Assembly (NCBI RefSeq): GCF_000372865.1 | Contig: NZ_KB889965.1 | Span: 4,299,786 to 4,363,785 of the forward strand | Reading direction: 5' to 3' | Origin: Methylosarcina fibrata AML-C10 | Lineage (GTDB): Bacteria; Pseudomonadota; Gammaproteobacteria; Methylococcales; Methylomonadaceae | DNA: 64,000 nucleotides | In this document: in pieces, positions 1 through 64,000 of the stretch | Position numbering within the stretch: the first letter of the stretch is position 1 | Layout: each line of letters opens with the position of its first letter | The notes under the pieces: model-generated | What the model was told of the DNA's origin: nothing | Database searches by the model: none | The model's input: the letters and a program-made list of their open reading frames with translations, nothing else | Made by a program: the position numbers and the translations under genes

Positions 1-140
1 CCGGGCTGATAATAATGTTTTTCCGACGGTTCGATCAGGCCGATGTCCATTTTCGAATCCTGCCTGAGCATGTTGTTGGCGACGGATACGCCGGCCGCGC
101 CGCCGCCGACGATTAAAACGGTATGGTGCTGCTGTGACAT
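1..140 (-). CDS. Sulfide:quinone oxidoreductase-like FAD flavoprotein, N-terminal part
   Basis: Only the first 46 codons lie in the window; the gene continues past base 1. The start is the ATG at 138-140 (complement). The protein begins with an FAD-binding Rossmann motif VGGGAAGVSVA at about residues 11-21 and then reads IEPSEKHYYQP. This N-terminus is typical of the sulfide:quinone oxidoreductase and flavocytochrome c group, where a YYQPG segment follows the first beta-alpha-beta unit. Members oxidise sulfide at the inner membrane and pass electrons to quinone. The next gene on the same strand is a persulfide dioxygenase-rhodanese fusion, which fits a sulfide detoxification pair. The catalytic cysteines lie outside the window, so the substrate is inferred. 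Confidence 0.7.
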   Translation of the reverse strand, partial: MSQQHHTVLIVGGGAAGVSVANNMLRQDSKMDIGLIEPSEKHYYQP

Positions 141-498
141 GAGTTCTCCTCAATAGTATGGAATGGCACTGCTGCCGATGGCGGCAATGCCGTTGTCGTT
201 CGTTATTATTCTTTTCAGTTGTTGGTCGAGAATGCGGAAATAGGGGACAAAAAACCTTTTCGGGTTAGGGTAAAAATAGAAAAAAGGCTTATTTTTTATC
301 CGGTTATCCGTCTCGGCTCAACGCTCCCTTATTACTTGAAACAAGGGATAAGTCAATAAAATTTATAATGCGAAGGCTCCGGGACAGAACGTTTGCCCCG
401 GCAGGCCGGCGTAATAGGCGAAGTTGTTCTTGCTCCGATCCAGACGGCGGCGTCCGTGCCGCCGTGCGTTCTAAAACGGGAACATTCTCTCGGCTGCC
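141..498. other. Intergenic region upstream of the sulfide oxidoreductase
   Basis: No credible gene is seen here. It should hold the promoter of the oxidoreductase that starts at 140 and the end of the dioxygenase transcript from 499. A GC-rich hairpin (GGCGGC, six-base loop, GCCGCC) sits at about 445-462, without a T-run. The stretch 240-380 is AT-rich, as expected for a promoter, but I cannot fix the boxes. Confidence 0.4.
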
Positions 499-1587
499 TC
501 AGGCACTTTTTTGCCAGGCTTCGTAGCCGCCGGCGATCGACAGCACGTTGTGATAGCCGAGGTTCTGCAGGGTTTGCGCGGCCAGCGCCGAGCGGCCGCC
601 GGTGCGGCAGTAAAGAACCACGGCTTTCGACTTGTCCGAAAGTTCCGGCACGTTGCCGATTTTGAATTCCAGAACGCCGCGTGGCAACGGCACGGCTTTG
701 TCGACGTGACCTGCGGCGTATTCGCTTTCCTCGCGCACGTCGACCACCGTCACGTGGCCTTCCTTGATAAGTTCTCTGGCACGGGCGGGCGAAATTTCGG
801 TGATGTGCTGTTTGGCTTCCGCCACCAGATCCTGCGCCGTGGTTTCGTGGCGCGCCGGACGGGTCGTTTCTCTCCGGACAATGGCGTCCTGCCGCTCGTT
901 TTCGTCGAGTCCGCAGTAACGGTTGGCCGGCACCGCTTCATCGATCAACCGGGGCCTCGGCAGATTCAGATTGTTCATGATATCAATGAACTGTTCGCGC
1001 GTTTTGCCTGCCAGACGGGGATTGGTGGTGCGCTCCTGCATGATGCTGCTGACCCAGTGTTGTTGATAGTCGTGGCCCGGATACACCAGGGTTTCGTCCG
1101 GCAGCGTGAACAGGCGCTGGGTGATGCAGTCGTACAGGGCACCGGGATCGCCGCTCTGAAAATCGGTCCGGCCGCAGCCGCCGATAAACAGGGAGTCGCC
1201 GGTAAACACCCGGTCGCGCCATAAAAAGGACACGCTGCCTTTAGTGTGTCCGGGCGTCGAGATGACTTTAATTTTCTCGCCGGCGCCGAATTCGAGCAGG
1301 TCGCCGTCCTGCAATTGCAGGCTTGCGCCTTCCGCGCCGCATAACTGGCTTACGCCGGTTTCCGAGCCCAGGCGCTGACGCAACAGGCCGCTCGCCGTGA
1401 TGTGGTCGGCATGCACGTGCGTTTCCAGAGAGTATTTCAACGTCAGGCCGTGCTCTTGCAGCAGGGCGATGTATTCGTCGATATGGGATTTGACCGGGTC
1501 GATCAGGACCGCTTCCTTGCCGGCCGGGTCGCCGATCAAATACGTGTAGGTCCAGGTTTCTGGGTCGAATAATTGCTTGAAAATCAT
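499..1587 (-). CDS. Persulfide dioxygenase-rhodanese fusion (MBL-fold metallohydrolase)
   Basis: This 362-residue protein has an N-terminal metallo-beta-lactamase domain with the metal-binding motif THVHADH at 56-62, a second motif STPGHTKGS and a YPGHDY motif. These are the signatures of ETHE1-type persulfide dioxygenases, non-haem iron enzymes that oxidise glutathione persulfide to sulfite. A C-terminal rhodanese domain carries the active-site loop CRTGGR at about 327-332, so the protein probably couples persulfide oxidation and sulfur transfer, as in natural PDO-rhodanese fusions. I chose the ATG at 1587 because GGAGAA lies just upstream; an upstream ATG at 1617 has no good ribosome site. 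With the sulfide oxidoreductase at 1-140 it forms a likely sulfide detoxification pair. Confidence 0.85.
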   Translation of the reverse strand: MIFKQLFDPETWTYTYLIGDPAGKEAVLIDPVKSHIDEYIALLQEHGLTLKYSLETHVHADHITASGLLRQRLGSETGVSQLCGAEGASLQLQDGDLLEFGAGEKIKVISTPGHTKGSVSFLWRDRVFTGDSLFIGGCGRTDFQSGDPGALYDCITQRLFTLPDETLVYPGHDYQQHWVSSIMQERTTNPRLAGKTREQFIDIMNNLNLPRPRLIDEAVPANRYCGLDENERQDAIVRRETTRPARHETTAQDLVAEAKQHITEISPARARELIKEGHVTVVDVREESEYAAGHVDKAVPLPRGVLEFKIGNVPELSDKSKAVVLYCRTGGRSALAAQTLQNLGYHNVLSIAGGYEAWQKSA

Positions 1588-1765
1588 TTTATTTCTCCGG
1601 TTGTTGTACGTTGGCATTATGGCGCGCGGAACGTGCGATTGTCATCTTCGATATGGATAAAGCAAAGGCCGTGCCAATAGAGCTTTATGCTGACGCTCTA
1701 TTGACTGCATTGGCTCGCAAGGAGTTCTGTTGAGAAGGATATATTTATGTTTCTTATTTCATAAT

Positions 1766-1809
1766 GTTTCAATGAAACAACAATAAGTTTCAATGAAACT
1801 TAATGAAAC
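1766..1809. promoter_or_regulatory. Tandem palindromic operator candidate upstream of the dioxygenase gene
   Basis: The 13-base near-palindrome GTTTCAATGAAAC occurs at 1766-1778 and again at 1787-1799, exactly 21 bases apart (two helical turns). A further half-site AATGAAAC follows at 1802-1809, about one turn on. Such phased inverted repeats usually bind a dimeric regulator on one DNA face. They lie about 180 bases upstream of the dioxygenase start. The regulator is unknown. Confidence 0.5.
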
Positions 1810-1853
1810 GATTTGGGGGACTCCGGTCGGATCACGTCGAGCCGTTCGAGCAG

Positions 1854-1877
1854 AAAAAAAACCGGCATTTGCCGGTT
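1854..1877 (-). terminator. Rho-independent terminator
   Basis: On the minus strand AACCGGC, a four-base loop and GCCGGTT are followed by a run of eight T. It would stop transcripts coming from the small gene at 2101-2364 and separates them from the dioxygenase promoter region. Nothing else convincing is seen between 1878 and 2100. Confidence 0.8.
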
Positions 1878-2100
1878 CCGCTTGAACAGCAAAGGCTGGC
1901 CGAACCGGGAGAAGTTCGTTAAATGAAGAGTTCGATATGACCCGCAATGAATGATTCCGTTCGTGGCGAGTCCCAGCCTTGTTGAAGGAGCATCTCAGGA
2001 TCGGTTCGCCAGGTATTTTTTCGGCTGTCCGGAATGTTGATCGGCTTTTCAGGGCTGCGAAAGGCCGAATCCTCAGCGGAACCGACCGATAGTGCTTTTT

Positions 2101-2364
2101 CTAGGGAATTTCTACGCCGCTAATCTCTCCTTTCTCGTCCAGCTTCAATTTTAACCGGCCGTAACACGATTTTTGATCGGCCTGGCAGCCGGAGCCTTCC
2201 ATCACGCTTTCCAGAAAAGTGACGTACATCAAGAGGCCGTCCGGTTGCGTCTCCAGAATTCCGTAGTGGATCGAATCGTTGATGATCCAGCCGTTCTGGC
2301 TGCAAAACGCGGCCAGTTCCCGGCAGTTTTGTAAGAATGTTACTATTGCTTCGTGCTGTGTCAT
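2101..2364 (-). CDS. Small hypothetical protein (87 residues)
   Basis: I do not recognise a family. The product is a soluble protein of 87 residues starting MTQHEAIVTFLQNCRELAAF, with a predicted helix first and then several strands containing two cysteines (GCQADQKSC). It has no signal peptide and no membrane segment. The ATG at 2364 is preceded by GGGA at a loose distance; an alternative start at 2427 would add 21 arginine-rich residues and has no ribosome site. A terminator at 1854-1877 lies downstream, so it is probably transcribed alone. It reads as a real gene because the ORF is compact and the sequence is not of the repetitive kind seen in antisense shadows, but its function is open. 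Confidence 0.55.
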   Translation of the reverse strand: MTQHEAIVTFLQNCRELAAFCSQNGWIINDSIHYGILETQPDGLLMYVTFLESVMEGSGCQADQKSCYGRLKLKLDEKGEISGVEIP

Positions 2365-2533
2365 AGGTTGCGTTCCCAAATTGATCTGTTTGTCGCGGAG
2401 CGGCGGGCATCGCCTCCGTTCAGTCATGGTGCATTCGTTTATTCATCGTTCGGCAAGAGCCGCGCGGCTCGGACCGATGCAATAGACTCTATCACATAAT
2501 AGTATCGATTCGAAACAAAAAATAACGATCGCT

Positions 2534-3877
2534 TTACTCTCTTCCGCTTCGTCTCGGGTCAAACGCCTCCTGTACGGCGTCGGCGAACAGGTTGGCGGCC
2601 AGAACCAGCGTGAACATGAACACGAAGGCGGCGGACAAGGACCACCATACGATCGGCTCCCGGGCCATTTCCAGACGCGCTCCGTTGATCATGTTGCCCC
2701 AACTGTAAGTGGTCGGATCGACCCCGATATTGATGTAGGACAAAACCGCTTCCGCCAGCACCAGCGAACTGAAATCCAGCACGACGGAGATCAGCACGAT
2801 GTGCATGACGTTGGGCAGGATATGGCGCAAAAGAATCATGCCCTGACCGACGCCCAGAGCCGTCGCGGCCTGCACGTATTCCATCTCCCTGAGCTTCAGG
2901 GTTTCCCCGCGAAGCAGCCGACACAGCCCGGTCCAACTGGTCACGCCGAGAATCAGGCACAGAAACAGCAGGCGCATGTCGGCGCGCACGACGACGCTGG
3001 TAAAGTCTTCTTCATGATTGGCCATGTACACCTGCACCATCAGAATCGAGGCCGCAATCAGCAGGACGCTGGGAATGGAATTGAGTGTGGTGTAAACGTA
3101 CTGAATCACGTCGTCGATCCAGCCCCGGAAATAACCGGCCAGGATGCCGAAAACGACGGCCAGAGGCAGCATGACCAGCGTGGTCAGTGTGCCGATCACG
3201 AGGCCGGTCCGGATGCTCTTGATCGATTGATAGAAAACGTCTTCGCCGACTTTATCCGTGCCCAGCACGTGATAATAGCCGGACAGATAACAGAGCATGT
3301 ATGAGAGGGATACCAGAATGAATACCGTGGCCCACACCGCCTTGGCGGTGGCGCCGGTGAGCGCGTTCCGGCAGCGCTCTTTCAGGATGGTCCACAGCAA
3401 GACCATGAAAAAAACAAAAAGGCTGGCGCCCTGGAAGAAACCGTACAGCGATTTTTGTAAGATGTCGGGCCATCGGTCGGTTTCGGGATTGGCCAGATGC
3501 CGGCCGCCGTATTGCAGCCTTGGATAATCCCAGCGGGTGCTGCCGTCCGCTTGAGTCGTCATTTCCTTGCTGTAAAGGGTAACGGCAAACGGCGCCGAAT
3601 AGGTTTTTTCCCCCTGTTGCCGAAGCGGAGTCGCCCAGTAATCCAGTAAACTGATGATGTCGTGGTCCACCCCGGTTTGGGGGCGAAAATGCACCGAATC
3701 CAAAAGGCCGATGACGACGAAGAATAAAAGTACGACCAGAGAAATCATGCCGGACCGACTGCCGGCGACTTTTTGCAAAGGCCGTCTGAACGGTTCGTGG
3801 CCGTGCAGGTAAACCGCCAGCCCGGTCAGGACGGCGATCAAGGCGAATATCAGGGAGTCGGTCCATAAAACGATCAT
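2534..3877 (-). CDS. Peptide-type ABC transporter permease (OppC/DppC family)
   Basis: The 447-residue membrane protein has a membrane segment at about 10-25, another at 44-62, a polar periplasmic-like stretch, and then a C-terminal permease core with five or six helices. The core contains the EAA-type loop (around YVQAATALGVGQGMILLRHILPN), the coupling helix of binding-protein-dependent inner-membrane permeases; the spacing matches the OppC/DppC/YejE group. It is longer than the usual 300 residues because of the N-terminal segment. No partner permease, ATPase or binding protein is next to it in either direction, so either it is an orphan or its partners lie elsewhere. The substrate cannot be told. 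The neighbours (PPi-phosphofructokinase and a small hypothetical protein) give no functional hint. Confidence 0.8.
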   Translation of the reverse strand: MIVLWTDSLIFALIAVLTGLAVYLHGHEPFRRPLQKVAGSRSGMISLVVLLFFVVIGLLDSVHFRPQTGVDHDIISLLDYWATPLRQQGEKTYSAPFAVTLYSKEMTTQADGSTRWDYPRLQYGGRHLANPETDRWPDILQKSLYGFFQGASLFVFFMVLLWTILKERCRNALTGATAKAVWATVFILVSLSYMLCYLSGYYHVLGTDKVGEDVFYQSIKSIRTGLVIGTLTTLVMLPLAVVFGILAGYFRGWIDDVIQYVYTTLNSIPSVLLIAASILMVQVYMANHEEDFTSVVVRADMRLLFLCLILGVTSWTGLCRLLRGETLKLREMEYVQAATALGVGQGMILLRHILPNVMHIVLISVVLDFSSLVLAEAVLSYINIGVDPTTYSWGNMINGARLEMAREPIVWWSLSAAFVFMFTLVLAANLFADAVQEAFDPRRSGRE

Positions 3878-4366
3878 TCAGCAAACCTTCATTCAGATAA
3901 AATCCGGGTATGAGCAGCCGCCACCCGGAAAATAAAACGGTTTTTCCGGATTATTTTCCCATAAATTTGCCTTAAGCCGCCGGTTAATTACCGGCTGACT
4001 TGTTATGGTTATTCCGCTCGATTGCCGGCTCCGACGGGAGGATGGACGATCAATGCGCAAGACAAAGCTCTCGGAGCTTTTGCCGGCATGCTCTTTTCGG
4101 GCAGTAGAATGCTACTGATTTCATCGACTTAGTCAAGCTATTCGAGCCCGTACGAAAAGCAGAAAAGGGCAAGCGATTTTCGGGTAATGTGATAAAATTC
4201 CCGCCGATTCGATTCCTTTGCCGGCGCGCTGTTCTTGCCTGGGGCGGTCATTTTACCCCAGCGCGGCTGACCGTTCCGCAGCGGAAGGATGGGGGATGGC
4301 GTGGGAGGCTTGTCCGGCCGGCACTTCGCTTTCGTTTTTATCTTTAACTTCATAGCTAACTATCTC
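3878..4366. other. Intergenic region between permease and PPi-phosphofructokinase
   Basis: This 489-base divergent region must carry the promoters of both flanking genes. A short inverted repeat (GCCGGTTAATTACCGGC, about 3979-3995) and an AT-rich TGTGATAAAAT at about 4188-4198 that could act as an extended -10 are visible. The short reading frames here lack ribosome sites and look accidental. Confidence 0.4.
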
Positions 4367-5596
4367 ATGAATAAACCCAAAAAAGTCGCAATATTGACCG
4401 CGGGCGGATTAGCGCCCTGCCTTAATTCGGCGATCGGCAGCCTGATCGAGCGCTACACCGAAATCGACCCTTCGATTGAAATCATCTGCTACCGCAGCGG
4501 TTATAAAGGATTGCTGCTGGGCGACTCGATCCAGGTTACTCCGGCCATTCGGGAAAAAGCCGGCCTGCTGCAACGCTTCGGCGGTTCCGCGATCGGCAAC
4601 AGCCGGGTCAAACTGACCAACGTCAAGGACTGTATCAAGCGTGGACTGGTGCAGGAAGGACAGGATCCGCAAAAAGTGGCCGCCGACCAGTTGGTTAAGG
4701 ACGGCGTCGACGTTTTGCACACCATCGGCGGGGACGATACCAATACTGCGGCGGCCGATCTGGCGGCTTTTCTGGCCAAAAACAATTACGGCCTGACCGT
4801 GATCGGGCTGCCGAAAACGGTCGACAACGATGTTTTCCCGATTCGCCAGTCGCTCGGCGCCTGGACCGCCGCCGAGCAGGGCGCGCGCTATTTCTGGAAC
4901 GTCGTGGCCGAAAACAACTCCAACCCGCGCATGCTGATCGTGCATGAAGTCATGGGCCGCAACTGCGGCTGGCTGACCGCCGCGACCGCGCAGGAATACC
5001 GCAAGCTGCTGGACCGCGCCGAGTGGCTGCCCGAAATCGGACTGGACCGCGCCGCTTTCGAAGTGCACGGCGTGTTCGTTCCGGAAATGGGCATCGACCT
5101 GGCGGCCGAAGCCAAGCGGCTGCGCGGCGTGATGGACAAGGTCGATTGCGTGAACATCTTCGTTTCCGAAGGCGCCGGCGTCGAGGCGATCGTCGCCGAA
5201 ATGCAGGCCAAAGGCCAGGAAGTGCCGCGCGATGCCTTCGGCCATATCAAACTGGACGCGGTCAATCCGGGCAAATGGTTCGGCGAGCAGTTCGCCCAGA
5301 TGATCGGCGCCGAAAAAACGCTGGTGCAAAAATCCGGCTATTTTGCGCGCGCTTCCGCCGCCAACGCCGAAGACATTCGGCTGATCAAATCCTGCGCCGA
5401 TCTGGCCGTGGAATGCGCCATGCGCCGGGAGCCCGGCGTCATCGGCCACGACGAAGACCGCAACAACGTGTTGCGTGCCATCGAATTCCCTCGCATCAAG
5501 GGCGGCAAGCCTTTCGATATCGATTTGGCCTGGTTCACCCGGACGCTGGGCGAAATCGGCCAGGCCAAGGGCAAAAAGGTCGAGGTAGCGCATTAA
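4367..5596 (+). CDS. pfp: Pyrophosphate-dependent 6-phosphofructokinase
   Basis: This enzyme (409 residues) interconverts fructose 6-phosphate and fructose 1,6-bisphosphate using pyrophosphate. In type I methanotrophs it serves the ribulose monophosphate and glycolytic routes in place of the ATP enzyme. The N-terminal phosphate-binding motif GGLAPCLN is at 13-20, GGDDTN at 121-126 and the catalytic PKTVDND at 149-155. The second Asp in GGDD, where ATP enzymes have Gly, is the established marker of pyrophosphate specificity. I chose the ATG at 4367 because the family starts a few residues before the AILTAGG strand; a longer ORF from 4289 adds a hydrophobic leader this cytosolic family lacks. 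It is followed by a clear terminator and is probably a single-gene transcript. Confidence 0.93.
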   Translation: MNKPKKVAILTAGGLAPCLNSAIGSLIERYTEIDPSIEIICYRSGYKGLLLGDSIQVTPAIREKAGLLQRFGGSAIGNSRVKLTNVKDCIKRGLVQEGQDPQKVAADQLVKDGVDVLHTIGGDDTNTAAADLAAFLAKNNYGLTVIGLPKTVDNDVFPIRQSLGAWTAAEQGARYFWNVVAENNSNPRMLIVHEVMGRNCGWLTAATAQEYRKLLDRAEWLPEIGLDRAAFEVHGVFVPEMGIDLAAEAKRLRGVMDKVDCVNIFVSEGAGVEAIVAEMQAKGQEVPRDAFGHIKLDAVNPGKWFGEQFAQMIGAEKTLVQKSGYFARASAANAEDIRLIKSCADLAVECAMRREPGVIGHDEDRNNVLRAIEFPRIKGGKPFDIDLAWFTRTLGEIGQAKGKKVEVAH

Positions 5597-5630
5597 CCCG
5601 CACCGACGGCTTCGAGATAAAGACCCGGAA

Positions 5631-5658
5631 AGAGGCTCGATTAACGAGCCTCTTTTTT
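5631..5658 (+). terminator. Rho-independent terminator after the phosphofructokinase gene
   Basis: A nine-base perfect stem (AGAGGCTCG / CGAGCCTCT, five-base loop) is followed by six T. It lies 35 bases after the stop codon at 5596. Confidence 0.93.
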
Positions 5659-6036
5659 GTTTTTCCGAACCTGAAATAACCCCTCCTTCTCAGGCCAGGT
5701 AAAACCGGACCCGAGTCTCTGAACGGCTCAAAGTCAGAGCATTGGATAAAATCCTTCGGCGAAAACGGGGAAACAATCCCTCTCCCGTATCGCGAAGAGC
5801 CCTGTGGCTTCTTAATGTTTTGCCTCAATCCGGCGGCCGCCTGCCGGAGAATTACAGGACGTCAAACGGGACTTTCTTAGGAAGGTCTCAATCCGCCGAT
5901 TCAACAAGACTCCGAGATAACCTGTACGGAGGGACTACAGGGCCGGTAATTTATCTATCTTTTTACAACGATTCTCCGAAAATCGGCCCTGAATCCCGAC
6001 GAATCTTGCCCCAGCCGAAAAAACACGAATTAAAGT
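5659..6036. other. Intergenic region upstream of the TIR-STAND gene
   Basis: I see no supported gene in these 378 bases. The region should hold the promoter of the large gene at 6037, but no convincing -35/-10 pair stands out and there is no purine-rich ribosome site in front of its ATG. Confidence 0.35.
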
Positions 6037-8745
6037 ATGGTTGCCGCAGTTAAATACGACGTTTTCCTGAGCTGTTGCCGGCAGGATCATCCGCAAGTCA
6101 GCGCTCTGGCGGACAAGCTCAAAGCGCAAAACCTTCGGGTGTATTTCGAGCGGTGGCAGATGCCGGCGGGCGTGCCGTGGCCTCAGGAACTCGGCCGGAT
6201 TCTGGCTTCCTGCGCTTCCGTTGCGATTTGTCTCGGGCGGGGAGAGATGGATTCGTGGCAACAGCGGGAGGTTCATTTTGCGCTGGAAAGGAAAAAATCG
6301 GACGCCGATTTTCCGATCATTCCGGTGCTGTTGCCGGGCTCGCAGCCGGCGCTGAATCTGTTGGGCTTGAAGCTTTGGATCGATCTGCGGCAGGGGCTGG
6401 AGCAGTCCTTGCCGTTCACTCTGCTGGCGGCGGCCATTCGCCGCCGTCCTCTGGGCCATGATTTTCAGGCCCGGATTAGGGAAACCCTGGACGGTTTGAG
6501 CCCCTATAAAGGCCTGGCTTATTATCGGGAAGAAGACGCCGCCTTTTTTTACGGCCGGGAAGAGGCCGCCGCCAGACTCGTCGAACTCGTCCGGCGCCGC
6601 CATTGGACCGCGGTCGTCGGTAATTCCGGCAGCGGCAAATCTTCCCTGATCAGGGCCGGCTTGCTGCCAGCGCTGCGGCATGCGGTCAAAGAGCCTTGGG
6701 AAATCGTGATGCTGGTGCCGGGCGACAGGCCGCTGTTCAATTTGACCGCGGCGTTCATGCCGCTTCTTTATCCCGGCTTTGACGATGAAAAACGGGCCGT
6801 CAAGCTGAACGAACAACGAGAGCTTCTGGCCGGCCAGCCGGCCCAGCTTAAAAACTGGATCACGACGATCAGCCGGATTCAATCCTTTCCCTGCCGATTT
6901 TTACTGGTCGTGGACCCATGGGAAGAATTATACCGGTTGCCCCGACGCGAACACGGCGGGGAAAAGGAAACTTTGGCCTTTATCGATGCCTTGCTGGCGG
7001 CAACGGAGGCCAAAGTATTGTCGGTCGTATTGGCGGTCCGCGCCGATTCGACGGGGCAATTGCTCGGTTATCGGCCGTTGGCCGATCGCCTGCAGGACGG
7101 CTGGCTCAGTCTCGGACCGATGAGCGGCGCCGAATTGCGCCTAGCGGTCGAAAAGCCGGCCGAACGCGTGGGCGCCGATTTCGAGGACGGACTGGTGGCG
7201 CAATTACTGAACGATGCCGCCAGGGTTGAACCGGACAGCCTGCCTTTGCTGAGCTTTGTCCTGGCGCGGTTGTGGCGCGACCCGGAGCGCCGCGGCGGCA
7301 GTATGCGCCTTCAGAGTTATGCCGCTTTGCAGGGAATGGCGGGCGCTTTGCACCAGGCCGCCGAGGGAGCTTACCGTGTACTTTCCGGTCCCGACCAAGC
7401 AATAGCAAAGCAGGTAATGACGCAACTGGCGCAAAGCAGGCAGGGAATGGCCGACGCCGCCGGACGAAAAAAACTGTCCGAATTCGGCTCGGAGGCGGTG
7501 CCGGTCATTCGACAGTTGGCCGACGGCGGACTGCTGGCGATCGTCAGAGAATTCGAAGAAGCCGAGGAATCGGTCGAACCGGCTCATGAAGCGCTGATCC
7601 GGCAGTGGCGGCGGATCGGAAGCTGGCTGATCGAGGGCCGGCAATTCGCCGTCTGGCGCGAAAAACTCGGCTGCACCAGGGCGTCCGGGGAAATACTGAG
7701 CGGTTATGCTCTGGCCGAAGCCCGGCGCTGGCAGGACCTCAGAAAAAACGAGCTCGGTAACGAGGAACTGAAATTCATCGATCAAAGTTATCGGCAGAAG
7801 GTCGTCCGGCAGATCAAGCTGGGGACCGCGATAGGGCTTCCTTTCGGCCTGATCGCCTGGTTCGCGCTTTGGGTGGGCGGCGAAGAACTGTTGACGCCCA
7901 AACTGGGACTGTACGTCTTGCTGGCCGACGCCGGCATCACATCTTTTATCGAGCCCGACATGGTCGACATTCCGCCCGGTGAGGCATCGGAGCAAAAAGG
8001 AAATAGCCTGGCTTTTACGATGGGTCCCGGGGCTCATGAGAAAGACGCCGATAAAATCGAATTTCCGCCGCACCGGGTGACTTTAAGCAAGCCTTTCCGC
8101 ATGAGCCGTTACGAGATTACGTTCGATCAGTATCAGGTGTTCGCCTATTCGGTCGAAAAGGACGGAGGGTGCTCGAACAAGCACAAGGTGGAAACCGACA
8201 GGGTTCAAGATGAAAAATGGGGTCGCGGCCGCCGCCCCGCCATCAATGTCAGTTGGAAAGACGCACTCTGTTACGCCGAATGGCTGTCGAAAAAAACCGG
8301 ATCGGAAACGCCTTACCGCCTTCCGACCGAGGCCGAATGGGAATTCGCGGCGCGGGCCGGAACGGGGTCGGCCTATTGGTGGGGCGATACGATAGGGAAA
8401 CAAATGGCGGTCTGCGACGGCTGCGGAAGCGACTGGCAAGGCAAAAACGAACGCCGGCAGACCGCCGAAGTGGACGATCCCGCCTTCAAACCCAACGGCT
8501 GGGGACTTTATCATACCAGCGGCAATGTTTGGGAATGGGTGCAGGATTGCTGGCATGAAAATTACGAGGCGGCTCCTTCGGACGGTTCCGCCTGGGATGG
8601 GCGGAATAACGGCAATTGCGGCCGGCGCGTCTTGCGCGGGGGCTCCTGGGCCGATACGCCGATAGGGCTACGCTCGGCCTACCGTTACAAGCTTAATGCC
8701 GATTACCGCTATTACAACATCGGCTTTCGTCTCGCTCAGGACTGA
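6037..8745 (+). CDS. TIR-STAND NTPase-FGE-like multidomain protein
   Basis: This 902-residue protein joins four modules. Residues 6-135 form a TIR domain (YDVFLSCCRQD at the first strand; WQQRE with a candidate catalytic Glu78, the position used by NAD-cleaving bacterial TIRs). Residues about 155-590 form a STAND-type NTPase (nSTAND1-like), with FFYGREE before it, Walker A GNSGSGKS at 195-202, Walker B FLLVVDPWEE at 288-297, and a PAHEALIRQW segment at about 515-524. A hydrophobic segment lies at about 594-613. Residues 641-900 form an FGE/SUMF1-like domain (PTEAEWEFAARAG; GNVWEWVQD; VLRGGSW; IGFRLA). The cysteines that make true formylglycine-generating enzymes active are missing near GGSW, so this domain more likely binds a ligand. 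By analogy with known TIR-STAND proteins it may be an anti-phage or stress sensor whose TIR depletes NAD; this is inference. It stands alone, without defence-gene neighbours. Confidence 0.85.
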   Translation: MVAAVKYDVFLSCCRQDHPQVSALADKLKAQNLRVYFERWQMPAGVPWPQELGRILASCASVAICLGRGEMDSWQQREVHFALERKKSDADFPIIPVLLPGSQPALNLLGLKLWIDLRQGLEQSLPFTLLAAAIRRRPLGHDFQARIRETLDGLSPYKGLAYYREEDAAFFYGREEAAARLVELVRRRHWTAVVGNSGSGKSSLIRAGLLPALRHAVKEPWEIVMLVPGDRPLFNLTAAFMPLLYPGFDDEKRAVKLNEQRELLAGQPAQLKNWITTISRIQSFPCRFLLVVDPWEELYRLPRREHGGEKETLAFIDALLAATEAKVLSVVLAVRADSTGQLLGYRPLADRLQDGWLSLGPMSGAELRLAVEKPAERVGADFEDGLVAQLLNDAARVEPDSLPLLSFVLARLWRDPERRGGSMRLQSYAALQGMAGALHQAAEGAYRVLSGPDQAIAKQVMTQLAQSRQGMADAAGRKKLSEFGSEAVPVIRQLADGGLLAIVREFEEAEESVEPAHEALIRQWRRIGSWLIEGRQFAVWREKLGCTRASGEILSGYALAEARRWQDLRKNELGNEELKFIDQSYRQKVVRQIKLGTAIGLPFGLIAWFALWVGGEELLTPKLGLYVLLADAGITSFIEPDMVDIPPGEASEQKGNSLAFTMGPGAHEKDADKIEFPPHRVTLSKPFRMSRYEITFDQYQVFAYSVEKDGGCSNKHKVETDRVQDEKWGRGRRPAINVSWKDALCYAEWLSKKTGSETPYRLPTEAEWEFAARAGTGSAYWWGDTIGKQMAVCDGCGSDWQGKNERRQTAEVDDPAFKPNGWGLYHTSGNVWEWVQDCWHENYEAAPSDGSAWDGRNNGNCGRRVLRGGSWADTPIGLRSAYRYKLNADYRYYNIGFRLAQD

Positions 8746-8776
8746 AGGACGGCCGGCCGTTTTACAGGCGGCGCTT

Positions 8777-8809
8777 GCCCTGCATCCGAGGCATGCTCGG
8801 CTGCAGGGC
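8777..8809. terminator. Hairpin between convergent genes
   Basis: GCCCTGCA and TGCAGGGC enclose a second stem CCGAG/CTCGG, giving a long near-continuous hairpin between two convergent genes. No T-run follows on either strand, so termination is likely but not certain. Confidence 0.55.
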
Positions 8810-8820
8810 CACGCTCTAAT

Positions 8821-9519
8821 TTATTTCAAGCCGGCGCAATCCTGATATGCAGGATGAATGGTGCTCATCATCACTACGCGATGGTGCTGGTTGGCCGTAT
8901 TGTCCGGACCTTCCGCCTCGCCCATAGCCTGCACTCGAAGCTGTTCCGGCCTGGCTCCTTGTTGAATCAGCAACCGGCTGACCTCGCTCGCTCTTCTTTC
9001 CGCCAGATTCTGATTACTTTGCGCACTGCCCACCGTATCGGTGTAGGCGGTCACGTCGGCGGACGCATCGGGATGCGTTTGCAGAAATCGGCCGAGGACG
9101 GCGATTTCATCCTGGTTGATTTTAAACGGCACGGCGCTGCCGGTTTTGAAGAAGGCGGCGGCCTGATGACCCACTTCGGCCTGATGATGGTTAGGGCCGT
9201 GCACGGCCGTCAGCCACCGGCACAGCGCCTTTTCCGATTCGAATCGGTGCTTGGCGGCGGTGCGCGCAGCGTTGACCGCTTTTTCGCCTTCATCTATGTT
9301 CCAGTATTCGTCGTTTTTCCAGTGATCCAGAACCTCCGCGGCGTCCTCCAGAGCTTCTTCGGCCATTTCCTCGTGATAAATGGACTGGCCGTAATGGCCG
9401 GCGACAACGGCATCGATTTCCGAAGTCAATAAGGGAACGTCTTTGTGCGGGGGCTCCGTACAGCCGGCAAGTACGGCCGCCAGCACCGCGCAGGGCAGAG
9501 AAATTAATGGTTTGTTCAT
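8821..9519 (-). CDS. OmpA-family lipoprotein
   Basis: The 232-residue product starts with a lipoprotein signal peptide ending in the lipobox LAGC (cysteine at about residue 19). It continues with an alpha-helical, acidic region (about 35-105) and ends with an OmpA-like peptidoglycan-binding domain (from about 125), recognisable from the TAYTDTVGSAQSNQNLAERR motif followed by LRVQAMGE. Such proteins anchor the outer membrane to the cell wall. The ATG at 9519 was chosen because AGAGGA lies upstream; a start at 9549 would put ten residues before the signal peptide. It converges on the TIR-STAND gene and lies in the same direction as the exosortase-associated-type gene upstream. The helical middle is not recognised. 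Confidence 0.85.
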   Translation of the reverse strand: MNKPLISLPCAVLAAVLAGCTEPPHKDVPLLTSEIDAVVAGHYGQSIYHEEMAEEALEDAAEVLDHWKNDEYWNIDEGEKAVNAARTAAKHRFESEKALCRWLTAVHGPNHHQAEVGHQAAAFFKTGSAVPFKINQDEIAVLGRFLQTHPDASADVTAYTDTVGSAQSNQNLAERRASEVSRLLIQQGARPEQLRVQAMGEAEGPDNTANQHHRVVMMSTIHPAYQDCAGLK

Positions 9520-9595
9520 GATGGTATCCTCTTGGTCCAAATCAATCATCGCTTCCTGTAGGGAAGATGGTAACGCTGGCCGAACAATCGGCGAG

Positions 9596-10012
9596 TTAGT
9601 CGTCGCCGTCGTCCAGCGGTCCGTAGGTGGTCCAGAAACCCGGATAATGCGCGCCGAAATAGCGGGTATCTTCGCTGAAACGGTCCCACACGTAAGGAGG
9701 CGTTATATAGTCGTCGGTCGGGATGGGCGAGGTGATCAGTTCGCCGACGCCGACCAGGGACCGGCTGACCGCGTGCACTGCGCCGCGCAGAAGTCCCCAG
9801 GTAAAGCCGACGAAGATGTTTTGATCGTGACTGATGTTGATGATGTTCTTGGGCACTTCGATAAAACCGGTGGTGGTATTGAAGAAGCCCTGGCTGACTT
9901 TGGAGGAAAACCGGGACAGATAATCCTGCCGCGGCTCATCGGCGTAAGCCGACGGCCCTGACAATAAGGCGCCGGCCAGAACGCCGGCGGTAAAGAGGTT
10001 TTTTTTGTTCAT
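9596..10012 (-). CDS. TIGR04073-like exported protein (putative exosortase-associated)
   Basis: This 138-residue protein has a signal peptide (positive start, hydrophobic core, cleavage after AYA at about residue 24). The mature part reads GFFNTTTGFIEVPKNIINI, followed by a Gly-rich GFTWGLLRGAVHAVSRSLVGVGELITSP segment and PYVWDRFSE. This arrangement matches, from memory, the TIGR04073 family, found in exosortase-containing proteobacteria and of unknown function. GAGGAATTAACA precedes the ATG at 10012 and supports that start over the one at 10138. The gene lies upstream of the OmpA-like lipoprotein on the same strand, 76 bases apart, so the two may be co-transcribed. No exosortase gene is in the window. 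Confidence 0.7.
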   Translation of the reverse strand: MNKKNLFTAGVLAGALLSGPSAYADEPRQDYLSRFSSKVSQGFFNTTTGFIEVPKNIINISHDQNIFVGFTWGLLRGAVHAVSRSLVGVGELITSPIPTDDYITPPYVWDRFSEDTRYFGAHYPGFWTTYGPLDDGDD

Positions 10013-10231
10013 TGTTAATTCCTCTCGGAAGGTTAAACGATGCTGAAATCCAGGAATTCCTGAAACGAAGGTGATCAGTCGAATTCCATGGGTGAAACGA
10101 AAAGAGATCGGAATACCGAAAATCCCTTTGGCGGGCAATATATAAGATTAATATCTTAATATTGCCAGATACTGTTAAATATCGGTGAATTCATTTCCTC
10201 CTGATGGTTTTTTCCAATTCGCAAACTATGA

Positions 10232-10350
10232 CTGAGCAATCCGATAGACGTTCCAATTGAGAAACCGCCTGACGGCATTATAGGTGTCCCGGGCAATGCT
10301 GAAAACCTTTGTCTCGGTTTGCCTGGCATGTTGCCATAAAAATGGAAGGA
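10232..10350. repeat. Direct repeat copy A flanking the Uma2 gene
   Basis: The sequence from GAGCAATCCGATAGACGTTC to ATGGAAGGA is a diverged copy of 11214-11344 in the same orientation. In the 56-base core only about six bases differ; the distal half is less conserved and has small insertions. Reading frames drawn through both copies give similar peptides on the minus strand, so such ORFs are repeat artefacts. The rest of 10013-10506 shows no gene. Confidence 0.8.
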
Positions 10351-10506
10351 ACAAAGTCCGAACGGTCGGAGTGGCGACTCTCGATAGAGCGTTTTCCCAT
10401 CACTACACACAGCTCTGCTCTCGATCAAAAGACGCTTGATGGCTTTTCCAATGCAATCGAACGCGTTAAGATGGGCCTACCTAACGAACCCGCTTCGAGA
10501 CAAATC

Positions 10507-11085
10507 ATGACCAAACCAGCTGAGCGCTACGCTACTTACGAAGATTTGCTTGATCTGCCCGAGCACGTGATCGGTGAAATCATTCACGGTCAACTGATCA
10601 CCCAGCCCCGGCCGGCGCCGAGACACGCATTGGCCAGTTCCGGCATCGGCATGAAATTCGGCGATCCATATCAATTCGGCCGCGGCGGCCCCGGCGGCTG
10701 GTGGATTCTGGACGAGCCGGAACTGCATTTGGGGCCGAACGTCCTGGTTCCCGACCTGGCCGGATGGCGCCGGGAACGCTTGCCGACGTTGCCCGACGAA
10801 GCATTTTTCAGTCTCGCGCCGGACTGGATCTGCGAAGTATTATCGCCCGGCACCGCCCGCACCGACCGTGCGGTCAAAATGCCGCTTTACGCCGCCACGC
10901 AGGTCAACTGGCTGTGGCTGATCGACCCCGATCTTCGTACTCTGGAAGTTTACTCCTTGTCGGAGAGTCACTGGCTGCTCGAAGCCACCTATAAAGACGA
11001 CGACCCAGTCCGTGCGGCGCCGTTCGCGGAAGTCATGTTGCGGCTGGATGACTTGTGGGTGCCGCAGGCGCCGGAAGGGACGTGA
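10507..11085 (+). CDS. Uma2 family (DUF820) endonuclease-like protein
   Basis: The 192-residue protein matches the Uma2/DUF820 family of PD-(D/E)XK-fold proteins. It begins with the typical YATYEDLLDLPEHVIGEIIHG segment, then has VPDLAGWR (Asp83 of the PD motif) and WICEVLSPGT with Glu110, followed by the conserved Asp and Lys of the DRAVKMPLYA segment and a WLIDPDLRTLEVY strand. Family members are common in cyanobacteria and in genomes rich in mobile DNA; a nuclease activity is assumed from the fold and the cellular role is unknown. I placed the start at the ATG at 10507, where the family begins; an upstream ATG at 10309 lies inside the repeat. The gene is bracketed by two copies of a direct repeat, which hints that it moved as a cassette. 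Confidence 0.85.
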   Translation: MTKPAERYATYEDLLDLPEHVIGEIIHGQLITQPRPAPRHALASSGIGMKFGDPYQFGRGGPGGWWILDEPELHLGPNVLVPDLAGWRRERLPTLPDEAFFSLAPDWICEVLSPGTARTDRAVKMPLYAATQVNWLWLIDPDLRTLEVYSLSESHWLLEATYKDDDPVRAAPFAEVMLRLDDLWVPQAPEGT

Positions 11086-11213
11086 AAGGATAGGGATCGA
11101 GTGATGGAAGGAAAAAAATGTAATGTGCAGAGTCTGACCGCGGCCTTGTTTTGAAGACCGCCAAAAATACGCCGCTTTCCTCATTTCTTCATCCACAACT
11201 TTCAAGCCTGATT

Positions 11214-11344
11214 TGCTCAGCAATACGATAGACGTTCCAATCAAGAAACCGCTTGACGGCATTACAGGTGTCCGAGGCCACGGAGGCCACGCTGAAAACC
11301 CTCGTTCCGACTGGCCGGTGCTCATGTTCTGAAAATGGAAGGAG
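11214..11344. repeat. Direct repeat copy B flanking the Uma2 gene
   Basis: This is the second copy of the repeat at 10232-10350, same orientation, with the core CGATAGACGTTCCAAT preserved. It contains a small tandem duplication GAGGCCAC at about 11274-11290. It ends 27 bases before the hflC stop codon. Confidence 0.8.
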
Positions 11345-11370
11345 AAGGCTGGACAAGGAAGAGTTGACGC

Positions 11371-12345
11371 CTAATCGTCCGGAGGCTTTCGCTGAATCCG
11401 CTTCAACAACGCATAGAGATCGCTGTCCGTCGACAAGACGATCGTCGAATCGCGATCGATGATTTGGCGGTAGGTCTCCATGCTTTTCAGAAAGCGGAAA
11501 AATTCGGCCGCTTCGGGTTTTTGCGTATAGGCTTTGGCGTAAATTTCCGTGGCCTTGGCGTCGGCTTCTCCCCGGATTTCCTGCACGCGCTTATAAGCCA
11601 TCGATTCGATCTCGTTGATGTCGCGGTCCTTCTTGCCGGAAATTCTTGCGGCTTCGCCTTCTCCTTCGGAGCGGAACCTCTGCGCGATCTGCAAGCGTTC
11701 GCTGATCATCCGCTGATAGATGCGTTCCAGCACTTCCTGGTTGTAATTGATGCGTTTGAAGCGGACGTCGAGCAGCTCGATGCCGAATTCGGCCAGCTTC
11801 GGAGCGGCGGCCTGGAACACCTGCTTTTCGATCGCCAGCCGGCCGACGCGGATGGGGCGCAGCAAGCCGAGCGTCCCTTCCTCCAGCAGCGCGCCGCTGA
11901 CGTTTTCATCCGGCAGCGGGATGCGTTCTTTGTCCGAGCGGACGACTTCAATCAGCTCGTGCCGGGCGATCGCGGTGCGGGTTTCGCTGCCCAGGATATC
12001 CTCCAGCCGGGATTGGGCGCTGCGTTCGTCCCTGAGCCTCAGGTAATAGCGCATCGGGTCGGTGATGCGCCAGCGTGCGAAGGTGTCGACCTGCACGTAG
12101 GTCTTGTCCTTGGTCGACATTTCGACCATCGGTCCGTCCCAGGCCAGATAGCGTTTGTCGAAGCGGTTGACCTGCTGTATCAAAGGCAGCTTGAAGTTCA
12201 GGCCGGGCTCGGTGATCGGTTGGCCGACGGGCCGGCCGAACTGCGTGATGATCACCTGTTCGGTCTGATCGACCGTATACGCCGACAAAAAAAGGAGAAG
12301 GGCGCTAACGGCGGCAACGAGTAAAAAGCGTCCGGACAGGGTCAT
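11371..12345 (-). CDS. hflC: HflC, membrane protease modulator
   Basis: HflC forms with HflK a large SPFH/prohibitin-type complex in the inner membrane that surrounds FtsH and tunes its proteolysis. The 324-residue product has an N-terminal membrane anchor (about 6-24), then a band-7/SPFH domain (VDQTEQVIITQFGRPVG; TYVQVDTFARWRITDP) and a long coiled-coil region rich in Glu, Ala and Arg (about 215-280). The length matches the usual HflC. Its ATG overlaps the hflK stop by four bases (12342-12345), so translation is probably coupled. Upstream of the pair is a sensor kinase gene on the same strand with a 120-base gap. Confidence 0.93.
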   Translation of the reverse strand: MTLSGRFLLVAAVSALLLFLSAYTVDQTEQVIITQFGRPVGQPITEPGLNFKLPLIQQVNRFDKRYLAWDGPMVEMSTKDKTYVQVDTFARWRITDPMRYYLRLRDERSAQSRLEDILGSETRTAIARHELIEVVRSDKERIPLPDENVSGALLEEGTLGLLRPIRVGRLAIEKQVFQAAAPKLAEFGIELLDVRFKRINYNQEVLERIYQRMISERLQIAQRFRSEGEGEAARISGKKDRDINEIESMAYKRVQEIRGEADAKATEIYAKAYTQKPEAAEFFRFLKSMETYRQIIDRDSTIVLSTDSDLYALLKRIQRKPPDD

Positions 12346-13334
12346 TTCGGCGATACCGGCAGGTCGGAGGGAGAGGAGAGGAAGGGCAGAATCTGCTGGA
12401 CTTTGTCGTCGACGATGATTTGCTGCCTTGCTTGGGGCAGCACCTGGCCCAGCGTTTCCAGATAGATGCGGGTGCGGGTGACGTCGGGCGCCTTGACGTA
12501 TTGTTCGAGCACCGTGGTAAACGCACGGGCGTCGCCTTCGGCTTCGTTGATCCGTTTGAAGCGGTAGCCTTCGGCCTCGCGAATCTTCTGATCGGCGGCG
12601 CCCCGGGCCCTCGGCACGGCCTTGTTATATTCGCCGTTCGCCAGATTGATCAGATTTTCCCGGTCCTGCTGCGCGCGGTTGACTTCATTAAACGAGGGCT
12701 GCACCGGGACCGGTGGATTGACGTTCTTTAACTGGACCTGGTTGATCGTGACGCCCAGCCGATAACGCCGCGCCAGCTCCTGCATCCTGGACAGCACGGA
12801 ATCCTCGATTTCCTGCCGGCCGATGGTAATGATTTCATCGACCGTCCGGTCGCCGACCACTTCCCGCATGACGGCTTCGGAAAGATCGCGCAGGGTTTGG
12901 CCGGGCTCGCGCACCTCGAAAAGATAGACTTCGGGCTCGGTAATCCGGTATTGCACGATCCATTCGACCAGGGCCGAATTGAGGTCGCCGGTGACCATCG
13001 ATTTTTCCAGCGCGGCTTCGGTGCCCGGCTGGTCGGGATTGGTATAGCCCGGCGTGGAGAAGCCGAATTCCAGCTTCTGCTGACGCTGCGTCGGCACGGC
13101 GACGACGCTGTCGATGCCGAAAGGAAGTTTGGAATGCAAGCCGGACGGAACTTTATCAATGTACTTGCCGAAGCGGAGCACGATGCCTTCCGATTCGGCC
13201 GGAATCGTGAAGAAAGAGGTCCACAGGCCGATCAAAACCAGGAAAACGGTTAAGGCGGCCGCCGGCGAAACAGGCAGGGCGGCTAACCGTTCCGCCAGGG
13301 ATTTTTCATTCTCCAATGGGCTTTCTCCTTTCAT
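12342..13334 (-). CDS. hflK: HflK, membrane protease modulator
   Basis: HflK is the partner of HflC in the FtsH-associated SPFH complex. The 330-residue protein has a membrane segment (about 25-43), the SPFH core beginning IPAESEGIVLRFGKYIDKVPSGLH, a QYRITEP strand, and a C-terminal helical region (EVNRAQQDRENLI; AEGYRFKRINEAEGDA). The Gly-rich N-terminus of many HflK proteins is missing, making it shorter than the E. coli protein (about 420). The ATG at 13334 has no ribosome site in front; AAAGGAGA lies inside the first codons and points instead to a TTG start at 13316, removing six residues. The choice between them is open. Confidence 0.9.
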   Translation of the reverse strand: MKGESPLENEKSLAERLAALPVSPAAALTVFLVLIGLWTSFFTIPAESEGIVLRFGKYIDKVPSGLHSKLPFGIDSVVAVPTQRQQKLEFGFSTPGYTNPDQPGTEAALEKSMVTGDLNSALVEWIVQYRITEPEVYLFEVREPGQTLRDLSEAVMREVVGDRTVDEIITIGRQEIEDSVLSRMQELARRYRLGVTINQVQLKNVNPPVPVQPSFNEVNRAQQDRENLINLANGEYNKAVPRARGAADQKIREAEGYRFKRINEAEGDARAFTTVLEQYVKAPDVTRTRIYLETLGQVLPQARQQIIVDDKVQQILPFLSSPSDLPVSPK

Positions 13335-13454
13335 TCAATGCGGCACGGCTCTCCGTTTTTGATGCAGAACGAAAAATGCGGCCGGCTTCTTATGGTTTGA
13401 TAAGGCAAACATTACACCTTGGCGATTCCGGCAGGCAAGTCTTTTCATGCCGGC

Positions 13455-14777
13455 TCAAACGATCGGCACTTGCGCGCTGATGAGCATGCCCTGACCCGGC
13501 TGTGACCGATAGGTCAGCGTGCCGCCCAGCGTTTTTATTCTTTCCTGCATGCCTCTGAGGCCGAAACCGGCGGAAAACCGGCTCATGTCGCATCCTTTGC
13601 CGTCGTCTCTGACCTGGAGCAGCAGCCTCTTTTGCGGATCCGAACGGACGGAGAGAGAGACGTCGGCGCGGCGGGCCTCGGCGTGGCGGACCACGTTGGT
13701 CAGACACTCCTGGATGACCCGGAAAAGCTGGATGGAAACGGTGTGATCCAGTTCGTCGACCGCGTCGTCGCAACGAAGAGTCAGCGTCAGGCCGGGGTGG
13801 CGTTCCGACCAGTGCGCGACCATGTCCTCGAGCGTCGCTTTCAAGCCCAGTTCGGTCAGGATCAACGGGTGCAGTTGGTGCATCATCGAGCGCACCACGG
13901 CGATGAGATGATCGCAGATGCCGATGATGGCGGTGGTGATTTTTTTCGTATCGGCTTTTTCGTGCGCCGCGGTTACCGCCATGACCTTGATCGCGGTGAG
14001 CGACTGTCCGAGTTCGTCGTGCAGTTCCTGGGACAGCCGTTGCCGCTCGTCTTCCTGAATCTCCAGCGAATGCAGGGTCAGGGCGCGGTTTTCCCGCTGA
14101 GTTTTGTCCAGTTCCCCGGTCATGTGATTGATCGCCCGGGCGATGCGGGCATATTCGTGGGTCGAGAATTCCGGCAGCTTCTGCCGGTAGTCTCCGGTTT
14201 CGATGACCTTGAGCGCCTTCACGATCACCGAAATCGCCCGGATCGCCTTGTTGAAAACCACGTGCACGGCCAGAAAAGTAAACAGCATCAGAAAGAAAAT
14301 GGAGATAAAAAAAGCCATGCTTTCCTGCCAGGCTTCGGTGATTTCATCGAGTGGATTGGCCATGATGACGAGGCTGATCTGTTCTCCGCGCGGGGTGGTG
14401 ATTCGGTGTTCCGCCATCGGATAGTGCGCTCCGACCAGATTGACGAACCATCGAGGCGGCTTTTCTCTTCCTTCCGCGGCCAGCGCGTCGTGAGTGAAGC
14501 GGATGATCTGACCGGACTGTTTTTTCAACTGGATGCTCAAATGCCGGGTTTCCTTGAGCGTATTCAATTGAGCGAACCAATCGGCCTCTTCCGGCGGCGA
14601 CGTTTTCGACAGTTGGGCGAAACCGAAGGTAATCAATTGCACCGCTAGATGGATCGAGGAATCGATTTCCTTTTCGACGGCATTTCGCGCTTGCCAGATG
14701 GCGATCGAGCCGCCCAGGAATAGGATAAAAAGTGAAAAAAATGCGATCCTTATATTCAGTTGAGAGCGTAACGTCAT
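13455..14777 (-). CDS. MoxY/MxaY-like NarX-type sensor histidine kinase
   Basis: The 440-residue kinase has a membrane segment at 10-28, an extracytoplasmic domain of about 120 residues (30-150) resembling the LapD/MoxY sensor domain, a second membrane segment (155-175), a HAMP linker, and a HisKA_3 dimerisation domain with phospho-acceptor His253 in QELHDELGQSL. The ATPase domain follows (ECLTNVVRHAEA; VRDDGKGC; GFGLRGMQERI). Kinases of this type control methanol dehydrogenase genes: MoxY in Paracoccus, MxaY in Methylotuvimicrobium buryatense, where it governs the lanthanide-dependent switch. Position near the mxa cluster and the NarL-type regulators at 26402 and 27723 support the same role, but no regulator gene is directly adjacent. 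Orthology with MxaY is inference. Confidence 0.8.
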   Translation of the reverse strand: MTLRSQLNIRIAFFSLFILFLGGSIAIWQARNAVEKEIDSSIHLAVQLITFGFAQLSKTSPPEEADWFAQLNTLKETRHLSIQLKKQSGQIIRFTHDALAAEGREKPPRWFVNLVGAHYPMAEHRITTPRGEQISLVIMANPLDEITEAWQESMAFFISIFFLMLFTFLAVHVVFNKAIRAISVIVKALKVIETGDYRQKLPEFSTHEYARIARAINHMTGELDKTQRENRALTLHSLEIQEDERQRLSQELHDELGQSLTAIKVMAVTAAHEKADTKKITTAIIGICDHLIAVVRSMMHQLHPLILTELGLKATLEDMVAHWSERHPGLTLTLRCDDAVDELDHTVSIQLFRVIQECLTNVVRHAEARRADVSLSVRSDPQKRLLLQVRDDGKGCDMSRFSAGFGLRGMQERIKTLGGTLTYRSQPGQGMLISAQVPIV

Positions 14778-14925
14778 GTATTTTATGGAATTATAATTTA
14801 TTAAAACGGGGTATTATTAAGGCATGCGATGCCGGCCGCCATAGGAAAATATCTTTTTTTCAGCGTTGATAAAAATCGAGTAATAAAAAATGCTATGTTG
14901 CCGGTTTTTTTTAAGCTGGTGATTT

Positions 14926-15882
14926 ATGAAAGTTATGTTAATGGCGGCATTGCTGATCCTCTGCGGCAATGCCTATTCGGAAACGGTTTTTGTCACGCTG
15001 GAAAAAGATAATGCCCTGGCGATTGTCGATCCCGAGGCCGGCCAACTGATCAAAACGGTGGCGGTGGGTCAGCGGCCTCGGGGCATCGCGATCAGTAAGG
15101 ATTTCCGGCAACTCTATGTGGCGGCCAGTGACGACGATACTATCCAGGTGGTGGATATCGACACGATGAAAGTCGTGGGCAACCTGCCGTCCGGCAAGGA
15201 TCCCGAGACCTTTGCCGTCAACCCTAAAGGCGACTTGCTCTTTGCTTCCAACGAGGATGACGGCCGGGTCACCGCAATCGACATCCAAAAGCAAAAAGCC
15301 ATCAAGGAAATTCCGGTTGGCGTGGAGCCGGAGGGGATTACGGTCAGCCCCGATGAAAAATGGGTGGCCAGCGCCTCGGAAGCCACCAATATGGTACACT
15401 GGATAGACCGCAAGACGTTGGCCGTGGCGGATAATACCCTGGTCGATCCGCGCCCGCGCGCTTTGAGTTTTACGCAGGACAGCAAGCAGCTCTGGGTGAC
15501 CTCGGAAATGGCCGGAACGGTAACCGTGATTGATGCCGAATCGCGGCAGATAATCAAGAATATAAAATTTGAAATTCCCGGTCTGACCGCCGGCAAAATC
15601 CAGCCGGTCGGCGTCGTCATCGATGAAAAGCGGCAATGGGCTTATGTGGCTTTGGGGCCCGCCAACCGGGTGGCGCAAATCAATGCCCAAACGCTGGAAC
15701 CTGAAAAATATTTTCTGGTGGGACAGCGGGTCTGGAATCTGGCTTTTTCGCCCAAGCAGGACAGGCTTTATACGACCAACGGAGTCAGCAACGATATTTC
15801 AATTATCGATCTTGAGCGGATGGAAGTCGCCAAATCGATAGGCGTTGGCCAATACCCTTGGGGGATCGCGGTGAAACCGTAG
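14926..15882 (+). CDS. YVTN-type beta-propeller protein (PQQ-catabolism associated)
   Basis: The 318-residue protein has a signal peptide (MKVMLMAALLILCGNAYSET) and then about seven YVTN/YncE-type blades, each with repeats such as VAVGQRPRGIAISKDFRQLYVAASDDDTIQVVD. This fits the beta-propeller family found with PQQ-dependent alcohol dehydrogenases in methylotrophs (TIGR03866-like). Its role is unproven; a periplasmic chaperone-like or binding role for the quinoprotein system is often proposed. The gene is divergent from the sensor kinase at 14777 and convergent with the PepSY gene. The intergenic stretch upstream (14778-14925) is AT-rich, suitable for two promoters. Confidence 0.8.
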   Translation: MKVMLMAALLILCGNAYSETVFVTLEKDNALAIVDPEAGQLIKTVAVGQRPRGIAISKDFRQLYVAASDDDTIQVVDIDTMKVVGNLPSGKDPETFAVNPKGDLLFASNEDDGRVTAIDIQKQKAIKEIPVGVEPEGITVSPDEKWVASASEATNMVHWIDRKTLAVADNTLVDPRPRALSFTQDSKQLWVTSEMAGTVTVIDAESRQIIKNIKFEIPGLTAGKIQPVGVVIDEKRQWAYVALGPANRVAQINAQTLEPEKYFLVGQRVWNLAFSPKQDRLYTTNGVSNDISIIDLERMEVAKSIGVGQYPWGIAVKP

Positions 15883-15893
15883 CGGCGGCGGGG

Positions 15894-15926
15894 CTCCAGT
15901 TCCAGCGCTTTGAGCTGGAACTGGAA
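15894..15926. terminator. Bidirectional hairpin between convergent genes
   Basis: An 11-base perfect stem (CCAGTTCCAGC / GCTGGAACTGG) with a seven-base loop lies just after the propeller stop and just after the PepSY stop on the other strand. T-rich sequence follows at a distance, so it is a likely shared terminator. Confidence 0.65.
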
Positions 15927-15932
15927 ATTCCA

Positions 15933-16457
15933 TTATCTTTTTTCGTCGGCTTCCTCGCCGATTTCCCACTCTTCGGTGGATACCTCGATTATTTTGCCGT
16001 TGGCCGCGTTCACTTCGACCTTGGTTTCAGTGCCTTTCTCGTTGACGATATCGAACTCATAACTGGCATCGCCGTTGCTTTCGATTTCGTACTCGACTTC
16101 CACAATCTTTCCCGGATGGGCTTTAAGGGCAATGGCCGCGGCTTCTTTTTCGGAGATTTTCATGTTTTTCTTGAAAGCCTCGCTATCGGCGCTCTCGGCC
16201 TCGCCTTCCGTTTCGGTTATCTTCCCGGTTTCAACGTCGCAGATGAATTCCCATTCGTTGCCTTTGGAATCCTTTATTTCGAATTCATACAGGGATTTGC
16301 CGGACCTATTCAGTTTTTCCAGCTTGACCAATTCTCCGGGTTTTTGTTTCTGGATGGCGGCAATGCAAGTTTCAATGCTTTGAGCAGCCGCATAACTCAT
16401 GGAGGCGGGCACGGCCAGGCCGAGGGCCAGTACGAGCGAAATGGATTTTGTTTTCAT
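15933..16457 (-). CDS. Periplasmic double-PepSY-domain acidic protein
   Basis: The 174-residue protein has a signal peptide (cleavage after SYA, about residue 23) and two PepSY-like units (about 27-85 and 95-160). Each has an alpha helix followed by strands reading YEFEIKDSKGNEWEFICD and YEFDIVNEKGTETKVEVN. It is strongly acidic, above all in the C-terminal tail. This recalls LanPepSY of Methylobacillus flagellatus, a two-PepSY periplasmic protein shown to bind lanthanides; from memory the layout is the same, but I cannot test homology. It lies at the 3' end of the mxa gene row (38 bases after the membrane protein gene), so co-transcription with mxaL is possible. A metal-binding role is inference. 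Confidence 0.75.
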   Translation of the reverse strand: MKTKSISLVLALGLAVPASMSYAAAQSIETCIAAIQKQKPGELVKLEKLNRSGKSLYEFEIKDSKGNEWEFICDVETGKITETEGEAESADSEAFKKNMKISEKEAAAIALKAHPGKIVEVEYEIESNGDASYEFDIVNEKGTETKVEVNAANGKIIEVSTEEWEIGEEADEKR

Positions 16458-16495
16458 GGTGATTTCCTCGGTAAGTGAGCTCTGAAAAAACGATC

Positions 16496-17053
16496 TTATC
16501 CTGCGTCCTCTCCAAAAAATCCGGCTTTTTCTCCCTCGTTGGCCGTGACCTCCGATTTTTTGGAAAGCGGAGTCATTGTATCCGAAATACGGCTCGCTAA
16601 CATCGCTCCCGACGCCAAAATAAACAGCGGCCAGAAATAATCATCGAAATATCCGATAGAGATTGCTGTCAGGCAGAGAAAGACGCCCATGAAACAGTTT
16701 CGCCAGCCCGTATGCAGGCCGTCCAGGTAAATGGTTAACGCCAGTATCAACAGCACGATCAAGCCGGCTTCTTCGTGAAAGATTCTGCCGGTCCTATGGT
16801 AGGCGTAAACGACGAGCGCAGCGAACAGCCCGCCCGACCAGTGCAGCGCTTGGCGGACAAGCCCGGCCGGATCTTCGCCGTTGTGCCGGGCTCGGTAATA
16901 ACCGGGAAGGATAGCCAGGGCGCCGAACAAAACTGTCATGAGCAGCCAGTAATCATGGCTGGCGTCACGATAAGCACGGGCAATCACGATGCCGAGCAGC
17001 GACAACGCCAGCCGTACGATAAAAAGATGATGATTCGATTGCAGTCTGTGCAT
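16496..17053 (-). CDS. Six-helix membrane protein downstream of mxaL
   Basis: I do not recognise a family. The 185-residue product has about six hydrophobic segments (near 10-26, 32-50, 70-85, 95-112, 119-137 and 141-157), so it is an integral inner-membrane protein. A hydrophilic C-terminal tail of about 25 residues, rich in Ser, Lys and Glu, follows. It sits 47 bases after mxaL and 38 before the PepSY gene, in the same direction, so it is probably part of the mxa transcript. No catalytic motif is visible. It could help the maturation complex or the PepSY protein at the membrane; neither is shown. Confidence 0.7.
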   Translation of the reverse strand: MHRLQSNHHLFIVRLALSLLGIVIARAYRDASHDYWLLMTVLFGALAILPGYYRARHNGEDPAGLVRQALHWSGGLFAALVVYAYHRTGRIFHEEAGLIVLLILALTIYLDGLHTGWRNCFMGVFLCLTAISIGYFDDYFWPLFILASGAMLASRISDTMTPLSKKSEVTANEGEKAGFFGEDAG

Positions 17054-17100
17054 GGTCGTAATGTCTTCTCAAGAAAAGGGAAACGGTGGCATCGGCTGGA

Positions 17101-18072
17101 CTAGCGGAGCCTACGAATGAACTTGCCAGGATTAGGCAGGTACACGGCGCTCAGCAGCATTAACGCCGCCAAGGCGGCTTGCCAGCGGACATCGGTCCGT
17201 ACACTTTTGAGCGTGGCGAGTTCGGGCGCTTGCAAAGCCGTTTGCAGGCTGCGTAAATCCGTCAGGCGGGCGTAGTCCAGGCCGGCTTCGCCGGCGAGCT
17301 TCTGTAAATAGGCTTCATGGAGCACCGCCAGATGTTCCCGGCCCGTGGCTTTTTGACTGCCGAAAGGCGCGTTGCGGGCATCGTATCCTTCGATTTTTGA
17401 GGGATCGAGATTCGACCGGCCGAAGGTGGAGCGGTGGGGCACGTCGTCTTCGGAATAAACGCCGATTTGTTCGCCGTTCGCGTTGAATTTCGGGATCGGT
17501 ACGGGTTGCAAACCGCCCGCTCCGATAATCAAGCCTTTCATTCGGGATTTCAATTCGGAAAAATCGGGCTGATAAGCCGGGTTAACCGGAGGCGCTTCCT
17601 GGCCGTCGGTAATGAAGACCAGCGTGCTTCCGCCATTTTTCAGCATCTCCAACGTGCTCATCAGTCCCTTGGCAATGTTGCTGTCGGCCGCCCAGGCCAT
17701 GCGCCAGTCAATGTTATCGAGGGAAGATTCGATTTCGGCATACGAGGAACAGACTTCCAATGGCTCGAAGAGCAGGGTCGAGCGCCTTTCGGTGAACAGG
17801 CCCAAGCCCACCCTGGATTGGCAGGGCAGTTTGGCGATCAATTCGCCCAAAGTTTTTTTGACATATTCCAGACGGCTGACTTCATAGCCATCCAGGCGGT
17901 AATCGGCCGCGTTCATGCTGCGGGTAATATCGATGATAAAAGTGAAGTTATAGACCGGCTGCCGCTTGACCGCCTCCGGACGCGCGAACAGGGCCAGCAT
18001 GGCCGCCAGCGCCAGGAGCAAACACCACAATCGATAATCCTTAAAGGCAAGACGGTATTTCATAGGATTCAT
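17101..18072 (-). CDS. mxaL: MxaL, methanol dehydrogenase maturation protein (VWA)
   Basis: MxaL is one of the accessory proteins (with MxaA and MxaK) needed in methylotrophs for calcium insertion into methanol dehydrogenase. The 323-residue protein has an N-terminal membrane anchor (about 13-30), a von Willebrand A domain whose MIDAS-like motif reads DITRS at about 48-52, a VFITDG strand, and a C-terminal membrane segment (about 297-313). This is the layout of Bat/MoxR-associated VWA proteins facing the periplasm. The start at 18072 has no clear ribosome site, and the ATG three codons later at 18063 is equally possible. It follows mxaK by 35 bases. Confidence 0.88.
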   Translation of the reverse strand: MNPMKYRLAFKDYRLWCLLLALAAMLALFARPEAVKRQPVYNFTFIIDITRSMNAADYRLDGYEVSRLEYVKKTLGELIAKLPCQSRVGLGLFTERRSTLLFEPLEVCSSYAEIESSLDNIDWRMAWAADSNIAKGLMSTLEMLKNGGSTLVFITDGQEAPPVNPAYQPDFSELKSRMKGLIIGAGGLQPVPIPKFNANGEQIGVYSEDDVPHRSTFGRSNLDPSKIEGYDARNAPFGSQKATGREHLAVLHEAYLQKLAGEAGLDYARLTDLRSLQTALQAPELATLKSVRTDVRWQAALAALMLLSAVYLPNPGKFIRRLR

Positions 18073-18107
18073 TTCGATGCGCGATTAAAAGTTGGGACTG
18101 GATGCAT

Positions 18108-18668
18108 TTAGGGCAGGCCGCGCGGAAATCCCGGAACCGTGGTCCATAACTGCGCTTGTTGGCGGCTTGGAGCTTCCTCCGGAAGAGTAACGCTGTCCAT
18201 TTCCGGCAGCAGGCGCATCGCGACTTCGAGATTGTATTTGGCATCCCAATTGCGGCTGTCCAAGGCCAAGGCCTGGCGGTACGCCTGTTTCGCCAGTCCG
18301 GTCAGCGGCAGCGCTTCGTTGACGTTGGCCGCTTCGACTTGGCGCACGGCTTGCTCCAGATACAGGTTGCCGAGGTTGTAGCGAATTTGCGCTTGAAACC
18401 GGCGATCGCCTTTGTCCATGATCAGGCTAAGAGTGGATAAAGCCTCGTCGTAGCGGTGTTTTTGTTTTAAAAACAGGGCGCGCGCCAGGCGCAATTCGGG
18501 ATGGCCGGTAATGACTTCGTTCAACTCGGCTTCCTTGCCGGAGAGCAATTGACGGATCCGTTCGTTTTCCCGATGGATACCGTAAAGAGCAAGAGCGTGA
18601 TAAAGGGCGGCGGACAGGCCGGCTATCAGGCCGCCCCAGAGCAGGGCGTGACGGAGGGGTCGTATCAT
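18108..18668 (-). CDS. mxaK: MxaK, methanol dehydrogenase maturation protein
   Basis: The 186-residue protein has an N-terminal membrane segment (about 9-28) and a helical periplasmic part with two TPR-like units (LARALFLKQKHRYDEALSTL; IRYNLGNLYLEQAV), ending in a Pro-rich tail. It matches MxaK by position between mxaC and mxaL and by the BatE-like TPR layout. It is probably part of the MoxR/Bat-like complex that loads calcium into methanol dehydrogenase. The ATG at 18668 overlaps the mxaC stop in an ATGA, which fixes the start over a longer ORF from 18740. Confidence 0.85.
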   Translation of the reverse strand: MIRPLRHALLWGGLIAGLSAALYHALALYGIHRENERIRQLLSGKEAELNEVITGHPELRLARALFLKQKHRYDEALSTLSLIMDKGDRRFQAQIRYNLGNLYLEQAVRQVEAANVNEALPLTGLAKQAYRQALALDSRNWDAKYNLEVAMRLLPEMDSVTLPEEAPSRQQAQLWTTVPGFPRGLP

Positions 18669-19651
18669 GAGAGGTCCCTGACTTCGCAGAATTTGGCTGC
18701 CGAAAGAATAAAAATCAATACGGCGGATAACAGATAACACCCATCGGACAAGTCCTGCCTGGGCATGCGTTCCAGATAATGGAGAGGCAGGTTTTCCAGA
18801 CGGCTGATGTCGTCGATGGCTTCCTTCAGCGCATTCGGGCTTTCGGCTTCATAAGCCTTGTAGGCATTGCCCAGACCGGAAAAAAACTTGTGCAGATAGA
18901 GTTCCGGCATGGCCTGGGCGTTGTCGTCCCGAGGATCTGACGGTTTTTCGAAGATTCCTGGGCTGTTGGCCGTTCTGAGAAATATCCAGTACAGGCGGAC
19001 ATTTTGCTGCTTGAACCATTCGCGCAATTTTTGTTCGCTGTCGGGCTCGATGGCGGCCGCTCCGTCGGAGACTAGCAGCACGATGCGCGAGCCGGTGGCC
19101 GGTTGGTTTTGAAAAAAAGACAAGGCCATGCCCAAGCCCTTGCCGACATGGGTGTAAGCCAGCGCCGGAGTAGCGGTCGCGGCAATGGCTGCCTGCACCG
19201 CATGCCTGTTTTCGGTGAGAGGAATCACGAACAGAGGCGCGGTGCTGTATTCGGCCACCCCGATCAAGTCGGTCTTGCGCTGGGCGACGAAATCGGCCAA
19301 CAAGCGCCGCGCCGCCGCCGACTTCGATTCTTCCGTGCCGTTCGGAGCGCGCCCGGCGAAGCTGTCGTCCATGCTGTTGCTGCGGTCCAGGAGTATCACG
19401 ATATGGGCGCCATGGCCGATGCGTTCGATGCTTTGTTCGGTTCGGTGCAGCCCGGCCATGCCCAATACCAGCCCTATAATCGCGGCCATTGCGATCAGCC
19501 GCAATGACACCGATACGGCGGTTGAAACAGGATCGGGCGGCAGCATCGATAGATAGGCATTCGGCGTCAGGCGCATGCCTTGGCGGACCAAAGGCAGAAG
19601 CGCCAAAGCAAGGCCCGCCAGCGACCAGGGCGAATCGACCGCCAGATTCAT
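18665..19651 (-). CDS. mxaC: MxaC, methanol dehydrogenase maturation protein (VWA)
   Basis: The 328-residue protein has N-terminal hydrophobic segments (about 10-25 and 48-66), a von Willebrand A domain with the MIDAS motif DRSNS at about 90-94 and a VLLVSDG strand, and a C-terminal membrane segment (about 302-320). It resembles BatA/BatB and matches MxaC by layout and operon position. Its ATG at 19651 overlaps the mxaA stop in an ATGA; a longer ORF from 19771 is only overlap with mxaA. Two VWA proteins (MxaC and MxaL) with a MoxR ATPase and a DUF58 protein form a typical MoxR-Bat assembly set. Confidence 0.88.
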   Translation of the reverse strand: MNLAVDSPWSLAGLALALLPLVRQGMRLTPNAYLSMLPPDPVSTAVSVSLRLIAMAAIIGLVLGMAGLHRTEQSIERIGHGAHIVILLDRSNSMDDSFAGRAPNGTEESKSAAARRLLADFVAQRKTDLIGVAEYSTAPLFVIPLTENRHAVQAAIAATATPALAYTHVGKGLGMALSFFQNQPATGSRIVLLVSDGAAAIEPDSEQKLREWFKQQNVRLYWIFLRTANSPGIFEKPSDPRDDNAQAMPELYLHKFFSGLGNAYKAYEAESPNALKEAIDDISRLENLPLHYLERMPRQDLSDGCYLLSAVLIFILSAAKFCEVRDLS

Positions 19652-20523
19652 TGGCCGCCCCGTTCGATTTGCCGGCACCGCTCGCACAGATTTTTCAACC
19701 TTTCCAGATCGTAATCGATGACCGTCAAACCGCCGCTGAAGAAATAGCGGTTGGAATAGTTGAAAAACCATGCCAGCTCCGGGTCCAGACGGCGATACTC
19801 GGGATGGCGCCGGTAAAACCGAGGCAATTGATTATGAAACAGGGGTTGTTTGTTGAGACGGTTCAGGGCCTGATGAACGATGCGCAGGGCCTGCTCCATG
19901 TCGGCCCTGGTCAACTTTTTCAGTTCGCGCAGCGCCCGTTTGAACACATTGCGCCGTGCCAGTTTGGGAAAGCAGCCGTACAGATAGCCAAGATAAAGCC
20001 CGATCGACAGAGCGGCCAACAGACTGAGGCCCAGGCCATAGAGGTTCCGGTCGTTCGGCAACAAGGAAGGAGCGGCATCGGGGCGCATGTATTCGCCTTG
20101 TTCCCCCTTGCGCACGGCCAGTTCCCGTAACGGCGATACGGTAAAAGACCAGGGCGGCACGGCCTGGCTCAAGGTCTCTCCGCCTTGCGTAAAGAGCACG
20201 TTGAAGCCGGGAACAGTCAACATTTTGACTTCGAGCGGAGCGTAAAACACCTGATAGCGTAAATCGATCTCGTAATGCCGTCCGGTCTTGGTGACGCGGG
20301 CCTCGTTCAGGTTCAGCCAGCGGTTTAGAGCGCCTTTAACCGGCAGGCTGCCGGGCTGCAAGACCATGTCTTCGCGTGTTTCCAGAATGATGCGCTGAGG
20401 AATTTCGTCTCCGAGGACATAGCCGAAGGGCCTTGGGGTTTCTACCTTGAAATAACTGACGGGATCCGGAGCCGGGCCGGAGCATCCGCTCAGAAGAAAC
20501 AAGGGGATCAACAGGCGTTTCAT
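19648..20523 (-). CDS. mxaA: MxaA, methanol dehydrogenase maturation lipoprotein
   Basis: MxaA is required for active, calcium-loaded methanol dehydrogenase. The 291-residue product starts with a lipobox signal peptide (LFLLSGC, cysteine at about 14), has a beta-rich periplasmic part (about 20-145), a membrane segment at about 163-183, and a basic cytoplasmic C-terminal domain (about 190-290) rich in Arg, Lys and Leu. It shares ATGA overlaps with mxaS upstream and mxaC downstream, so translation of this part of the operon is tightly coupled. Having both a lipobox and an internal membrane segment is notable, and the N-terminal segment may instead be an ordinary signal peptide. Confidence 0.85.
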   Translation of the reverse strand: MKRLLIPLFLLSGCSGPAPDPVSYFKVETPRPFGYVLGDEIPQRIILETREDMVLQPGSLPVKGALNRWLNLNEARVTKTGRHYEIDLRYQVFYAPLEVKMLTVPGFNVLFTQGGETLSQAVPPWSFTVSPLRELAVRKGEQGEYMRPDAAPSLLPNDRNLYGLGLSLLAALSIGLYLGYLYGCFPKLARRNVFKRALRELKKLTRADMEQALRIVHQALNRLNKQPLFHNQLPRFYRRHPEYRRLDPELAWFFNYSNRYFFSGGLTVIDYDLERLKNLCERCRQIERGGQ

Positions 20524-21365
20524 GCCGTCCTCTGCTGTAAATAACGATTGATCGATTGGGTCGTGTAATTTTCGGCGATGAACAAAGGCTCTTTGCCGAA
20601 GGATCTGAAACAGCGCCGCAACTCGTGTTGCCGCTGCCGGTAGCGGTCGATTATTTTCCGGCGCAGCGCCGGCCGCATCAGCAAGGTACGGCGGGCATGG
20701 TTTTCCATGTCCTGAAACGAGATCAGGCCCCAGTCGGGAAGGCGGGTGTGTTCTTCTTGGTCCCAGAGCACCAATGGAATGACGTCATGGAGCTGTAGCG
20801 TGGCGAGCACTGCGCGGAGCTGTTGGAGAGGGAAATGGCAGTCCGACAGCAAAAATACCAGCGAACGGCTTGAAGGCAAATAGGCCGAGGCTTGCAGAAG
20901 CCCTTCGGCGGCGCCGACGAAACGGCTCGCCTCCAGTTGCTCGGCCAGCGCCGTCACCGGTCCTAATTGTTGGCAGGAAGGGATGAGCCATGGCCGGATG
21001 ACATTGCCTTCGCAACCGATAAAGCCGAAGCGGTCGCCGTAGCTAAAGGCGGAATGGGCCGCCGTCAATAAAAACCGGATGAGCGCGGGTTTTTTGGAGG
21101 CATGGCTCATCGATGCCGACAGGTCCGCGATCAAATAGACGTTCACCGTGCTCGGTTGCTGATAGACGCGGACCCGATAGCCGGAAAAGGGGTCCAGGAC
21201 AGTGGCTCGCAAATCGATGCGCCTTGGATCGGGGCTGGCCACCAGCGGCTCGTGGCGCTTGAACAAATGCCCGGCCCCTATCATCTGGCCCGGATGGGCG
21301 CCCGGATGGACTGAAACGGTTTGCCAAGGTAAACGGTAGAGCAGCAAAGGTTCGTTCATTTTCAT
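20520..21365 (-). CDS. mxaS: MxaS, DUF58 methanol dehydrogenase accessory protein
   Basis: The 281-residue soluble protein belongs to the DUF58 group that pairs with MoxR ATPases. It has the DPRRIDLRATVLDPFSGYRVR segment, then a VWA-like core beginning VYLIADLSASMSH (MIDAS-like DLSAS, about 80-84) and SLVFLLSD. It matches MxaS by position between mxaR and mxaA. The start is the first ATG at 21365, nine bases after the mxaR stop; the ATG two codons later is possible. Role in calcium loading or enzyme assembly is inferred from work on this cluster in other methylotrophs. Confidence 0.85.
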   Translation of the reverse strand: MKMNEPLLLYRLPWQTVSVHPGAHPGQMIGAGHLFKRHEPLVASPDPRRIDLRATVLDPFSGYRVRVYQQPSTVNVYLIADLSASMSHASKKPALIRFLLTAAHSAFSYGDRFGFIGCEGNVIRPWLIPSCQQLGPVTALAEQLEASRFVGAAEGLLQASAYLPSSRSLVFLLSDCHFPLQQLRAVLATLQLHDVIPLVLWDQEEHTRLPDWGLISFQDMENHARRTLLMRPALRRKIIDRYRQRQHELRRCFRSFGKEPLFIAENYTTQSINRYLQQRTA

Positions 21366-21374
21366 AGGGCCCGG

Positions 21375-22394
21375 TCAGGGCGCTGCGATCCGGTTCAGGA
21401 TGCCGTTTACCAGTTCCGGCATCAGTTGTTCCTTTCGGTAGGCATACATCGGATTCAAAAAGAGCCGATGCGCCATGCACGAATAAAATACCGCCTGCAC
21501 GTCCTCCGGCAGGACATGGTCGCGGCCTTGAAGCCAGGCGTGCGTCCTGGCGATGCGGATCAGATAGCTCATGCCCCTGGGACTGGCGCCGGCGGTCAGC
21601 AATTGCTCCATTTCGACCTCCGCGAGCCGGATGCCGTAGTGCTGCGGCTGGCGGGTCGCTTTCCACAGGGTCAGGGCATAGTCGTGCAGTTTCCGGGTGG
21701 TTTGAATCGTTTGTTGCAGCGTTTGCGCAAAGTCGTTCAATTGATAGTAGGCGATGCCGGTATTTTGCATGCTGCCGATCAACCGGTCAGTATCGTGAAA
21801 ACGGGGGTCGAACATGAGTTCGTGCAGGACGGTATCTTCTGCCGGCGTATCGATGCTGATTTCCAGCATGAAGCGGTCCCTGGCCGCCGCCGGCAGCTCG
21901 AAGGTTTCTTCTTTTTCGACCCGGTTGCGGTCGGCGAAGACCTGAATGTGCGGCAGCGGATAATCGCGGTTGAAAGCGGTGATGCTGCGCTCCGCCATTG
22001 CCCGCAGCAGCAGCGAGTGAACCTGCGGTCGGGCGCGGTTGATTTCGTTGAAGAAAAAAGTGGACAGTTTTTCGCCCTGTTTCAATAAAGGGCCCGGTTC
22101 GACACTGGGGCGGCCGTTATGATCGATGTAGGTATAGTAAATCAAATCGGCCGGCATCAGGTCGATGGTGCCTTCCATGCGTTGATAATCGCCGCCCAGG
22201 CCTTGAGCGACGGCCCGGAGCAGGGTGGTTTTGCCGACGCCGACGTTGCCTTCCAGCAGCACGTGGCCGCGGGAAAATACCGCCAGCACGATTTTTCTGA
22301 CGGCGGCCTGCTGGCCGATGACGATTCGGTTGATTTGTTGTTCGAACTGTAACGCGCTATCGCGCCAGTTGCTGAGATAGAGATCGGTAGCCAT
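21375..22394 (-). CDS. mxaR: MxaR, MoxR-family AAA+ ATPase
   Basis: This 339-residue AAA+ ATPase gives its name to the MoxR family, chaperone-like ATPases that act with VWA proteins to mature enzyme complexes. Visible are Walker A GNVGVGKTT at about 51-59, Walker B FFFNEINRARPQVHS, and a sensor region (LPAAARDRFMLEI) with the arginine finger. I start it at the ATG at 22394, since the upstream ORF from 22490 runs through a terminator and has no relative in the family. No ribosome site precedes this ATG, which sits only nine bases after the T-run of a terminator, so initiation may be weak or leaderless-like. Confidence 0.88.
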   Translation of the reverse strand: MATDLYLSNWRDSALQFEQQINRIVIGQQAAVRKIVLAVFSRGHVLLEGNVGVGKTTLLRAVAQGLGGDYQRMEGTIDLMPADLIYYTYIDHNGRPSVEPGPLLKQGEKLSTFFFNEINRARPQVHSLLLRAMAERSITAFNRDYPLPHIQVFADRNRVEKEETFELPAAARDRFMLEISIDTPAEDTVLHELMFDPRFHDTDRLIGSMQNTGIAYYQLNDFAQTLQQTIQTTRKLHDYALTLWKATRQPQHYGIRLAEVEMEQLLTAGASPRGMSYLIRIARTHAWLQGRDHVLPEDVQAVFYSCMAHRLFLNPMYAYRKEQLMPELVNGILNRIAAP

Positions 22395-22403
22395 GGGGTT
22401 TAT

Positions 22404-22435
22404 AAAAAAATCTCCGGCTGGAGAGAGCCGGAGAT
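22404..22435 (-). terminator. Strong terminator/attenuator between mxaI and mxaR
   Basis: On the minus strand ATCTCCGGCT, a six-base loop and AGCCGGAGAT are followed by seven T. The stem of ten is perfect. Its end is only nine bases before the mxaR ATG. It would end most transcripts from mxaFJGI and let limited read-through supply the maturation genes. Confidence 0.9.
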
Positions 22436-22548
22436 ATGAGGTGTCATTAGTCAAATTACACAAACTTGAAATCGAATCGTATGCCCGCAAAGCGGCTATT
22501 CACGAGTAGCCTTCCGAACATAGGTCTAGCATTCGATTCCGGGAGAAT

Positions 22549-22600
22549 GCACGGATATCCTTCCGTTCGCATGGCGAGGAAACAGGCGGAATATCCGTGC
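22549..22600. repeat. Inverted repeat just after mxaI
   Basis: GCACGGATAT (22549-22558) pairs perfectly with ATATCCGTGC (22591-22600), with further CC/GG pairing inside. The hairpin lies 11 bases after the mxaI stop codon in the transcript. It could protect the 3' end of the mxaFJGI mRNA from exonucleases. Confidence 0.6.
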
Positions 22601-22611
22601 CGAAGAAACCG

Positions 22612-22896
22612 CTAGTTGATTTCTTCTACGTCATAAACAAACTTGCCGGTTTTACTCAAATGTTCCCAGCGTTTTTGATTGCGGGCTTCCATTTCGAGAA
22701 TCGATTGGGCTTGTTTATTCAGTTCGTTGGGATCGTGTTTCGGGTCGTACTTGCTTCCCGCCACCGTATCCGGATAACCCGGTTTGGCTTCCCAGCAGAC
22801 ACCGGGTTCCTTGCAGTTCTGGCCGTCATAGGCGCTTGCCGGAAGAGCCATCGCCGCGATCGTTAAACCTATGCTCAGGGATATGATTTTGTTCAT
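22612..22896 (-). CDS. mxaI: MxaI, methanol dehydrogenase small subunit
   Basis: The small beta subunit of methanol dehydrogenase is wrapped on MxaF in the alpha2beta2 periplasmic enzyme. The 94-residue precursor has a 22-residue signal peptide (cleavage after ASA) and a mature chain starting YDGQNCKEPGVCWEAKPGYP. The two cysteines of the known disulfide, the lysine-rich middle (SKYDPKHDPNELNKQ) and the C-terminal helix are present. Length and sequence are typical. AGGA lies in front of the ATG. The gap from mxaG is 13 bases, so it belongs to the mxaFJGI unit. Confidence 0.96.
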   Translation of the reverse strand: MNKIISLSIGLTIAAMALPASAYDGQNCKEPGVCWEAKPGYPDTVAGSKYDPKHDPNELNKQAQSILEMEARNQKRWEHLSKTGKFVYDVEEIN

Positions 22897-22909
22897 AAAG
22901 GTATCCTCG

Positions 22910-23386
22910 TTATTTTTTCAACCATTTGGCTTTTTGCGGATCGCCGGTGTAGATGTCGCGTATCCAGGCCATAATCAAAAGCATTTCGTCGGTATTCAAG
23001 TTGACGTACTGCGGCCCCATCATGCCGTTGGCGCCGCCGAACAAGAGTTCGAACAAGCCCTTGTCGGTCGCGTTGGCAGGGTAGGTCCAGTAGTCGTCGG
23101 CGAGCCCCGGGCCGAGTTTTCCTTCGGCATTATGGCCGTGGCAGCCGGAGCAGGCGGTCATGAAAAGGTCGTGCCCTTTCTGGATGGCCTCTTTGTCGCC
23201 GTTGTAGGGGTTGCGTCCGTCCTGAACGAATTGCTTGAATGCCGGCGTATCGCCGCCTTTCTTGGCGACGCTCATGTCCAACTGTTCGCCGGTAATGGCG
23301 TGGTGGAACGTGATATCCGCCAGGGCGGACAAGCTTAGCAATCCAAGACCGACAGCTGTTGTGGTTATCAGTTTTTTCTTGTTCAT
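22910..23386 (-). CDS. mxaG: MxaG, cytochrome cL
   Basis: Cytochrome cL is the specific electron acceptor of methanol dehydrogenase in the periplasm and hands electrons to a class I cytochrome c. The 158-residue precursor has a signal peptide (cleavage near LSALA, residue 23), the haem-binding motif CSGCH at 79-83 and a GGANGMMGPQY segment offering the methionine ligand. The mature size is a little smaller than some cytochromes cL (about 170), as in other gammaproteobacterial forms. It sits between mxaJ and mxaI with small gaps. Confidence 0.95.
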   Translation of the reverse strand: MNKKKLITTTAVGLGLLSLSALADITFHHAITGEQLDMSVAKKGGDTPAFKQFVQDGRNPYNGDKEAIQKGHDLFMTACSGCHGHNAEGKLGPGLADDYWTYPANATDKGLFELLFGGANGMMGPQYVNLNTDEMLLIMAWIRDIYTGDPQKAKWLKK

Positions 23387-23410
23387 CTTAAACCTAATGT
23401 TGATGTTCGA

Positions 23411-24253
23411 TTATTCGTCATTCTCTGGTTCATCCACGAGAGGAATGCCTTCTTCTTCAAGCAAATCGGTGATTTCGCCGGAGTAATCCTCGATGACCCG
23501 GTTCAATTGAGCCAGAAGAGCCGGATCATCCTTGCGCACGCCAATGGAGGTGCTGTAGTGGTGGCCGACTTTTTGTCCGTCGGCGCGCACGTTATTGTCG
23601 GGAATGAGCGTCATCACCAACGGCGTCGGCGATTGATTGACGTAACGTGCGGCGGCAGGCCCCCACAGCGCCGCCAGTTCGGCATGGCCCGAGGCCACTT
23701 CCGAAACCAGCTTGGACGGTTCGTACTTGACGTACTGGTTGCGCCGGGATTTAAATCCGACCAGTTCCTGGGAATAATTGAACATATCGTTGTAGCGGCC
23801 GATGGCGCGCATCATGACTTCCGCCGGAGTTCCCGGTACGAAAGCGATGCGATTTGCCTTCCGCAAAACTTCACTGTCCCAATTTTCCAGGTCGAGATCG
23901 GCGTCTTCTCTAGAAACGAAAACATAGCCTGAACGGTAATAGGATTTCGTTGTTAATACCCGGGGATCGTCCTTGTCGACGCCCATCGTGATATCGCACA
24001 GTCCCTTGTCCAGAAAATCCCGAATGTAATAGCGGGGGTCCTGCCAGAAAACATATTCGATTTTCCTGTTCAACGCCTTGCCGATCAGTTGCGCCAGTTT
24101 GTTTTCAAAGCCTTCTTCTTTTTGATTGGAATAAGGCATTTCGTCCGCGGCGGCGCATACTTTGAGCGTATCGTTCACACTGGCCTCGCTGCCGCCGGAA
24201 AACCAGCCGGCTCCCAGCAACGCGGCCGTTATCACTAACTTGTTCGCTTGCAT
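23411..24253 (-). CDS. mxaJ: MxaJ, periplasmic methanol oxidation protein
   Basis: MxaJ is a periplasmic substrate-binding-protein-fold member needed for methanol dehydrogenase activity; it associates with the enzyme in some methylotrophs. The 280-residue precursor has a signal peptide (to about residue 24), then LKVCAAADEMPYSNQKEEGFENKLA, typical of the family, and the two-lobe SBP_bac_3 fold signatures (IEYVFWQDPRYY; IAFVPGTPAEVM). I take the ATG at 24253, preceded by GAGAGG, rather than an ATG at 24268. It follows mxaF by 17 bases. The C-terminus is very acidic. Confidence 0.93.
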   Translation of the reverse strand: MQANKLVITAALLGAGWFSGGSEASVNDTLKVCAAADEMPYSNQKEEGFENKLAQLIGKALNRKIEYVFWQDPRYYIRDFLDKGLCDITMGVDKDDPRVLTTKSYYRSGYVFVSREDADLDLENWDSEVLRKANRIAFVPGTPAEVMMRAIGRYNDMFNYSQELVGFKSRRNQYVKYEPSKLVSEVASGHAELAALWGPAAARYVNQSPTPLVMTLIPDNNVRADGQKVGHHYSTSIGVRKDDPALLAQLNRVIEDYSGEITDLLEEEGIPLVDEPENDE

Positions 24254-24270
24254 GTTCCTCTCGCCCATGA

Positions 24271-26088
24271 TTATCCGTTACCCAGTGCGAAGACCATCAC
24301 GCCGCCGCCTTGCTGGGTATAGTGAGCCAATTCCTTGAAGGCTCCCACGGCGCCCAGGCCCGCGGTCGGATCCTGCAAGTCGAACACCAGGCCGACGCCG
24401 GGCCAGCCGCCCACGCCGTAATAGATTGCGACGTATTGCTTGCCGTTATGTCCGTAAGTGATCGGATGGCCGATCACGCCGGAAGGCAGTTTGAATTTCC
24501 ACAGTTCCTTGCCGTCCCTCGAATCCAGCGCCTTGATGTAACCGTCGAGCGTGCCGTAAAACACCAGATCGCCGGCCGTGGCCAGAGTGCCGCCCCAGAC
24601 GGCAAATTTTTCCGGGATTTCCCATTCGAATTTGCCGGTCACCGAGTTCATGGCCTTGACTTGTCCGAGAGTCCCCTTGGGACCCGGATACATGTTTAAC
24701 GTCGCGCCGACAAAGAACTGGCCGGCCCGGTAGGGCAGCATGAAAGGTTCCCAGTCCATGCAGATGTGGTTGACGCCCATGAAGAACAGGTTTTTTTCAG
24801 GATCGTAGGACTCGATGCCCTGGTTGTGGTAGCCCATGGCCGAAGGGCAGATGCCTTTGGCTTCGTGGTCCATGTGAGTGGAATATTCCGGATCGCGGAT
24901 CGGCTGGCCGGTTTTCAAATCGACTTTCTTGACCCAGTTGACGGTGTCGTCGATTTTGAAGGCATTGACCAGATCGCCGTTCTCGCGGTTAAGCGTGTAG
25001 ACGATGCCGTTGCGGTCGGGGTGGGTCAGCAGTTTGGTCATTTTGCCGTTCACCATCTGTTCGGACAGGCCCATGTAGTTGACCCCGGCGTAGTCCCACT
25101 CGTCGTGAGGCGTTTTCTGATAGCCGAATTTGGCTTCGCCGGTATTGATGTCGCGACCCCAGATGGTCATGGTCCATTTATTGTCGCCGGGGCGCATGGT
25201 CTCGTTCCACGGCGCCGGATTGCCGGAACCGTAATACAGCATCTCCAGATCGGGATCGAAGGCGTACCAGCCCCAGTTCGTGCCGCCGCCGATTTTCCAG
25301 GCGTCTCCTTCCCAGGTTTTCAGACCCAGACCGAATTGCCCGTAATGGGGGTTGGCTTGATTGAAATCCTTGGCCAGTTTGATGTCCTCGTCGGGACCGG
25401 TCGCATAAACGCGCCAGGCCTGTTTGCCGTCCTTGATGTTGTAAGCGGTCGCGTAGCCTCGAACGCCGAGTTCGGCGCCGGAAGAGCCGACAATGACCAG
25501 ATCTTTGGCCACGAAAGGCGCCACGGTCAACGTGGAGCCCATGGCAATGTCGGAATTCTCCATTTTCCAGAGTAGCTCGCCCGTCTTGGCGTTTAACGCG
25601 ACGACGTGTCCGTCCAGTTGATTGAGGAATATGGTGGCCGGATAGTCGGCGCCGGCGGGCGCATAAGCCAATCCCCGGTTGACGACGTCGCAGCAGGCCA
25701 CGGCGCGGGCAGCCGGATTTTGTTTGGGTTTGTATTGCCACAGGATTTTGTCGGGATGGTCCAGATCGATGGCAAACACGTTGTTCGGGTAGGGCGTGTG
25801 CACGTACATGATGCCGTCCACCACCAAAGGCCCCCCTTCATGGCCGTTGAGCACGCCGGTCGAGAACGACCAAACCGGCTGAAGATGGTGAACGTTATGC
25901 GAGTTGATTTGGGTCATTTTGCTGAAGTGACTGGCTTTGTAGTCTTTGGTCTGCATGACCCAGTTGGTGTCTTGTTCCGATAGCCTGTCCAGTTCTTTGT
26001 TGGCCTGCGCAGGCAGGGAGACGGACAATAAGGCGCCGCCATAGATTGCTGATAAGACAGCCGTGCGGGTAAGTTTGGAAATCCGCAT
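24271..26088 (-). CDS. mxaF: MxaF, calcium-dependent PQQ methanol dehydrogenase large subunit
   Basis: MxaF oxidises methanol to formaldehyde in the periplasm with PQQ and calcium. The 605-residue precursor has a signal peptide of about 29 residues. With that offset the key residues fall on the classical numbering: vicinal disulfide Cys132-Cys133 of the precursor, calcium ligands Glu206 (177) and Asn290 (261), and catalytic Asp332 (303). Two residues after the catalytic Asp stands Ala334, where lanthanide enzymes of the XoxF type have Asp; this marks the calcium form. W-motif strands of the eight-bladed propeller are evident throughout. TGAGGAATA precedes the ATG. It heads the mxaFJGI unit, and its divergent upstream neighbour is a response regulator. 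Confidence 0.97.
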
Positions 26089-26123
26089 AGTTATTCCTCA
26101 TGGTTTATGAATTTTTCTTGTGT

Positions 26124-26218
26124 CGGGCAGAGTCCTGCGTATTGATAGCCAATTCCGTGTCTGGCTTTCTTGACCGCAGCATATAGGGGGGGCGCTACAA
26201 GACGCAGGTCTCTGCCCG
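26124..26218. promoter_or_regulatory. Long-range inverted repeat in the mxaF upstream region
   Basis: CGGGCAGAGTCCTGCG (26124-26139) and CGCAGGTCTCTGCCCG (26203-26218) are inverted copies matching at 15 of 16 bases, with 63 bases between. They lie 36 to 130 bases upstream of the mxaF start and 180 or more from the divergent regulator. Within the loop, on the minus strand, AAGAAA and TATCAA with an 18-base spacer could be the mxaF -35 and -10, but this is a weak fit. The repeat may be a pair of regulator sites or a hairpin in the leader. The rest of 26089-26401 holds no gene. Confidence 0.55.
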
Positions 26219-26401
26219 GATAATGTTAATGGAGGGGCGTAAAGAATCGTTACGGAAGAAACCCGGAAATCATCGGGAAAAAATCTTGAAACCAGCCGAG
26301 AAATTGTCTTGTCCGCAGGCGACCGCCAAAATAGGAAAATCTCCCATAGGCTTGCTCTGCTTAAACCGGCATTATTTTAGATTTAACCGGGGAGTCGGCG
26401 A

Positions 26402-27058
26402 GTGTCGGGAAAAATAAGCGTTTTATTGGTGGACGATCATGCCGTGGTCAGGGCAGGCTATAAAACCTATTTGGCTCTGTCCAACCGGATCGAGCAGATT
26501 TACGAGGCCGACCGTGGGGAAACTGCCTGCCAGCTTTATACTCAACATCTTCCGGATTTGGTGGTGATGGATTTGTCGATGCCGGGCATCGGCGGTTTTG
26601 AGACCATCCGAAGGCTGCTCGTCCGCGATCCTTCCTGTAAAATCCTGGTCTTCAGCATTCATAACGAACTGGTGTACGTCACTCGCGCCCTCAAAGCCGG
26701 CGCCAAAGGTTACATTACCAAAAGCAGCGTTCCGGAAACGCTGATGACGGCAGTTTGTAAAATCTCTCAGGGCGGAACTTACGTGGAGCCGGAGCTGGCT
26801 CAGCAACTGGCGGTTTCCCTGGCCATGGATCAGGACGAGTCGGAAAAAATCAAGCAGTTGTCGCCCAGAGAGTTTGACGTTTTCTGCCTCCTGGCGAACG
26901 GCTATACCGTTCGGAAAGCGGCCGAAAAGCTCTGTCTCAGCTACAAGACAGTGTGCAATCACGGCACGGCGATCAAGGAAAAACTGGGTGTGGAAACTCT
27001 GACCGAATTGACCTTGCTGGCGAGCCGGCAAGGTCTTATTAACGTGAATCAAGAATAG
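26402..27058 (+). CDS. NarL/LuxR-type response regulator, divergent from mxaF
   Basis: The 218-residue protein has a receiver domain (acidic pair Asp11-Asp12, phospho-acceptor Asp57 in VVMDLSMPG, Lys in GYITKSS) and a C-terminal LuxR helix-turn-helix (LSPREFDVFCLLANGYTVRKAAEKLCLSYKT region, about 152-182). It starts with GTG at 26402. It is a close paralogue of the regulator at 27723: both share VLLVDDHAVVRAG and DLSMPGIGG segments. Position opposite mxaF suggests it controls mxa expression. It may answer to the MoxY-like kinase at 13455, a pairing that is inferred only. Confidence 0.88.
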   Translation: MSGKISVLLVDDHAVVRAGYKTYLALSNRIEQIYEADRGETACQLYTQHLPDLVVMDLSMPGIGGFETIRRLLVRDPSCKILVFSIHNELVYVTRALKAGAKGYITKSSVPETLMTAVCKISQGGTYVEPELAQQLAVSLAMDQDESEKIKQLSPREFDVFCLLANGYTVRKAAEKLCLSYKTVCNHGTAIKEKLGVETLTELTLLASRQGLINVNQE

Positions 27059-27077
27059 GCCGGGATTATTTGACCTG

Positions 27078-27608
27078 TTATTGTTCCAGTTTCTGCTTTA
27101 GACCCGCGAGTCCATTCTTGAAAAATTGGGTCATCGCTTTCACCGCGGCTTCATCGTTCAGATTTTCCGGCGGCGTATTGCCGGTATCGCCCCGGTAATA
27201 GCGGCTTTTCAGCGTCACTACGCTATGGCCGGCGTTGTCTCCGGGCTTGACCTGGAGTTCTATCGAATAGGAACTTGCCGGAAAAGCCTTCACGTTCTCG
27301 GTTTTCAGGCGATAGCTGTACTCGTGCTGCCGATCGTTGTAATAGTCGAGCTCTTCCACCAGTTGACCGTCATTCTGCAAAGTAATGGTGCGGGTTCCGC
27401 CCGATTCGTGCTTACCGTCGCCCAGGCTGGCCTTCACGTCCGGATGCCAGGCCGAAATAGCGTCGAATTGCTTGACCGCATTCCAGACCGTATCGACCGA
27501 CGCGTTGACGGTAATGCTTTCTTTGGCTTTCTGAGGAGTTGGCCCGTGCGCGAAAGATGCCGGGGGAAACAGGAAAATACCGAGTAGAGATAATGGAATC
27601 CGCTTCAT
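27078..27608 (-). CDS. mxaD: MxaD, periplasmic SRPBCC protein
   Basis: MxaD is a periplasmic protein reported in Methylobacterium to help methanol dehydrogenase interact with cytochrome cL. The 176-residue precursor has a signal peptide (cleavage after SFA, about 20) and a START/SRPBCC fold (SITVNASVDTVWNAVKQFDAI at the first strand and helix, WHPDVK, GGTRTITLQNDG, VTLKSRYYRG). The ATG at 27608 has GAGG upstream; an ORF start at 27629 would add residues before the signal peptide. It lies between two response regulator genes; it is 114 bases downstream of the one on its own strand and may be co-transcribed with it. Confidence 0.85.
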   Translation of the reverse strand: MKRIPLSLLGIFLFPPASFAHGPTPQKAKESITVNASVDTVWNAVKQFDAISAWHPDVKASLGDGKHESGGTRTITLQNDGQLVEELDYYNDRQHEYSYRLKTENVKAFPASSYSIELQVKPGDNAGHSVVTLKSRYYRGDTGNTPPENLNDEAAVKAMTQFFKNGLAGLKQKLEQ

Positions 27609-27722
27609 GGTTATAATTGCCTCGAACAAAAAGCGTCATTATCGTGAATTGGATTGCAGGAGTATCGGGTCAATTTCCCGATTGGCTCAGGGAAAATTTC
27701 AATATTTGCGTGGCTTGCCGGT

Positions 27723-28367
27723 TTATTTCTCCAACATCCCCAGCACCATCGCGATATGAGCCAGTTCGGCGGCCGTGGACACCTTGAGTTTGCCGCGGAT
27801 CTGGGTGCCGTAATTGGCGACGGTTTTATAGCCGAGGCAGAGCTCGTCGGCCACTCTGTGTGCAGTCAGTCCTTTGGCCAGCAGCAGGAACACGTCGAAT
27901 TCCCTGGCGGACAGGGAATCGATCAGAGAGCGGTAATCGATCTCCTGGGCGGCCGTGGGCGGGGTGATTTTCAAGCCTTGTTCGATGTAACGGCCGCCTT
28001 GGGCGATCCGCTGAATGGCTTCGACCAGGATGCCGGGGGCGCTGTTCTTGGTGATGTAGCCTTTCGCTCCGGCGTTGAGGGCGCGGTCGACGTAGACCAT
28101 TTCATTGTGAACGCTGAACACCAGGATTTTGGCCTGGTCGTCGCGATAGCAAATGCGCCGGATGCATTCGAGCCCGCCGATGCCCGGCATCGACAAGTCG
28201 AGCACCACCACGTCCGGCTGCTTTTCCAGATACAATTGACAAGCCTGTTCGCCCCGTTCGGCTTCGGCTACGACCTCGACGTGTTCCGCCGTTGCCAGCA
28301 GCATGCGAAACCCCGCCCGCACGACCGCATGGTCATCGACTAATAAAATTTTTATTTGTTCTTTCAT
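27723..28367 (-). CDS. mxaB: MxaB-like NarL-type response regulator
   Basis: The 214-residue protein has a receiver domain with Asp11-Asp12, phospho-acceptor Asp57 (VVVLDLSMPG) and Lys (GYITKNS), and a LuxR-type DNA-binding domain (LSAREFDVFLLLAKGLTAHRVADELCLGYKT region). In M. buryatense the orphan regulator MxaB of this class is needed for mxa expression and the lanthanide switch; sequence type and position with mxaD agree. The second paralogue at 26402 means either could be the true functional equivalent, so the symbol is tentative. GAACAAATAAAA surrounds the start; no strong ribosome site is seen. Confidence 0.75.
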   Translation of the reverse strand: MKEQIKILLVDDHAVVRAGFRMLLATAEHVEVVAEAERGEQACQLYLEKQPDVVVLDLSMPGIGGLECIRRICYRDDQAKILVFSVHNEMVYVDRALNAGAKGYITKNSAPGILVEAIQRIAQGGRYIEQGLKITPPTAAQEIDYRSLIDSLSAREFDVFLLLAKGLTAHRVADELCLGYKTVANYGTQIRGKLKVSTAAELAHIAMVLGMLEK

Positions 28368-28527
28368 TGCTTGAAATCGAAGAGATGGGTTCTCGGCCGG
28401 AAAGAGGGCGGCCTGCCCGGTTCGCTGCTACAAAATGAATCCGATTGTATCATTTTAAGTCCGCGCTCCGGACTTTCTTCGGACGAATCGCTCCCTGTCA
28501 TAAGAGTCCGTCGTTCCGGCAGGCTCG

Positions 28528-31110
28528 TCAGTATTGCGCCGTTAGCGTCAATCGGAAACTGACGGGTTCGACCGGGTGAAAATGAATGTCGTTGATCCCG
28601 TCACCCGCCTCGCCCGGAAGACGGGAGGCGTAATAGTAGTCGATCGCGCTGTCTTTTCGATTCAGCAAGTTGAAGAGTTCGGCCTGAACCGTCCAGACCT
28701 TGTCGAAGCGGTAGCCCAGCATTGCCGAGACCAGGAGGGTCGGGTCGGACCGCACGCTGTTGTCTTCCGTTAATGAGCGCGGGCCGAAGTAACGCAGGCG
28801 GGGGCCGCCGAAAAAGCCGCCATACAGGTCATGAACCGTGGCGCCGGCGGCGATCACCGATCCGACGGAGCCCGGGATGAAATCACCGGTAGGATCCTCG
28901 CCTCGAAAACGCGCTTTGGAGAAACTGAAGTCCGCGTCGAAAGTCAGCCAGTCGGCGGGTGAATAGTAGTTTGCCCATTCGACGCCGTAGCGCCGGCTGG
29001 GACGGCTGACTTCGGTGGTGCCGGCGTCGCCGACGAACAGCAGTTCCGAGTCGATGTCCAGCCACCAGAGAGCCAGCGTGCTTTGCCAGCCTTTGAACCG
29101 GGTCGTGCGCATCCCGATTTCCGCGCCGTAAGTTCGCACGAGCGGTGCGGCCGGCGCCGCGCTTTCTTTCGATTTGGGATCGATACGGGTATTGACGCCG
29201 CGCGCATCGTTGCTGTGGAAACCGAGTCCGCCGTTCAGATAAAATTCGGTTTGAGCCCACGGTCCGAGAGCCAGGCCGAATTTCGGGCTGATCAGGCCGT
29301 CGGTGCGATCGCCGTTATTGGCGGAGATATTGCTGTTCTCAACTTCAAAACGGTAGCCGTCGAAACGTACGCCGAGGCGGGTGCGCAGCCAGTCGTTCCA
29401 GCGGGTTGTGTTTTCGGCGTAGGGACTGATGCTGCCGACGTCCACTTCATCTTGCCGCACGATATCGTAGGCTTGCCGGGCCTGGGTAAGAAGAAGGGCG
29501 TTGCGGATGCGGTCGTGACGGATTTGCAGGCCCAGGGTGCTTTCGGATTCCGCGCCGCCGATGCGATGAAAAAGAGTATGGCTGGCCTTGAGCCCTGAAG
29601 TCCAGCGCCGGTCGGGCTGGGCAAACTGGTCGCCCTGCACCGGATGGTCGAGGAAATAAGTAAAATTCGAAAACAAATTCAGTTTGGAATAAAGACCGTA
29701 CGCCATCACCCGGGTTTCGCCTCCGTCGGTCGACCGGTGCCATTCGCCGGTCAGGCTGTAGCGCTGGCTGTCGCCGCCGTCGCTGGGGTCGAGCGTGCCG
29801 AAACGGCCGATCAGGCCCGAAGCCGCCGCGCGTTTCGGAATCTGGTCGGTCGAATTCCAGTCGGCCTGATACGCCATCGCGGTCAGGCTCCAGCCCGAAC
29901 GGCCCTGTTCCTTGCCGTAGCGCAGGACGCCGTTGAATTTGAGGTAGTCGTTGCCGACGGTCCAGGGTCCGTCGTTGTGCACCGTTTCGCCGGCGTAGAG
30001 CAGCCGGCCGCCGCCGAGGGCATGCGACCCTGCGATCAGCCCCCGGTAGTAATCGAAGCTGCCGCCGGTGAATTTCGCCAGGTTGCGCGGAAGGTCCTTA
30101 AAGTAACGGACGTCGGCCGAACCGGTGCTGGAAAAGTCGCCGTTCTCGGCGTAATAATTGCCTTTCTGGTAGCGAATGGTCCGGATCAGTTCGGGAATGA
30201 GGAAATTGGTGTCGGTCCAGCCCTGCCCGTGGGCATGGGAAAGCTGGTTGATGGGAACGCCGTCGATCTCGGTCAGAAAATCGGTGCCGTGGTCCAGATT
30301 GAAGCCGCGCAAATAATATTGGTTGGCTTTGCCTTCGCCGCTGTGCTGGGAAGCGATCAGGCCAGGCACGGTTTCGAGCACTTCGCCGGGCCGACTGATC
30401 GGGCGGTATTTTAATTGTTTCTGGCCGACGTTGCCTTGCGAGGCGCTGTCGGCAATGCCGAGCTGGGAGTCGGCGCGTTCGGTGACCGTGACTTCCGGAA
30501 GCGCTTCCGGTTTCGTATCCGGAGTCTGACCGTTGCCGGCATTCTTGGGGGAAGTCATCGGCTCCTGTGCGAGGGCGCCGCTGCCGATCAGAAAAGCCGC
30601 GCCGAACAACGCAAGGCGCATCGCCAGGATGCCTGCACCGTGCAGCAGCAGGGTGGCCGTGATGAAGCCCAGCGCAAAGGACAGCAGGCTGACCGAAGGA
30701 TGCATCTCCTGGCCGTGGGCAAAGCCGTGAAAGAAGCCGAAAAAGACGACGAGGAACAGGCTGAAGGCGGTCCGGAAACGGATGTTGCCGATCACGATCG
30801 TGCCGAAGACGGCGACGGACAGTAGAATCATCGGTTCGGCGCCGGGGACGGAGAGGCCGCCTGCTCCGGCGAAGCCTCCGAGGCTCATCATGCCGACGAA
30901 CGCGAGAGGAAGCCGCCAGACGGCGTGCCCCCGGCATTGCGCCGCCCACGCGCCGACCGCCAGCATGGTCAGAAGATGATCCCAGCCGTGCAGAGGATGG
31001 TAAAACCCGTCCAGCCAGCCGTTCGTTGCGGCGACGGCCGAATGGGCATGGGCAAGGGAGGGTGCACTCGACAGAGCGAGAAGCGGCAGGCAGCGCAAAC
31101 GGAACGTCAT
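28528..31110 (-). CDS. HupE/UreJ domain fused to a TonB-dependent receptor
   Basis: The 860-residue product joins two proteins that normally work in different membranes. Residues 1-180 form a HupE/UreJ-type metal permease: a signal-like start, the motif HPLHGWDHLL at 38-47, a second motif FFHGFAHGQEM at about 126-136, and several hydrophobic helices. Residues 205-860 form an outer-membrane TonB-dependent receptor: a TonB-box-like LPEVTVTE (204-211), a plug domain (PGEVLETVPGLIASQHSGEG; YYLRGFNLDHGTDF; IDGVPINQLSHAHGQG) and a barrel ending in LTLTAQY. The joint, FLIGSGALAQEP (173-184), looks like a signal peptide end with an ALA-Q cleavage site, so signal peptidase might release the receptor. 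HupE proteins import nickel or cobalt; nearness to mxa genes suggests a metal, perhaps a lanthanide, but this is inference. No stop or frameshift separates the parts. Confidence 0.85.
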   Translation of the reverse strand: MTFRLRCLPLLALSSAPSLAHAHSAVAATNGWLDGFYHPLHGWDHLLTMLAVGAWAAQCRGHAVWRLPLAFVGMMSLGGFAGAGGLSVPGAEPMILLSVAVFGTIVIGNIRFRTAFSLFLVVFFGFFHGFAHGQEMHPSVSLLSFALGFITATLLLHGAGILAMRLALFGAAFLIGSGALAQEPMTSPKNAGNGQTPDTKPEALPEVTVTERADSQLGIADSASQGNVGQKQLKYRPISRPGEVLETVPGLIASQHSGEGKANQYYLRGFNLDHGTDFLTEIDGVPINQLSHAHGQGWTDTNFLIPELIRTIRYQKGNYYAENGDFSSTGSADVRYFKDLPRNLAKFTGGSFDYYRGLIAGSHALGGGRLLYAGETVHNDGPWTVGNDYLKFNGVLRYGKEQGRSGWSLTAMAYQADWNSTDQIPKRAAASGLIGRFGTLDPSDGGDSQRYSLTGEWHRSTDGGETRVMAYGLYSKLNLFSNFTYFLDHPVQGDQFAQPDRRWTSGLKASHTLFHRIGGAESESTLGLQIRHDRIRNALLLTQARQAYDIVRQDEVDVGSISPYAENTTRWNDWLRTRLGVRFDGYRFEVENSNISANNGDRTDGLISPKFGLALGPWAQTEFYLNGGLGFHSNDARGVNTRIDPKSKESAAPAAPLVRTYGAEIGMRTTRFKGWQSTLALWWLDIDSELLFVGDAGTTEVSRPSRRYGVEWANYYSPADWLTFDADFSFSKARFRGEDPTGDFIPGSVGSVIAAGATVHDLYGGFFGGPRLRYFGPRSLTEDNSVRSDPTLLVSAMLGYRFDKVWTVQAELFNLLNRKDSAIDYYYASRLPGEAGDGINDIHFHPVEPVSFRLTLTAQY

Positions 31111-31299
31111 TCAAGTCTCCAGGAGTTCGAGGATGCCTCAATGGATCCTCGGAAATACTCGCCACGGCCCTGCCGCCGCGTTAAGCCGCCCGCCGGAGGC
31201 GTGTCGGGATGAAGCGGTGACGGCAGCGGATAGCGTGGAAGCGTTTTTGCTCTCGTGCGCAGGAGCGTGAATTCATTCGCTCTGTCCGGACTGCCCCGG

Positions 31300-31716
31300 T
31301 CAGTCATCTTCCCGTTCGGTGTCTTGCCGCTCTTCCGGTTCCGTGCTCTCGGGTTTGAACAGCTCGGCGGCCAATTCTATTTGATCCTTGAATTGAGGCA
31401 GCTCGGGAATTTCCCAGGCCTTTCCGGTGATGCGGGAGAGCAGATTATTCAGCCAGAGCCGGTTCGATTGGGCCTGGTGTATGATCAATTGATGGGAGTT
31501 CTCGTCGCTGACGATGGCAAAATCATTCAGCCAAACCTCGATCGGCTCTTCTTCGCCCGCCAGCGTGGCCTTGACATAGGCCTGACGCGTGTCGATATCG
31601 AAGCTAAAATCGGACAATTCCGCAATGCCTTTAAGAATGATGTTGGCCACCCAGATGACGATGATGTCCGGAGCCAATTTGATCGCCATTTTTACTAGAC
31701 TGGATTTCAAGCTCAT
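31300..31716 (-). CDS. Hypothetical protein with N-terminal hydrophobic segment
   Basis: I do not recognise a family. The 138-residue protein starts MSLKSSLVKMAIKLAPDIIV and has one hydrophobic stretch (about 16-29) that may be a membrane anchor, followed by a beta-rich region with acidic residues (FSFDIDTRQAYVKATLAGEEE; VWLNDFAIVSDENSH) and a helical acidic tail. It looks like a small lipid- or surface-associated protein. It lies upstream of the HupE-receptor gene on the same strand with a 189-base gap. The tail TEPEERQDTEREDD is low in complexity. Confidence 0.6.
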   Translation of the reverse strand: MSLKSSLVKMAIKLAPDIIVIWVANIILKGIAELSDFSFDIDTRQAYVKATLAGEEEPIEVWLNDFAIVSDENSHQLIIHQAQSNRLWLNNLLSRITGKAWEIPELPQFKDQIELAAELFKPESTEPEERQDTEREDD

Positions 31717-32161
31717 GATTGTCTCTCATTCATTGGTAAGGTAAGTGGGTAATTTTAACCATTTTTCGGTTAGCCGATAAGCGCAGCCGGAAAATTCTCT
31801 ATTTCCCGTTCGAGCGTTCGTGAATGGCAATCGGCGCGCCGCCGGGGCCGGCAAGATCAGGCTGTCCAGCCGGCTTCGCAGGGCTTTCGGTAACGTCGGG
31901 CCAGTCCGCTTCCTTTCGAACCTCCGGTTCAAAACTACAAATTTATGATGACATAAACCGATTTTTCACCGATTATATCGAACCGAGAGCGGCGCGGGCC
32001 GGTCTCATGGAAACGAACACCCGGCTTGAGCCGAAGCGACCGCAAGCCGTCTTCGCAGAGAGCCGTTGCTTGCCGAGTTCGGCGCCCAGCTTTCATGGCA
32101 GCCGGCAAGCCGGAGTTCTCTCTTTAAGAGCGATACTTCTATTGATCGGAAGGAAAGGGCG
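31717..32161. other. Intergenic region
   Basis: The 445 bases between two divergent genes carry no frame I can support: the ORFs here lack ribosome sites and look like translated GC-rich DNA. An AT-rich patch at about 31935-31975 could be promoter sequence. GGAAAGGGCG directly before 32162 is the ribosome site of the next gene. Confidence 0.4.
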
Positions 32162-32527
32162 ATGAAATTCAATATTCAAAGATGGGCTGTAGTTATTCTT
32201 GCGAGTAGTCTTGCGGTCGGCTGCTCGAGCATACGCGCCAGAACGGAAGAACGCGACGCGAATCAATGGACGGTCTATCCCGGCGTGCGCCTGGACGTCG
32301 CCGAAATGGGCAAGCTGACCGGCGGCGAGCCCCTGCCGTCCTCCGGCGCGAACTCGTCGGGACCGGGATGGGTAAAAGGTATGATCGGTACGATCCTGGT
32401 TTTCGACCTGCCTTTTTCCGGCGTTTTCGATACGTTGGTCATTCCTTACGATCTGTACCGCATTTACCATCCGGAGGATTTCGGCGACGCCGACAGCGGC
32501 TCCGGGGACTCCTCCCGATACCGTTAA
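32162..32527 (+). CDS. YceK/YidQ-family lipoprotein
   Basis: The 121-residue protein has a lipoprotein signal peptide with lipobox LAVGC (cysteine at about 21), then SSIRARTEERDANQW and a short conserved middle (VYPGVRLD; GTILVFDLPFSGVFDTLVIPYDLYR) that fits the DUF1375/YceK-YidQ family of outer-membrane lipoproteins of unknown function. The acidic tail is Gly/Ser/Asp-rich. GGAAAGG precedes the ATG at 32162, and a longer ORF from 32066 adds an unlikely leader. It stands alone on this strand. Confidence 0.75.
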   Translation: MKFNIQRWAVVILASSLAVGCSSIRARTEERDANQWTVYPGVRLDVAEMGKLTGGEPLPSSGANSSGPGWVKGMIGTILVFDLPFSGVFDTLVIPYDLYRIYHPEDFGDADSGSGDSSRYR

Positions 32528-32725
32528 TCAAACCGGCCCCCAGGTTTTTATCGGAGTGGCAAATCCCGCTCCCCGGTAGATTTTTAAAATCGGCTCCCGG
32601 GCGCGGCAGGTCGGACGCCAGTCGGCGTGAACCCAAACCAGAGCCGGAGCGCCTTGCTGCTGTAAACGGTCGAAAGCCGCCCGGATAAAAGCCCCCTCGG
32701 AAGCCACGGCGTTGCCGGCCGACAG
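32528..32725 (-). pseudogene. Remnant of a thioredoxin-fold protein gene
   Basis: A 65-codon open stretch with no ATG, preceded directly by an in-frame TAG, reads LQQQGAPALVWVHADWRPTC and then RAREPILKIYRGAGFATP. This is the thioredoxin active-site strand, where the family has WCxxC followed by RAQEP. Here the first cysteine is Arg (WRPTC), and the domain stops about 30 residues later at a TGA. Both ends are therefore missing. It is most likely a decayed thioredoxin-like gene. The rest of 32726-33030 shows no gene. Confidence 0.55.
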
Positions 32726-33030
32726 CTACAGTCAAATCAGGAAACCGAAAAATGGAATCAAAGCGTCGGCATCTGCTTGTCAATCAACCATTCTTGAAAA
32801 AGATCCGCATGCAACGCCGATAAACCGGCAGGACAGGGAATACTCCACTCTAAAAATTCATTTCAACAAAGCCCCGAGCTGACGGTGGCTACAAGGTTCA
32901 TGCCGTGATTGGGATATGATTCCGAGCCGATCCCATGCCGGGCGCGTCGATTCGTCCGGACGCCGCAGACCGGACACGCGAACCGAAAAGGCTCCGGCCC
33001 GCAACGGGATCGAGCCGGATGTTTTCCGGA

Positions 33031-35286
33031 TCATTCGAATCTGACGCGGATGCCGGCCCAGCCGGAAATCGGAGCGCCCGGCCCCAGAAAGGCTTCGGGG
33101 GAGCCGTTCTTGAAAAAATTCCGGTTCACGACGCCGTAGCTTTCGTAATTCGCGTCAAATACGTTGCGCGCCATTGCAAACAGTTCGACGTTTTGAGTCA
33201 CCGCATAGCGCGTGTTCAAATTCACGATCGCGTATTCGTTGACCTTGGCGTACTGGTTATTATCGTCGCCTCGCAGATATTGACTGGAAACGTATTGCAG
33301 GTCGCCGCCGAAAAACCAGCCCTTCAGGATTTCGTATTCGGCGCCGAATTTGACGGTCTGCTGCGGAATGCCCGGAATTCGATCGCCGGGCTTGACGTTG
33401 ACCGATCCCACCGCGTTGTTGAGGGTTTCCGCGGTTCGGTAGGTGGCATCGACGAAACTGTAATTCAGAAACCAGTTCAGCTTTTTCCAGACGCCGTTCA
33501 GACCGAGTTCGCCGCCTTGCCGTTGGGTCACGCCGACGTTCTGAAAATAACCGGCGACCACGCTGCCGGGGGCGTTGATGAACAAAATGTCGTTGTTCAG
33601 CCGAGATCGGTACAAGGCCATTCGCCATTGCAGAGCGTCGCCGAATTTGCCGCGCAGGCCGGCTTCGAAGGTTTTCGACACGACCGGTTTCAAGGGCGGA
33701 TCGGCGGTAAAACTGTTCGGCAGCGAGCAGGGGGCGTTGGGGTCGGCGCAGGTCAGTTCGATCGGCGTCGGCGCGCGGAAGCCTTCGTTGTAATTGCCGT
33801 AAAAGGTCAGTTCCTTTAACGGCGTTTTGAAACCGAGCGCCTTCAACGGATTCAAGGTGAAGCCGGCCGATGGGTTGAGCCGGTCGAAGGTATGGTTGCC
33901 GTTTAATTCGGTGCCGATATTGTCGCGCAACACGACATTGGCCTGATTCCAGCCCGCCGAGGCGTTCAGGTGCAGCCAGGGGAGAACCGAGAAGGTGTCG
34001 GTTGCGAACGCGTTGACGTATTCGTTCTCGCCGTTGACGTTCACTTCGGTATCGAACGGCGCCGTGCCTATCGTCGCGTGGGACGGGCTGAAGATCGCGT
34101 CCTGGCCCGCCTGGGTAAAATGGGTCCGGCTCGCGTTGTAGCCGCTGCCGAGCGTGAACTGATTGTCGCGAGCGAAGATCGGCTGCGTCGAAGTGGCTTG
34201 CACATTGATGCCGGCGCCGTCCTGCACGATGCGGTTGGCGATGTTCGAAGCCGGCGCGACGGCATTTCCCGAGCCGTCCGCGCATTCGGTCAAATTGATC
34301 AAGGTCTCGCAGGTTTCATCGATATTGCCGGTGTTGCTGTTCACCGAATCGGTCGTGTTGCCCCGGTAATAGGCATTTCCGGCCAGGCTCAGAGTCTTGC
34401 TGAACTGGTGTTTGCCTTTCAGATTGAAAAAATACAGGGTATTTTCGGTCGTGTCGGGCGCGGTATAGATGGCTTCGCGGTTGACGGCGAGATCGCTCGT
34501 CGGCACCGGGCCGACCCCGTTCAACTTGTTGTCGGCAAACGTGAAACTCAGGTCGAGGTCGGTATTTTCGTTTTCCCAGCCGACCTTGCCGAAAGCCTGG
34601 TGCAAAGCGCTGTGCGTGAAAGGCCGCCAGCCGTCGTCTTCGAAAATGTTGCCGGCAAAAAACCAGTCGAAATTGCCTTCATAGCCGCCATGCTCCGCCT
34701 CGAACGCCTTGCGTCCGAACGAGCCGCCGTACGCCTGGGCGCGGCTGCCGGCATGGCTGAAGCCGCTCTTGGTGCGCACCGACAGGGCGCCGCCCAGGGT
34801 ATTCAGTCCGAACAGCGGATTGGAGCCGGGGATCAGGTCGATGTTGGCGATCGCATTCTGCGGTATCAAATCCCAATTGACCGTATCGCCGAACGCTTCG
34901 TTGACGCGTACGCCGTCCTGATACACCGACATGCCGATCGGCGTGCCAAGCAAGGGCGACACGTTATAGCCGCGGTAGGTGATGTCCGGCTGAAAAGGGT
35001 TGTTCTGATTGTCGTTGATGTTGACGCCGGCCAGATTCCGCCGCATGAAATCGGATAAATCGAGCGCTTCATGGCGGTGAATGTCTTCGTCTTCGGCCGA
35101 TTGCACGTTTCCCGACACTTTCTCGCGCGCCAAGCCGGTGGCGCCGAGAGGCGTGTCGCTGACCACTTCGACTTCGGGGAGTTCGAAGGCGTCGAGTTTG
35201 GTGGATTCATTTTCAGCGGCTTGCGCCAAGGGAAGCAGTAACGAGAGAATCGGAAAGATACAGTGCTTTTTTCTCGAATGAACCAT
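33031..35286 (-). CDS. TonB-dependent outer-membrane receptor
   Basis: This 751-residue receptor has a signal peptide (cleavage near AQA, about residue 24), a TonB-box-like ELPEVEVVSD, a plug domain (HRHEALDLSDFMRRNLAGVN; PDITYRGYNVSPLLGTPIGM; YQDGVRVNEAFGDTVNWDLI; IPGSNPLFGLNTLGGALSV) and a long beta-barrel to the C-terminal RVRFE. It imports an unknown ligand through the outer membrane with TonB energy. Two TonB receptors lie within 7 kb of the mxa genes; in M. buryatense a TonB receptor (LanA) is needed for the lanthanide switch, but equivalence is not shown here. No ribosome site stands out before the ATG at 35286. No cobalamin or other riboswitch is seen upstream. Confidence 0.9.
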   Translation of the reverse strand: MVHSRKKHCIFPILSLLLPLAQAAENESTKLDAFELPEVEVVSDTPLGATGLAREKVSGNVQSAEDEDIHRHEALDLSDFMRRNLAGVNINDNQNNPFQPDITYRGYNVSPLLGTPIGMSVYQDGVRVNEAFGDTVNWDLIPQNAIANIDLIPGSNPLFGLNTLGGALSVRTKSGFSHAGSRAQAYGGSFGRKAFEAEHGGYEGNFDWFFAGNIFEDDGWRPFTHSALHQAFGKVGWENENTDLDLSFTFADNKLNGVGPVPTSDLAVNREAIYTAPDTTENTLYFFNLKGKHQFSKTLSLAGNAYYRGNTTDSVNSNTGNIDETCETLINLTECADGSGNAVAPASNIANRIVQDGAGINVQATSTQPIFARDNQFTLGSGYNASRTHFTQAGQDAIFSPSHATIGTAPFDTEVNVNGENEYVNAFATDTFSVLPWLHLNASAGWNQANVVLRDNIGTELNGNHTFDRLNPSAGFTLNPLKALGFKTPLKELTFYGNYNEGFRAPTPIELTCADPNAPCSLPNSFTADPPLKPVVSKTFEAGLRGKFGDALQWRMALYRSRLNNDILFINAPGSVVAGYFQNVGVTQRQGGELGLNGVWKKLNWFLNYSFVDATYRTAETLNNAVGSVNVKPGDRIPGIPQQTVKFGAEYEILKGWFFGGDLQYVSSQYLRGDDNNQYAKVNEYAIVNLNTRYAVTQNVELFAMARNVFDANYESYGVVNRNFFKNGSPEAFLGPGAPISGWAGIRVRFE

Positions 35287-35726
35287 GACAATACTAAAAA
35301 ATGCTTATTATTTCATGGTTCATGGCCGGATAGGAATGGAATCGGGGAAAATTCCTTTTTTGGTTTTGCTGGACGTGCCTTCGATAAATCAGCCGGGATG
35401 GCGGACCGCTGCGCGTCCGTCAACAAACGTCGAGCAAGACGGACTCGACAAAAAGCGAGCCCGGAAAAATCGGCGTCTGGCCGGTGCCGAAGAACGCTCT
35501 CGGACAGGGCTTTGCGATCGACGGCCGACAAGTTTTCCCATCGCTTACGCCGAGCGCAAAAAAGGCCGCTGCCGACGGACGGATAGCCGGATACGGCGTA
35601 CCTTACGCCGATTCCTGTCAAAGACCTGCCGGGTTTTTAAAACCCGGCAGGTCTACGTTAGCCATGGGGAAGTTATTTTTGACCGTATTTCGAGTCGCCT
35701 AAGTGGGCCTTTGCGAACAACTCGTA
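35287..35726. other. Intergenic region with a perfect palindrome
   Basis: The 440 bases contain no gene I can support; the short frames here have no ribosome site. The notable object is the palindrome at 35622-35654, listed separately. Confidence 0.5.
35622..35654. repeat. Perfect 33-base palindrome (REP-like)
   Basis: AGACCTGCCGGGTTTT (35622-35637), one base, and AAAACCCGGCAGGTCT (35639-35654) are perfect inverted copies with 16-base arms. Palindromes of this general kind (ACCTGNCGGGTTTT and its inverse) recur in many bacterial genomes as REP-type or transposase-linked elements. It could also end transcription, being T-rich at its centre. Only one copy is seen in the window. Confidence 0.7.
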
Positions 35727-36200
35727 CTAAGCAAATCCGGCCGGATTCCATTCGTCCATCATCTTCCGGCGCGCCGCTTCGAGACGCGTCGACATCAATC
35801 CGGCAAACTTTTTTAGAAGCTCGTAGCCCAGTTTCGGCTCCTGCTCGCACCGCGCCAGTACGTCAGGCCCAGCGAACTGAAGTAAATCCGAGTCCTCTTC
35901 GGCCTTGGCTTGAAAATTCCATTGATAGGGCGGTATCAACCACGACCAGCCCAAGACCTGGTTTTTGCTCAGAGTCTGGATTTCCAGGTTCGGGCCTATT
36001 ATCGCCGGTATTTGTACGGAGACGCGTCCATTGAGGATCACGTAGAACTTGTCCGCATTTTCGCCTTGCCGAAACAGGATTTGTCCTTTTTTGATGCGGC
36101 ACGTGTTCGAACATTCGGACAGCAATTCCAGAACGTCGTCACCGAGGTCGGAGAAAAACTCGTGAGCCGACAGATACTCAATAATGGATGGATTACTCAT
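35727..36200 (-). CDS. Cyclic-nucleotide-binding-domain protein without DNA-binding domain
   Basis: The 157-residue protein is a single cNMP-binding beta-roll (RIKKGQILFRQGENADKFYVILNGRVSV region, about 35-65), followed by IQTLSKNQVLGWSWLIPPYQWNFQAKAEED and the helix PDVLARCEQEPKLGYELLKKFAGLM. Unlike Crp/Fnr regulators it ends soon after that helix, with no helix-turn-helix, so it is a sensor or a regulatory subunit. It is divergent from the AIF-like flavoprotein gene, which suggests common regulation or function. The ligand is unknown. Confidence 0.8.
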   Translation of the reverse strand: MSNPSIIEYLSAHEFFSDLGDDVLELLSECSNTCRIKKGQILFRQGENADKFYVILNGRVSVQIPAIIGPNLEIQTLSKNQVLGWSWLIPPYQWNFQAKAEEDSDLLQFAGPDVLARCEQEPKLGYELLKKFAGLMSTRLEAARRKMMDEWNPAGFA

Positions 36201-36370
36201 TGTTTGCCTCTATCATGACAATGGACGGGACGGTATTATGGCTTCTCAGGCCAAATTCGTACAGGGACATTGCCGGAGGAACGGATAATCAGGAACTACC
36301 GGTCAACTTCCAAGTCTTTTTTATTAGAGTCTCTTCCCGTCAGCCGGGTTCGATCCATGGGGAGTGGAAA

Positions 36371-37561
36371 ATGTCAGACTATCGTTATCTTATCGTCGGC
36401 GGCGGCATGACGGCATACGCGGCGATGTGCGGCATCCGTGCCGTCGATCCGGAGGGCGGCATCGGCCTGATCAGCGCGGAATCTCATCCTCCCTACCAGC
36501 GCCCCCCGCTTTCCAAAGGCTTATGGAAGGGAAAGCCTTTCGAAAAAATCTGGTATCCGATCGATGAGCTGAAAGCAACGCTGCATCTGGGACGTAACGC
36601 AGAGACCCTTTCAATCGCCGATAAAACGGTCGTCGATGATCAGGGAAACAGCTATCGCTTCGACAAACTGCTGATCGCTACCGGCGGAGAAACCGTCAAG
36701 TTGCCGTTCGGCAGAGACGAGATCATTTATTATCGCTATCTGGACGATTATTTGAGACTTCGCGCACTGAGCGAACAAAAGCAGCGGTTTGCCGTGATCG
36801 GCGGCGGCTTCATCGGCTCGGAAATCGCCGCGGCGCTGGCGATGAACGGCAAGCAAGTGGTCATGCTCTTTCCCGGGGAAGGCATTTGCGCCTCCCTGTT
36901 TCCGCGCGAGTTGCATCAGTTCCTGAACGAATATTACCGATCCAAAGGAGTTGACGTCCTGCCCCGGCAGAAAGTCACCGGGATGACGCGCAAACAGGAC
37001 AGATTGTTCCTGAATGTCCGCGGCGCTGATGGCACCGATCGGAGCATCGAGGCCGATGCGGTGGTGGCCGGGATCGGCATCAAGCCCAACGTCCGTTTGC
37101 TCGAGCAGGCCGGAATGTCCATCGACAACGGCATCCCGGTCGACGAAATGTTGCGCGCCGGTCACCCGGATATTTTCGCCGCCGGCGACGTCGCCAATTT
37201 CTACAATCCCGGTTTGAGAAACCGCATGCGGGCGGAACACGAGGACAACGCGCTGACCATGGGCCGATGCGCCGGCCGCAACATGGCCGGCGACTCGATG
37301 CCTTATCATCATCTTCCTCATTTTTATTCGGATTTGTTTGAGCTTGGCTATGAAGCGGTCGGCCAAACCGATTCCCGCCTGGAAACGATGGAGGATTGGA
37401 TCGAGCCGCATAAAAAAGGCGTGATCTATTATCTGCGGGAGCATCGGGTGCGCGGCGTAGTGTTATGGAACGTCTGGGAACGCGTCGACGCGGCGCGGGC
37501 GCTGATCGCCGAACCGGGGCCGTTTACTGCGGAAAACCTGAAGGGCAGATTGTCGTCTTGA
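36371..37561 (+). CDS. AIF-like FAD/NAD(P)H oxidoreductase
   Basis: The 396-residue flavoprotein has an FAD Rossmann motif YLIVGGGMTAYAA at about 6-18, the RPPLSKGLWKGKPFEKIW segment typical of the apoptosis-inducing-factor group, an NAD(P)H motif FAVIGGGFIGSEIA at about 142-155, and the second FAD motif DIFAAGDVANF. It should pass electrons from NAD(P)H to an unknown partner, possibly a ferredoxin- or rubredoxin-type protein, as do its relatives. The ATG at 36371 has GGGGAGTGGA in front, so the longer ORF from 36188 is not used. It lies 170 bases from the divergent cNMP-domain gene and is the last gene before the tRNA-His island. Confidence 0.85.
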   Translation: MSDYRYLIVGGGMTAYAAMCGIRAVDPEGGIGLISAESHPPYQRPPLSKGLWKGKPFEKIWYPIDELKATLHLGRNAETLSIADKTVVDDQGNSYRFDKLLIATGGETVKLPFGRDEIIYYRYLDDYLRLRALSEQKQRFAVIGGGFIGSEIAAALAMNGKQVVMLFPGEGICASLFPRELHQFLNEYYRSKGVDVLPRQKVTGMTRKQDRLFLNVRGADGTDRSIEADAVVAGIGIKPNVRLLEQAGMSIDNGIPVDEMLRAGHPDIFAAGDVANFYNPGLRNRMRAEHEDNALTMGRCAGRNMAGDSMPYHHLPHFYSDLFELGYEAVGQTDSRLETMEDWIEPHKKGVIYYLREHRVRGVVLWNVWERVDAARALIAEPGPFTAENLKGRLSS

Positions 37562-37780
37562 TTCGGCATGCCCAGATAACACGGCATTGCAGCATTGCCG
37601 CCGTTTTCAGCGCCCAATTTTTACCGGGGATAAACAATTGTTATGGAATTAACGTCTCGCGGTCTATGGAGACCGGCCCGGCGGAATACGCTTCGCAATT
37701 CCGCTCCATGCGGGCTGGATGAGGAGTGCGGCTACGATCCGGCAGAAGATTCGGCTTTGCTGCCGAACAAGATGAAGATC

Positions 37781-37836
37781 TTGATTTGAATGGGGTGAAC
37801 GATGGGGCTCGAACCCACGACAACCGGAATCACAAT
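37781..37836. repeat. Left attachment-site repeat (3' half of tRNA-His)
   Basis: These 56 bases are identical to 43613-43668. They contain the 3' part of tRNA-His from the anticodon loop to CCA (46 bases, minus strand) plus 10 downstream bases. Sequence beyond 37836 no longer matches the tRNA. This is the displaced 3' end expected after a site-specific insertion into the tRNA gene. From 37562 to 37780 no gene is seen. Confidence 0.92.
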
Positions 37837-37866
37837 TCGCCTTTATTGGGTCCAGACTTTCAACAA

Positions 37867-40491
37867 TTAACTGACATTGTCCTCAATCAGCTTGGCTAAA
37901 TCCGATTGCCAATTACTTTCAAAGATCAGCGCACAGCTTACTTTAACCCCTTCGTCATCCAATAATTCGATCTCGCCCGCGGGTTTTGCATCATCCAATC
38001 GAAAAGCCCCGGAACAAATCCCGAACAGTTTTTTCTTGTAAGCCGTGTCGGGGTTGTCGAGATGGTCGCCTTTGGTTTCCAAAACCAATAACCGTTCCTG
38101 GCCGTCCTGATGGGTCAGGGCAAAAATGAAATCCGGATAGACTTTATTTTTGCGCCAACCTTGCAACGCGTATCCGTCCTGGGCTTTGGCGACGTTTCGA
38201 TGCCACCAGCGCAAGGCTTTTTCACTGTCCAGGTAGCAGGCGACTTTTTGCTCGTAACCGTCAAGATCGTCTTTATAAAACGGATCGAACAAACTGGATT
38301 CGACGACCTTGCCGTCGTTGCGTTGCAGTAACGGGCTATTCGGCGGTCTGGCGGTGGATAATTCTCGCGGCAACAGCCAGTTATTTCGATCCGTCCGCAA
38401 GCGGAACTGAATGCGGCCTTCTTCCACGTCCTGTAAAAAAACGGCTTCGGCCAGCCTGTCCCGTTCTTGCAGCAAACAAACCCGAAGCGTTTCAATAAGC
38501 CGATGACCGATATCCGTAATCTGCGCCGGGGTAAACCCGGCATGTTGCAAATCTTGTAGCACTTGACCTATCAACGCACGCGCCAACCAGGGATTAGGCA
38601 CGATGTCCACAATAGCACGCGTGGCATAGGCGGGATCGAATGCCTCGTCCACCGACAAACTGGCGAGTTCTTCCGACTCGACAAACTCCTTGGCATCAGG
38701 ATCGTCCGCCAAATCGATGCGGATGATCTGCATATTCGCGCTTTGCCCTGTTTTCGGCAATTTCTCCGCCACGCTGCTAACATCTATCTGTTGCCAGTCG
38801 ATCCGATACAAAATATCGGCTTCGTAACTCAATGGGCGGAAACTCTTGTCTTCGACCCACAATACCAGAGGCAAATAAATTCTGGCGTTCTGAAATTTTG
38901 GACGGCGCCGGATTTTGCGCGCGATGGGTGATCCACCCGAACCACTGCTGTCAGACTCGCGGATTTTTTCAACCAAATCGGCCATGCCGTCTTGCTCGAG
39001 GCCGGTTTTTATCGCCGCGACGACTTCGCTGGTCCGGGAGTGAAAACAAAAGACGTAACATTCGTTTAGCGATTGGATCGGCGTCCTGCTGGTATTGGGT
39101 TGCCGCAGAATTCGGCCCACCAGTTGCGTGATGGCTCCGCGACTCGTCACCGGAGCCAATGAACATAAGATATAAGCAAACGGGCAATCCCAGCCTTCCT
39201 GTAACGCTTGTTTGGTAATGATGAAGCGTACTTGATTGGTCTGGCTCAGCAAATCCAGGTTTTCCGGTTCGTTCAAATCGTTTGTTTCCGCCGTTTTGAT
39301 GGCGATCTGTTCCTGGGACACCCCCAGAGACAACAAATAGTCTTTGACATCCTCGGCATGGATAAACTGGCCATCGCGTTGCTCCTTACCGGTCCGCTCC
39401 ACTTGCACCAGGCAAATCGGCCGGATATAACGCGCCGATTCGGCCCGTAAATGTTCGGCATCCCGCTGCAAGGCATTCAGTTGCTCAACGCTTTGCCGGC
39501 AACACGCTTGCCAGCCGTCGCCGCCCTGCACGGTGACATTCATCGGCAATTTGACCATTTCTTCCCGGTCCAGATCGGTGCCGCGCACATCCACCAGCCA
39601 ATTGCTGTAAGTCGGCGGATTGTCCCGGTCACGATCCACCGGCGTGGCCGTCAACTCCAGCACAAACGACGGATTGAAGCCGTACAAAGTGTCCATCGCC
39701 AACCGGGAATAGCCTTTATGCCCTTCATCCAGCACCACGACCGGACGAATTTGCCGCAAGGCATTACCCAAGGAATCCTTGACGATAGCGCCGACCATTT
39801 CCTTTTGTCCGTACACGTCCAGATTGGGAATTTGGTCCAATAGCCCGGCATGCGCCAGCACATCGTCCGAATGAGGGAAGAAGCCGTGAATATTGCCGCG
39901 ATCCTTGAACAGTTTCAGCGATTCCTTGGTTTCCCGGTTCGCCGATTGCAGCATCAACAGCATCACGCACAATTGCTGTTCGGTATCGCGCTGGTCCAGA
40001 CGGTCCAGCTTTTCCAGTATTTTGGTTTTACCGGCGCTGGCGCGGTCCAGGATTTGCCGGTAAGGATGTTCGCGGTCGCGTAGCGCCTTGATGGTCTGGC
40101 TGTAAATCGACTCGTTCGGTACGATCCACAGCACAAAGCCGGTATTGCGCCTGAGCCATCGGCTTTGAATCTGCGACACGGCGGCCGCGGCCAACAGCGT
40201 CTTGCCGCCGCCGGTCGGGATTTTGAAACACACCGACGGCACGCTTCGCCCAACTCCATCCCGCCTTGGGCTAAAAGGCACGGCCGCGCGCACCTTGGGC
40301 AAATGACCGGTATCCTTGAGAGCTTTCCAGGCGGCTTCGGCAAAATCCGGCACCGGACGCAACAGTTCCGGGTCGGGCTCCTTGGCGTTGGCCTGGACAA
40401 TTTTATCCGCCAGCGCCTTTTTTTCGCTCAAGGTATTCAGATACAGCGTCAACGTGTCCAGCACCTGTTGTTGGAAGTCTTTCAGTTCCAT
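37867..40491 (-). CDS. res: Type III restriction enzyme, Res subunit (helicase-nuclease)
   Basis: The 874-residue subunit cuts unmodified DNA in complex with Mod. It has a superfamily 2 helicase core with Walker A PTGGGKT (about 91-97), the DExH-type box VVLDEGHKGY, and the later motif ALQEGWDCPFAYIL. The C-terminal PD-(D/E)XK nuclease is visible as VYPDFIFALTHQ and LVLETKGDH. Length fits small type III Res proteins (about 850-1000). It lies at the end of the operon, four bases after vapC; the direction is mod, vapB, vapC, res. The stop is 30 bases from the attachment repeat. Confidence 0.9.
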   Translation of the reverse strand: MELKDFQQQVLDTLTLYLNTLSEKKALADKIVQANAKEPDPELLRPVPDFAEAAWKALKDTGHLPKVRAAVPFSPRRDGVGRSVPSVCFKIPTGGGKTLLAAAAVSQIQSRWLRRNTGFVLWIVPNESIYSQTIKALRDREHPYRQILDRASAGKTKILEKLDRLDQRDTEQQLCVMLLMLQSANRETKESLKLFKDRGNIHGFFPHSDDVLAHAGLLDQIPNLDVYGQKEMVGAIVKDSLGNALRQIRPVVVLDEGHKGYSRLAMDTLYGFNPSFVLELTATPVDRDRDNPPTYSNWLVDVRGTDLDREEMVKLPMNVTVQGGDGWQACCRQSVEQLNALQRDAEHLRAESARYIRPICLVQVERTGKEQRDGQFIHAEDVKDYLLSLGVSQEQIAIKTAETNDLNEPENLDLLSQTNQVRFIITKQALQEGWDCPFAYILCSLAPVTSRGAITQLVGRILRQPNTSRTPIQSLNECYVFCFHSRTSEVVAAIKTGLEQDGMADLVEKIRESDSSGSGGSPIARKIRRRPKFQNARIYLPLVLWVEDKSFRPLSYEADILYRIDWQQIDVSSVAEKLPKTGQSANMQIIRIDLADDPDAKEFVESEELASLSVDEAFDPAYATRAIVDIVPNPWLARALIGQVLQDLQHAGFTPAQITDIGHRLIETLRVCLLQERDRLAEAVFLQDVEEGRIQFRLRTDRNNWLLPRELSTARPPNSPLLQRNDGKVVESSLFDPFYKDDLDGYEQKVACYLDSEKALRWWHRNVAKAQDGYALQGWRKNKVYPDFIFALTHQDGQERLLVLETKGDHLDNPDTAYKKKLFGICSGAFRLDDAKPAGEIELLDDEGVKVSCALIFESNWQSDLAKLIEDNVS

Positions 40492-40495
40492 CGAT

Positions 40496-40900
40496 TCACG
40501 CCGGGTAAAGTTTCAATTGCGGAATGACAGTCGCCATGCGCGTAAAATCCTTGTCGCTATGCAGCAGAATTAAATCGTGTTCGATGGCGATTTGCGCAAT
40601 CAAACAATCAATCGTGCTGCGGATCGTGAGGTCCTGTCGGCGGCAGGAAAAAAACAGATAGGCCGCTTGCGCATAACTTTGCGTCAAGTGCTTGGGGTGG
40701 TAAAACTGCACGTCATTAAAAAAATCCCGAAATGCCGCAAAGCGTTGTTCGGACTCGGCCCCTTGCAAAATTTCTTGGTAAATGACGGCGCAAATGCCCA
40801 CCGCTTGGCCGGACTGAACCAGGGAGCGTAACGGGTCAACGGCGGGACCGGGTTTGCCCTGAATAAAATCGATCCATACCGACGTATCGACTAGATACAT
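40496..40900 (-). CDS. vapC: VapC-type PIN-domain toxin
   Basis: The 134-residue protein is a PIN-domain ribonuclease of the VapBC toxin-antitoxin group. The start VDTSVWIDFIQG (acidic Asp5 and Asp11), a central Glu (AVIYQEILQG, about 43), and TIDCLIAQIAIEHDLILLHSDKDF (acidic residues near 98-117) supply the usual catalytic set. Its ATG overlaps the end of vapB by ten bases, showing translational coupling. It sits inside the restriction operon, between mod and res, where it may stabilise the island; targets are unknown. Confidence 0.9.
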   Translation of the reverse strand: MYLVDTSVWIDFIQGKPGPAVDPLRSLVQSGQAVGICAVIYQEILQGAESEQRFAAFRDFFNDVQFYHPKHLTQSYAQAAYLFFSCRRQDLTIRSTIDCLIAQIAIEHDLILLHSDKDFTRMATVIPQLKLYPA

Positions 40901-41115
40901 TCTTTGCCGTCCTCGTTGCGCAAGGCTTTGTAATCGTAGTCGTCGCGAATCCCGCCGAAGCCGTATAAATCCATCAGATTGCGCTTGGGCTGGGCTTGAT
41001 GGCGTTGGATAAACTCTTTCAAGGCAATCGTAATCACTAGGCTTTGATCTTGCGTATCGGCCAACCGAGTAGCCTGTTCGATCAATTGATCGTCAATAGT
41101 AATCGTGGTTTGCAT
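40891..41115 (-). CDS. vapB: VapB-type antitoxin
   Basis: The 74-residue protein is a VapB antitoxin: an N-terminal ribbon-helix-helix-like dimer part (TTITIDDQLIEQATRLADTQ) for DNA binding and a C-terminal toxin-binding tail (DLYGFGGIRDDYDYKALRNE). I start it at the ATG at 41115, preceded by AGAGAG; a TTG two codons earlier is possible. It lies 17 bases after mod and overlaps vapC by ten bases. Confidence 0.85.
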   Translation of the reverse strand: MQTTITIDDQLIEQATRLADTQDQSLVITIALKEFIQRHQAQPKRNLMDLYGFGGIRDDYDYKALRNEDGKECI

Positions 41116-41132
41116 GGTCAACTCTCTTAAAA

Positions 41133-42932
41133 CTAATCTTTTTCGATGCGATACAACGCAAACGGCAGCGGCGCGTATTCCACCCCCAACGGCAACAGCG
41201 TTTTGTTGGGGACGAATTTAACCGGCGCGAACACCAAATGCCGTTTGTCGGCATGGCTGGCGCCGATACGCTCGGCCAAACTCAAGGTCAAAGCCGCTTC
41301 GCGCGATTTCAGAAAATCGAGCTCAGGCCGGTAGATCAGCCAGACGTGATATTGCGCGCTTTCCCCGACATACCAGCGCCCCGCATCGGTTTGACCGGCC
41401 GGCAAAGGTTGTCCCGTCGCCGTGTGAAACAGCCATGCGCCCAAGGCTTGATAATCGGGCAACGATTCGCCGGTTAGAATATGATTGATATCGATCGGTT
41501 CGCCCAACGTATAAAAAGTAAAGCCGCCGCCCAAACCGGCCACTTTTTCGGTGATTTTCTTCTCGCCGGTCACGGTGAGCTCTCCGTCCTTGATTTCCTT
41601 TTTGATCGTGTCGAAACGCAGGCCGTCCAGATTTTCGATGCCTTCGACCTGATGCAAAATTTTCTGATGGGCTTTGTCGCGGCTGAAATTGCTCCAGGTA
41701 ATCTTTTCCCGATACAGTTCTTCTTTTTGCGTGCCCTGGAATTCGTAGCCGTTGATCACTCGCCGCACCCGCTCGGCGGTCAGGCTGTCGGCGTAATCTT
41801 CGCATTCGACCAGGATGAATTTGCGGTTGCCGCCGTCTTTGGCGTTTTGGGCGAGTACCGCGTGGGCGGTGGTGGCGGAGCCGGCGAAGGAGTCCAGAAC
41901 CACAGAGTTGTCTGTGGTAGCAATTTGTAAGATGCGCTGTAATAAAGAAACAGGTTTCGGCGTTTGGAAAGGAGTAAAACCCAGAATATTTTTTAATTCT
42001 GTCATAGCCCCTTGGGTATGCCCAACTTCAGAATAATTCCAGACTGTTCTTGGAACGATACTTCCCATATCCTCTAAAAATCGCTTTAATCTTGGCATTT
42101 TAGCTGTTCCATTTGCTCCCCAGTAAAGGGCACCTTGCTCCTCAAGTTGTAGATGTTTTTCTTTTGAAAATCTCCATACAGCGGATTCCGAAGGTAGAAC
42201 TTTCTCACCAGTAAAGGGATTGGTAATTGGGTAGTATAAGCTTGGACGCTCTAACCGACTTTTATTACAAGTGTATGTTGCTGAATTCCAAACGCCGCGT
42301 GGATCATTATCAGGGTTTGAATAATACGCTTCTTGGTCTTCGGTTCTTTCAAGTCCATTAGGAAGCCAGGCTGATTTATTTGCCGCATAGACCAAAATAA
42401 AATCAAAGTCATCACTGAAATATTTTGCATCGTTTGCGGGTGACACTTTATTTTGCCAACTGATTGCCGCAACAAAATTCTCCTCCCCAAAAATCTCATC
42501 CAGCATCATCCTGGCCCGATGCACTTCGTTGTCGTCCAGCGTCATCCAGAAACTGCCGGTTTCGGCCAGCAGTTCATGCAATAGCTTCAGCCTCGGCCAC
42601 ATCAGCGCCAGCCATTTGTCGTGACGCAGCATGTCCTCCCGATTGACCGGATTGCTATTCAGCCATTCCCTCATGATCGGACTGTTCACGTTGTCGTTGT
42701 AGCACCAGTTTTCGTTGCCGGTGTTATACGGCGGATCGATGAAAATGCAGTCCACCTTGCCGGCATAGCGCGGCAATAAAGCTTTCAAGGCATGCAGGTT
42801 GTCGCCGTGAATGATCAGATTGCCGGAATCCTCGCCGATTGATTGGTCCGGCTGCGCGATCAATGGCCGAAACGGCACATTGAGATGATGATTGTAAACG
42901 TATTCCTTACCTTTAAAATGCAGTTCCGGCAT
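41133..42932 (-). CDS. mod: Type III DNA methyltransferase, Mod subunit
   Basis: The 599-residue N6-adenine methyltransferase marks one strand of the recognition site and provides site specificity to Res. It has the catalytic DPPY at 66-69, a target-recognition region at about 150-340, and the S-adenosylmethionine motif DSFAGSATT at 347-355 (A where FxGxG usually has G). This order makes it beta class. Two base-composition zones are clear: about 41930-42480 is AT-rich (two sampled 60-base lines have 38 percent GC), while the flanks are normal (57 percent in the sampled line after it). The AT-rich zone is the specificity region, which suggests it was replaced by recombination. A broken small gene lies four bases upstream. 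Confidence 0.9.
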   Translation of the reverse strand: MPELHFKGKEYVYNHHLNVPFRPLIAQPDQSIGEDSGNLIIHGDNLHALKALLPRYAGKVDCIFIDPPYNTGNENWCYNDNVNSPIMREWLNSNPVNREDMLRHDKWLALMWPRLKLLHELLAETGSFWMTLDDNEVHRARMMLDEIFGEENFVAAISWQNKVSPANDAKYFSDDFDFILVYAANKSAWLPNGLERTEDQEAYYSNPDNDPRGVWNSATYTCNKSRLERPSLYYPITNPFTGEKVLPSESAVWRFSKEKHLQLEEQGALYWGANGTAKMPRLKRFLEDMGSIVPRTVWNYSEVGHTQGAMTELKNILGFTPFQTPKPVSLLQRILQIATTDNSVVLDSFAGSATTAHAVLAQNAKDGGNRKFILVECEDYADSLTAERVRRVINGYEFQGTQKEELYREKITWSNFSRDKAHQKILHQVEGIENLDGLRFDTIKKEIKDGELTVTGEKKITEKVAGLGGGFTFYTLGEPIDINHILTGESLPDYQALGAWLFHTATGQPLPAGQTDAGRWYVGESAQYHVWLIYRPELDFLKSREAALTLSLAERIGASHADKRHLVFAPVKFVPNKTLLPLGVEYAPLPFALYRIEKD

Positions 42933-42935
42933 GGT

Positions 42936-43138
42936 TTAATCCTGAGTCTGTTCGGGTTTGTCGGCAAATAATGCCGGTTGCTCGGGTAGCGTCCCCCCTT
43001 TTTGCCGGCAATAATCGCGAATCATCACTTCGATCATGTTGGTCAAGCTGCGCTGTTTCTTTTCGGTCAGTAAGCGCAAACCTTCTTTGAAAGGGGAGCG
43101 ATACGCAAAGTCAACGTCGTCGTTCTAGTCGCCGCCAT
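42936..43138 (-). pseudogene. Frameshifted ribbon-helix-helix-type regulator gene
   Basis: The first part, from ATG at 43138, reads MAATRTTTLTLRIAP and then runs to a stop in a wrong frame. The next frame continues as FKEGLRLLTEKKQRSLTNMI and on to EVMIRDYC, ending at a TAA (42936-42938) four bases from the mod ATG. Joined by a one-base shift near CCCC they give a 66-67-residue protein like a CopG/Arc ribbon-helix-helix regulator. Either the gene is broken or a base is missing in the assembly. It would be the natural regulator of the restriction operon. Confidence 0.65.
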
Positions 43139-43174
43139 GGGTGAGCGCCTGGCGTTTTGGCGTTACAGTCGTGT

Positions 43175-43193
43175 ACTGCAAATATACAGCAGT
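43175..43193. promoter_or_regulatory. Inverted repeat, candidate operator of the restriction operon
   Basis: ACTGC and GCAGT flank nine AT-rich bases (43175-43193), about 37-55 bases upstream of the broken regulator gene. It could be the operator that regulator bound; AT-rich TATATT inside it might be a -10 box. Confidence 0.35.
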
Positions 43194-43329
43194 CCGCATT
43201 CTTTAACCAGTTCAGGATGGATAATGGTTAAACGGTACTCTCATCGACACTTTTTTCGACTTCCATGCCTTATCTAGACGTTATTTTCAGGAATATAAAA
43301 AGGTTTAAACAGAATTTGATTTTAAAGGC

Positions 43330-43527
43330 TTGAAGAAAAGAGACGCTGTTTCTCTGTTTAGAGCTCTGCTCACCTTATCGGAAGCCCAACAAGCAGAAAT
43401 CGAAACGGAGTTGCAGCAGATAGACGGCATGGCCTGTCAAGGCAACATCATCGCTTTGATCGAGGAAAACGTTCGGAGAACTTTCGGCATGGCCAACATC
43501 ACGACAGCTCATTGCTTGCCGGAATGA
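43330..43527 (+). CDS. Short ORF, possible gene fragment
   Basis: A TTG-started frame of 65 codons gives KKRDAVSLFRALLTLSEAQQ followed by AEIETELQQIDGMACQGN, a helix-rich sequence that looks like the N-terminus of a larger protein, followed by a weak end (VRRTFGMANITTAHCLPE). I recall similar helical starts in some large island-borne proteins but cannot name the family. No ribosome site is clear. It may be a fragment of a gene lost from the island. Confidence 0.3.
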   Translation: MKKRDAVSLFRALLTLSEAQQAEIETELQQIDGMACQGNIIALIEENVRRTFGMANITTAHCLPE

Positions 43528-43612
43528 CGCGATAGAGGCTATTAATCCGGACAATTGCAACCAGAATTGCAACCAATCGAACGAAACGAAGGGAATCTAA
43601 AGAAACAAGTGT

Positions 43613-43668
43613 TTGATTTGAATGGGGTGAACGATGGGGCTCGAACCCACGACAACCGGAATCACAAT
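43613..43668. repeat. Right attachment-site repeat inside tRNA-His
   Basis: Identical over 56 bases to 37781-37836. It covers the 3' half of the intact tRNA-His gene (43623-43668) and 10 bases beyond. The crossover side is therefore at or near the anticodon loop, as for many tyrosine recombinases that use tRNA genes. Confidence 0.92.
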
Positions 43669-43699
43669 CCAGTGCTCTGCCAACTGAGCTACGCTCACC
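43623..43699 (-). tRNA. tRNA-His (GTG)
   Basis: A 77-base cloverleaf with the extra 5' G that marks tRNA-His, stem GTGAGCG/CGTTCAC, anticodon loop TTGTGAT (anticodon GTG), T-loop GTTCGAGCC and encoded CCA. Last of three tRNA genes in a row on this strand; its 3' half doubles as the island attachment site. Confidence 0.97.
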
Positions 43700-43728
43700 A
43701 TTATAGAAATTCAGACGTATTCAAGAAA

Positions 43729-43805
43729 TGGCGCGCTTGGCAGGACTCGAACCTGCGACCCTCGGCTTAGAAGGCCGATGCTCTATCCGGCTGAGCTACA
43801 AGCGC
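43729..43805 (-). tRNA. tRNA-Arg (TCT)
   Basis: A 77-base cloverleaf with acceptor stem GCGCTTG/CAAGCGC, anticodon loop CTTCTAA (anticodon TCT, reads AGA) and encoded CCA. Middle gene of the Pro-Arg-His operon. Confidence 0.97.
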
Positions 43806-43809
43806 TAAA

Positions 43810-43886
43810 TGGTCGGGGTAGAGGGATTCGAACCCCCGACATCCTGCTCCCAAAGCAGGCGCGCTACCAGACTGCGCTATACCCCG
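43810..43886 (-). tRNA. tRNA-Pro (TGG)
   Basis: A 77-base cloverleaf with acceptor stem CGGGGTA/TACCCCG, anticodon loop TTTGGGA (anticodon TGG) and encoded CCA. First gene of the Pro-Arg-His operon. Confidence 0.97.
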
Positions 43887-43941
43887 ACGATCTTCGACTA
43901 AATGGCTTGTGACGTTCTCAACCACCCTTGAAGAGCTGACT

Positions 43942-43970
43942 ATGATAACGGTCTTAAGTGTTATCGTCAA
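43942..43970 (-). promoter_or_regulatory. Sigma-70 promoter of the tRNA-Pro-Arg-His operon
   Basis: On the minus strand TTGACG, 17 bases and TATCAT lie 55 bases upstream of the tRNA-Pro 5' end. Spacing and boxes are near consensus. Confidence 0.75.
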
Positions 43971-44049
43971 CTGTTTTTATGATAATTTCGCAAGCAAACA
44001 AAATTCCGGATTCTTGTGAGAAGAAAATCTTCAAGATTGAAAATATTTA

Positions 44050-44469
44050 TCATTCTTCGCTCAATGTCAGAGTGATTTCGGCCGCTTGTTGCCCGGAAAT
44101 TTTAAAGCCCCGCATTTCCAGGATGCCCTTCGTGTTCAGTGAAATGATCAGATAGAGCGCTTCGGGATAGGCGGCCTGCTCCAGATCGGCGGCCGAAGGT
44201 ATGGCCGGGGCGGTAGGATGGGAATGATAAACGGCAAACAACTCTTCGCCCTGATTGCGCATCTGGGACATGGCGGCGATTTGCTGTCTGGCGTCGAGCA
44301 GAAAGCGGTGTTCCGGATGCGGATCGACGTTTTCAATCGGATAGCAGGTGTTCGGGACGCCGTTTTTGCTCCCTATGAGTCCGCAGATTTCCCGGTCGGG
44401 AGAAATCTGGGCCAGATGCAGCAGTTGATTGGTCAGTTTTCGTGGTAGCTGGATTTCTTGTTGGCGCAT
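44050..44469 (-). CDS. JAMM/Mov34 (M67-type) zinc metalloprotease-like protein
   Basis: The 139-residue protein is a prokaryotic JAMM domain: Glu27 in REICGLIG, then His82-x-His84 followed after seven residues by Ser92 and Asp95 (HSHPTAPAIPSAAD), the full zinc set of MPN+ isopeptidase-like enzymes. Bacterial relatives remove ubiquitin-like or sulfur-carrier proteins from conjugates, often in cysteine or cofactor synthesis; no such substrate gene is near. It lies 62 bases after prmC on the same strand and is probably the end of the hemA-prfA-prmC transcript. Confidence 0.85.
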   Translation of the reverse strand: MRQQEIQLPRKLTNQLLHLAQISPDREICGLIGSKNGVPNTCYPIENVDPHPEHRFLLDARQQIAAMSQMRNQGEELFAVYHSHPTAPAIPSAADLEQAAYPEALYLIISLNTKGILEMRGFKISGQQAAEITLTLSEE

Positions 44470-44531
44470 GGTTTGCCTTGATCAATTGAAAATGACGGGC
44501 CGAAAGATGAAAAGAGAATCGGTTCCTTGCT

Positions 44532-45395
44532 TCAGGCCGGCTCCGGGCTGCGGCTCGAACCGTATCGACCGTAAGTCACGCGGGGCTGGCCCGACAGATC
44601 ATAACAGGTTTCCACCTCGGCATAGCCGAACGCTTTAAAAACGGATTGCGCCGCCTGCTTCTGGTCATAGCCGTGCTCGATCAAGAGATGGCCGCCCGGA
44701 ACCAGGCGTGCCCGGGCCGTATCGGCGATGCGGCGGATGTCGGCCAGCCCCTGTTCCGGGGCGCACAGGCTGGTTTTCGGTTCGAAGCGTAGATCACCTT
44801 GTTCAAGATGGCCGTCGTTCTCGGCGATGTACGGCGGATTGCTGACGATCAAGTCGAACTGTGTGTCCGGGACGTCGGCAAACCAGTCGCTCCGGCAAAA
44901 GCGGACATTGCGGATACGGTGCTTTTCGGCGTTCCGTTGCGCGATGCTCAGTGCCGGCAGGCTGAAATCGACTGCGACCACGTCGGCCAGCGGCCGTTCT
45001 GCAGCCAGCGTGATCGCGATGATGCCGGAGCCGGTGCCCAGATCGATCACTTTAACGGATCGATCGTCCGGGATTCGTTGCAGGCTGAGTTCGATCAACA
45101 GTTCGGTCTCCGGCCTGGGAATCAGCACGTCGGGAGTGACGATGAAATCACGGGACCAGAATTCGCGCGTTCCGGTCAGATAGGCGAGAGGAATGCCTTG
45201 CTGCCGGGTTCGAACCAAGGTCCGGAAGGCTTCGGTTTGTTCCTCCGAAAGCAAGTGCTCGGGCCAGGCGCGAAGATGCGACCGGGCTTTGCCGAGAGTT
45301 TCGGCCAACAGGATTTCCGCTTCCAGCCGGGGCGATTCGGAAAGCCGGTGCAGGTCGGCGGCCGCTTCCCTTAATGCGGATTCTATGCTGTTCAT
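44532..45395 (-). CDS. prmC: PrmC, release factor glutamine methyltransferase
   Basis: PrmC methylates the glutamine of the GGQ motif in release factors RF1 and RF2. The 287-residue protein has an N-terminal helical domain (to about 80), a linker with IPRPETELL, the SAM-binding motif [13 protein letters not shown], and the catalytic NPPY ([10 protein letters not shown]). The length is standard. It follows prfA, its substrate gene, by 24 bases. Confidence 0.95.
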
Positions 45396-45419
45396 GAGCG
45401 AGGACGGTCGGGCATGATG

Positions 45420-46508
45420 CTAGGCCTCTTCTCCCAGTTGCGTCAACAGTTCGGCCTGATGCTCGCTGATCAAGGGTTGAACCACCTGTTCCAGTCCGCC
45501 CTGCATGATGTCGTCCAGTTTGTACAAGGTTAAATTGATGCGATGGTCGGTCAGGCGGCCCTGCGGGTAGTTGTAGGTGCGAATGCGTTCGGAGCGGTCG
45601 CCGCTGCCGACTTGCAGTTTTCGCGTCGCCGACTGCTCGGCGTGGTGTTTTTCCTGCTCCGCCGCCAACAGCCGCGATTGCAGCAGGGACATGGCCCGTG
45701 CCCGGTTTTTGTGTTGCGAGCGTTCATCCTGGCATTCCACGACCACGCCGCTGGGAAGGTGGGTGATGCGTATCGCGGATTCGGTCCGGTTGACGTGCTG
45801 GCCGCCGGCGCCCGAGGCGCGGTAGGTGTCGATCCGAAGATCGGCGGGATTGATCTCGATGGCATCGACTTCCTCGACTTCGGGCATGATCGCCACGGTG
45901 CAGGCCGAGGTGTGGATGCGGCCCTGCGATTCGGTCTCGGGAACCCGCTGCACCCGGTGCGTGCCGGATTCGAATTTCAATTGCGAATAAACGTCCCGCC
46001 CGGATACACGCAGAATGATTTCCTTGTAGCCGCCGTGATCCCCGGGGCTTTCGCTGATGACTTCGGTTTGCCAGCCTTTTTTCTCCGCATAGCGTTGATA
46101 CATGCGGGACAGATCGCCGGAAAAAATGGCCGCTTCGTCGCCGCCCGTGCCGGCGCGGATTTCCAGAAATATGTTGCGATTGTCGTTCGGATCTTTCGGC
46201 AGCAGCAGAATCTGCAATTCCTGTTCCAGCGATTCGATCAGACTTCCGGCTTCGTTCGCTTCTTCTTTGGCCAGTTCTCTCAGCTCGGGATCGCTGTCAT
46301 TGCTCATTTCCCTGGCGGAGGCCAGCATCGACAAGACTTGCTCGTAGCGCCGGTAGCAATCGACCAGCGGGCCGATTTGAGCGTACTCCTGGCTTAACGA
46401 ACGCTGTTGTTTTTGATTGCTTTGTACTTCGGGCTGGGATAGGAGGGCGGCGATTTCGTCGTAGCGTTCGCTCAGGTTTTCTAATCGGTTTTTTATCGAA
46501 GGCTTCAT
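45420..46508 (-). CDS. prfA: Peptide chain release factor 1
   Basis: RF1 ends translation at UAA and UAG. The 362-residue protein has the codon-recognition tripeptide region [14 protein letters not shown] (PxT) and the catalytic GGQ in [15 protein letters not shown]. Length and order of domains are standard. It begins five bases after hemA and precedes prmC, the conserved gammaproteobacterial order. Confidence 0.96.
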
Positions 46509-46513
46509 TGAGT

Positions 46514-47764
46514 TTACTGTAATTTGAAAATTTCCCGGGCCGCCGCAATCAGGTCGCGCCGGTCGTTTTCGGCGGCTTCCCGAATTTGAGTGCTGGGCGT
46601 GTGCAATAGTTTGTTGGTCAGGCTGTGCGCGAGACGGTTCAACGCTTCTTCCGGCGAAGCGCCGTTTTTGAGTTGAGCCAGGGCTTTTTGCAGGGCTTCG
46701 TCGCGGATGAGTTCGGCTTGATTGCGGTAATCGCGAATCGTCGATTGAGCGCCCTGGGCACGAAGCCAGTTCAAGAAATAATCCACCTGGGTTTCGATGA
46801 TTTCTTCGGCCTGTTCCGCCGCTTGCCGGCGAGAGTTCATGTTCTGATTGATCGTGTTCTGGAGATCGTCTACCGTATACAGGTAAACGTCCCTGAGCTG
46901 TTCGACTTCCGGCTCTATATCGCGGGGAACGGCAAGATCCACCATGAACATGGGCTTGTGTTTGCGTTTTTTGAGCGCGCTTTCGACTCGTCCCTTTCCT
47001 AAAATAGGGAGCTGGCTGGCGGTCGAGGAAATGACGATGTCCGCTTCCTCCAAATGGCTGGGTAATTCCGACAGGGCGATGGCGTACCCGTTGAATTGCG
47101 TGGCCAGAGTATGGGCTTTGTCATAGGTGCGGTTGGCGATGATGATGCGGCCGATGCCGAGCTGGACAAGGTGCCGTGCCGTTAATTCGATCGTTTCGCC
47201 GGCACCGATCAGGAGCGCGGTTTGTTCACTCAGCTTATCGAAAATCTGTTGCGCCAGTTGGACGGCGGCAAAGGCCACCGAAACCGGACTGGATCCTATG
47301 GCGGTATCGGTGCGTACCTTCTTGGCCGCCATGAAAGTATGCTGAAACAGTTTTCCCAGGCGTTTGCCCAGGGTGCCGGCCTGGCTGGCGGCCTGGTAGG
47401 CGGATTTCATCTGGCCGAGGATTTGCGGTTCGCCCAGGATCATGGAATCCAGTCCACAGGCCACGCGGAACATGTGGCGAATCAATTGGCTGTCGATATG
47501 CGAATACAGGTAGGGCGTAAAATCGCCCGGGTCGATGTTTCTGTTTTGGGCGACCCAATCGACCAGTATCTGCTGATTGGCCGTGCTCGCAGTACAATAA
47601 AGCTCGGTGCGGTTGCAGGTCGACAGGATGGCGGCTTCGCTGATGCCTTTAACTTTCAGCAGGTCCTGAAGGGAAGGTTGCAGTATCTCGGTAGGATAGG
47701 CCAGACGTTCGCGGACGGCGAGCGGCGCGGTAGTGTAATTAATCCCAACTGCAAGAAGTGTCAT
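46514..47764 (-). CDS. hemA: Glutamyl-tRNA reductase
   Basis: HemA makes glutamate-1-semialdehyde from glutamyl-tRNA, the first step of tetrapyrrole synthesis by the C5 route. The 416-residue protein has the catalytic cysteine segment [14 protein letters not shown] (about 45-58), the NADPH motif [14 protein letters not shown], and the C-terminal dimer helix region. The family start [15 protein letters not shown] fixes the ATG at 47764, not the ORF start at 47815. It is divergent from the TPR lipoprotein gene, as in relatives. Confidence 0.95.
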
Positions 47765-47964
47765 GGTGTCAATGTTATGAAAGCGATAATCGCTGCGATC
47801 GGCTTGTTTTAACAAAAATCGCAGTATTATTTAAAAATCACAGTATATTATGTCGGCGTATTGTAAAAAAATATAACGGCTTAAGCCAAATCGATTGAAT
47901 CCGGTTTCCGAATCGGTTGATTTTTCCGATAATTATAATCAGATTATAAATTTAGGATGTTTGC

Positions 47965-49707
47965 GTGTTAATTTTCAGATTGTTTTCAGTGGTTGCTTTG
48001 GTTTTACTTAATGCTTGCGCTGCTTCTCCGGAAAAGCCAGGCGCCCCGAAAGAATTTCCGGTTCCAGCCAGCCCGGACAAAGCCAGTGAAAAAACATCAA
48101 CCAGCGAAGCCAGGACGGCGATTGATCCCGACGTCTTGTTCATCTTGTTGTCGGCGGAAATTGCCGGGCAGAGAGGGCATTACGACATCGCTTACCAAGG
48201 TTATATGGAGGCCGCCAGGCGCGTCAAGGATCCGAAACCTGCGGAAAGAGCGGCCATGATCGCGATGTACATGAAGGACAACAAAAAATTAAACCGCGCC
48301 CTGAATTTATGGCTGAAGAATGACCCCGACAATCCGACGGCCAGAAAGCTGGCGGCATTGACCGCTCTGCGGGCCCAGGATAAACAGGCCTCGTTAGAAC
48401 ACTTGAACAAGATTCTTGCCATTGACCCCGCCGATTTCGAAAACACGGTGCTGGAGTTGGCGACCGCGCTGCAAGAGGAGGGCAAGACCGATTTTTTGTA
48501 TGACGTGCTGGAGTCGATATCGGTAAACAATCCAAAGCAGTCGACCGTTTTGTACGTGCAGTCCCTGCTGGCGATGCAGATGAAAAAGCAGGATGTGGCC
48601 GAACATAAGATCCGGCAGGCTCTGATGATTCAGCCGGACTGGGACAAGGCTCTGATATTTCAGGCTCAGATAGCCGCGTTGTCCGGCGATATGAACAAGG
48701 CGGCGGAATTGTTGCGCAACGCCTCCGCCAAATATCCGGACAACGACAAGATCAGCAAGATGTATGCTCAGTTGTTGATCAAGAAGGCCGACTACGAGAC
48801 GGCGGTCGAAGTTTATCAAAAATTGGTGACGCGCAATCCGGAAGACGTCGAAAGTCAATTTGCTCTCGGTTTACTGTATTTTCAACTGGACAGGGATGAC
48901 AAGGCTGAAGAAGTTTTCACCAAGCTGCTGGAACAGCCTAAATGGCGGTATCAGGCCAGTTTTTACCTGGGTAAGCTCGAAGAAAAACATGAAAATGTGC
49001 AAAAAGCGATAGAGTGGTTCGATAAAGTCACCGAAGGACCGTTTGAATTTGAAGCCTCACTTTCGGCGGTGTCGCTGCTGATCAAGGACAAGCGGTATGA
49101 AGAAGTCGCTCCCCGGCTGAAAATAATGGAGGAGCGGTTTCCGAAGCAAATCGTCCGGATACGGCTGCTGCAGGTGGAAATGCTCAGTCACCAAAAGCGC
49201 TATGAAGAGGCTTTTAAATTATTGACTGATTTTTTAACACAATTTCCAGGCGACAAGGACATCTTGTACACTCGCGCCTTGATGGCGGAACGGCTGGGCC
49301 GGATGGATATCCTGGAGGCCGATCTGAAAAAAATCCTGGCAACCAATCCGAACAGCGCCGAAGCGTTGAACGCGCTGGGCTACTCGCTGCTGGATTATCC
49401 CGATCGTTACGCCGAAGCCGAAAAATATCTGATCAAAGCCCTGACGCTGCAACCTGACGAGCCGGTCATTATGGACAGCTACGGATGGTTGCAGTTTAAA
49501 TTGGGCAAGCCGGCCAAAGCCTTGATCTATCTCGAACAGGCCTATGCCAAGCAGCCGGAGAACGAGATTGCTGCGCATCTGGCCGAAGTGCTGTGGACAT
49601 TGGGTCGAAAGGACGAAGCCAGGAAACTGTTCAACAAGGCTTTCAAGAAAGCCCCGGAGGACGAATATCTTCTGGACTTTAAAAAGCGCATTCTTGATAA
49701 CGAGTGA
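47965..49707 (+). CDS. TPR-repeat lipoprotein
   Basis: The 580-residue protein begins with a lipobox-type signal (LVLLNAC, cysteine near residue 18) and is otherwise made of about twelve tetratricopeptide repeats (for example MYAQLLIKKADYETAVEVYQ; ALNALGYSLLDYPDRYAEAE). TPR lipoproteins of this kind stand between hemA and lolB in many gammaproteobacteria; the function is unknown, perhaps scaffolding at the outer membrane. It starts with GTG at 47965, with AGGA ten bases upstream; an ATG at 47958 meets a stop at once. It leads the lolB-ispE operon. Confidence 0.85.
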   Translation: MLIFRLFSVVALVLLNACAASPEKPGAPKEFPVPASPDKASEKTSTSEARTAIDPDVLFILLSAEIAGQRGHYDIAYQGYMEAARRVKDPKPAERAAMIAMYMKDNKKLNRALNLWLKNDPDNPTARKLAALTALRAQDKQASLEHLNKILAIDPADFENTVLELATALQEEGKTDFLYDVLESISVNNPKQSTVLYVQSLLAMQMKKQDVAEHKIRQALMIQPDWDKALIFQAQIAALSGDMNKAAELLRNASAKYPDNDKISKMYAQLLIKKADYETAVEVYQKLVTRNPEDVESQFALGLLYFQLDRDDKAEEVFTKLLEQPKWRYQASFYLGKLEEKHENVQKAIEWFDKVTEGPFEFEASLSAVSLLIKDKRYEEVAPRLKIMEERFPKQIVRIRLLQVEMLSHQKRYEEAFKLLTDFLTQFPGDKDILYTRALMAERLGRMDILEADLKKILATNPNSAEALNALGYSLLDYPDRYAEAEKYLIKALTLQPDEPVIMDSYGWLQFKLGKPAKALIYLEQAYAKQPENEIAAHLAEVLWTLGRKDEARKLFNKAFKKAPEDEYLLDFKKRILDNE

Positions 49708-49769
49708 TTGTGGGCTTGTTATCTTTGCGCATACAAGGCTTGCCGCCCGTTTGATAATTATTTTCATAA

Positions 49770-50390
49770 ATGACTGTATCTCTGCTTATTTCGGCCTCCC
49801 TGTTCTGGTCGTGGAAATGGGTGTGCCCGATTTTCTTGATTTTATGGTTGACCGCTTGTTCGACGGCGCCGGTTCATCAGGAGCCCGGTTATTCCAGGGC
49901 GGCAGCCCGATCCTTGAATGTATCGGACCCGTGGTCTTTGCAGGGGCGTTTGTCGGTAGCCGATGCGAACAATTCCTGGCAGGCTGAAATCTTTTGGGAT
50001 CACCAGCCCGGAATAGATCAGATAAAGCTGGCGGGTCCTGTGGGGCAGGGAGCGGTTGCCATTCATCTGACCAAGGATTTCGTTACGTTGTCGCGCGGCA
50101 ACGGCGTAGTGGAGTCTTCTGACCGGCCGGAAGAGTTTATCAGCCGGCAGGTAGGGTTGTATGTGCCGATCAAATCGTTGCGTTACTGGGTCATAGGATT
50201 GCCCATGCCCGATCAGGCTTTCGACGAGGTTGTCGGGGGATTCAGGCAGGCCGGCTGGCTGATTGATTATCAGCAAATGCAGACGGTCGCAGGAAAGTCG
50301 ATGCCGCGCAAAGTGACGGTTAAAAACGATCAGGTCAAATTAAAACTGTTCATAGATCAATGGAATTTCAATGACATCCAAGCAAATTGA
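49770..50390 (+). CDS. lolB: LolB, outer-membrane lipoprotein receptor
   Basis: LolB takes lipoproteins from LolA and inserts them into the outer membrane; it is itself a lipoprotein. The 206-residue product has a lipobox LTAC (cysteine near 30), then WSLQGRLSVAD, GPVGQGAVAI and YWVIGLPMP, the usual LolB strands. The first ATG at 49770 gives a long signal peptide; a GTG 17 codons on would give a shorter one and is possible. The stop overlaps the ispE start by 20 bases. Confidence 0.88.
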   Translation: MTVSLLISASLFWSWKWVCPIFLILWLTACSTAPVHQEPGYSRAAARSLNVSDPWSLQGRLSVADANNSWQAEIFWDHQPGIDQIKLAGPVGQGAVAIHLTKDFVTLSRGNGVVESSDRPEEFISRQVGLYVPIKSLRYWVIGLPMPDQAFDEVVGGFRQAGWLIDYQQMQTVAGKSMPRKVTVKNDQVKLKLFIDQWNFNDIQAN

Positions 50391-51252
50391 CTCTTCGGCA
50401 TGGGCGGAAAGATGGCCGGCGCCTGCGAAATTGAATTTAATGCTGCGCATAACCGGCCAAAGAAGCGACGGCTATCATTTGTTGCAAACGGTGTTTCAAT
50501 TCATCGATTTATGCGACTGGATCGTTTTCGAGCCGGCGGAAAACGGTCGGGTAAGTTTGCGCCGGGCTTTGCCGGGCGTGTCTGAAGCGGACGACTTGGC
50601 GGTGAAGGCTGCCAATTTATTGAAAGAGGAAACCGGATGCCGACAGGGAGTTGTCATCGACGTTGAAAAAAACCTGCCGATGGGCGGAGGATTGGGCGGA
50701 GGCAGTTCCGATGCTGCGACCACTTTAGTGGTGTTGAACCAATTATGGGGTCTGCGGCTGCCGATCGACCAGTTGATGAGTTTGGGGTTGAAATTAGGAG
50801 CGGACGTTCCTGTGTTCGTCTACGGCCATGCCGCCTGGGGCGAGGGTGTGGGCGAGCGGTTGGAAAAAATCCGGGTACCGGAAAAGTGGACGGTGGTTAT
50901 CAAACCCGACTGCCACGTGAACACCAGGGAAATTTTTTCTTCTGAAGATTTGACAAGGAACAGTAAATCGATCACAATAGGGGACTTTATCGCCGGACAG
51001 CATCAAAATGATTGTCTTGATGTGGTCTGTCGGCGTTACCAGCCTGTTCGAGAGGCTTTGGCTGATTTGTCCGGGTTTTCGGAGGCCAGGCTAACCGGTA
51101 CGGGAGCGTGTGTTTTTGCGGAGTTTGATTCCGAGCAGGCGGCCTCGGGTGCTTTTAGGGCGCTTGAAAAAAAGTGGCAGGCTTACTTGGTCAAAGGCGT
51201 CAATGAATCGCCTTTGTATTCAAAGCTGAGAGCTGGTAATTATATTTCTTGA
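50371..51252 (+). CDS. ispE: 4-diphosphocytidyl-2-C-methyl-D-erythritol kinase
   Basis: IspE phosphorylates an intermediate of the MEP isoprenoid pathway. The 293-residue GHMP kinase has WPAPAKLNLMLRITGQRSDG (substrate region), the ATP-binding PMGGGLGGGSSDAATTL (about 108-124) and the third motif LTGTGACVFAEF. The first ATG overlaps lolB by 20 bases, typical of this pair. It precedes tRNA-Gln and prs, as in E. coli-like neighbourhoods. Confidence 0.94.
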   Translation: MTSKQIDSSAWAERWPAPAKLNLMLRITGQRSDGYHLLQTVFQFIDLCDWIVFEPAENGRVSLRRALPGVSEADDLAVKAANLLKEETGCRQGVVIDVEKNLPMGGGLGGGSSDAATTLVVLNQLWGLRLPIDQLMSLGLKLGADVPVFVYGHAAWGEGVGERLEKIRVPEKWTVVIKPDCHVNTREIFSSEDLTRNSKSITIGDFIAGQHQNDCLDVVCRRYQPVREALADLSGFSEARLTGTGACVFAEFDSEQAASGAFRALEKKWQAYLVKGVNESPLYSKLRAGNYIS

Positions 51253-51256
51253 TTAT

Positions 51257-51331
51257 TGGGCCGTCGCCAAGCGGTAAGGCACGGGGTTTTGATCCCCGCA
51301 TACCAAGGTTCGAATCCTTGCGGCCCAGCCA
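51257..51331 (+). tRNA. tRNA-Gln (TTG)
   Basis: A 75-base cloverleaf: stem TGGGCCG/CGGCCCA, anticodon loop TTTTGAT (anticodon TTG, reads CAA) and encoded CCA. It lies between ispE and prs, four bases after the ispE stop. Confidence 0.97.
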
Positions 51332-51371
51332 TTTTTCTGCATAAGTCAAATTCGCTTTAGGAGTTGCTTGA

Positions 51372-52325
51372 ATGAATGACACCTCGGTGATGGTGTTTTC
51401 TGGAAACGCTAACTTGGCTTTATCTGAAGGCATAGTAAGAAAGCTGAATATGCGTCTGGGGATGGCGACTGTAGGCAGATTTAGCGACGGCGAGATTGCG
51501 GTAGAGATTGAAGAGAATGTTCGGGGGAAAGATGTTTTTGTAATCCAGCCGACCTGTTCTCCGACCAATGAAAATTTGATGGAGTTGCTTGTGATGATCG
51601 ATGCTCTGAAGCGGGCGTCGGCATCACGAATTACAGCGGTTTTACCTTATTATGGGTATGCTCGTCAGGATCGGCGTTCACGCTCGGCGCGGGTTCCGAT
51701 TACCGCCAAATTGGTGGCCAGCATGCTGGAGCAGGCCGGGGCTCATCGGGTTCTGACGGTGGATTTGCATGCCGATCAGATTCAGGGTTTTTTTGATATT
51801 CCGGTCGACAACGTTTATTCGTCGCCGCTTCTCCTGGGAGACGTCTGGCGGCAGCAATACAAGGATCTGATTGTGGTATCGCCGGATGTCGGCGGTGTGG
51901 TTAGAGCGCGGGCTTTGGCCAAGCGGCTTGACGATGCCGATCTTGCCATCATCGATAAGCGGAGACCCAGACCGAATGTGGCCGAGGTCATGCATATCAT
52001 CGGCGATGTCGAAGGTCGAACTTGTGTCTTGATCGATGATTTGGTCGATACGGCCGGTACTTTGTGTCATGCGGCAGAGGCTTTAAAAAAGCATGGCGCG
52101 GTCAAGGTCGTGGCCTATTGTACCCATGCGGTGTTGTCGGGTTCCGCGATGAAAAATCTGAGCGGTTCGGTACTCGATGAATTGGTCGTTACCGATACGA
52201 TACCGCTAAATCAGGAAGCGTCGAATTCCGGCAAGATAAGGCAGTTGAGTGTTGCCGAGATGCTGGCCGAGACCATCAGGCGCATAGCGGTGGGTGAATC
52301 GGTAAGTTCGCTTTATGTCGACTAG
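51372..52325 (+). CDS. prs: Ribose-phosphate pyrophosphokinase
   Basis: This enzyme makes PRPP for nucleotide, histidine and tryptophan synthesis. The 317-residue protein shows [24 protein letters not shown], the PRPP loop [12 protein letters not shown] and the pyrophosphate-binding [13 protein letters not shown]. The length is standard. It is followed by rplY and pth, the conserved gammaproteobacterial order. Confidence 0.97.
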
Positions 52326-52382
52326 GGCATAGGAATTGATAGGGTTATAGATGCGCTTTAATGCGCGGAGTTAAGAGGAAAG

Positions 52383-52985
52383 ATGGCTAACGTATTTGAA
52401 TTTATTGCCGAGAGTCGTGGAAAGTCGGGCACGGGCGCGGCGAGAGGCATTCGTCGTCAGGGAAACGTTCCGGCGATACTCTATGGTGGAGAAAAAGAGC
52501 CCGAAATGCTGGTCTTGAATCATAATGAAGTGATCAAGCATCTTGAGCATGAAGCGGTGTATTCCCACGTGCTGGACGTGAAAGTTGACGGCAGGACCGA
52601 AAAAGCGATTCTGAAAGGGGTTCAGCGCAATCCGGCAAAATTCCAGGTAATGCATCTCGACTTTATGCGGGTGAGCATGTCTCATGCGATTAGGGTGCAC
52701 GTTCCTCTGCATTTCATCAACGAAAGCACCTCCATCGGCGGAAAAAAAGGCGGAGTTGCCGCGCATTCCTTGGTTGATGTCGAGGTGTCCTGTTTGCCGT
52801 CGGCGTTGCCGGAGTATATTGAAGTGGATATGGCCAAACTGGATATCGGTGAATCTCTCCATTTGTCGGATCTGGTGTTGCCGGCCGGCATTGAGATCGT
52901 TGCTTTGGCTCAAGGGTCGGAGCACGATTTGTCGGTAGTGTCCATGATGCCTTCAAAAGGCGGTGCGGAAGCCGGCGAGGCCTGA
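52383..52985 (+). CDS. rplY: Ribosomal protein bL25 (general stress protein Ctc form)
   Basis: The 200-residue protein is the long Ctc/TL5 form of L25: an N-terminal 5S rRNA-binding domain (ESRGKSGTGAARGIRRQGNVPAILYG) and a C-terminal extension (from about 100: VHVPLHFINESTSIG; PEYIEVDMAKLDIGESLHLSDL). E. coli has only the first domain. GAGGAAAG precedes the start. It lies between prs and pth. Confidence 0.95.
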   Translation: MANVFEFIAESRGKSGTGAARGIRRQGNVPAILYGGEKEPEMLVLNHNEVIKHLEHEAVYSHVLDVKVDGRTEKAILKGVQRNPAKFQVMHLDFMRVSMSHAIRVHVPLHFINESTSIGGKKGGVAAHSLVDVEVSCLPSALPEYIEVDMAKLDIGESLHLSDLVLPAGIEIVALAQGSEHDLSVVSMMPSKGGAEAGEA

Positions 52986-53001
52986 GCGCTGGGTCTGGGT
53001 G

Positions 53002-53598
53002 ATGATTAAACTTGTCGTGGGATTGGGTAATCCGGGACGGCAATATGAAAATACCCGGCACAACGCCGGGTTTTTATTTCTGGATGATCTGGCGGCTGCG
53101 TGGGGTTGTTCATGGGTGAGTGAGCCTCGTTTTGAAGGGTGGCTTGCGGAAGGTGGCATGGCTTCGGTCAGGGTGATGTTGTTGAAGCCGGAAACCTTCA
53201 TGAACCGGAGCGGGCAGTCGGTAGGAAAAGTGGCTCGCTATTACAAGTTGCAGCCCGAAGAGATCCTAGTCGTTCATGACGAGCTGGATTTTAACGTCGG
53301 CGTGGCCAGACTGAAAAAAGATGGCGGTCATGCAGGGCACAACGGTCTGAGGGATATCATTGCGCATTTGGGCTCCAATGCGTTTTACCGGCTGAGAATA
53401 GGTATTGGCCGTCCGGCGGCGGGTCGGCCTGTAGCGGAATACGTATTGTCGGCGCCGGCAAAGAAAGAATTGGAAATGATGCGGGATGCGTTCGAATATT
53501 GTTCGGGCTTCATGCGTCAAATAGTTACCGGAGACATGGCGTCCGTAATGAGTCAGTTGAATGCAGGCGCGCCGAAAACGAATGAAATAAATTGTTGA
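53002..53598 (+). CDS. pth: Peptidyl-tRNA hydrolase
   Basis: Pth recycles peptidyl-tRNA dropped during translation. The 198-residue protein begins MIKLVVGLGNPGRQYENTRHN, with the conserved GNPG and the catalytic His of NTRHNAG, followed by KPETFMNRSGQSV and HDELD. The start at 53002 is the family start; a longer ORF from 52963 overlaps rplY. Its stop codon overlaps the -35 box of the following tRNA promoter. Confidence 0.96.
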   Translation: MIKLVVGLGNPGRQYENTRHNAGFLFLDDLAAAWGCSWVSEPRFEGWLAEGGMASVRVMLLKPETFMNRSGQSVGKVARYYKLQPEEILVVHDELDFNVGVARLKKDGGHAGHNGLRDIIAHLGSNAFYRLRIGIGRPAAGRPVAEYVLSAPAKKELEMMRDAFEYCSGFMRQIVTGDMASVMSQLNAGAPKTNEINC

Positions 53599-53623
53599 CA
53601 GACTGTTGTCTATAAAAGATAAT
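53595..53623 (+). promoter_or_regulatory. Sigma-70 promoter of the tRNA-Tyr-Gly-Thr-tufB operon
   Basis: TTGACA (53595-53600), exactly 17 bases and GATAAT (53618-53623) make a near-consensus promoter 20 bases before tRNA-Tyr. The -35 box overlaps the pth stop codon. Confidence 0.88.
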
Positions 53624-53642
53624 GGTCGACTTACTCGATACT

Positions 53643-53727
53643 GGAGGGGTTCCCGAGCGGTCAAAGGGATCAGACTGTAAATCTGCCGGCTCTGCCTTCG
53701 GAGGTTCGAATCCTCCCCCCTCCACCA
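53643..53727 (+). tRNA. tRNA-Tyr (GTA)
   Basis: An 85-base class II tRNA with a long variable arm, stem GGAGGGG/CCCCTCC, anticodon loop CTGTAAA (anticodon GTA) and encoded CCA. Confidence 0.97.
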
Positions 53728-53744
53728 TCTATTTTAGGTAGTCT

Positions 53745-53818
53745 GCGGGTGTAGTTCAATGGTAGAACTCCAGCCTTCCAAGCTGATCACGTGGGTTCGA
53801 TTCCCATCACCCGCTCCA
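53745..53818 (+). tRNA. tRNA-Gly (TCC)
   Basis: A 74-base cloverleaf with stem GCGGGTG/CACCCGC, anticodon loop CTTCCAA (anticodon TCC) and encoded CCA. Confidence 0.97.
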
Positions 53819-53833
53819 TCTTCTGTGATATTC

Positions 53834-53909
<76 letters not shown>

Positions 53910-53935
53910 AATTATAGAATAGATAAAGGTGTAAA

Positions 53936-55126
53936 ATGGCCAAAGAAAAATTTTCACGTAGCAAGCCGCATGTAAACGTAGGCACGATCGGTCACGTGGA
54001 CCACGGCAAGACGACCCTGACCGCCGCCCTGACCAAGGTGATGGCGGAGCTGCAAGGCGGCGAAGTAAAAGCGTTCGATCAGATCGACAACGCGCCGGAA
54101 GAGCGCGCGCGCGGGATCACCATTGCGACCTCGCACGTGGAATATCAATCGGCGACCCGTCACTATGCGCACGTGGACTGCCCGGGCCATGCCGATTACG
54201 TGAAGAACATGATCACCGGTGCGGCGCAGATGGACGGCGCCATTCTGGTGTGCTCGGCGGCGGACGGTCCGATGCCGCAGACCCGTGAACACATTCTGTT
54301 GTCCCGTCAGGTGGGTGTGCCTTACATCGTCGTGTTTCTGAACAAGGCCGACATGGTGGACGATCCCGAGCTGATCGACCTGGTTGAAATGGAGCTGAGA
54401 GAATTGCTGGACCTGTACGAGTTCCCGGGCGACGACACGCCGATCATCGTGGGTTCGGCGCTGAAGGCTTTGGAAGGCGACACCAGCGAGATCGGCGTGC
54501 CCTCGATCGTCAAGCTGGTGGAAGCCTTGGACAGCTACATTCCGTTGCCGGAAAGAGCGGTGGACGGTGCTTTCCTGATGCCGATCGAAGACGTGTTCTC
54601 GATCTCGGGCCGCGGCACCGTGGTGACCGGCCGGGTGGAGCGCGGCATCATCAAGGTGGGTCAGGAAGTGGAAATCGTCGGCATCCGTCCGACCACGACC
54701 ACCACCTGCACCGGCGTGGAAATGTTCCGGAAGCTCTTGGATCAAGGCCAGGCGGGCGACAACGTCGGTATTTTGCTGCGGGGCACCAAGCGCGATGAAG
54801 TCGAGCGCGGTCAGGTGCTGGCGCAAAAAGGCACGATCAAGCCGCACAACCATTTCAAGGCGGAAATCTACGTCTTGTCGAAGGAAGAAGGCGGCCGTCA
54901 CACGCCGTTTTTCAATGGCTACCGTCCGCAGTTTTATTTCCGGACCACCGACGTGACCGGCGCCGTGGAGTTGCCGGAAGGCGTGGAAATGGTCATGCCG
55001 GGCGACAACATTGCCGTCGAAATCAAATTGATCTCGCCGATTGCAATGGACGAAGGCTTGCGTTTTGCGATCCGGGAAGGCGGTCGTACCGTCGGCGCGG
55101 GCGTCGTGGCATCAATTATTGAATAA
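53936..55126 (+). CDS. tufB: Elongation factor Tu
   Basis: EF-Tu brings aminoacyl-tRNA to the ribosome. The 396-residue GTPase has P-loop GHVDHGKT at 19-26, [15 protein letters not shown] and the C-terminal barrel domains. Codon use is strongly biased toward preferred codons, as expected of a highly expressed gene. The order tRNA-Tyr, Gly, Thr, tufB is that of the E. coli tufB operon. A tRNA-Trp gene follows before secE. Confidence 0.98.
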
Positions 55127-55173
55127 TAAAATAAATTGGTTTATTATTAGCAGTTCTGTAAGTTTCTCTGAAT

Positions 55174-55249
55174 AGGTCAGTAGCTCAATTGGTAGAGTAG
55201 CGGTCTCCAAAACCGCGGGTTGGGGGTTCGAGACCCTCCTGGCCTGCCA
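55174..55249 (+). tRNA. tRNA-Trp (CCA)
   Basis: A 76-base cloverleaf with stem AGGTCAG/CTGGCCT, anticodon loop CTCCAAA (anticodon CCA) and encoded CCA end. It lies between tufB and secE, a common arrangement. Confidence 0.97.
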
Positions 55250-55295
55250 TTCAGGGGAAGGTATAACACATAATCCATTTTCATAGTAAACACTC

Positions 55296-55673
55296 ATGAA
55301 TACTCAAGCAGAAGCTGCCACATCTATCGGGGATGTTGTCAAACAGGTCCTCGCGGTAGTTCTTGTAGTTGCAGGTGTGGCCGCATTCTACTATTTCTCG
55401 GAAATTCAGCTTCTTTACCGGGTTCTTGGTTTGGTGGTTGTCGTATTGGCTTCTTTGGGGCTGGTATTGACTACCGATTTGGGGCAGAGCGTCTGGAGTT
55501 TTGTTCTGGAATCCAAAGTGGAGGTCAGAAAAGTGGTTTGGCCGACCCGTGAAGAAACGACGCGTACCACCATGCTGGTCTTCGCGATGGTGTTCATCGT
55601 GGGTTTGATTTTGTGGTTGTTGGACATGTTTCTTTTTTGGGGCGTTCGCCTTATAACCGGTCAGGGCGGGTAA
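55296..55673 (+). CDS. secE: SecE, protein translocase subunit
   Basis: SecE is an essential part of the SecYEG channel. The 125-residue protein has three membrane segments (about 17-36, 41-59 and 93-113), as in E. coli, and the conserved cytoplasmic helix with [17 protein letters not shown] before the last one. It is co-transcribed with nusG, which begins four bases after its stop. Confidence 0.95.
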
Positions 55674-55677
55674 GCAT

Positions 55678-56211
55678 ATGGCATTGCGTTGGTATGTGGT
55701 ACACGCCTATTCAAACTTTGAAAGCAAAGTTAAACAGGCGCTGGAAGAAAGAATCAAAAGAGAAGGGTTGGAGCAGTATTTTGGAAAAATACTGGTGCCG
55801 ACGGAAGAAATTGTTGAAATGCGCATGGGTCAGCAGCGGAAAAGCGACAGAAAGTTTTTTCCCGGGTACGTATTGGTTCAAATGGAATTGACCGATGAGA
55901 CGTGGCATCTGGTAAGGGACATTCCCAGGGTTTTGGGTTTCATCGGCGGAACCTCCGATCGTCCTGCACCGATTTCGGATAAGGAAGCAATGTCCATCCT
56001 GAGTCGGGTGGAAGAAGGCGTCAACAAGCCTCGGCCCAAGATTTTGTTCGAAGTAGGGGAAGTGATCCGGATTATTGACGGACCTTTCAAGGATTTCAAC
56101 GGCGTGGTCGAAGAAGTCAACTACGAAAAAAGCAAATTAAGAATTTCCGTGCTCATTTTCGGGCGCTCCACATCGGTTGAACTGGGTTTCAATCAAGTCG
56201 AAAAAAGTTAA
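55678..56211 (+). CDS. nusG: Transcription antitermination factor NusG
   Basis: NusG binds RNA polymerase and couples it to Rho or the ribosome. The 177-residue protein has the NGN domain ([36 protein letters not shown]) and a C-terminal KOW motif ([22 protein letters not shown]). The length is standard. Confidence 0.97.
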
Positions 56212-56320
56212 TCATTTTTCATTGAATAACTGTTTTAATTTGGATCTCTGTCTGAATAAGGCAGGGATTTTTGTGTCTACGGGGAGCAGAAATGCGTTCG
56301 CACCCATATTGGAGTAAAAA

Positions 56321-56752
56321 ATGGCAAAAAAAATCACGGCATACATCAAGCTGCAGGTGAAGGCAGGCGAGGCGAATCCCAGCCCGCCGGTAGGTCCGGC
56401 CCTGGGTCAGCGTGGCGTCAATATCATGGAATTCTGCAAGGCATTTAACGCCAAGACTCAAGACGTTGAAAAAGGATTGCCTTTGCCTGTCGTCATCACG
56501 GTTTACAGTGACCGCAGTTTCACTTTTATCACTAAAACGCCGCCGGCTTCCATATTGCTTAAAAAGGCATCGGGCATCAAAAGCGGCAGCAGTCACCCGA
56601 ATACTAAAAAAGTAGGGACGGTAACCCGCGCCCAACTGGAAGAGATTGCCAAGACAAAAATGGAAGATTTAAATGCGGCCGATCTTGAAGCCGCGGTAAG
56701 AACCATCGCCGGCAGCGCACGCAGTATGGGTCTGAATGTGGAGGGACTGTAA
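56321..56752 (+). CDS. rplK: Ribosomal protein uL11
   Basis: L11 forms the GTPase-associated centre of the large subunit. The 143-residue protein has [35 protein letters not shown] and the C-terminal rRNA-binding domain ([13 protein letters not shown]). The length is standard. One base separates its stop from the rplA ATG. Confidence 0.98.
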
Positions 56753-57448
56753 ATGGCCAAGTTGACGAAAAAAGCAAAATTAATCAGAAGCAAGATCGAT
56801 GGCGCCAAGCAGTATACAGTTGCCGAAGCGGTTCAATTATTAAAAGAGCTGGGAACTGCAAAATTCAACGAATCCGTCGACGTGAGCGTGAATTTGGGCG
56901 TCGATCCGAGAAAATCGGATCAGAATGTAAGAGGCGCGACCGTCTTGCCTCATGGCACCGGCAAAACGGTGAGAGTGGCGGTATTCACTCAGGGGCCCAA
57001 TGCGGACGCTGCGAAAGCGGCGGGCGCCGATATCGTCGGCATGGACGATCTGGGCGATCTGGTTAAAAAAGGCGAAATGAATTTTGACGTCGTCATCGCT
57101 TCGCCGGACGCCATGAGAGTCGTAGGTCAATTGGGCCAGATTCTGGGACCGAGAGGCTTGATGCCGAACCCTAAAGTGGGTACGGTGACTCCGGATGTTG
57201 CCACCGCAGTCAGAAACGCCAAGTCCGGCCAGGTGCGTTATCGTACCGACAAGGCGGGCATTATTCATTGTACTTTGGGAAAGCTCACCTTCGACGCTGA
57301 CGCCATTCAGGGCAATCTGGAAGCGTTGTTGTCGGATTTGAGAAAGGCAAAACCCGCTTCTTCAAAGGGTGTTTACATCAAAAAAGTCACATTGTCGTCA
57401 ACCATGGGTCCCGGCTTGTGGCTGGATCACAGCAGTTTGGCGGGATAA
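56753..57448 (+). CDS. rplA: Ribosomal protein uL1
   Basis: L1 binds the L1 stalk of 23S rRNA and autogenously represses rplK-rplA. The 231-residue protein contains [32 protein letters not shown] split over its conserved core, [14 protein letters not shown] and [17 protein letters not shown]. The length is standard. A 193-base leader separates it from rplJ. Confidence 0.97.
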
Positions 57449-57641
57449 CCAATTATTTATAAGGCTTTGGGTTGCCGGTATTAACGGCAACCGTCAAAGA
57501 CCGCAGGCGTTGCAAAACTTAATCTGTCCTGCGCAGACGGAAGCTGGAACCTAAAATCTGGGGAAAGGGACCGTAAGGTGCATCCACCTGGATGCGTTTT
57601 ATCATTCTGAAATTTTTTCAGAAAAATACCGGAGGTAAGCT
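57449..57641 (+). promoter_or_regulatory. Ribosomal protein L10 leader (rplJL autoregulation)
   Basis: The region ahead of rplJ has several stems (GGTTGCCG/CGGCAACC at 57470-57491; GCATCCACCTGGATGC at 57579-57594) and unpaired stretches such as AACTTAATC and AGACGGAAGCTGGAACC, in the place of the L10(L12)4-binding leader of gammaproteobacteria. It ends with TACCGGAGGTAAGC, a strong ribosome site for the GTG start of rplJ. Identity with the Rfam L10 leader is likely but unchecked. Confidence 0.7.
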
Positions 57642-58136
57642 GTGGCACTAAATTTGGATGGCAAGAAAGCCGTCGTCGAAGAGGTCGCTGAATTCGCCGC
57701 TAAAGCTCATTCCGCCGTTGCTGCGGAATATCGCGGGTTGACTGTTACGGAGCTGACCGAACTTCGAAAAACTGCGAGAGAAACAGGCGTTTATCTGCGA
57801 GTAGTAAAAAATACACTGGCAAGGCGGGCCGTTTCCGGAACGGAATTTGAATGCATGCAGAATGGCCTGGTTGGGCCTTTGTTGCTGGCATTTTCAATGG
57901 AAGATCCGGGTTCGGCAGCGCGCTTGATCAGTAATTTTGCCAAAACGCATGATAAGCTGATTACCAAGATTGTGGCTATCGGAGGGCAATCCTACGGGCC
58001 GTCTGAGCTGAATCGGCTGGCAAGTTTGCCGACGCGCGATCAGGGCATCGGCTTGCTGATGTCGGTGATGAAAGCGCCGGTAGAGAAGCTCGCTCGGACC
58101 TTGGCAGCGATCAAGGACCTGAAAGAAGCGGCATAG
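57642..58136 (+). CDS. rplJ: Ribosomal protein uL10
   Basis: L10 anchors the L7/L12 stalk. The 164-residue protein has the N-terminal VVEEVAEFAAKAHSAVAAEYRGLTV segment and a long C-terminal helix (KAPVEKLARTLAAIKDLKEA) that binds L12. It starts with GTG after GGAGGTAAGC. The length is standard. Confidence 0.97.
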   Translation: MALNLDGKKAVVEEVAEFAAKAHSAVAAEYRGLTVTELTELRKTARETGVYLRVVKNTLARRAVSGTEFECMQNGLVGPLLLAFSMEDPGSAARLISNFAKTHDKLITKIVAIGGQSYGPSELNRLASLPTRDQGIGLLMSVMKAPVEKLARTLAAIKDLKEAA

Positions 58137-58181
58137 GCTTGGCTAAAACCCGATTAATACCACTATTTAGAGGAAAACAAG

Positions 58182-58556
58182 ATGGCAGTAACAAAAGAAG
58201 ATATATTGGAAGCGGTATCCAACATGACCGTTATGGAAATCGTTGATTTGATTTCCGCGATGGAAGAAAAATTCGGCGTGTCCGCGGCTGCGGTGGCCGT
58301 CGCCGCTCCGGCAGCCGGCGCCGCTGCGGCAGCGGTCGAAGAGCAAACCGAGTTCGACCTGATACTGACTGGCTTCGGCGAAAACAAGGTCGCGGTGATC
58401 AAGGCGGTACGCGGAATGACCGGTCTGGGATTGAAAGAAGCAAAGGATGCCGTAGAAGGCGTTCCTACTACATTGAAGGAAGGCATATCCAAGGCAGAAG
58501 CCGAAGATTTCAAAAAGCAATTGCTGGAAGCCGGCGCTACGGTTGAAATCAAATAA
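58182..58556 (+). CDS. rplL: Ribosomal protein bL12
   Basis: L7/L12 forms the flexible stalk that recruits factors. The 124-residue protein has an N-terminal dimer domain ([19 protein letters not shown]), an Ala-rich hinge and the C-terminal domain ([16 protein letters not shown]). The length is standard. Confidence 0.98.
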
Positions 58557-58610
58557 ACAGCAGCGCCTTAGTATGTAAGGGGTGATGGCGAATCACCCTA
58601 ATTCAAATAT

Positions 58611-58640
58611 GGCTGGTGGCGATTTTGTCACCGGCCTTTT
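58611..58640 (+). terminator. Attenuator-like terminator between rplL and rpoB
   Basis: GGCTGGTG and CACCGGCC (one G-T pair) enclose a ten-base loop and are followed by four T. In E. coli a partial terminator at this place lowers rpoBC relative to rplJL expression. A second hairpin (GGGTGAT/ATCACCC) lies just before it. Confidence 0.65.
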
Positions 58641-58699
58641 ACTGTTTGCAAAACCTGCACAGTAGAAAATTCTCAATGACGAAAAGGTTTGGAATCCAT

Positions 58700-61600
58700 A
58701 TGTCCTACTCTTTTACAGAAAAAAAGCGTATTCGTAACAACTTTGGGAAAAGTAAGGAAGTACTTGACGTCCCGTATCTTTTGGCAACGCAGATAAATTC
58801 CTACGCCAGTTTTTTGCAAGACGGGGTTTTTCCCGAAAAGCGGGCGGACATAGGATTGCATGCCGCATTTTCCAGTGTTTTTCCAATTGAAAGCCATTCC
58901 GGCTATGCAGTATTGGAATATGTAAGATACCGGTTGGGAGAACCCGTATTCGATGTAAGAGAGTGTCAGCAACGCGGCGCTACCTATGCCGCGCCTTTAA
59001 GAGTATTGGTCCGTCTGGTTATCTACGATAAGGATGCGCCGGCTACTGCAAAAGTGGTCAAGGACATTCGCGAGCAGGAAGTCTACATGGGCGAACTGCC
59101 GCTGATGACGGAAAACGGAACTTTCGTAATTAACGGAACCGAGCGGGTCATCGTTTCTCAGTTGCACCGTTCGCCCGGCGTTTTTTTCGACCACGACAAA
59201 GGAAAGACCCATTCGTCGGGAAAACTGTTGTTTAATGCCCGCGTTATTCCTTATCGCGGCTCCTGGCTGGACTTTGAATTCGACCACAAAGATTGCGTTT
59301 ACGTCCGGATCGACCGGCGGCGGAAAATTCCGGCAACGATCCTGTTGCGCGCCTTGGGCATGGATAACGAAGAAATCATCAATATTTTCTTCGAAAAAAA
59401 TCACTTTACCGTTACCGCCGATCAGTGTCTGTTTCAAATCATTCCCGAAAGAATGCGCGGCGAAATAGCGGCGTTCGACATCAAGCACGAAGGCAAGGTA
59501 CTGGTTCAGGAAGGCCGGCGCATCACCAGCAAACACATCCGGGAAATGATCAAGGCCGGCTTGTCGGAAGTGGACGTGCCGAGGGACTATCTGATCGGCA
59601 AGATACTCGCGAACAATATTATCGATCCATCCACAGGGGAATTGATTGCGAACGTCAACGACGAGGTGACCTCGACCACTCTCGACCGTTGCATCGAAAA
59701 TGGCATCACCGACATTGACACTTTGTTCGTCAATGATCTGGACAAAGGTCCGTATATGTCCAATGCGATGAAACTGGACGTGACGACGAATACTCTGGAA
59801 GCCTTGGTTGAGATTTACCGGATGATGCGTCCGGGCGAGCCGCCTACCAAAGAATCGGCGGAAAATCTGTTCCAGAATCTGTTTTTCACCGACGAGAGAT
59901 ACGATTTGTCCACCGTCGGGCGGATGAAGTTCAACCGCCGTCTGGGACGCGAAGAAACGACGGGCCCCGGTACGTTGACGAAAGAGGACATCATTGATGT
60001 ACTTAAGGAATTGATCGATATCCGGAACGGCAACGGCAATGTCGACGACATCGACCATCTGGGCAACAGGCGGGTCCGCTCGGTCGGTGAAATGATCGAA
60101 AACCAGTTCCGGGTCGGCCTGGTCCGAGTTGAAAGAGCGGTCAAGGAACGGTTGACGCTGGCGGATTCCGAAGGCTTGATGCCGCAGGAAATCATCAATG
60201 CCAAACCGGTTTCCGCCGCGGTGAAAGAGTTTTTCGGATCCAGTCAACTGTCCCAGTTCATGGACCAGAACAATCCGCTTTCGCAGGTGACTCATAAACG
60301 CCGGGTTTCGGCGCTGGGTCCGGGCGGTCTGGCCAGAGAGCGGGCCGGGTTTGAAGTGCGCGACGTTCACACGACGCACTACGGCCGCGTCTGCCCGATC
60401 GAAACGCCGGAAGGCCCGAACATCGGTCTGATCAATTCCCTCTCGGTCTATGCGCGAACCAACGATTACGGCTTTCTGGAAACGCCTTATCGGAAGGTGA
60501 TCGACGGCAAGGTGACCGATCAGGTCGATTATTTGTCGGCGATCGAAGAAGGAGAATTCGTCATTGCTCAGGCGAGTGTGCCGGTGGACGAAAACGGCAG
60601 GCTGGTCGAAGGGCTCGTTTCTTGCCGGCATAAGGATGAATTTACCTTGGCGATGTCCGATACCGTGCAATACATGGACGTTTCGTCCAAGCAGATCGTG
60701 TCGGTCGCGGCATCGATCATTCCGTTCCTGGAGCACGACGACGCGAACCGGGCTTTGATGGGATCCAACATGCAGCGCCAGGCGGTGCCGACGTTGAGAG
60801 CCGAAAAACCGTTGGTAGGCACAGGGATGGAAAGAACCGTGGCCAAGGATTCGGGCGTGACCGTGGTGGCCAGCCGCGGCGGCCGGATTGAAGCCGTCGA
60901 TGCCGCAAGGATCGTGGTGCGCGTCAACGATACCGAAACGGAAACCGGAACGCCGGGCGTCGATATTTACAATCTGACCAAATACACCCGCTCGAACCAG
61001 AATACCTGCATCAATCAGAAGCCTCTGGTAAGACCGGGCGATATCGTCAAAGCGGGCGACATCCTGGCCGATGGCCCTTCCACGGACATGGGCGAACTGG
61101 CGTTAGGGCAGAACATGCTGGTCGCGTTCATGCCCTGGAACGGTTATAACTTCGAGGATTCCATCCTGGTTTCCGAGCGGGTTGTCCGGGACGACCGGTT
61201 TACCACGATTCATATCGAAGAGAAAACCTGTGTCGCACGCGATACGAAACACAGTCCGGAAGAAATTACCGCGGATATTCCGAACGTAAGCGAAGAAGCC
61301 CTGTCCAAATTGGATGAATCCGGAATCGTCTACGTCGGCGCGGAAGTCAAGGGTGGCGATATCCTGGTGGGCAAAGTCACCCCGAAAGGTGAAACCCAAT
61401 TGACTCCCGAAGAAAAATTGCTGCGGGCCATTTTCGGAGAAAAAGCCGCGGACGTGAAGGATACGTCACTGCGCGTGCCGAGCAGTATCGAGGGTACCGT
61501 TATCGATGTCCAGGTGTTCACCCGCGACGGCGTCAAAAAAGACAAAAGGGCGCTGGATATCGAGGATGCCGAAATCAAGCGTTACCGAAAGGATCTCGAC

Positions 61601-62776
61601 GACCAGTTGAAAATCCTGGAAGGCGATATTTTCGATCGGGTAGCCAAGTTGCTGATCGGCAAAGTGGCTCAGTCGGGCCCCGGACAATTGAAAGCCGGTA
61701 CTGAAATCACCCGGGATTACCTCGACGGTCTGAAACATTCCGATTGGCTGAAGATCAGAATGAAGGACGAAGATCTCAACGTGCAGTTGGAAGCCGTACA
61801 GGCACAGGTTGAACAGCAACGGAAGGATTTCGACGAAAAATTCGACATCAAGCGGAAAAAAATCACGATGGGCGACGATTTGGCGCCTGGCGTGCTGAAA
61901 ATGGTCAAAGTTTATCTGGCCGTCAAGCGCCGAATTCAGCCCGGAGACAAAATGGCGGGCCGCCACGGTAACAAAGGGGTTATTTCGATGATCCGGCCGA
62001 TCGAAGACATGCCTTATACGGCGGACGGCAATCCGGTGGATATCGTGCTGAATCCGCTGGGGGTTCCGTCGCGGATGAACGTGGGCCAGGTTCTGGAGAC
62101 CCATTTGGGCTGGGCGGCGAAAGGGCTTGGCATCAAAATCGGCAAAATGCTGGAGGCAAAAGCCAGAATCGCCGAGATTCGCGAGTTTTTAAACAAAATC
62201 TACAACAGCAGCGGACGCAAGGAAGATCTGGATTCGCTTGCCGACAGCGACATCCTGGAGCTGGCAACGAATCTGATCGATGGAGTGCCGATGGCGACGC
62301 CGGTATTCGACGGCGCCACCGAAGAGGACATCCGCACCATGCTGAAACTGGCTGATTTGCCCGAGCATGGACAAACGACTCTGTATGACGGACTGACCGG
62401 CGAGCCGTTTGAGCGTGAAGTTACCGTCGGGTATATGTACATGTTGAAATTGAATCATTTGGTCGACGACAAGATGCATGCCCGCTCCACCGGCCCTTAC
62501 AGTCTGGTCACGCAGCAGCCGTTGGGCGGCAAGGCCCAATTCGGCGGCCAGCGTTTCGGAGAAATGGAAGTCTGGGCGCTTGAGGCGTATGGTGCGGCCT
62601 ATACCCTGCAAGAAATGCTGACGGTCAAGTCGGATGACGTCACCGGAAGGACTCGCATGTATAAAAACATTGTCGACGGCGACCATAAAATGGAAGCCGG
62701 AATGCCGGAATCATTCAATGTATTGATTAAAGAAATACGCTCACTGGCGGTAAACATAGAGCTTGAACGCGATTAG
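58700..62776 (+). CDS. rpoB: RNA polymerase beta subunit
   Basis: The 1358-residue beta subunit begins [17 protein letters not shown], the family start, so the ATG at 58700 is used rather than an earlier one at 58616. The rifampicin-pocket region is normal ([20 protein letters not shown] and [12 protein letters not shown]), without the usual resistance changes. The C-terminal part ends with the [12 protein letters not shown] region. Long open frames on the opposite strand are codon shadows. rpoC follows after 71 bases. Confidence 0.98.
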
Positions 62777-62802
62777 GTTTTACTTTGAAAAATACCCGAT
62801 AG

Positions 62803-64000
<1,198 letters not shown>

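Follow-up and report, generated by a model that had tools for sequence, protein, structure and literature searches.

A solitary TIR-nSTAND1-FGE gene of Methylosarcina fibrata encodes a likely immune-type receptor with a candidate membrane helix

Introduction

What kind of protein is encoded by a lone gene that joins a TIR domain, a STAND switch, a hydrophobic segment and an FGE-like domain, and could it act in defence? The question arose from a first-pass annotation of 64,000 nucleotides of the Methylosarcina fibrata AML-C10 genome (hereafter, the window), which had proposed such a protein as a candidate defence or signalling system. Related layouts are in print. The STAND-FGS section of Kaur et al. 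(2021, eLife, PMC8195603) lists TIR among the N-terminal effectors of these proteins, gives nSTAND1, NACHT and MNS as the STAND types that precede the C-terminal FGS domain, proposes that they sense invaders and trigger cell death, and describes frequent DGR association as well as several copies per organism. Dore et al. (2024, PMC10907252), in the portions cited here, describe DGR targets in which nSTAND1 or NACHT is combined with a C-terminal FGE/CLec domain, some with TIR and some predicted to be periplasmic, and state that the STAND-associated CLec domains are not experimentally characterised. Again in the portions cited, FGS and TIR occur in ternary systems (PMC7159879, 2020) and TIR NADase activity is treated as part of abortive infection (PMC12847820). 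Our literature search, with most subscription papers outside its reach, recognised no experimentally tested TIR-STAND-FGE protein.

Results

Domain architecture

The gene is a single frame with an ATG start codon, encoding a protein of 902 aa. Pfam placed TIR_2 at residues 9-120 (E 5.5e-20), nSTAND1 (PF20703) at 156-544 (E 3e-92) and FGE-sulfatase (PF03781) at 640-900 (E 2.5e-53), in that order. All three calls exceed the curated cut-offs and, judged by these profiles, their occurrence within one frame is not attributable to chance. The features are as follows (window coordinates).

6037..8745, + strand: whole gene, TIR-nSTAND1-membrane helix-FGE-like protein, 902 aa (ORF, Pfam)
6061..6396, + strand: TIR domain, aa 9-120 (Pfam TIR_2; model similar to SPARTA TIR-APAZ, SARM1 and AbTir)
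6268..6270, + strand: Glu78 codon, candidate catalytic residue (invariant 12/12; AbTir profile alignment)
6502..7668, + strand: nSTAND1 NTPase, aa 156-544 (Pfam)
6619..6642, + strand: Walker A GNSGSGKS, aa 195-202 (sequence; K201 nearly invariant)
6898..6927, + strand: Walker B and following acidic residues FLLVVDPWEE, aa 288-297 (sequence, alignment)
7819..7875, + strand: hydrophobic membrane-helix candidate, aa 595-613 (hydropathy, homologue linkers, AlphaFold2)
7954..8736, + strand: FGE-sulfatase-like C-type-lectin-fold domain, aa 640-900, catalytic cysteines absent (Pfam, alignment, model)
8641..8736, + strand: segment equivalent to the variable region of FGE relatives that DGRs diversify (genome with neither template nor DGR reverse transcriptase)

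The multi-domain reading of the first-pass annotation (TIR, STAND, FGE-like) was thus borne out by Pfam, alignment and structure tools, and we hold the domains and motifs as assigned with high confidence. Structure prediction, a check which that annotation had named, yielded models supporting the three folds and the linker helix. The full-length AlphaFold2 model had a mean pLDDT of 79.9 and a pTM of 0.62, with the FGE part at low confidence in places. A PDB sequence search using the TIR and STAND part as a single query gave no match, and PADLOC returned weak, partial matches to mad3 and PDC-S66 only, with no curated Avs model among them, a result that is compatible with an Avs-like function all the same.

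TIR domain and nSTAND1 switch

The proposal of an NAD-cleaving type of TIR domain with Glu78 as candidate catalytic residue gained support from the TIR_2 call, from conservation and from alignment to AbTir. Residue 78 is a Glu within the motif DSWQQRE, and S12, D17, W74 and E78 are invariant across all 12 aligned TIR domains. The profile built from these 12 rows matched AbTir (7uxr, E 3.9e-11), the TIR protein 3h16, TIR-STING, TcpB and SARM1 in the PDB. In the printed profile alignments, its Trp74/Glu78 W-x-x-x-E overlies the W-x-x-x-E of AbTir, whose aligned Glu we take to be the catalytic one. A model of residues 1-150 (mean pLDDT 84.9) was closest to SPARTA TIR-APAZ (VIA Z 16.1, rmsd 2.6, 131 aligned residues), followed by SARM1 (Z 15.7) and AbTir (Z 14.5). 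As read from sequence and model, the protein has a TIR fold and the conserved W-x-x-x-E Glu of TIR NADases, and is a putative NADase.

The STAND switch, for which intact Walker motifs had been claimed, was likewise upheld by the nSTAND1 call and the presence of GNSGSGKS and LLVVDPWEE. The Walker A lysine K201 is near-invariant in an alignment of 17 homologues, and around D293 the acidic motif is complete. Foldseek matched the full-length model to PvdO, the TIR-NLR RPP1 (E 3.5e-10), a plant NLR resistosome, CED-4 and Apaf-1. Since Orc1/Cdc6 and other AAA+ proteins share this list, the matches support a STAND/AAA fold and not one particular family.

Linker helix and topology

No 19-residue stretch of the protein is more hydrophobic than residues 595-613, whose Kyte-Doolittle mean is a moderate 1.79 and which fall inside an AlphaFold2 helix spanning 575-615. 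Four Lys/Arg lie in the 15 residues before this stretch and one after it, consistent with the hydrophobic segment with a basic cytoplasmic side noted in the first pass. A stretch of 19 residues with a mean of at least 1.4 at the same linker position is present in 13 of the 17 aligned homologue rows, including relatives with other sensors, and the mean reaches 2.4-2.7 in some. The rows that do not have it are L046 (0.54), L052, and L041 and L043, in which there is no such region at all.

The TIR domain starts so early, inside the first ten residues, that there is no signal peptide ahead of it, and a helix that spans the membrane would thus place the FGE-like domain in the periplasm. A cytoplasmic TIR/STAND part with a periplasmic FGE-like domain is therefore the likely topology, provided that the segment spans. 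This was the arrangement first suggested, and it stands in part: Lys/Arg are more numerous on the N-terminal side in 9 of the 13 helix-bearing rows, whereas they are equal in 3 and reversed in one. The reversed row is L094, the closest relative of the same architecture, where Lys/Arg are more numerous after the helix than before. Furthermore, L046 shares the architecture and does not have the helix, so a membrane position is not universal.

FGE-like domain

The expectation of an FGE-like C-terminal domain was confirmed by PF03781 and by structural matches to PvdO and FGE. Among solved structures, PvdO is its best relative (5hha; phmmer E 2.2e-36, VIA Z 23.3); next come formylglycine-generating enzymes and TvpA, a DGR variable protein (2y3c, Z 20.7). 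The NCBIfam model for PvdO (dihydropyoverdine dehydrogenase) scored 144.9 bits, far under its cut-off of 500. In alignments to 2q17 and 6muj, the two cysteines that follow GGSY in the Streptomyces coelicolor FGE, which we take to be the catalytic pair, have no counterpart in the domain. As the pair is missing, the domain is most likely a binding fold.

Relatives and sensor variety

At E ≤ 1e-20, 35 of 101 related genomes (own included) contained a match, in most cases to the FGE part. At E ≤ 1e-90 there was none in 368 other genomes sampled from the class, leaving the own genome alone among 369. The scan of genome contigs for relatives kept 79 loci. Full-length co-linear relatives are L094, from a Methylococcales MAG (43% over residues 6-902), and L096 (32%). 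L094 carries an in-frame TGA in its FGE domain (position ~12409), the remaining frame being open. After removal of duplicate loci, 139 FGE-containing ORFs were counted, among them 8 (the 902-aa gene included) with TIR and STAND, 7 with STAND only and 10 with TIR only. Pfam confirmed TIR-nSTAND1-FGE in L046, L049, L054 and L096. In L042, a STAND-helix-FGE frame (42-3368) is followed in tandem by a TIR-FGE gene.

In the TIR-nSTAND1 tree, the 902-aa protein groups with L094, L043, L046 and L041 (99/97), with L044 next (94/97). By Pfam and hydropathy, L044 is a TIR-nSTAND1-helix chassis with WD40 repeats, and L041 is TIR-nSTAND1 with the sensor absent. Since members of this group carry FGE, WD40 or no sensor, they appear to represent one chassis with different sensors. 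On these comparisons the C-terminus behaves as an exchangeable sensor on a TIR-nSTAND1-helix chassis, the WD40-for-FGE difference being plain from the architecture. The careful FGE tree (42 rows chosen from 133; the 133-row tree was a quick search) pairs the FGE domain of the 902-aa protein with that of L045 (100/98) and that of L094 with L042 (98/96). In both FGE trees, rows L065_17 and L065_2826 duplicate the DNA of L057's DGR copies. Exchange between FGE types is suggested by these pairings, but AU tests are compatible with a common history: one FGE clade of the 902-aa protein, L094 and L042 was not rejected (p = 0.318), nor was a STAND clade of the 902-aa protein and L045 (p = 0.439).

Genomic neighbourhood

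The first-pass view of a solitary gene held. It is present in a single copy in the genome, and its neighbours are the housekeeping genes for PPi-phosphofructokinase, OmpA-like, TIGR04073, Uma2, HflC and HflK proteins. The Uma2-family gene (10309-11085) matches the PADLOC candidate PDC-S03 (E 1.1e-18). Apart from this Uma2/PDC-S03 gene, no recognised defence gene lies beside the TIR-nSTAND1-FGE gene, and there is no defence island in the window. The first pass had named, as a check, a search for the same architecture next to defence genes. Among relatives of this architecture with scanned neighbours, the one such case was L046, which has a ParB-like gene ~2.7 kb away and a C5 DNA methylase (DNA methyltransferase) nearby. 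Transposase genes flank L044, and the surroundings of L094 and L041 are also housekeeping. A defence role for the 902-aa protein would be one assigned by analogy with its family.

None of the 11 other genomes matching the ompA-TIGR04073 pair has a TIR gene beside it, and the TIR-nSTAND1-FGE gene is, by this comparison of genomes, accessory. In the 9 of those 11 that were fetched with more flank, no phosphofructokinase gene lies near the pair, so the comparison yields no clean empty site. The G+C content of the gene is 0.598 (neighbours, 0.54-0.60) and its GC3 is 0.69, against 0.76-0.78 in two neighbours, and the compositional case for recent transfer is weak.

Elsewhere in the same genome (contig G000:C1, ~53.5-59.4 kb, outside the window; L199, 11021-16922), a four-gene locus encodes a TPR-S protein, to which PADLOC gives a weak TIR hit, a DUF4231/SLATT 2TM protein, a SIR2-like plus TIR protein with a sub-threshold SIR2 match, and a second nSTAND1 protein. 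It has the look of a conflict system made up of several genes. A single further FGE-fold gene was found in the genome, a DinB plus FGE fusion (L199, 3872-5107) that we take to be EgtB-like, the adjoining frame presumably being EgtD.

DGR association and codon trace

No DGR reverse transcriptase was found in the genome (99.99% complete). Its single RVT_1 hit is a maturase of the group II intron type (TIGR04416, 391 bits against a cut-off of 300). Neither a repeat nor a template of the segment 8641-8736 was found in the genome, and present DGR targeting of the gene was therefore rejected.

Three related genomes (G087, G069 and G025) have FGE genes adjoined by reverse transcriptases that exceed the Pfam cut-off. 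At one G087 locus, the two copies differ from the template at 1 and 2 of 68 non-A positions and at 20 and 14 of 32 A positions. As mismatches fall almost only at template A, the alignments identify the FGE genes of these genomes as true DGR targets. Template-like repeats were present in 17 of 108 scanned loci, which together contain 149 FGE copies; 13 of the 17 are left once duplicate loci are removed, and no FGE ORF of these 13 had a TIR or STAND match. In one DGR target, L081 (4476-6236), a caspase domain is fused to FGE.

We further compared codon endings (C/T) at the AAC columns of one G087 template, scoring codons of degenerate amino acids with Ser excluded and leaving out 54 hits (motif missing, other length, or duplication). 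C/T endings made up 43/46 in copies near a template (1017/1762 in the upstream part of the same domains), 26/29 in TIR-FGE copies with no nearby template (upstream 407/801, p = 3e-5), 137/174 in other copies (upstream 2574/5188, p = 9e-15) and 16/21 in STAND-FGE copies (upstream 537/898, p = 0.18). These p-values ignore relatedness among copies that are related, and one template was used. The pattern suggests, as a lead, that many FGE copies with no local template are or were diversified, perhaps via a distant template. The template-Asn codon endings of TIR-FGE genes in L097, L099, L100, L052, L153 and others are suggestive of past or remote DGR mutagenesis, with no template nearby. In the 902-aa gene, 2/4 codons end in C/T, and with only four informative codons the test is powerless here. 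Two of its template-Asn columns hold ACG and GGG, which are not obtainable by adenine mutagenesis of AAC alone.

Discussion

Our preferred reading, to which we give a probability of roughly 0.55, is a one-protein analogue of a TIR-NLR at the inner membrane. The TIR and nSTAND1 domains would lie in the cytoplasm, one helix would cross the inner membrane and the FGE-like lectin fold would face the periplasm, where it may bind a protein or glycan ligand, perhaps from an incoming phage or a non-kin cell. Binding would cause nucleotide exchange and oligomerisation of the STAND part, bringing the TIR domains together, and Glu78 would then cleave NAD+ (or yield a cyclic ADP-ribose signal) such that growth stops or the cell dies. 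Sequence and models show the domains, the motifs, the hydrophobic stretch and the absence of the FGE cysteines; topology, ligand, oligomerisation, NADase activity and defence are all properties that we infer for this protein.

The same TIR-STAND switch may instead be fully cytoplasmic, the helix being buried or peripheral and the FGE-like domain sensing a phage product inside the cell, in the manner of characterised Avs and TIR systems. This further variant, TIR-NLR-like in action with no membrane topology, is tenable as a tentative alternative: L046 has all three domains and no hydrophobic linker, and CLec targets are predicted to be cytoplasmic as well as periplasmic in the portions cited of Dore et al. 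(2024, PMC10907252). It sits poorly with the retention of the linker stretch in 13 of 17 rows across different sensors and with the strongly hydrophobic examples among them.

A regulatory or developmental receptor (stress, cell envelope, kin recognition), in which the TIR product is a messenger and the function is not antiviral, seems unlikely to us. The housekeeping surroundings of the gene, L094 and L041 are in keeping with it, as is the fact that neither PvdO nor GldK, the closest of the named FGE-like families, is an immune protein, and a kin-recognition role is discussed in the cited portions of Dore et al. (PMC10907252). Against this stand the patchy presence across the class, the persistence of the ompA-TIGR04073 neighbours in 11 relatives with no TIR gene beside them, and the sensor variety of the chassis clade. 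That the FGE-like domain is catalytically active, as a formylglycine-generating enzyme or in the manner of an oxidase, and joined to a signalling module is very improbable: the FGE-sulfatase fold exceeds its Pfam cut-off and the PvdO model does match, though far under threshold, but both active-site cysteines of the S. coelicolor FGE are without counterpart and the segment 8641-8736 is the diversified surface in DGR relatives.

The protein is a likely immune-type receptor that combines an NAD-destroying domain and a switch with an anchor in the membrane and a sensor of lectin fold. Its TIR-nSTAND1-FGE layout is already in print, and it is a well-formed further example and not a new kind. It resembles the STAND-FGS proteins of PMC8195603 in its nSTAND1 and C-terminal FGE domains, with TIR_2 as the N-terminal effector, and differs from those described in that section in being a single-copy gene in a genome that has no DGR reverse transcriptase; the section contains no discussion of a membrane helix. 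Likewise, in contrast to the targets described in the cited portions of PMC10907252, it has no DGR and no template repeat, and is a single target. With TIR-NLRs (RPP1, RUN1) and TIR NADases (SPARTA, AbTir, SpbK) it shares the TIR fold, the conserved Glu and a STAND-like switch, whereas its sensor is an FGE/lectin fold and not an LRR, Argonaute or YonE-binding domain, and a membrane helix lies between switch and sensor. PvdO of Pseudomonas, which the C-terminal domain matches best in both structure and sequence, is stand-alone, unlike the domain here, which is fused to TIR-STAND. Within the STAND-FGS kind, we judge the protein notable as solitary, DGR-free and probably membrane-spanning.

A more speculative history, which we consider improbable, would make the protein a transmembrane TIR-NLR whose periplasmic sensor descended from a DGR-diversified lectin fold and was fixed after loss of the retroelement. 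An anticipatory, hypervariable receptor would thereby have become an inherited one of single specificity that kills by NAD loss on outside contact.

If the proposed mechanism works, one bacterial polypeptide would hold a complete receptor-to-executioner pathway across a membrane, and outside sensing by a TIR-NLR could be tested directly in E. coli. Being DGR-free within an often DGR-diversified sensor family, the protein would also allow a fixed sensor to be studied free of retroelement noise, and lets one ask whether such receptors gain and lose hypermutation.

Follow-up and report, generated by a model that had tools for sequence, protein, structure and literature searches.

The closest precedent known to us for the gene described here is FbcH of Bradyrhizobium, a polyprotein of cytochrome b and cytochrome c1. 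HupE/UreJ permeases (PF04955) are nickel transporters in Rhizobium and cobalt transporters in Synechocystis (PMC7689651, PMC4284471), and the Anglerase-HupE/UreJ_2 proteins combine a HupE-type permease with a periplasmic domain at the N-terminus, which remains attached (PMC12537917). TonB-dependent receptors for copper include OprC and CrtA (PMC8610252, PMC12914433). Methylotrophs have the TonB-dependent receptors LanA and LutH, which are linked to the lanthanide switch and are treated in a paper that mentions neither HupE nor a fusion (PMC12482762). Text searches, whose coverage leaves out most subscription papers and may therefore have missed an earlier mention, turned up no account of a HupE–TonB receptor fusion. 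To our knowledge, no bacterial case has been described in which an inner- and an outer-membrane protein are joined in this way.

The gene lies in a stretch of 64,000 nucleotides, hereafter the window, from the genome of Methylosarcina fibrata AML-C10 (4.98 Mb, two contigs, 99.99% complete), where a frame that starts with an ATG at 31110 stays open down to a stop at 28528. It is an inner-membrane metal permease fused in frame to an outer-membrane receptor. A sequence-only reading had placed both in one 860-codon frame, and this is confirmed by Pfam, with HupE_UreJ at residues 12–166 (E = 6e-43), Plug at 227–330 (3e-12) and the TonB barrel at 392–815 (2e-20), all three over cut-off, as well as by homologues that share the frame. 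By profile and motif, both halves are members of established families. The features are collected in Table 1.

Table 1. Features of the fused gene and its product, in window coordinates (residue numbers refer to the 860-residue protein).
Feature	Position	Strand	Basis and remarks
hupE-TBDR fusion gene	28528–31110	−	860 codons plus stop; one open frame, Pfam domains, kept in relatives
GGAG, Shine-Dalgarno-like	31117–31120	−	6 bases 5' of the ATG; by inspection
N-terminal signal-like segment, residues 1–22 (MTFRLRCLPLLALSSAPSLAHA), then His23	31045–31110	−	sequence
HupE/UreJ permease core, residues 23–164	30619–31044	−	PF04955, invariant residues, AF2 helices, dN well below dS
Last permease helix (residues 165–181), putatively also the internal signal peptide for the receptor; predicted cut after Ala181	30568–30618	−	site, charge pattern, comparison with unfused HupE
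Predicted new receptor N-terminus and linker, residues 182–212	30475–30567	−	AF2 disorder; 23–40 residues from cut to Arg212
TonB-box-like LPEVTVT, residues 204–210	30481–30501	−	alignment of fused proteins
TonB plug domain, residues 227–330, invariant His256, His274, His294	30121–30432	−	PF07715, invariants
Outer-membrane beta barrel, residues ~337–860, C-terminal Tyr	28531–30102	−	PF00593, AF2 strands, Foldseek

The permease half scores 146.8 bits against the PF04955 profile, for which the curated cut-off is 23. Its HPLHGWDH (residues 38–45) is the HPxxGxDH signature of the first membrane helix, with H38, P39, G42, D44 and H45 invariant in 28 aligned fusions, and HGFAHGQE occupies residues 128–135; H38, P39, D44, H45, H128, H132 and E135 are kept in 28/28. 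The N-terminal segment ends in an AHA↓H-type site (↓, predicted cut) in many fused homologues, though not in all. The AF2 model places helices at 31–59, 63–83, 91–108, 114–135 and 142–176, i.e., behind the signal segment, four membrane helices that are clear and a 35-residue one that may be two; confidence is low at the end of this last helix, and no clear hairpin of a fifth and sixth helix is drawn. The 8–20 residue loop usual between helices five and six is absent, and the permease half could be left with five helices. All of 20 unfused HupE proteins examined stop right at the last helix, have a longer loop ahead of it and lack a segment of the type seen at residues 165–181. In nine pairs of close fused relatives, permease and receptor alike show dN well below dS. 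Both halves are thus under purifying selection and kept working, which argues that the permease is more than a leader.

The receptor half matches both PF07715 and PF00593 over cut-off. Its best Foldseek match is PqqU (E = 1.7e-32), followed by many other TonB-dependent receptors, OprC among them, and neither single-sequence nor profile searches gave a sequence match to solved receptor structures. Identity with PqqU was rejected in spite of the fold match: the score against NF041535 is 23.9 bits where the curated cut-off is 1200, so that the match is read as one to the general receptor fold. The LPEVTVT string, which we judge by inspection to be the TonB box, lies ∼22 residues past the predicted cut and its pattern is preserved in relatives. 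Just beyond it is a conserved arginine, Arg212, which in the 28 aligned fusions is 23–40 residues from the predicted cut, the linker being only 23–25 residues in some. Judged from the alignment, this layout is that of the normal N-terminus of a mature receptor.

At the joint, residues 165–181 with Met164 in front read MRLALFGAAFLIGSGALA↓QEP, and the alignment of the fusions runs ...LLHGAGILxARLAxLAFAxxxGxxAxAQ... across it. A conserved arginine (Arg165) and a hydrophobic helix thus precede the predicted cut, and the TonB box follows it. In the 28 aligned fusions position −3 is A16/V11/T1, position −1 is A25/G2/D1 and position +1 is Q in 20, E in 4, D in 2, H in 1 and R in 1. The small-x-small rule of signal peptidase I is satisfied at this one column by 27/28, and the 28th fusion (L055, NAVADD) has AVA one residue earlier; six more fusions beyond the 28 also fit, including SNANA↓QE, GTVNA↓DE and SSVHA↓RE. 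Because the helix is rich in Ala and Gly, other columns pass the rule as well, for example column 172 in 26/28, but at column 181 alone is the motif followed immediately by polar or acidic residues (27/28). The inferred cytoplasmic loops hold 1.36, 2.75 and 0.93 K+R per sequence and the periplasmic loops 0.14 and 0.00, with acids present in the latter. This positive-inside pattern puts the start of the last helix in the cytoplasm and its end in the periplasm, as in a signal peptide. The site, the topology, the lack of a conserved internal start and the purifying selection on both halves together bear out the suggestion of the sequence-only reading that the junction resembles the end of a signal peptide. 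Its further statement that one uncut chain cannot reach both membranes is likely to be right, but not as a strict impossibility: the AF2 model of the fusion (mean pLDDT 70.9) has a helical permease and then ∼60 disordered residues at the joint (173–234) before plug and barrel.

The mechanism that we favour, and hold to be very probable, is that of a polyprotein in which the last permease helix has a second role as signal peptide for the receptor, with a cut at Ala181↓Gln182, to give two matched metal importers. The ribosome would make a single chain, the HupE/UreJ-type permease followed by the TonB-dependent receptor. As the permease inserts, its last helix, with Arg165, the hydrophobic stretch and A-L-A↓Q, would span the membrane from cytoplasm to periplasm and the same helix would start Sec translocation of all the chain downstream. 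Signal peptidase I would then cut after Ala181, and the freed receptor, its N-terminal tail and TonB box being of the usual kind, would pass to the BAM complex and into the outer membrane. The permease would remain in the inner membrane, probably retaining the helix as its last. One gene would thereby provide, in equal numbers, the importers of one metal at both membranes, outer and inner, equal dosage being the presumed benefit. The idea that the HupE part acts both as a long cleavable leader and as a permease survives for the cleavable signal-like segment, the site of which is conserved; actual cutting and transport are what we infer from the sequences.

The arrangement is widespread, far more so than chance or a local misassembly would allow. 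Approximately 37 distinct fused proteins (30 distinct ones extracted first and seven later, with the joint read in six of the seven) come from independent assemblies of several genera and at least two phyla, and the carriers include complete or near-complete genomes such as those of M. buryatense 5G and Methylomicrobium sp. wino1. Of 201 searched genomes of the family, many carry the full-length fusion at 64–74% identity; another receptor type, which is more divergent (45–50%), is fused likewise. A scan of genome contigs found the fusion in Methylobacter, Methylicorpusculum, Methylomicrobium, Methylotuvimicrobium and Methyloglobulus, and also in Nitrosomonas oligotropha, other gammaproteobacteria and Verrucomicrobia. 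One locus (L042) carries the fusion at 304–3090 and directly after it another receptor (3474–5606), which is divergent and belongs to the pmo-linked type. Among the matches listed for 398 genomes sampled across the phylum, those outside the source genome are to the HupE part and the receptor part separately, and the fusion is therefore limited to some lineages.

Placed in one tree, 28 fused and 62 separate receptors (90 in all) require at least eight changes of state, six of them forced by well-supported branches, and most of the separate methanotroph receptors nest within fused ones. The pattern is compatible with a fusion that is old and has split more than once, although repeated fusion may have occurred instead. 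Split homologues in sister strains had been named beforehand as a sign of an assembly error. Split forms do exist, but they are nested among widespread fused forms in the receptor tree, which points to splitting at the level of lineages. The halves have also been re-paired in some lineages by exchange near the joint, since one fusion (L146) has a leader 86% identical to that of L005 with a receptor only 47% identical, and a receptor 83% identical to that of L147 with a leader at 64%.

In Methylomonas and others, the split HupE genes keep the signal-like last helix, many ending in AxA (LAYA↓QSS, NAALA↓K), and behind it have a fast-evolving tail of secreted type, ∼250 residues long, while the receptor gene has its own signal peptide. 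To judge from these sequences, the split genes again treat the last helix as a signal for whatever comes after. Unfused HupE genes with such a ∼250-residue tail after the AxA site stand beside a receptor at L048:5833–7305, L054:5875–7224, L119:2712–4340 and ∼18 similar loci. The tails carry one or two FLTNGVGLTSPP-like motifs, conserved as protein with varying codons, and are possibly secreted peptides. In one genome (L045) a HupE-with-tail gene (4442–5896) and a HupE–receptor fusion (5908–8667) occur in tandem.

Other routes to the two products have to be weighed against this mechanism. The receptor could also be made from an internal start, for example the ATG of Met164, as in an overlapping gene pair; in the window protein this codon precedes a perfect signal peptide, and six Methylotuvimicrobium-type relatives have an ATG at a neighbouring position. 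Codon by codon, however, most of 30 fusions have no ATG there, only scattered TTG or GTG codons, just three of the 30 have a Shine-Dalgarno-like string ahead of such a codon, and in no fused gene does a stop codon separate the frames, so that we regard this route as unlikely. We think it less probable still that the cut is partial or regulated, such that whole chains form a trans-periplasmic metal conduit or that the shared helix frees the receptor only after the permease has folded.

That the HupE part is merely a giant disposable leader which has lost transport would agree with its place N-terminal to the signal-peptide site and with the shortened loop ahead of the last helix. The seven residues kept in all 28 fusions and the low permease dN make this distinctly improbable. 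A chain that stays uncut, its disordered linker tethering the receptor to the inner-membrane permease and bridging both membranes, is very improbable: the disordered residues of the AF2 model may in principle be enough to cross a large part of the periplasm, but in an uncut chain nothing would maintain the conserved small-x-small site, the shortest linkers to Arg212 hardly suit such a bridge, and the same receptor is unfused in many relatives. An assembly or sequencing error that merged two genes, to which the split forms in Methylomonas and others might seem to point, is practically excluded by the homologues carrying the same fused frame, finished genomes among them, with low dN/dS on either side of the joint.

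The metal has to be judged from neighbouring genes, and the fused gene in the window has no neighbour that is informative. An mxaF-mxaJ-mxaG row lies in the window, the first gene of which we take from its sequence to be mxaF rather than xoxF, and nearness to it had suggested calcium or a lanthanide. This neighbourhood is not common to the relatives examined, near whose genes no MxaF was found except one distant quinoprotein (in L107), and the idea is therefore without comparative support. In relatives, such informative neighbours as there are comprise pmoCAB, CopC or NikR. Receptor relatives lie 1.9–24 kb from pmoA in 12 family genomes, where a rough estimate by hand gives an expectation of one or two and shared ancestry inflates the observed 12; only one of the 12 (in G135) is a fused gene. 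One row (L123) reads pmoC-pmoA-pmoB-CopC-lipoprotein-HupE_UreJ_2-receptor, and CopC is again beside fused genes in Nitrosomonas and Methyloglobulus. Copper is the metal of pMMO and AMO, and it is favoured by these pmoCAB and CopC neighbours. Against copper, NikR-like regulators with a His/Cys metal site beside two pmo-linked relatives, and similar ones near three others (L092, L095, L105), point to nickel. The source genome carries pmoA, 447 kb from the fused gene, and one CopC, away from it (C1:1601076); no NikR was found in this genome, and no Rfam RNA, including riboswitches such as that for cobalamin, in window positions 20000–40000. Copper is our leading guess, at about even chances; nickel or cobalt is a tentative second, and any other metal is doubtful.

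Links to urease and to hydrogenase were tried and rejected. The urease alpha gene (C1:2018197) has a separate HupE 2 kb off, at C1:2020144, and the best match to the hydrogenase family PF00374 in the source genome is only 1.6e-14, a level that presumably reflects the NADH dehydrogenase relative NuoD; several other fusion-bearing genomes likewise have no strong match. The fused permease is therefore probably not the nickel supplier of urease or hydrogenase.

Several gene rows around these loci are recorded here in their own right. At five loci (L119–L123) receptor relatives adjoin pmoCAB together with CopC, HupE_UreJ_2, TonB/ExbB/ExbD or NikR-like genes, and such rows are candidate metal-supply islands for the particulate methane monooxygenase. 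Two further proteins, a lipoprotein of one family (VGCLV.TDF.AVYFSAY) and one with BNR repeats, appear repeatedly in the CopC row, at six loci (L044, L045, L067, L074, L076, L123); the one member of the lipoprotein family tested had no Pfam match. In the window, a second TonB-dependent receptor is encoded at 33031–35286 (−), 2 kb upstream of the fusion, and between mxaF and the fusion two GacA/UvrY-like response regulators, at 26402–27058 (+) and 27723–28367 (−), flank a small polyketide-cyclase-like protein. Homologues of this second receptor (L055:10150–13332) and of the LuxR-type response regulators of the window also occur near the fused gene of L055.

If the mechanism is right, both membrane steps of metal import would come from one reading frame at a fixed 1:1 ratio, and the last helix of a permease would direct the export of an outer-membrane protein. 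The gene would then be a clean system for the study of internal signal peptides and of outer-membrane protein targeting, and would link orphan receptors to their permeases. How methane and ammonia oxidisers take up copper by routes other than methanobactin is poorly understood, and the fusion would be a candidate metal importer of both groups.

Compared with known permeases, the fused one shares HPxxGxDH in the first helix, HG(F/Y)AHGxE, a similar helix plan and a signal-like N-terminus with HupE/UreJ proteins; these end at the last helix after a longer loop, whereas the helix in the fusion carries the predicted cut site and the receptor. The Anglerase-HupE/UreJ_2 proteins similarly place a permease and a metal-capturing partner in one chain, but the partner in the fusion lies C-terminally and is an outer-membrane receptor. 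Some receptor relatives have as a neighbour a HupE_UreJ_2 protein that bears a domain at its N-terminus. Like OprC and CrtA, the receptor has a TonB-dependent plug and barrel, though it does not belong to those families on sequence evidence. LanA and LutH resemble it as TonB-dependent receptors of methylotrophs. The closest likeness is to FbcH, which also encodes a polytopic inner-membrane protein first, an internal signal sequence and two partners of one pathway in one gene, and which is reportedly cut by signal peptidase, as we infer for the fusion. The hallmark of the FbcH type, a conserved cleavage site where two proteins of a single frame meet, is matched by the predicted site at one column in 27 of 28 fusions and one residue off in the last. 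The two differ in that both products of FbcH stay at the inner membrane, while the second product of the fusion is an outer-membrane barrel that would be bound for BAM, and in that the signal of the fusion would be the permease's own last helix.
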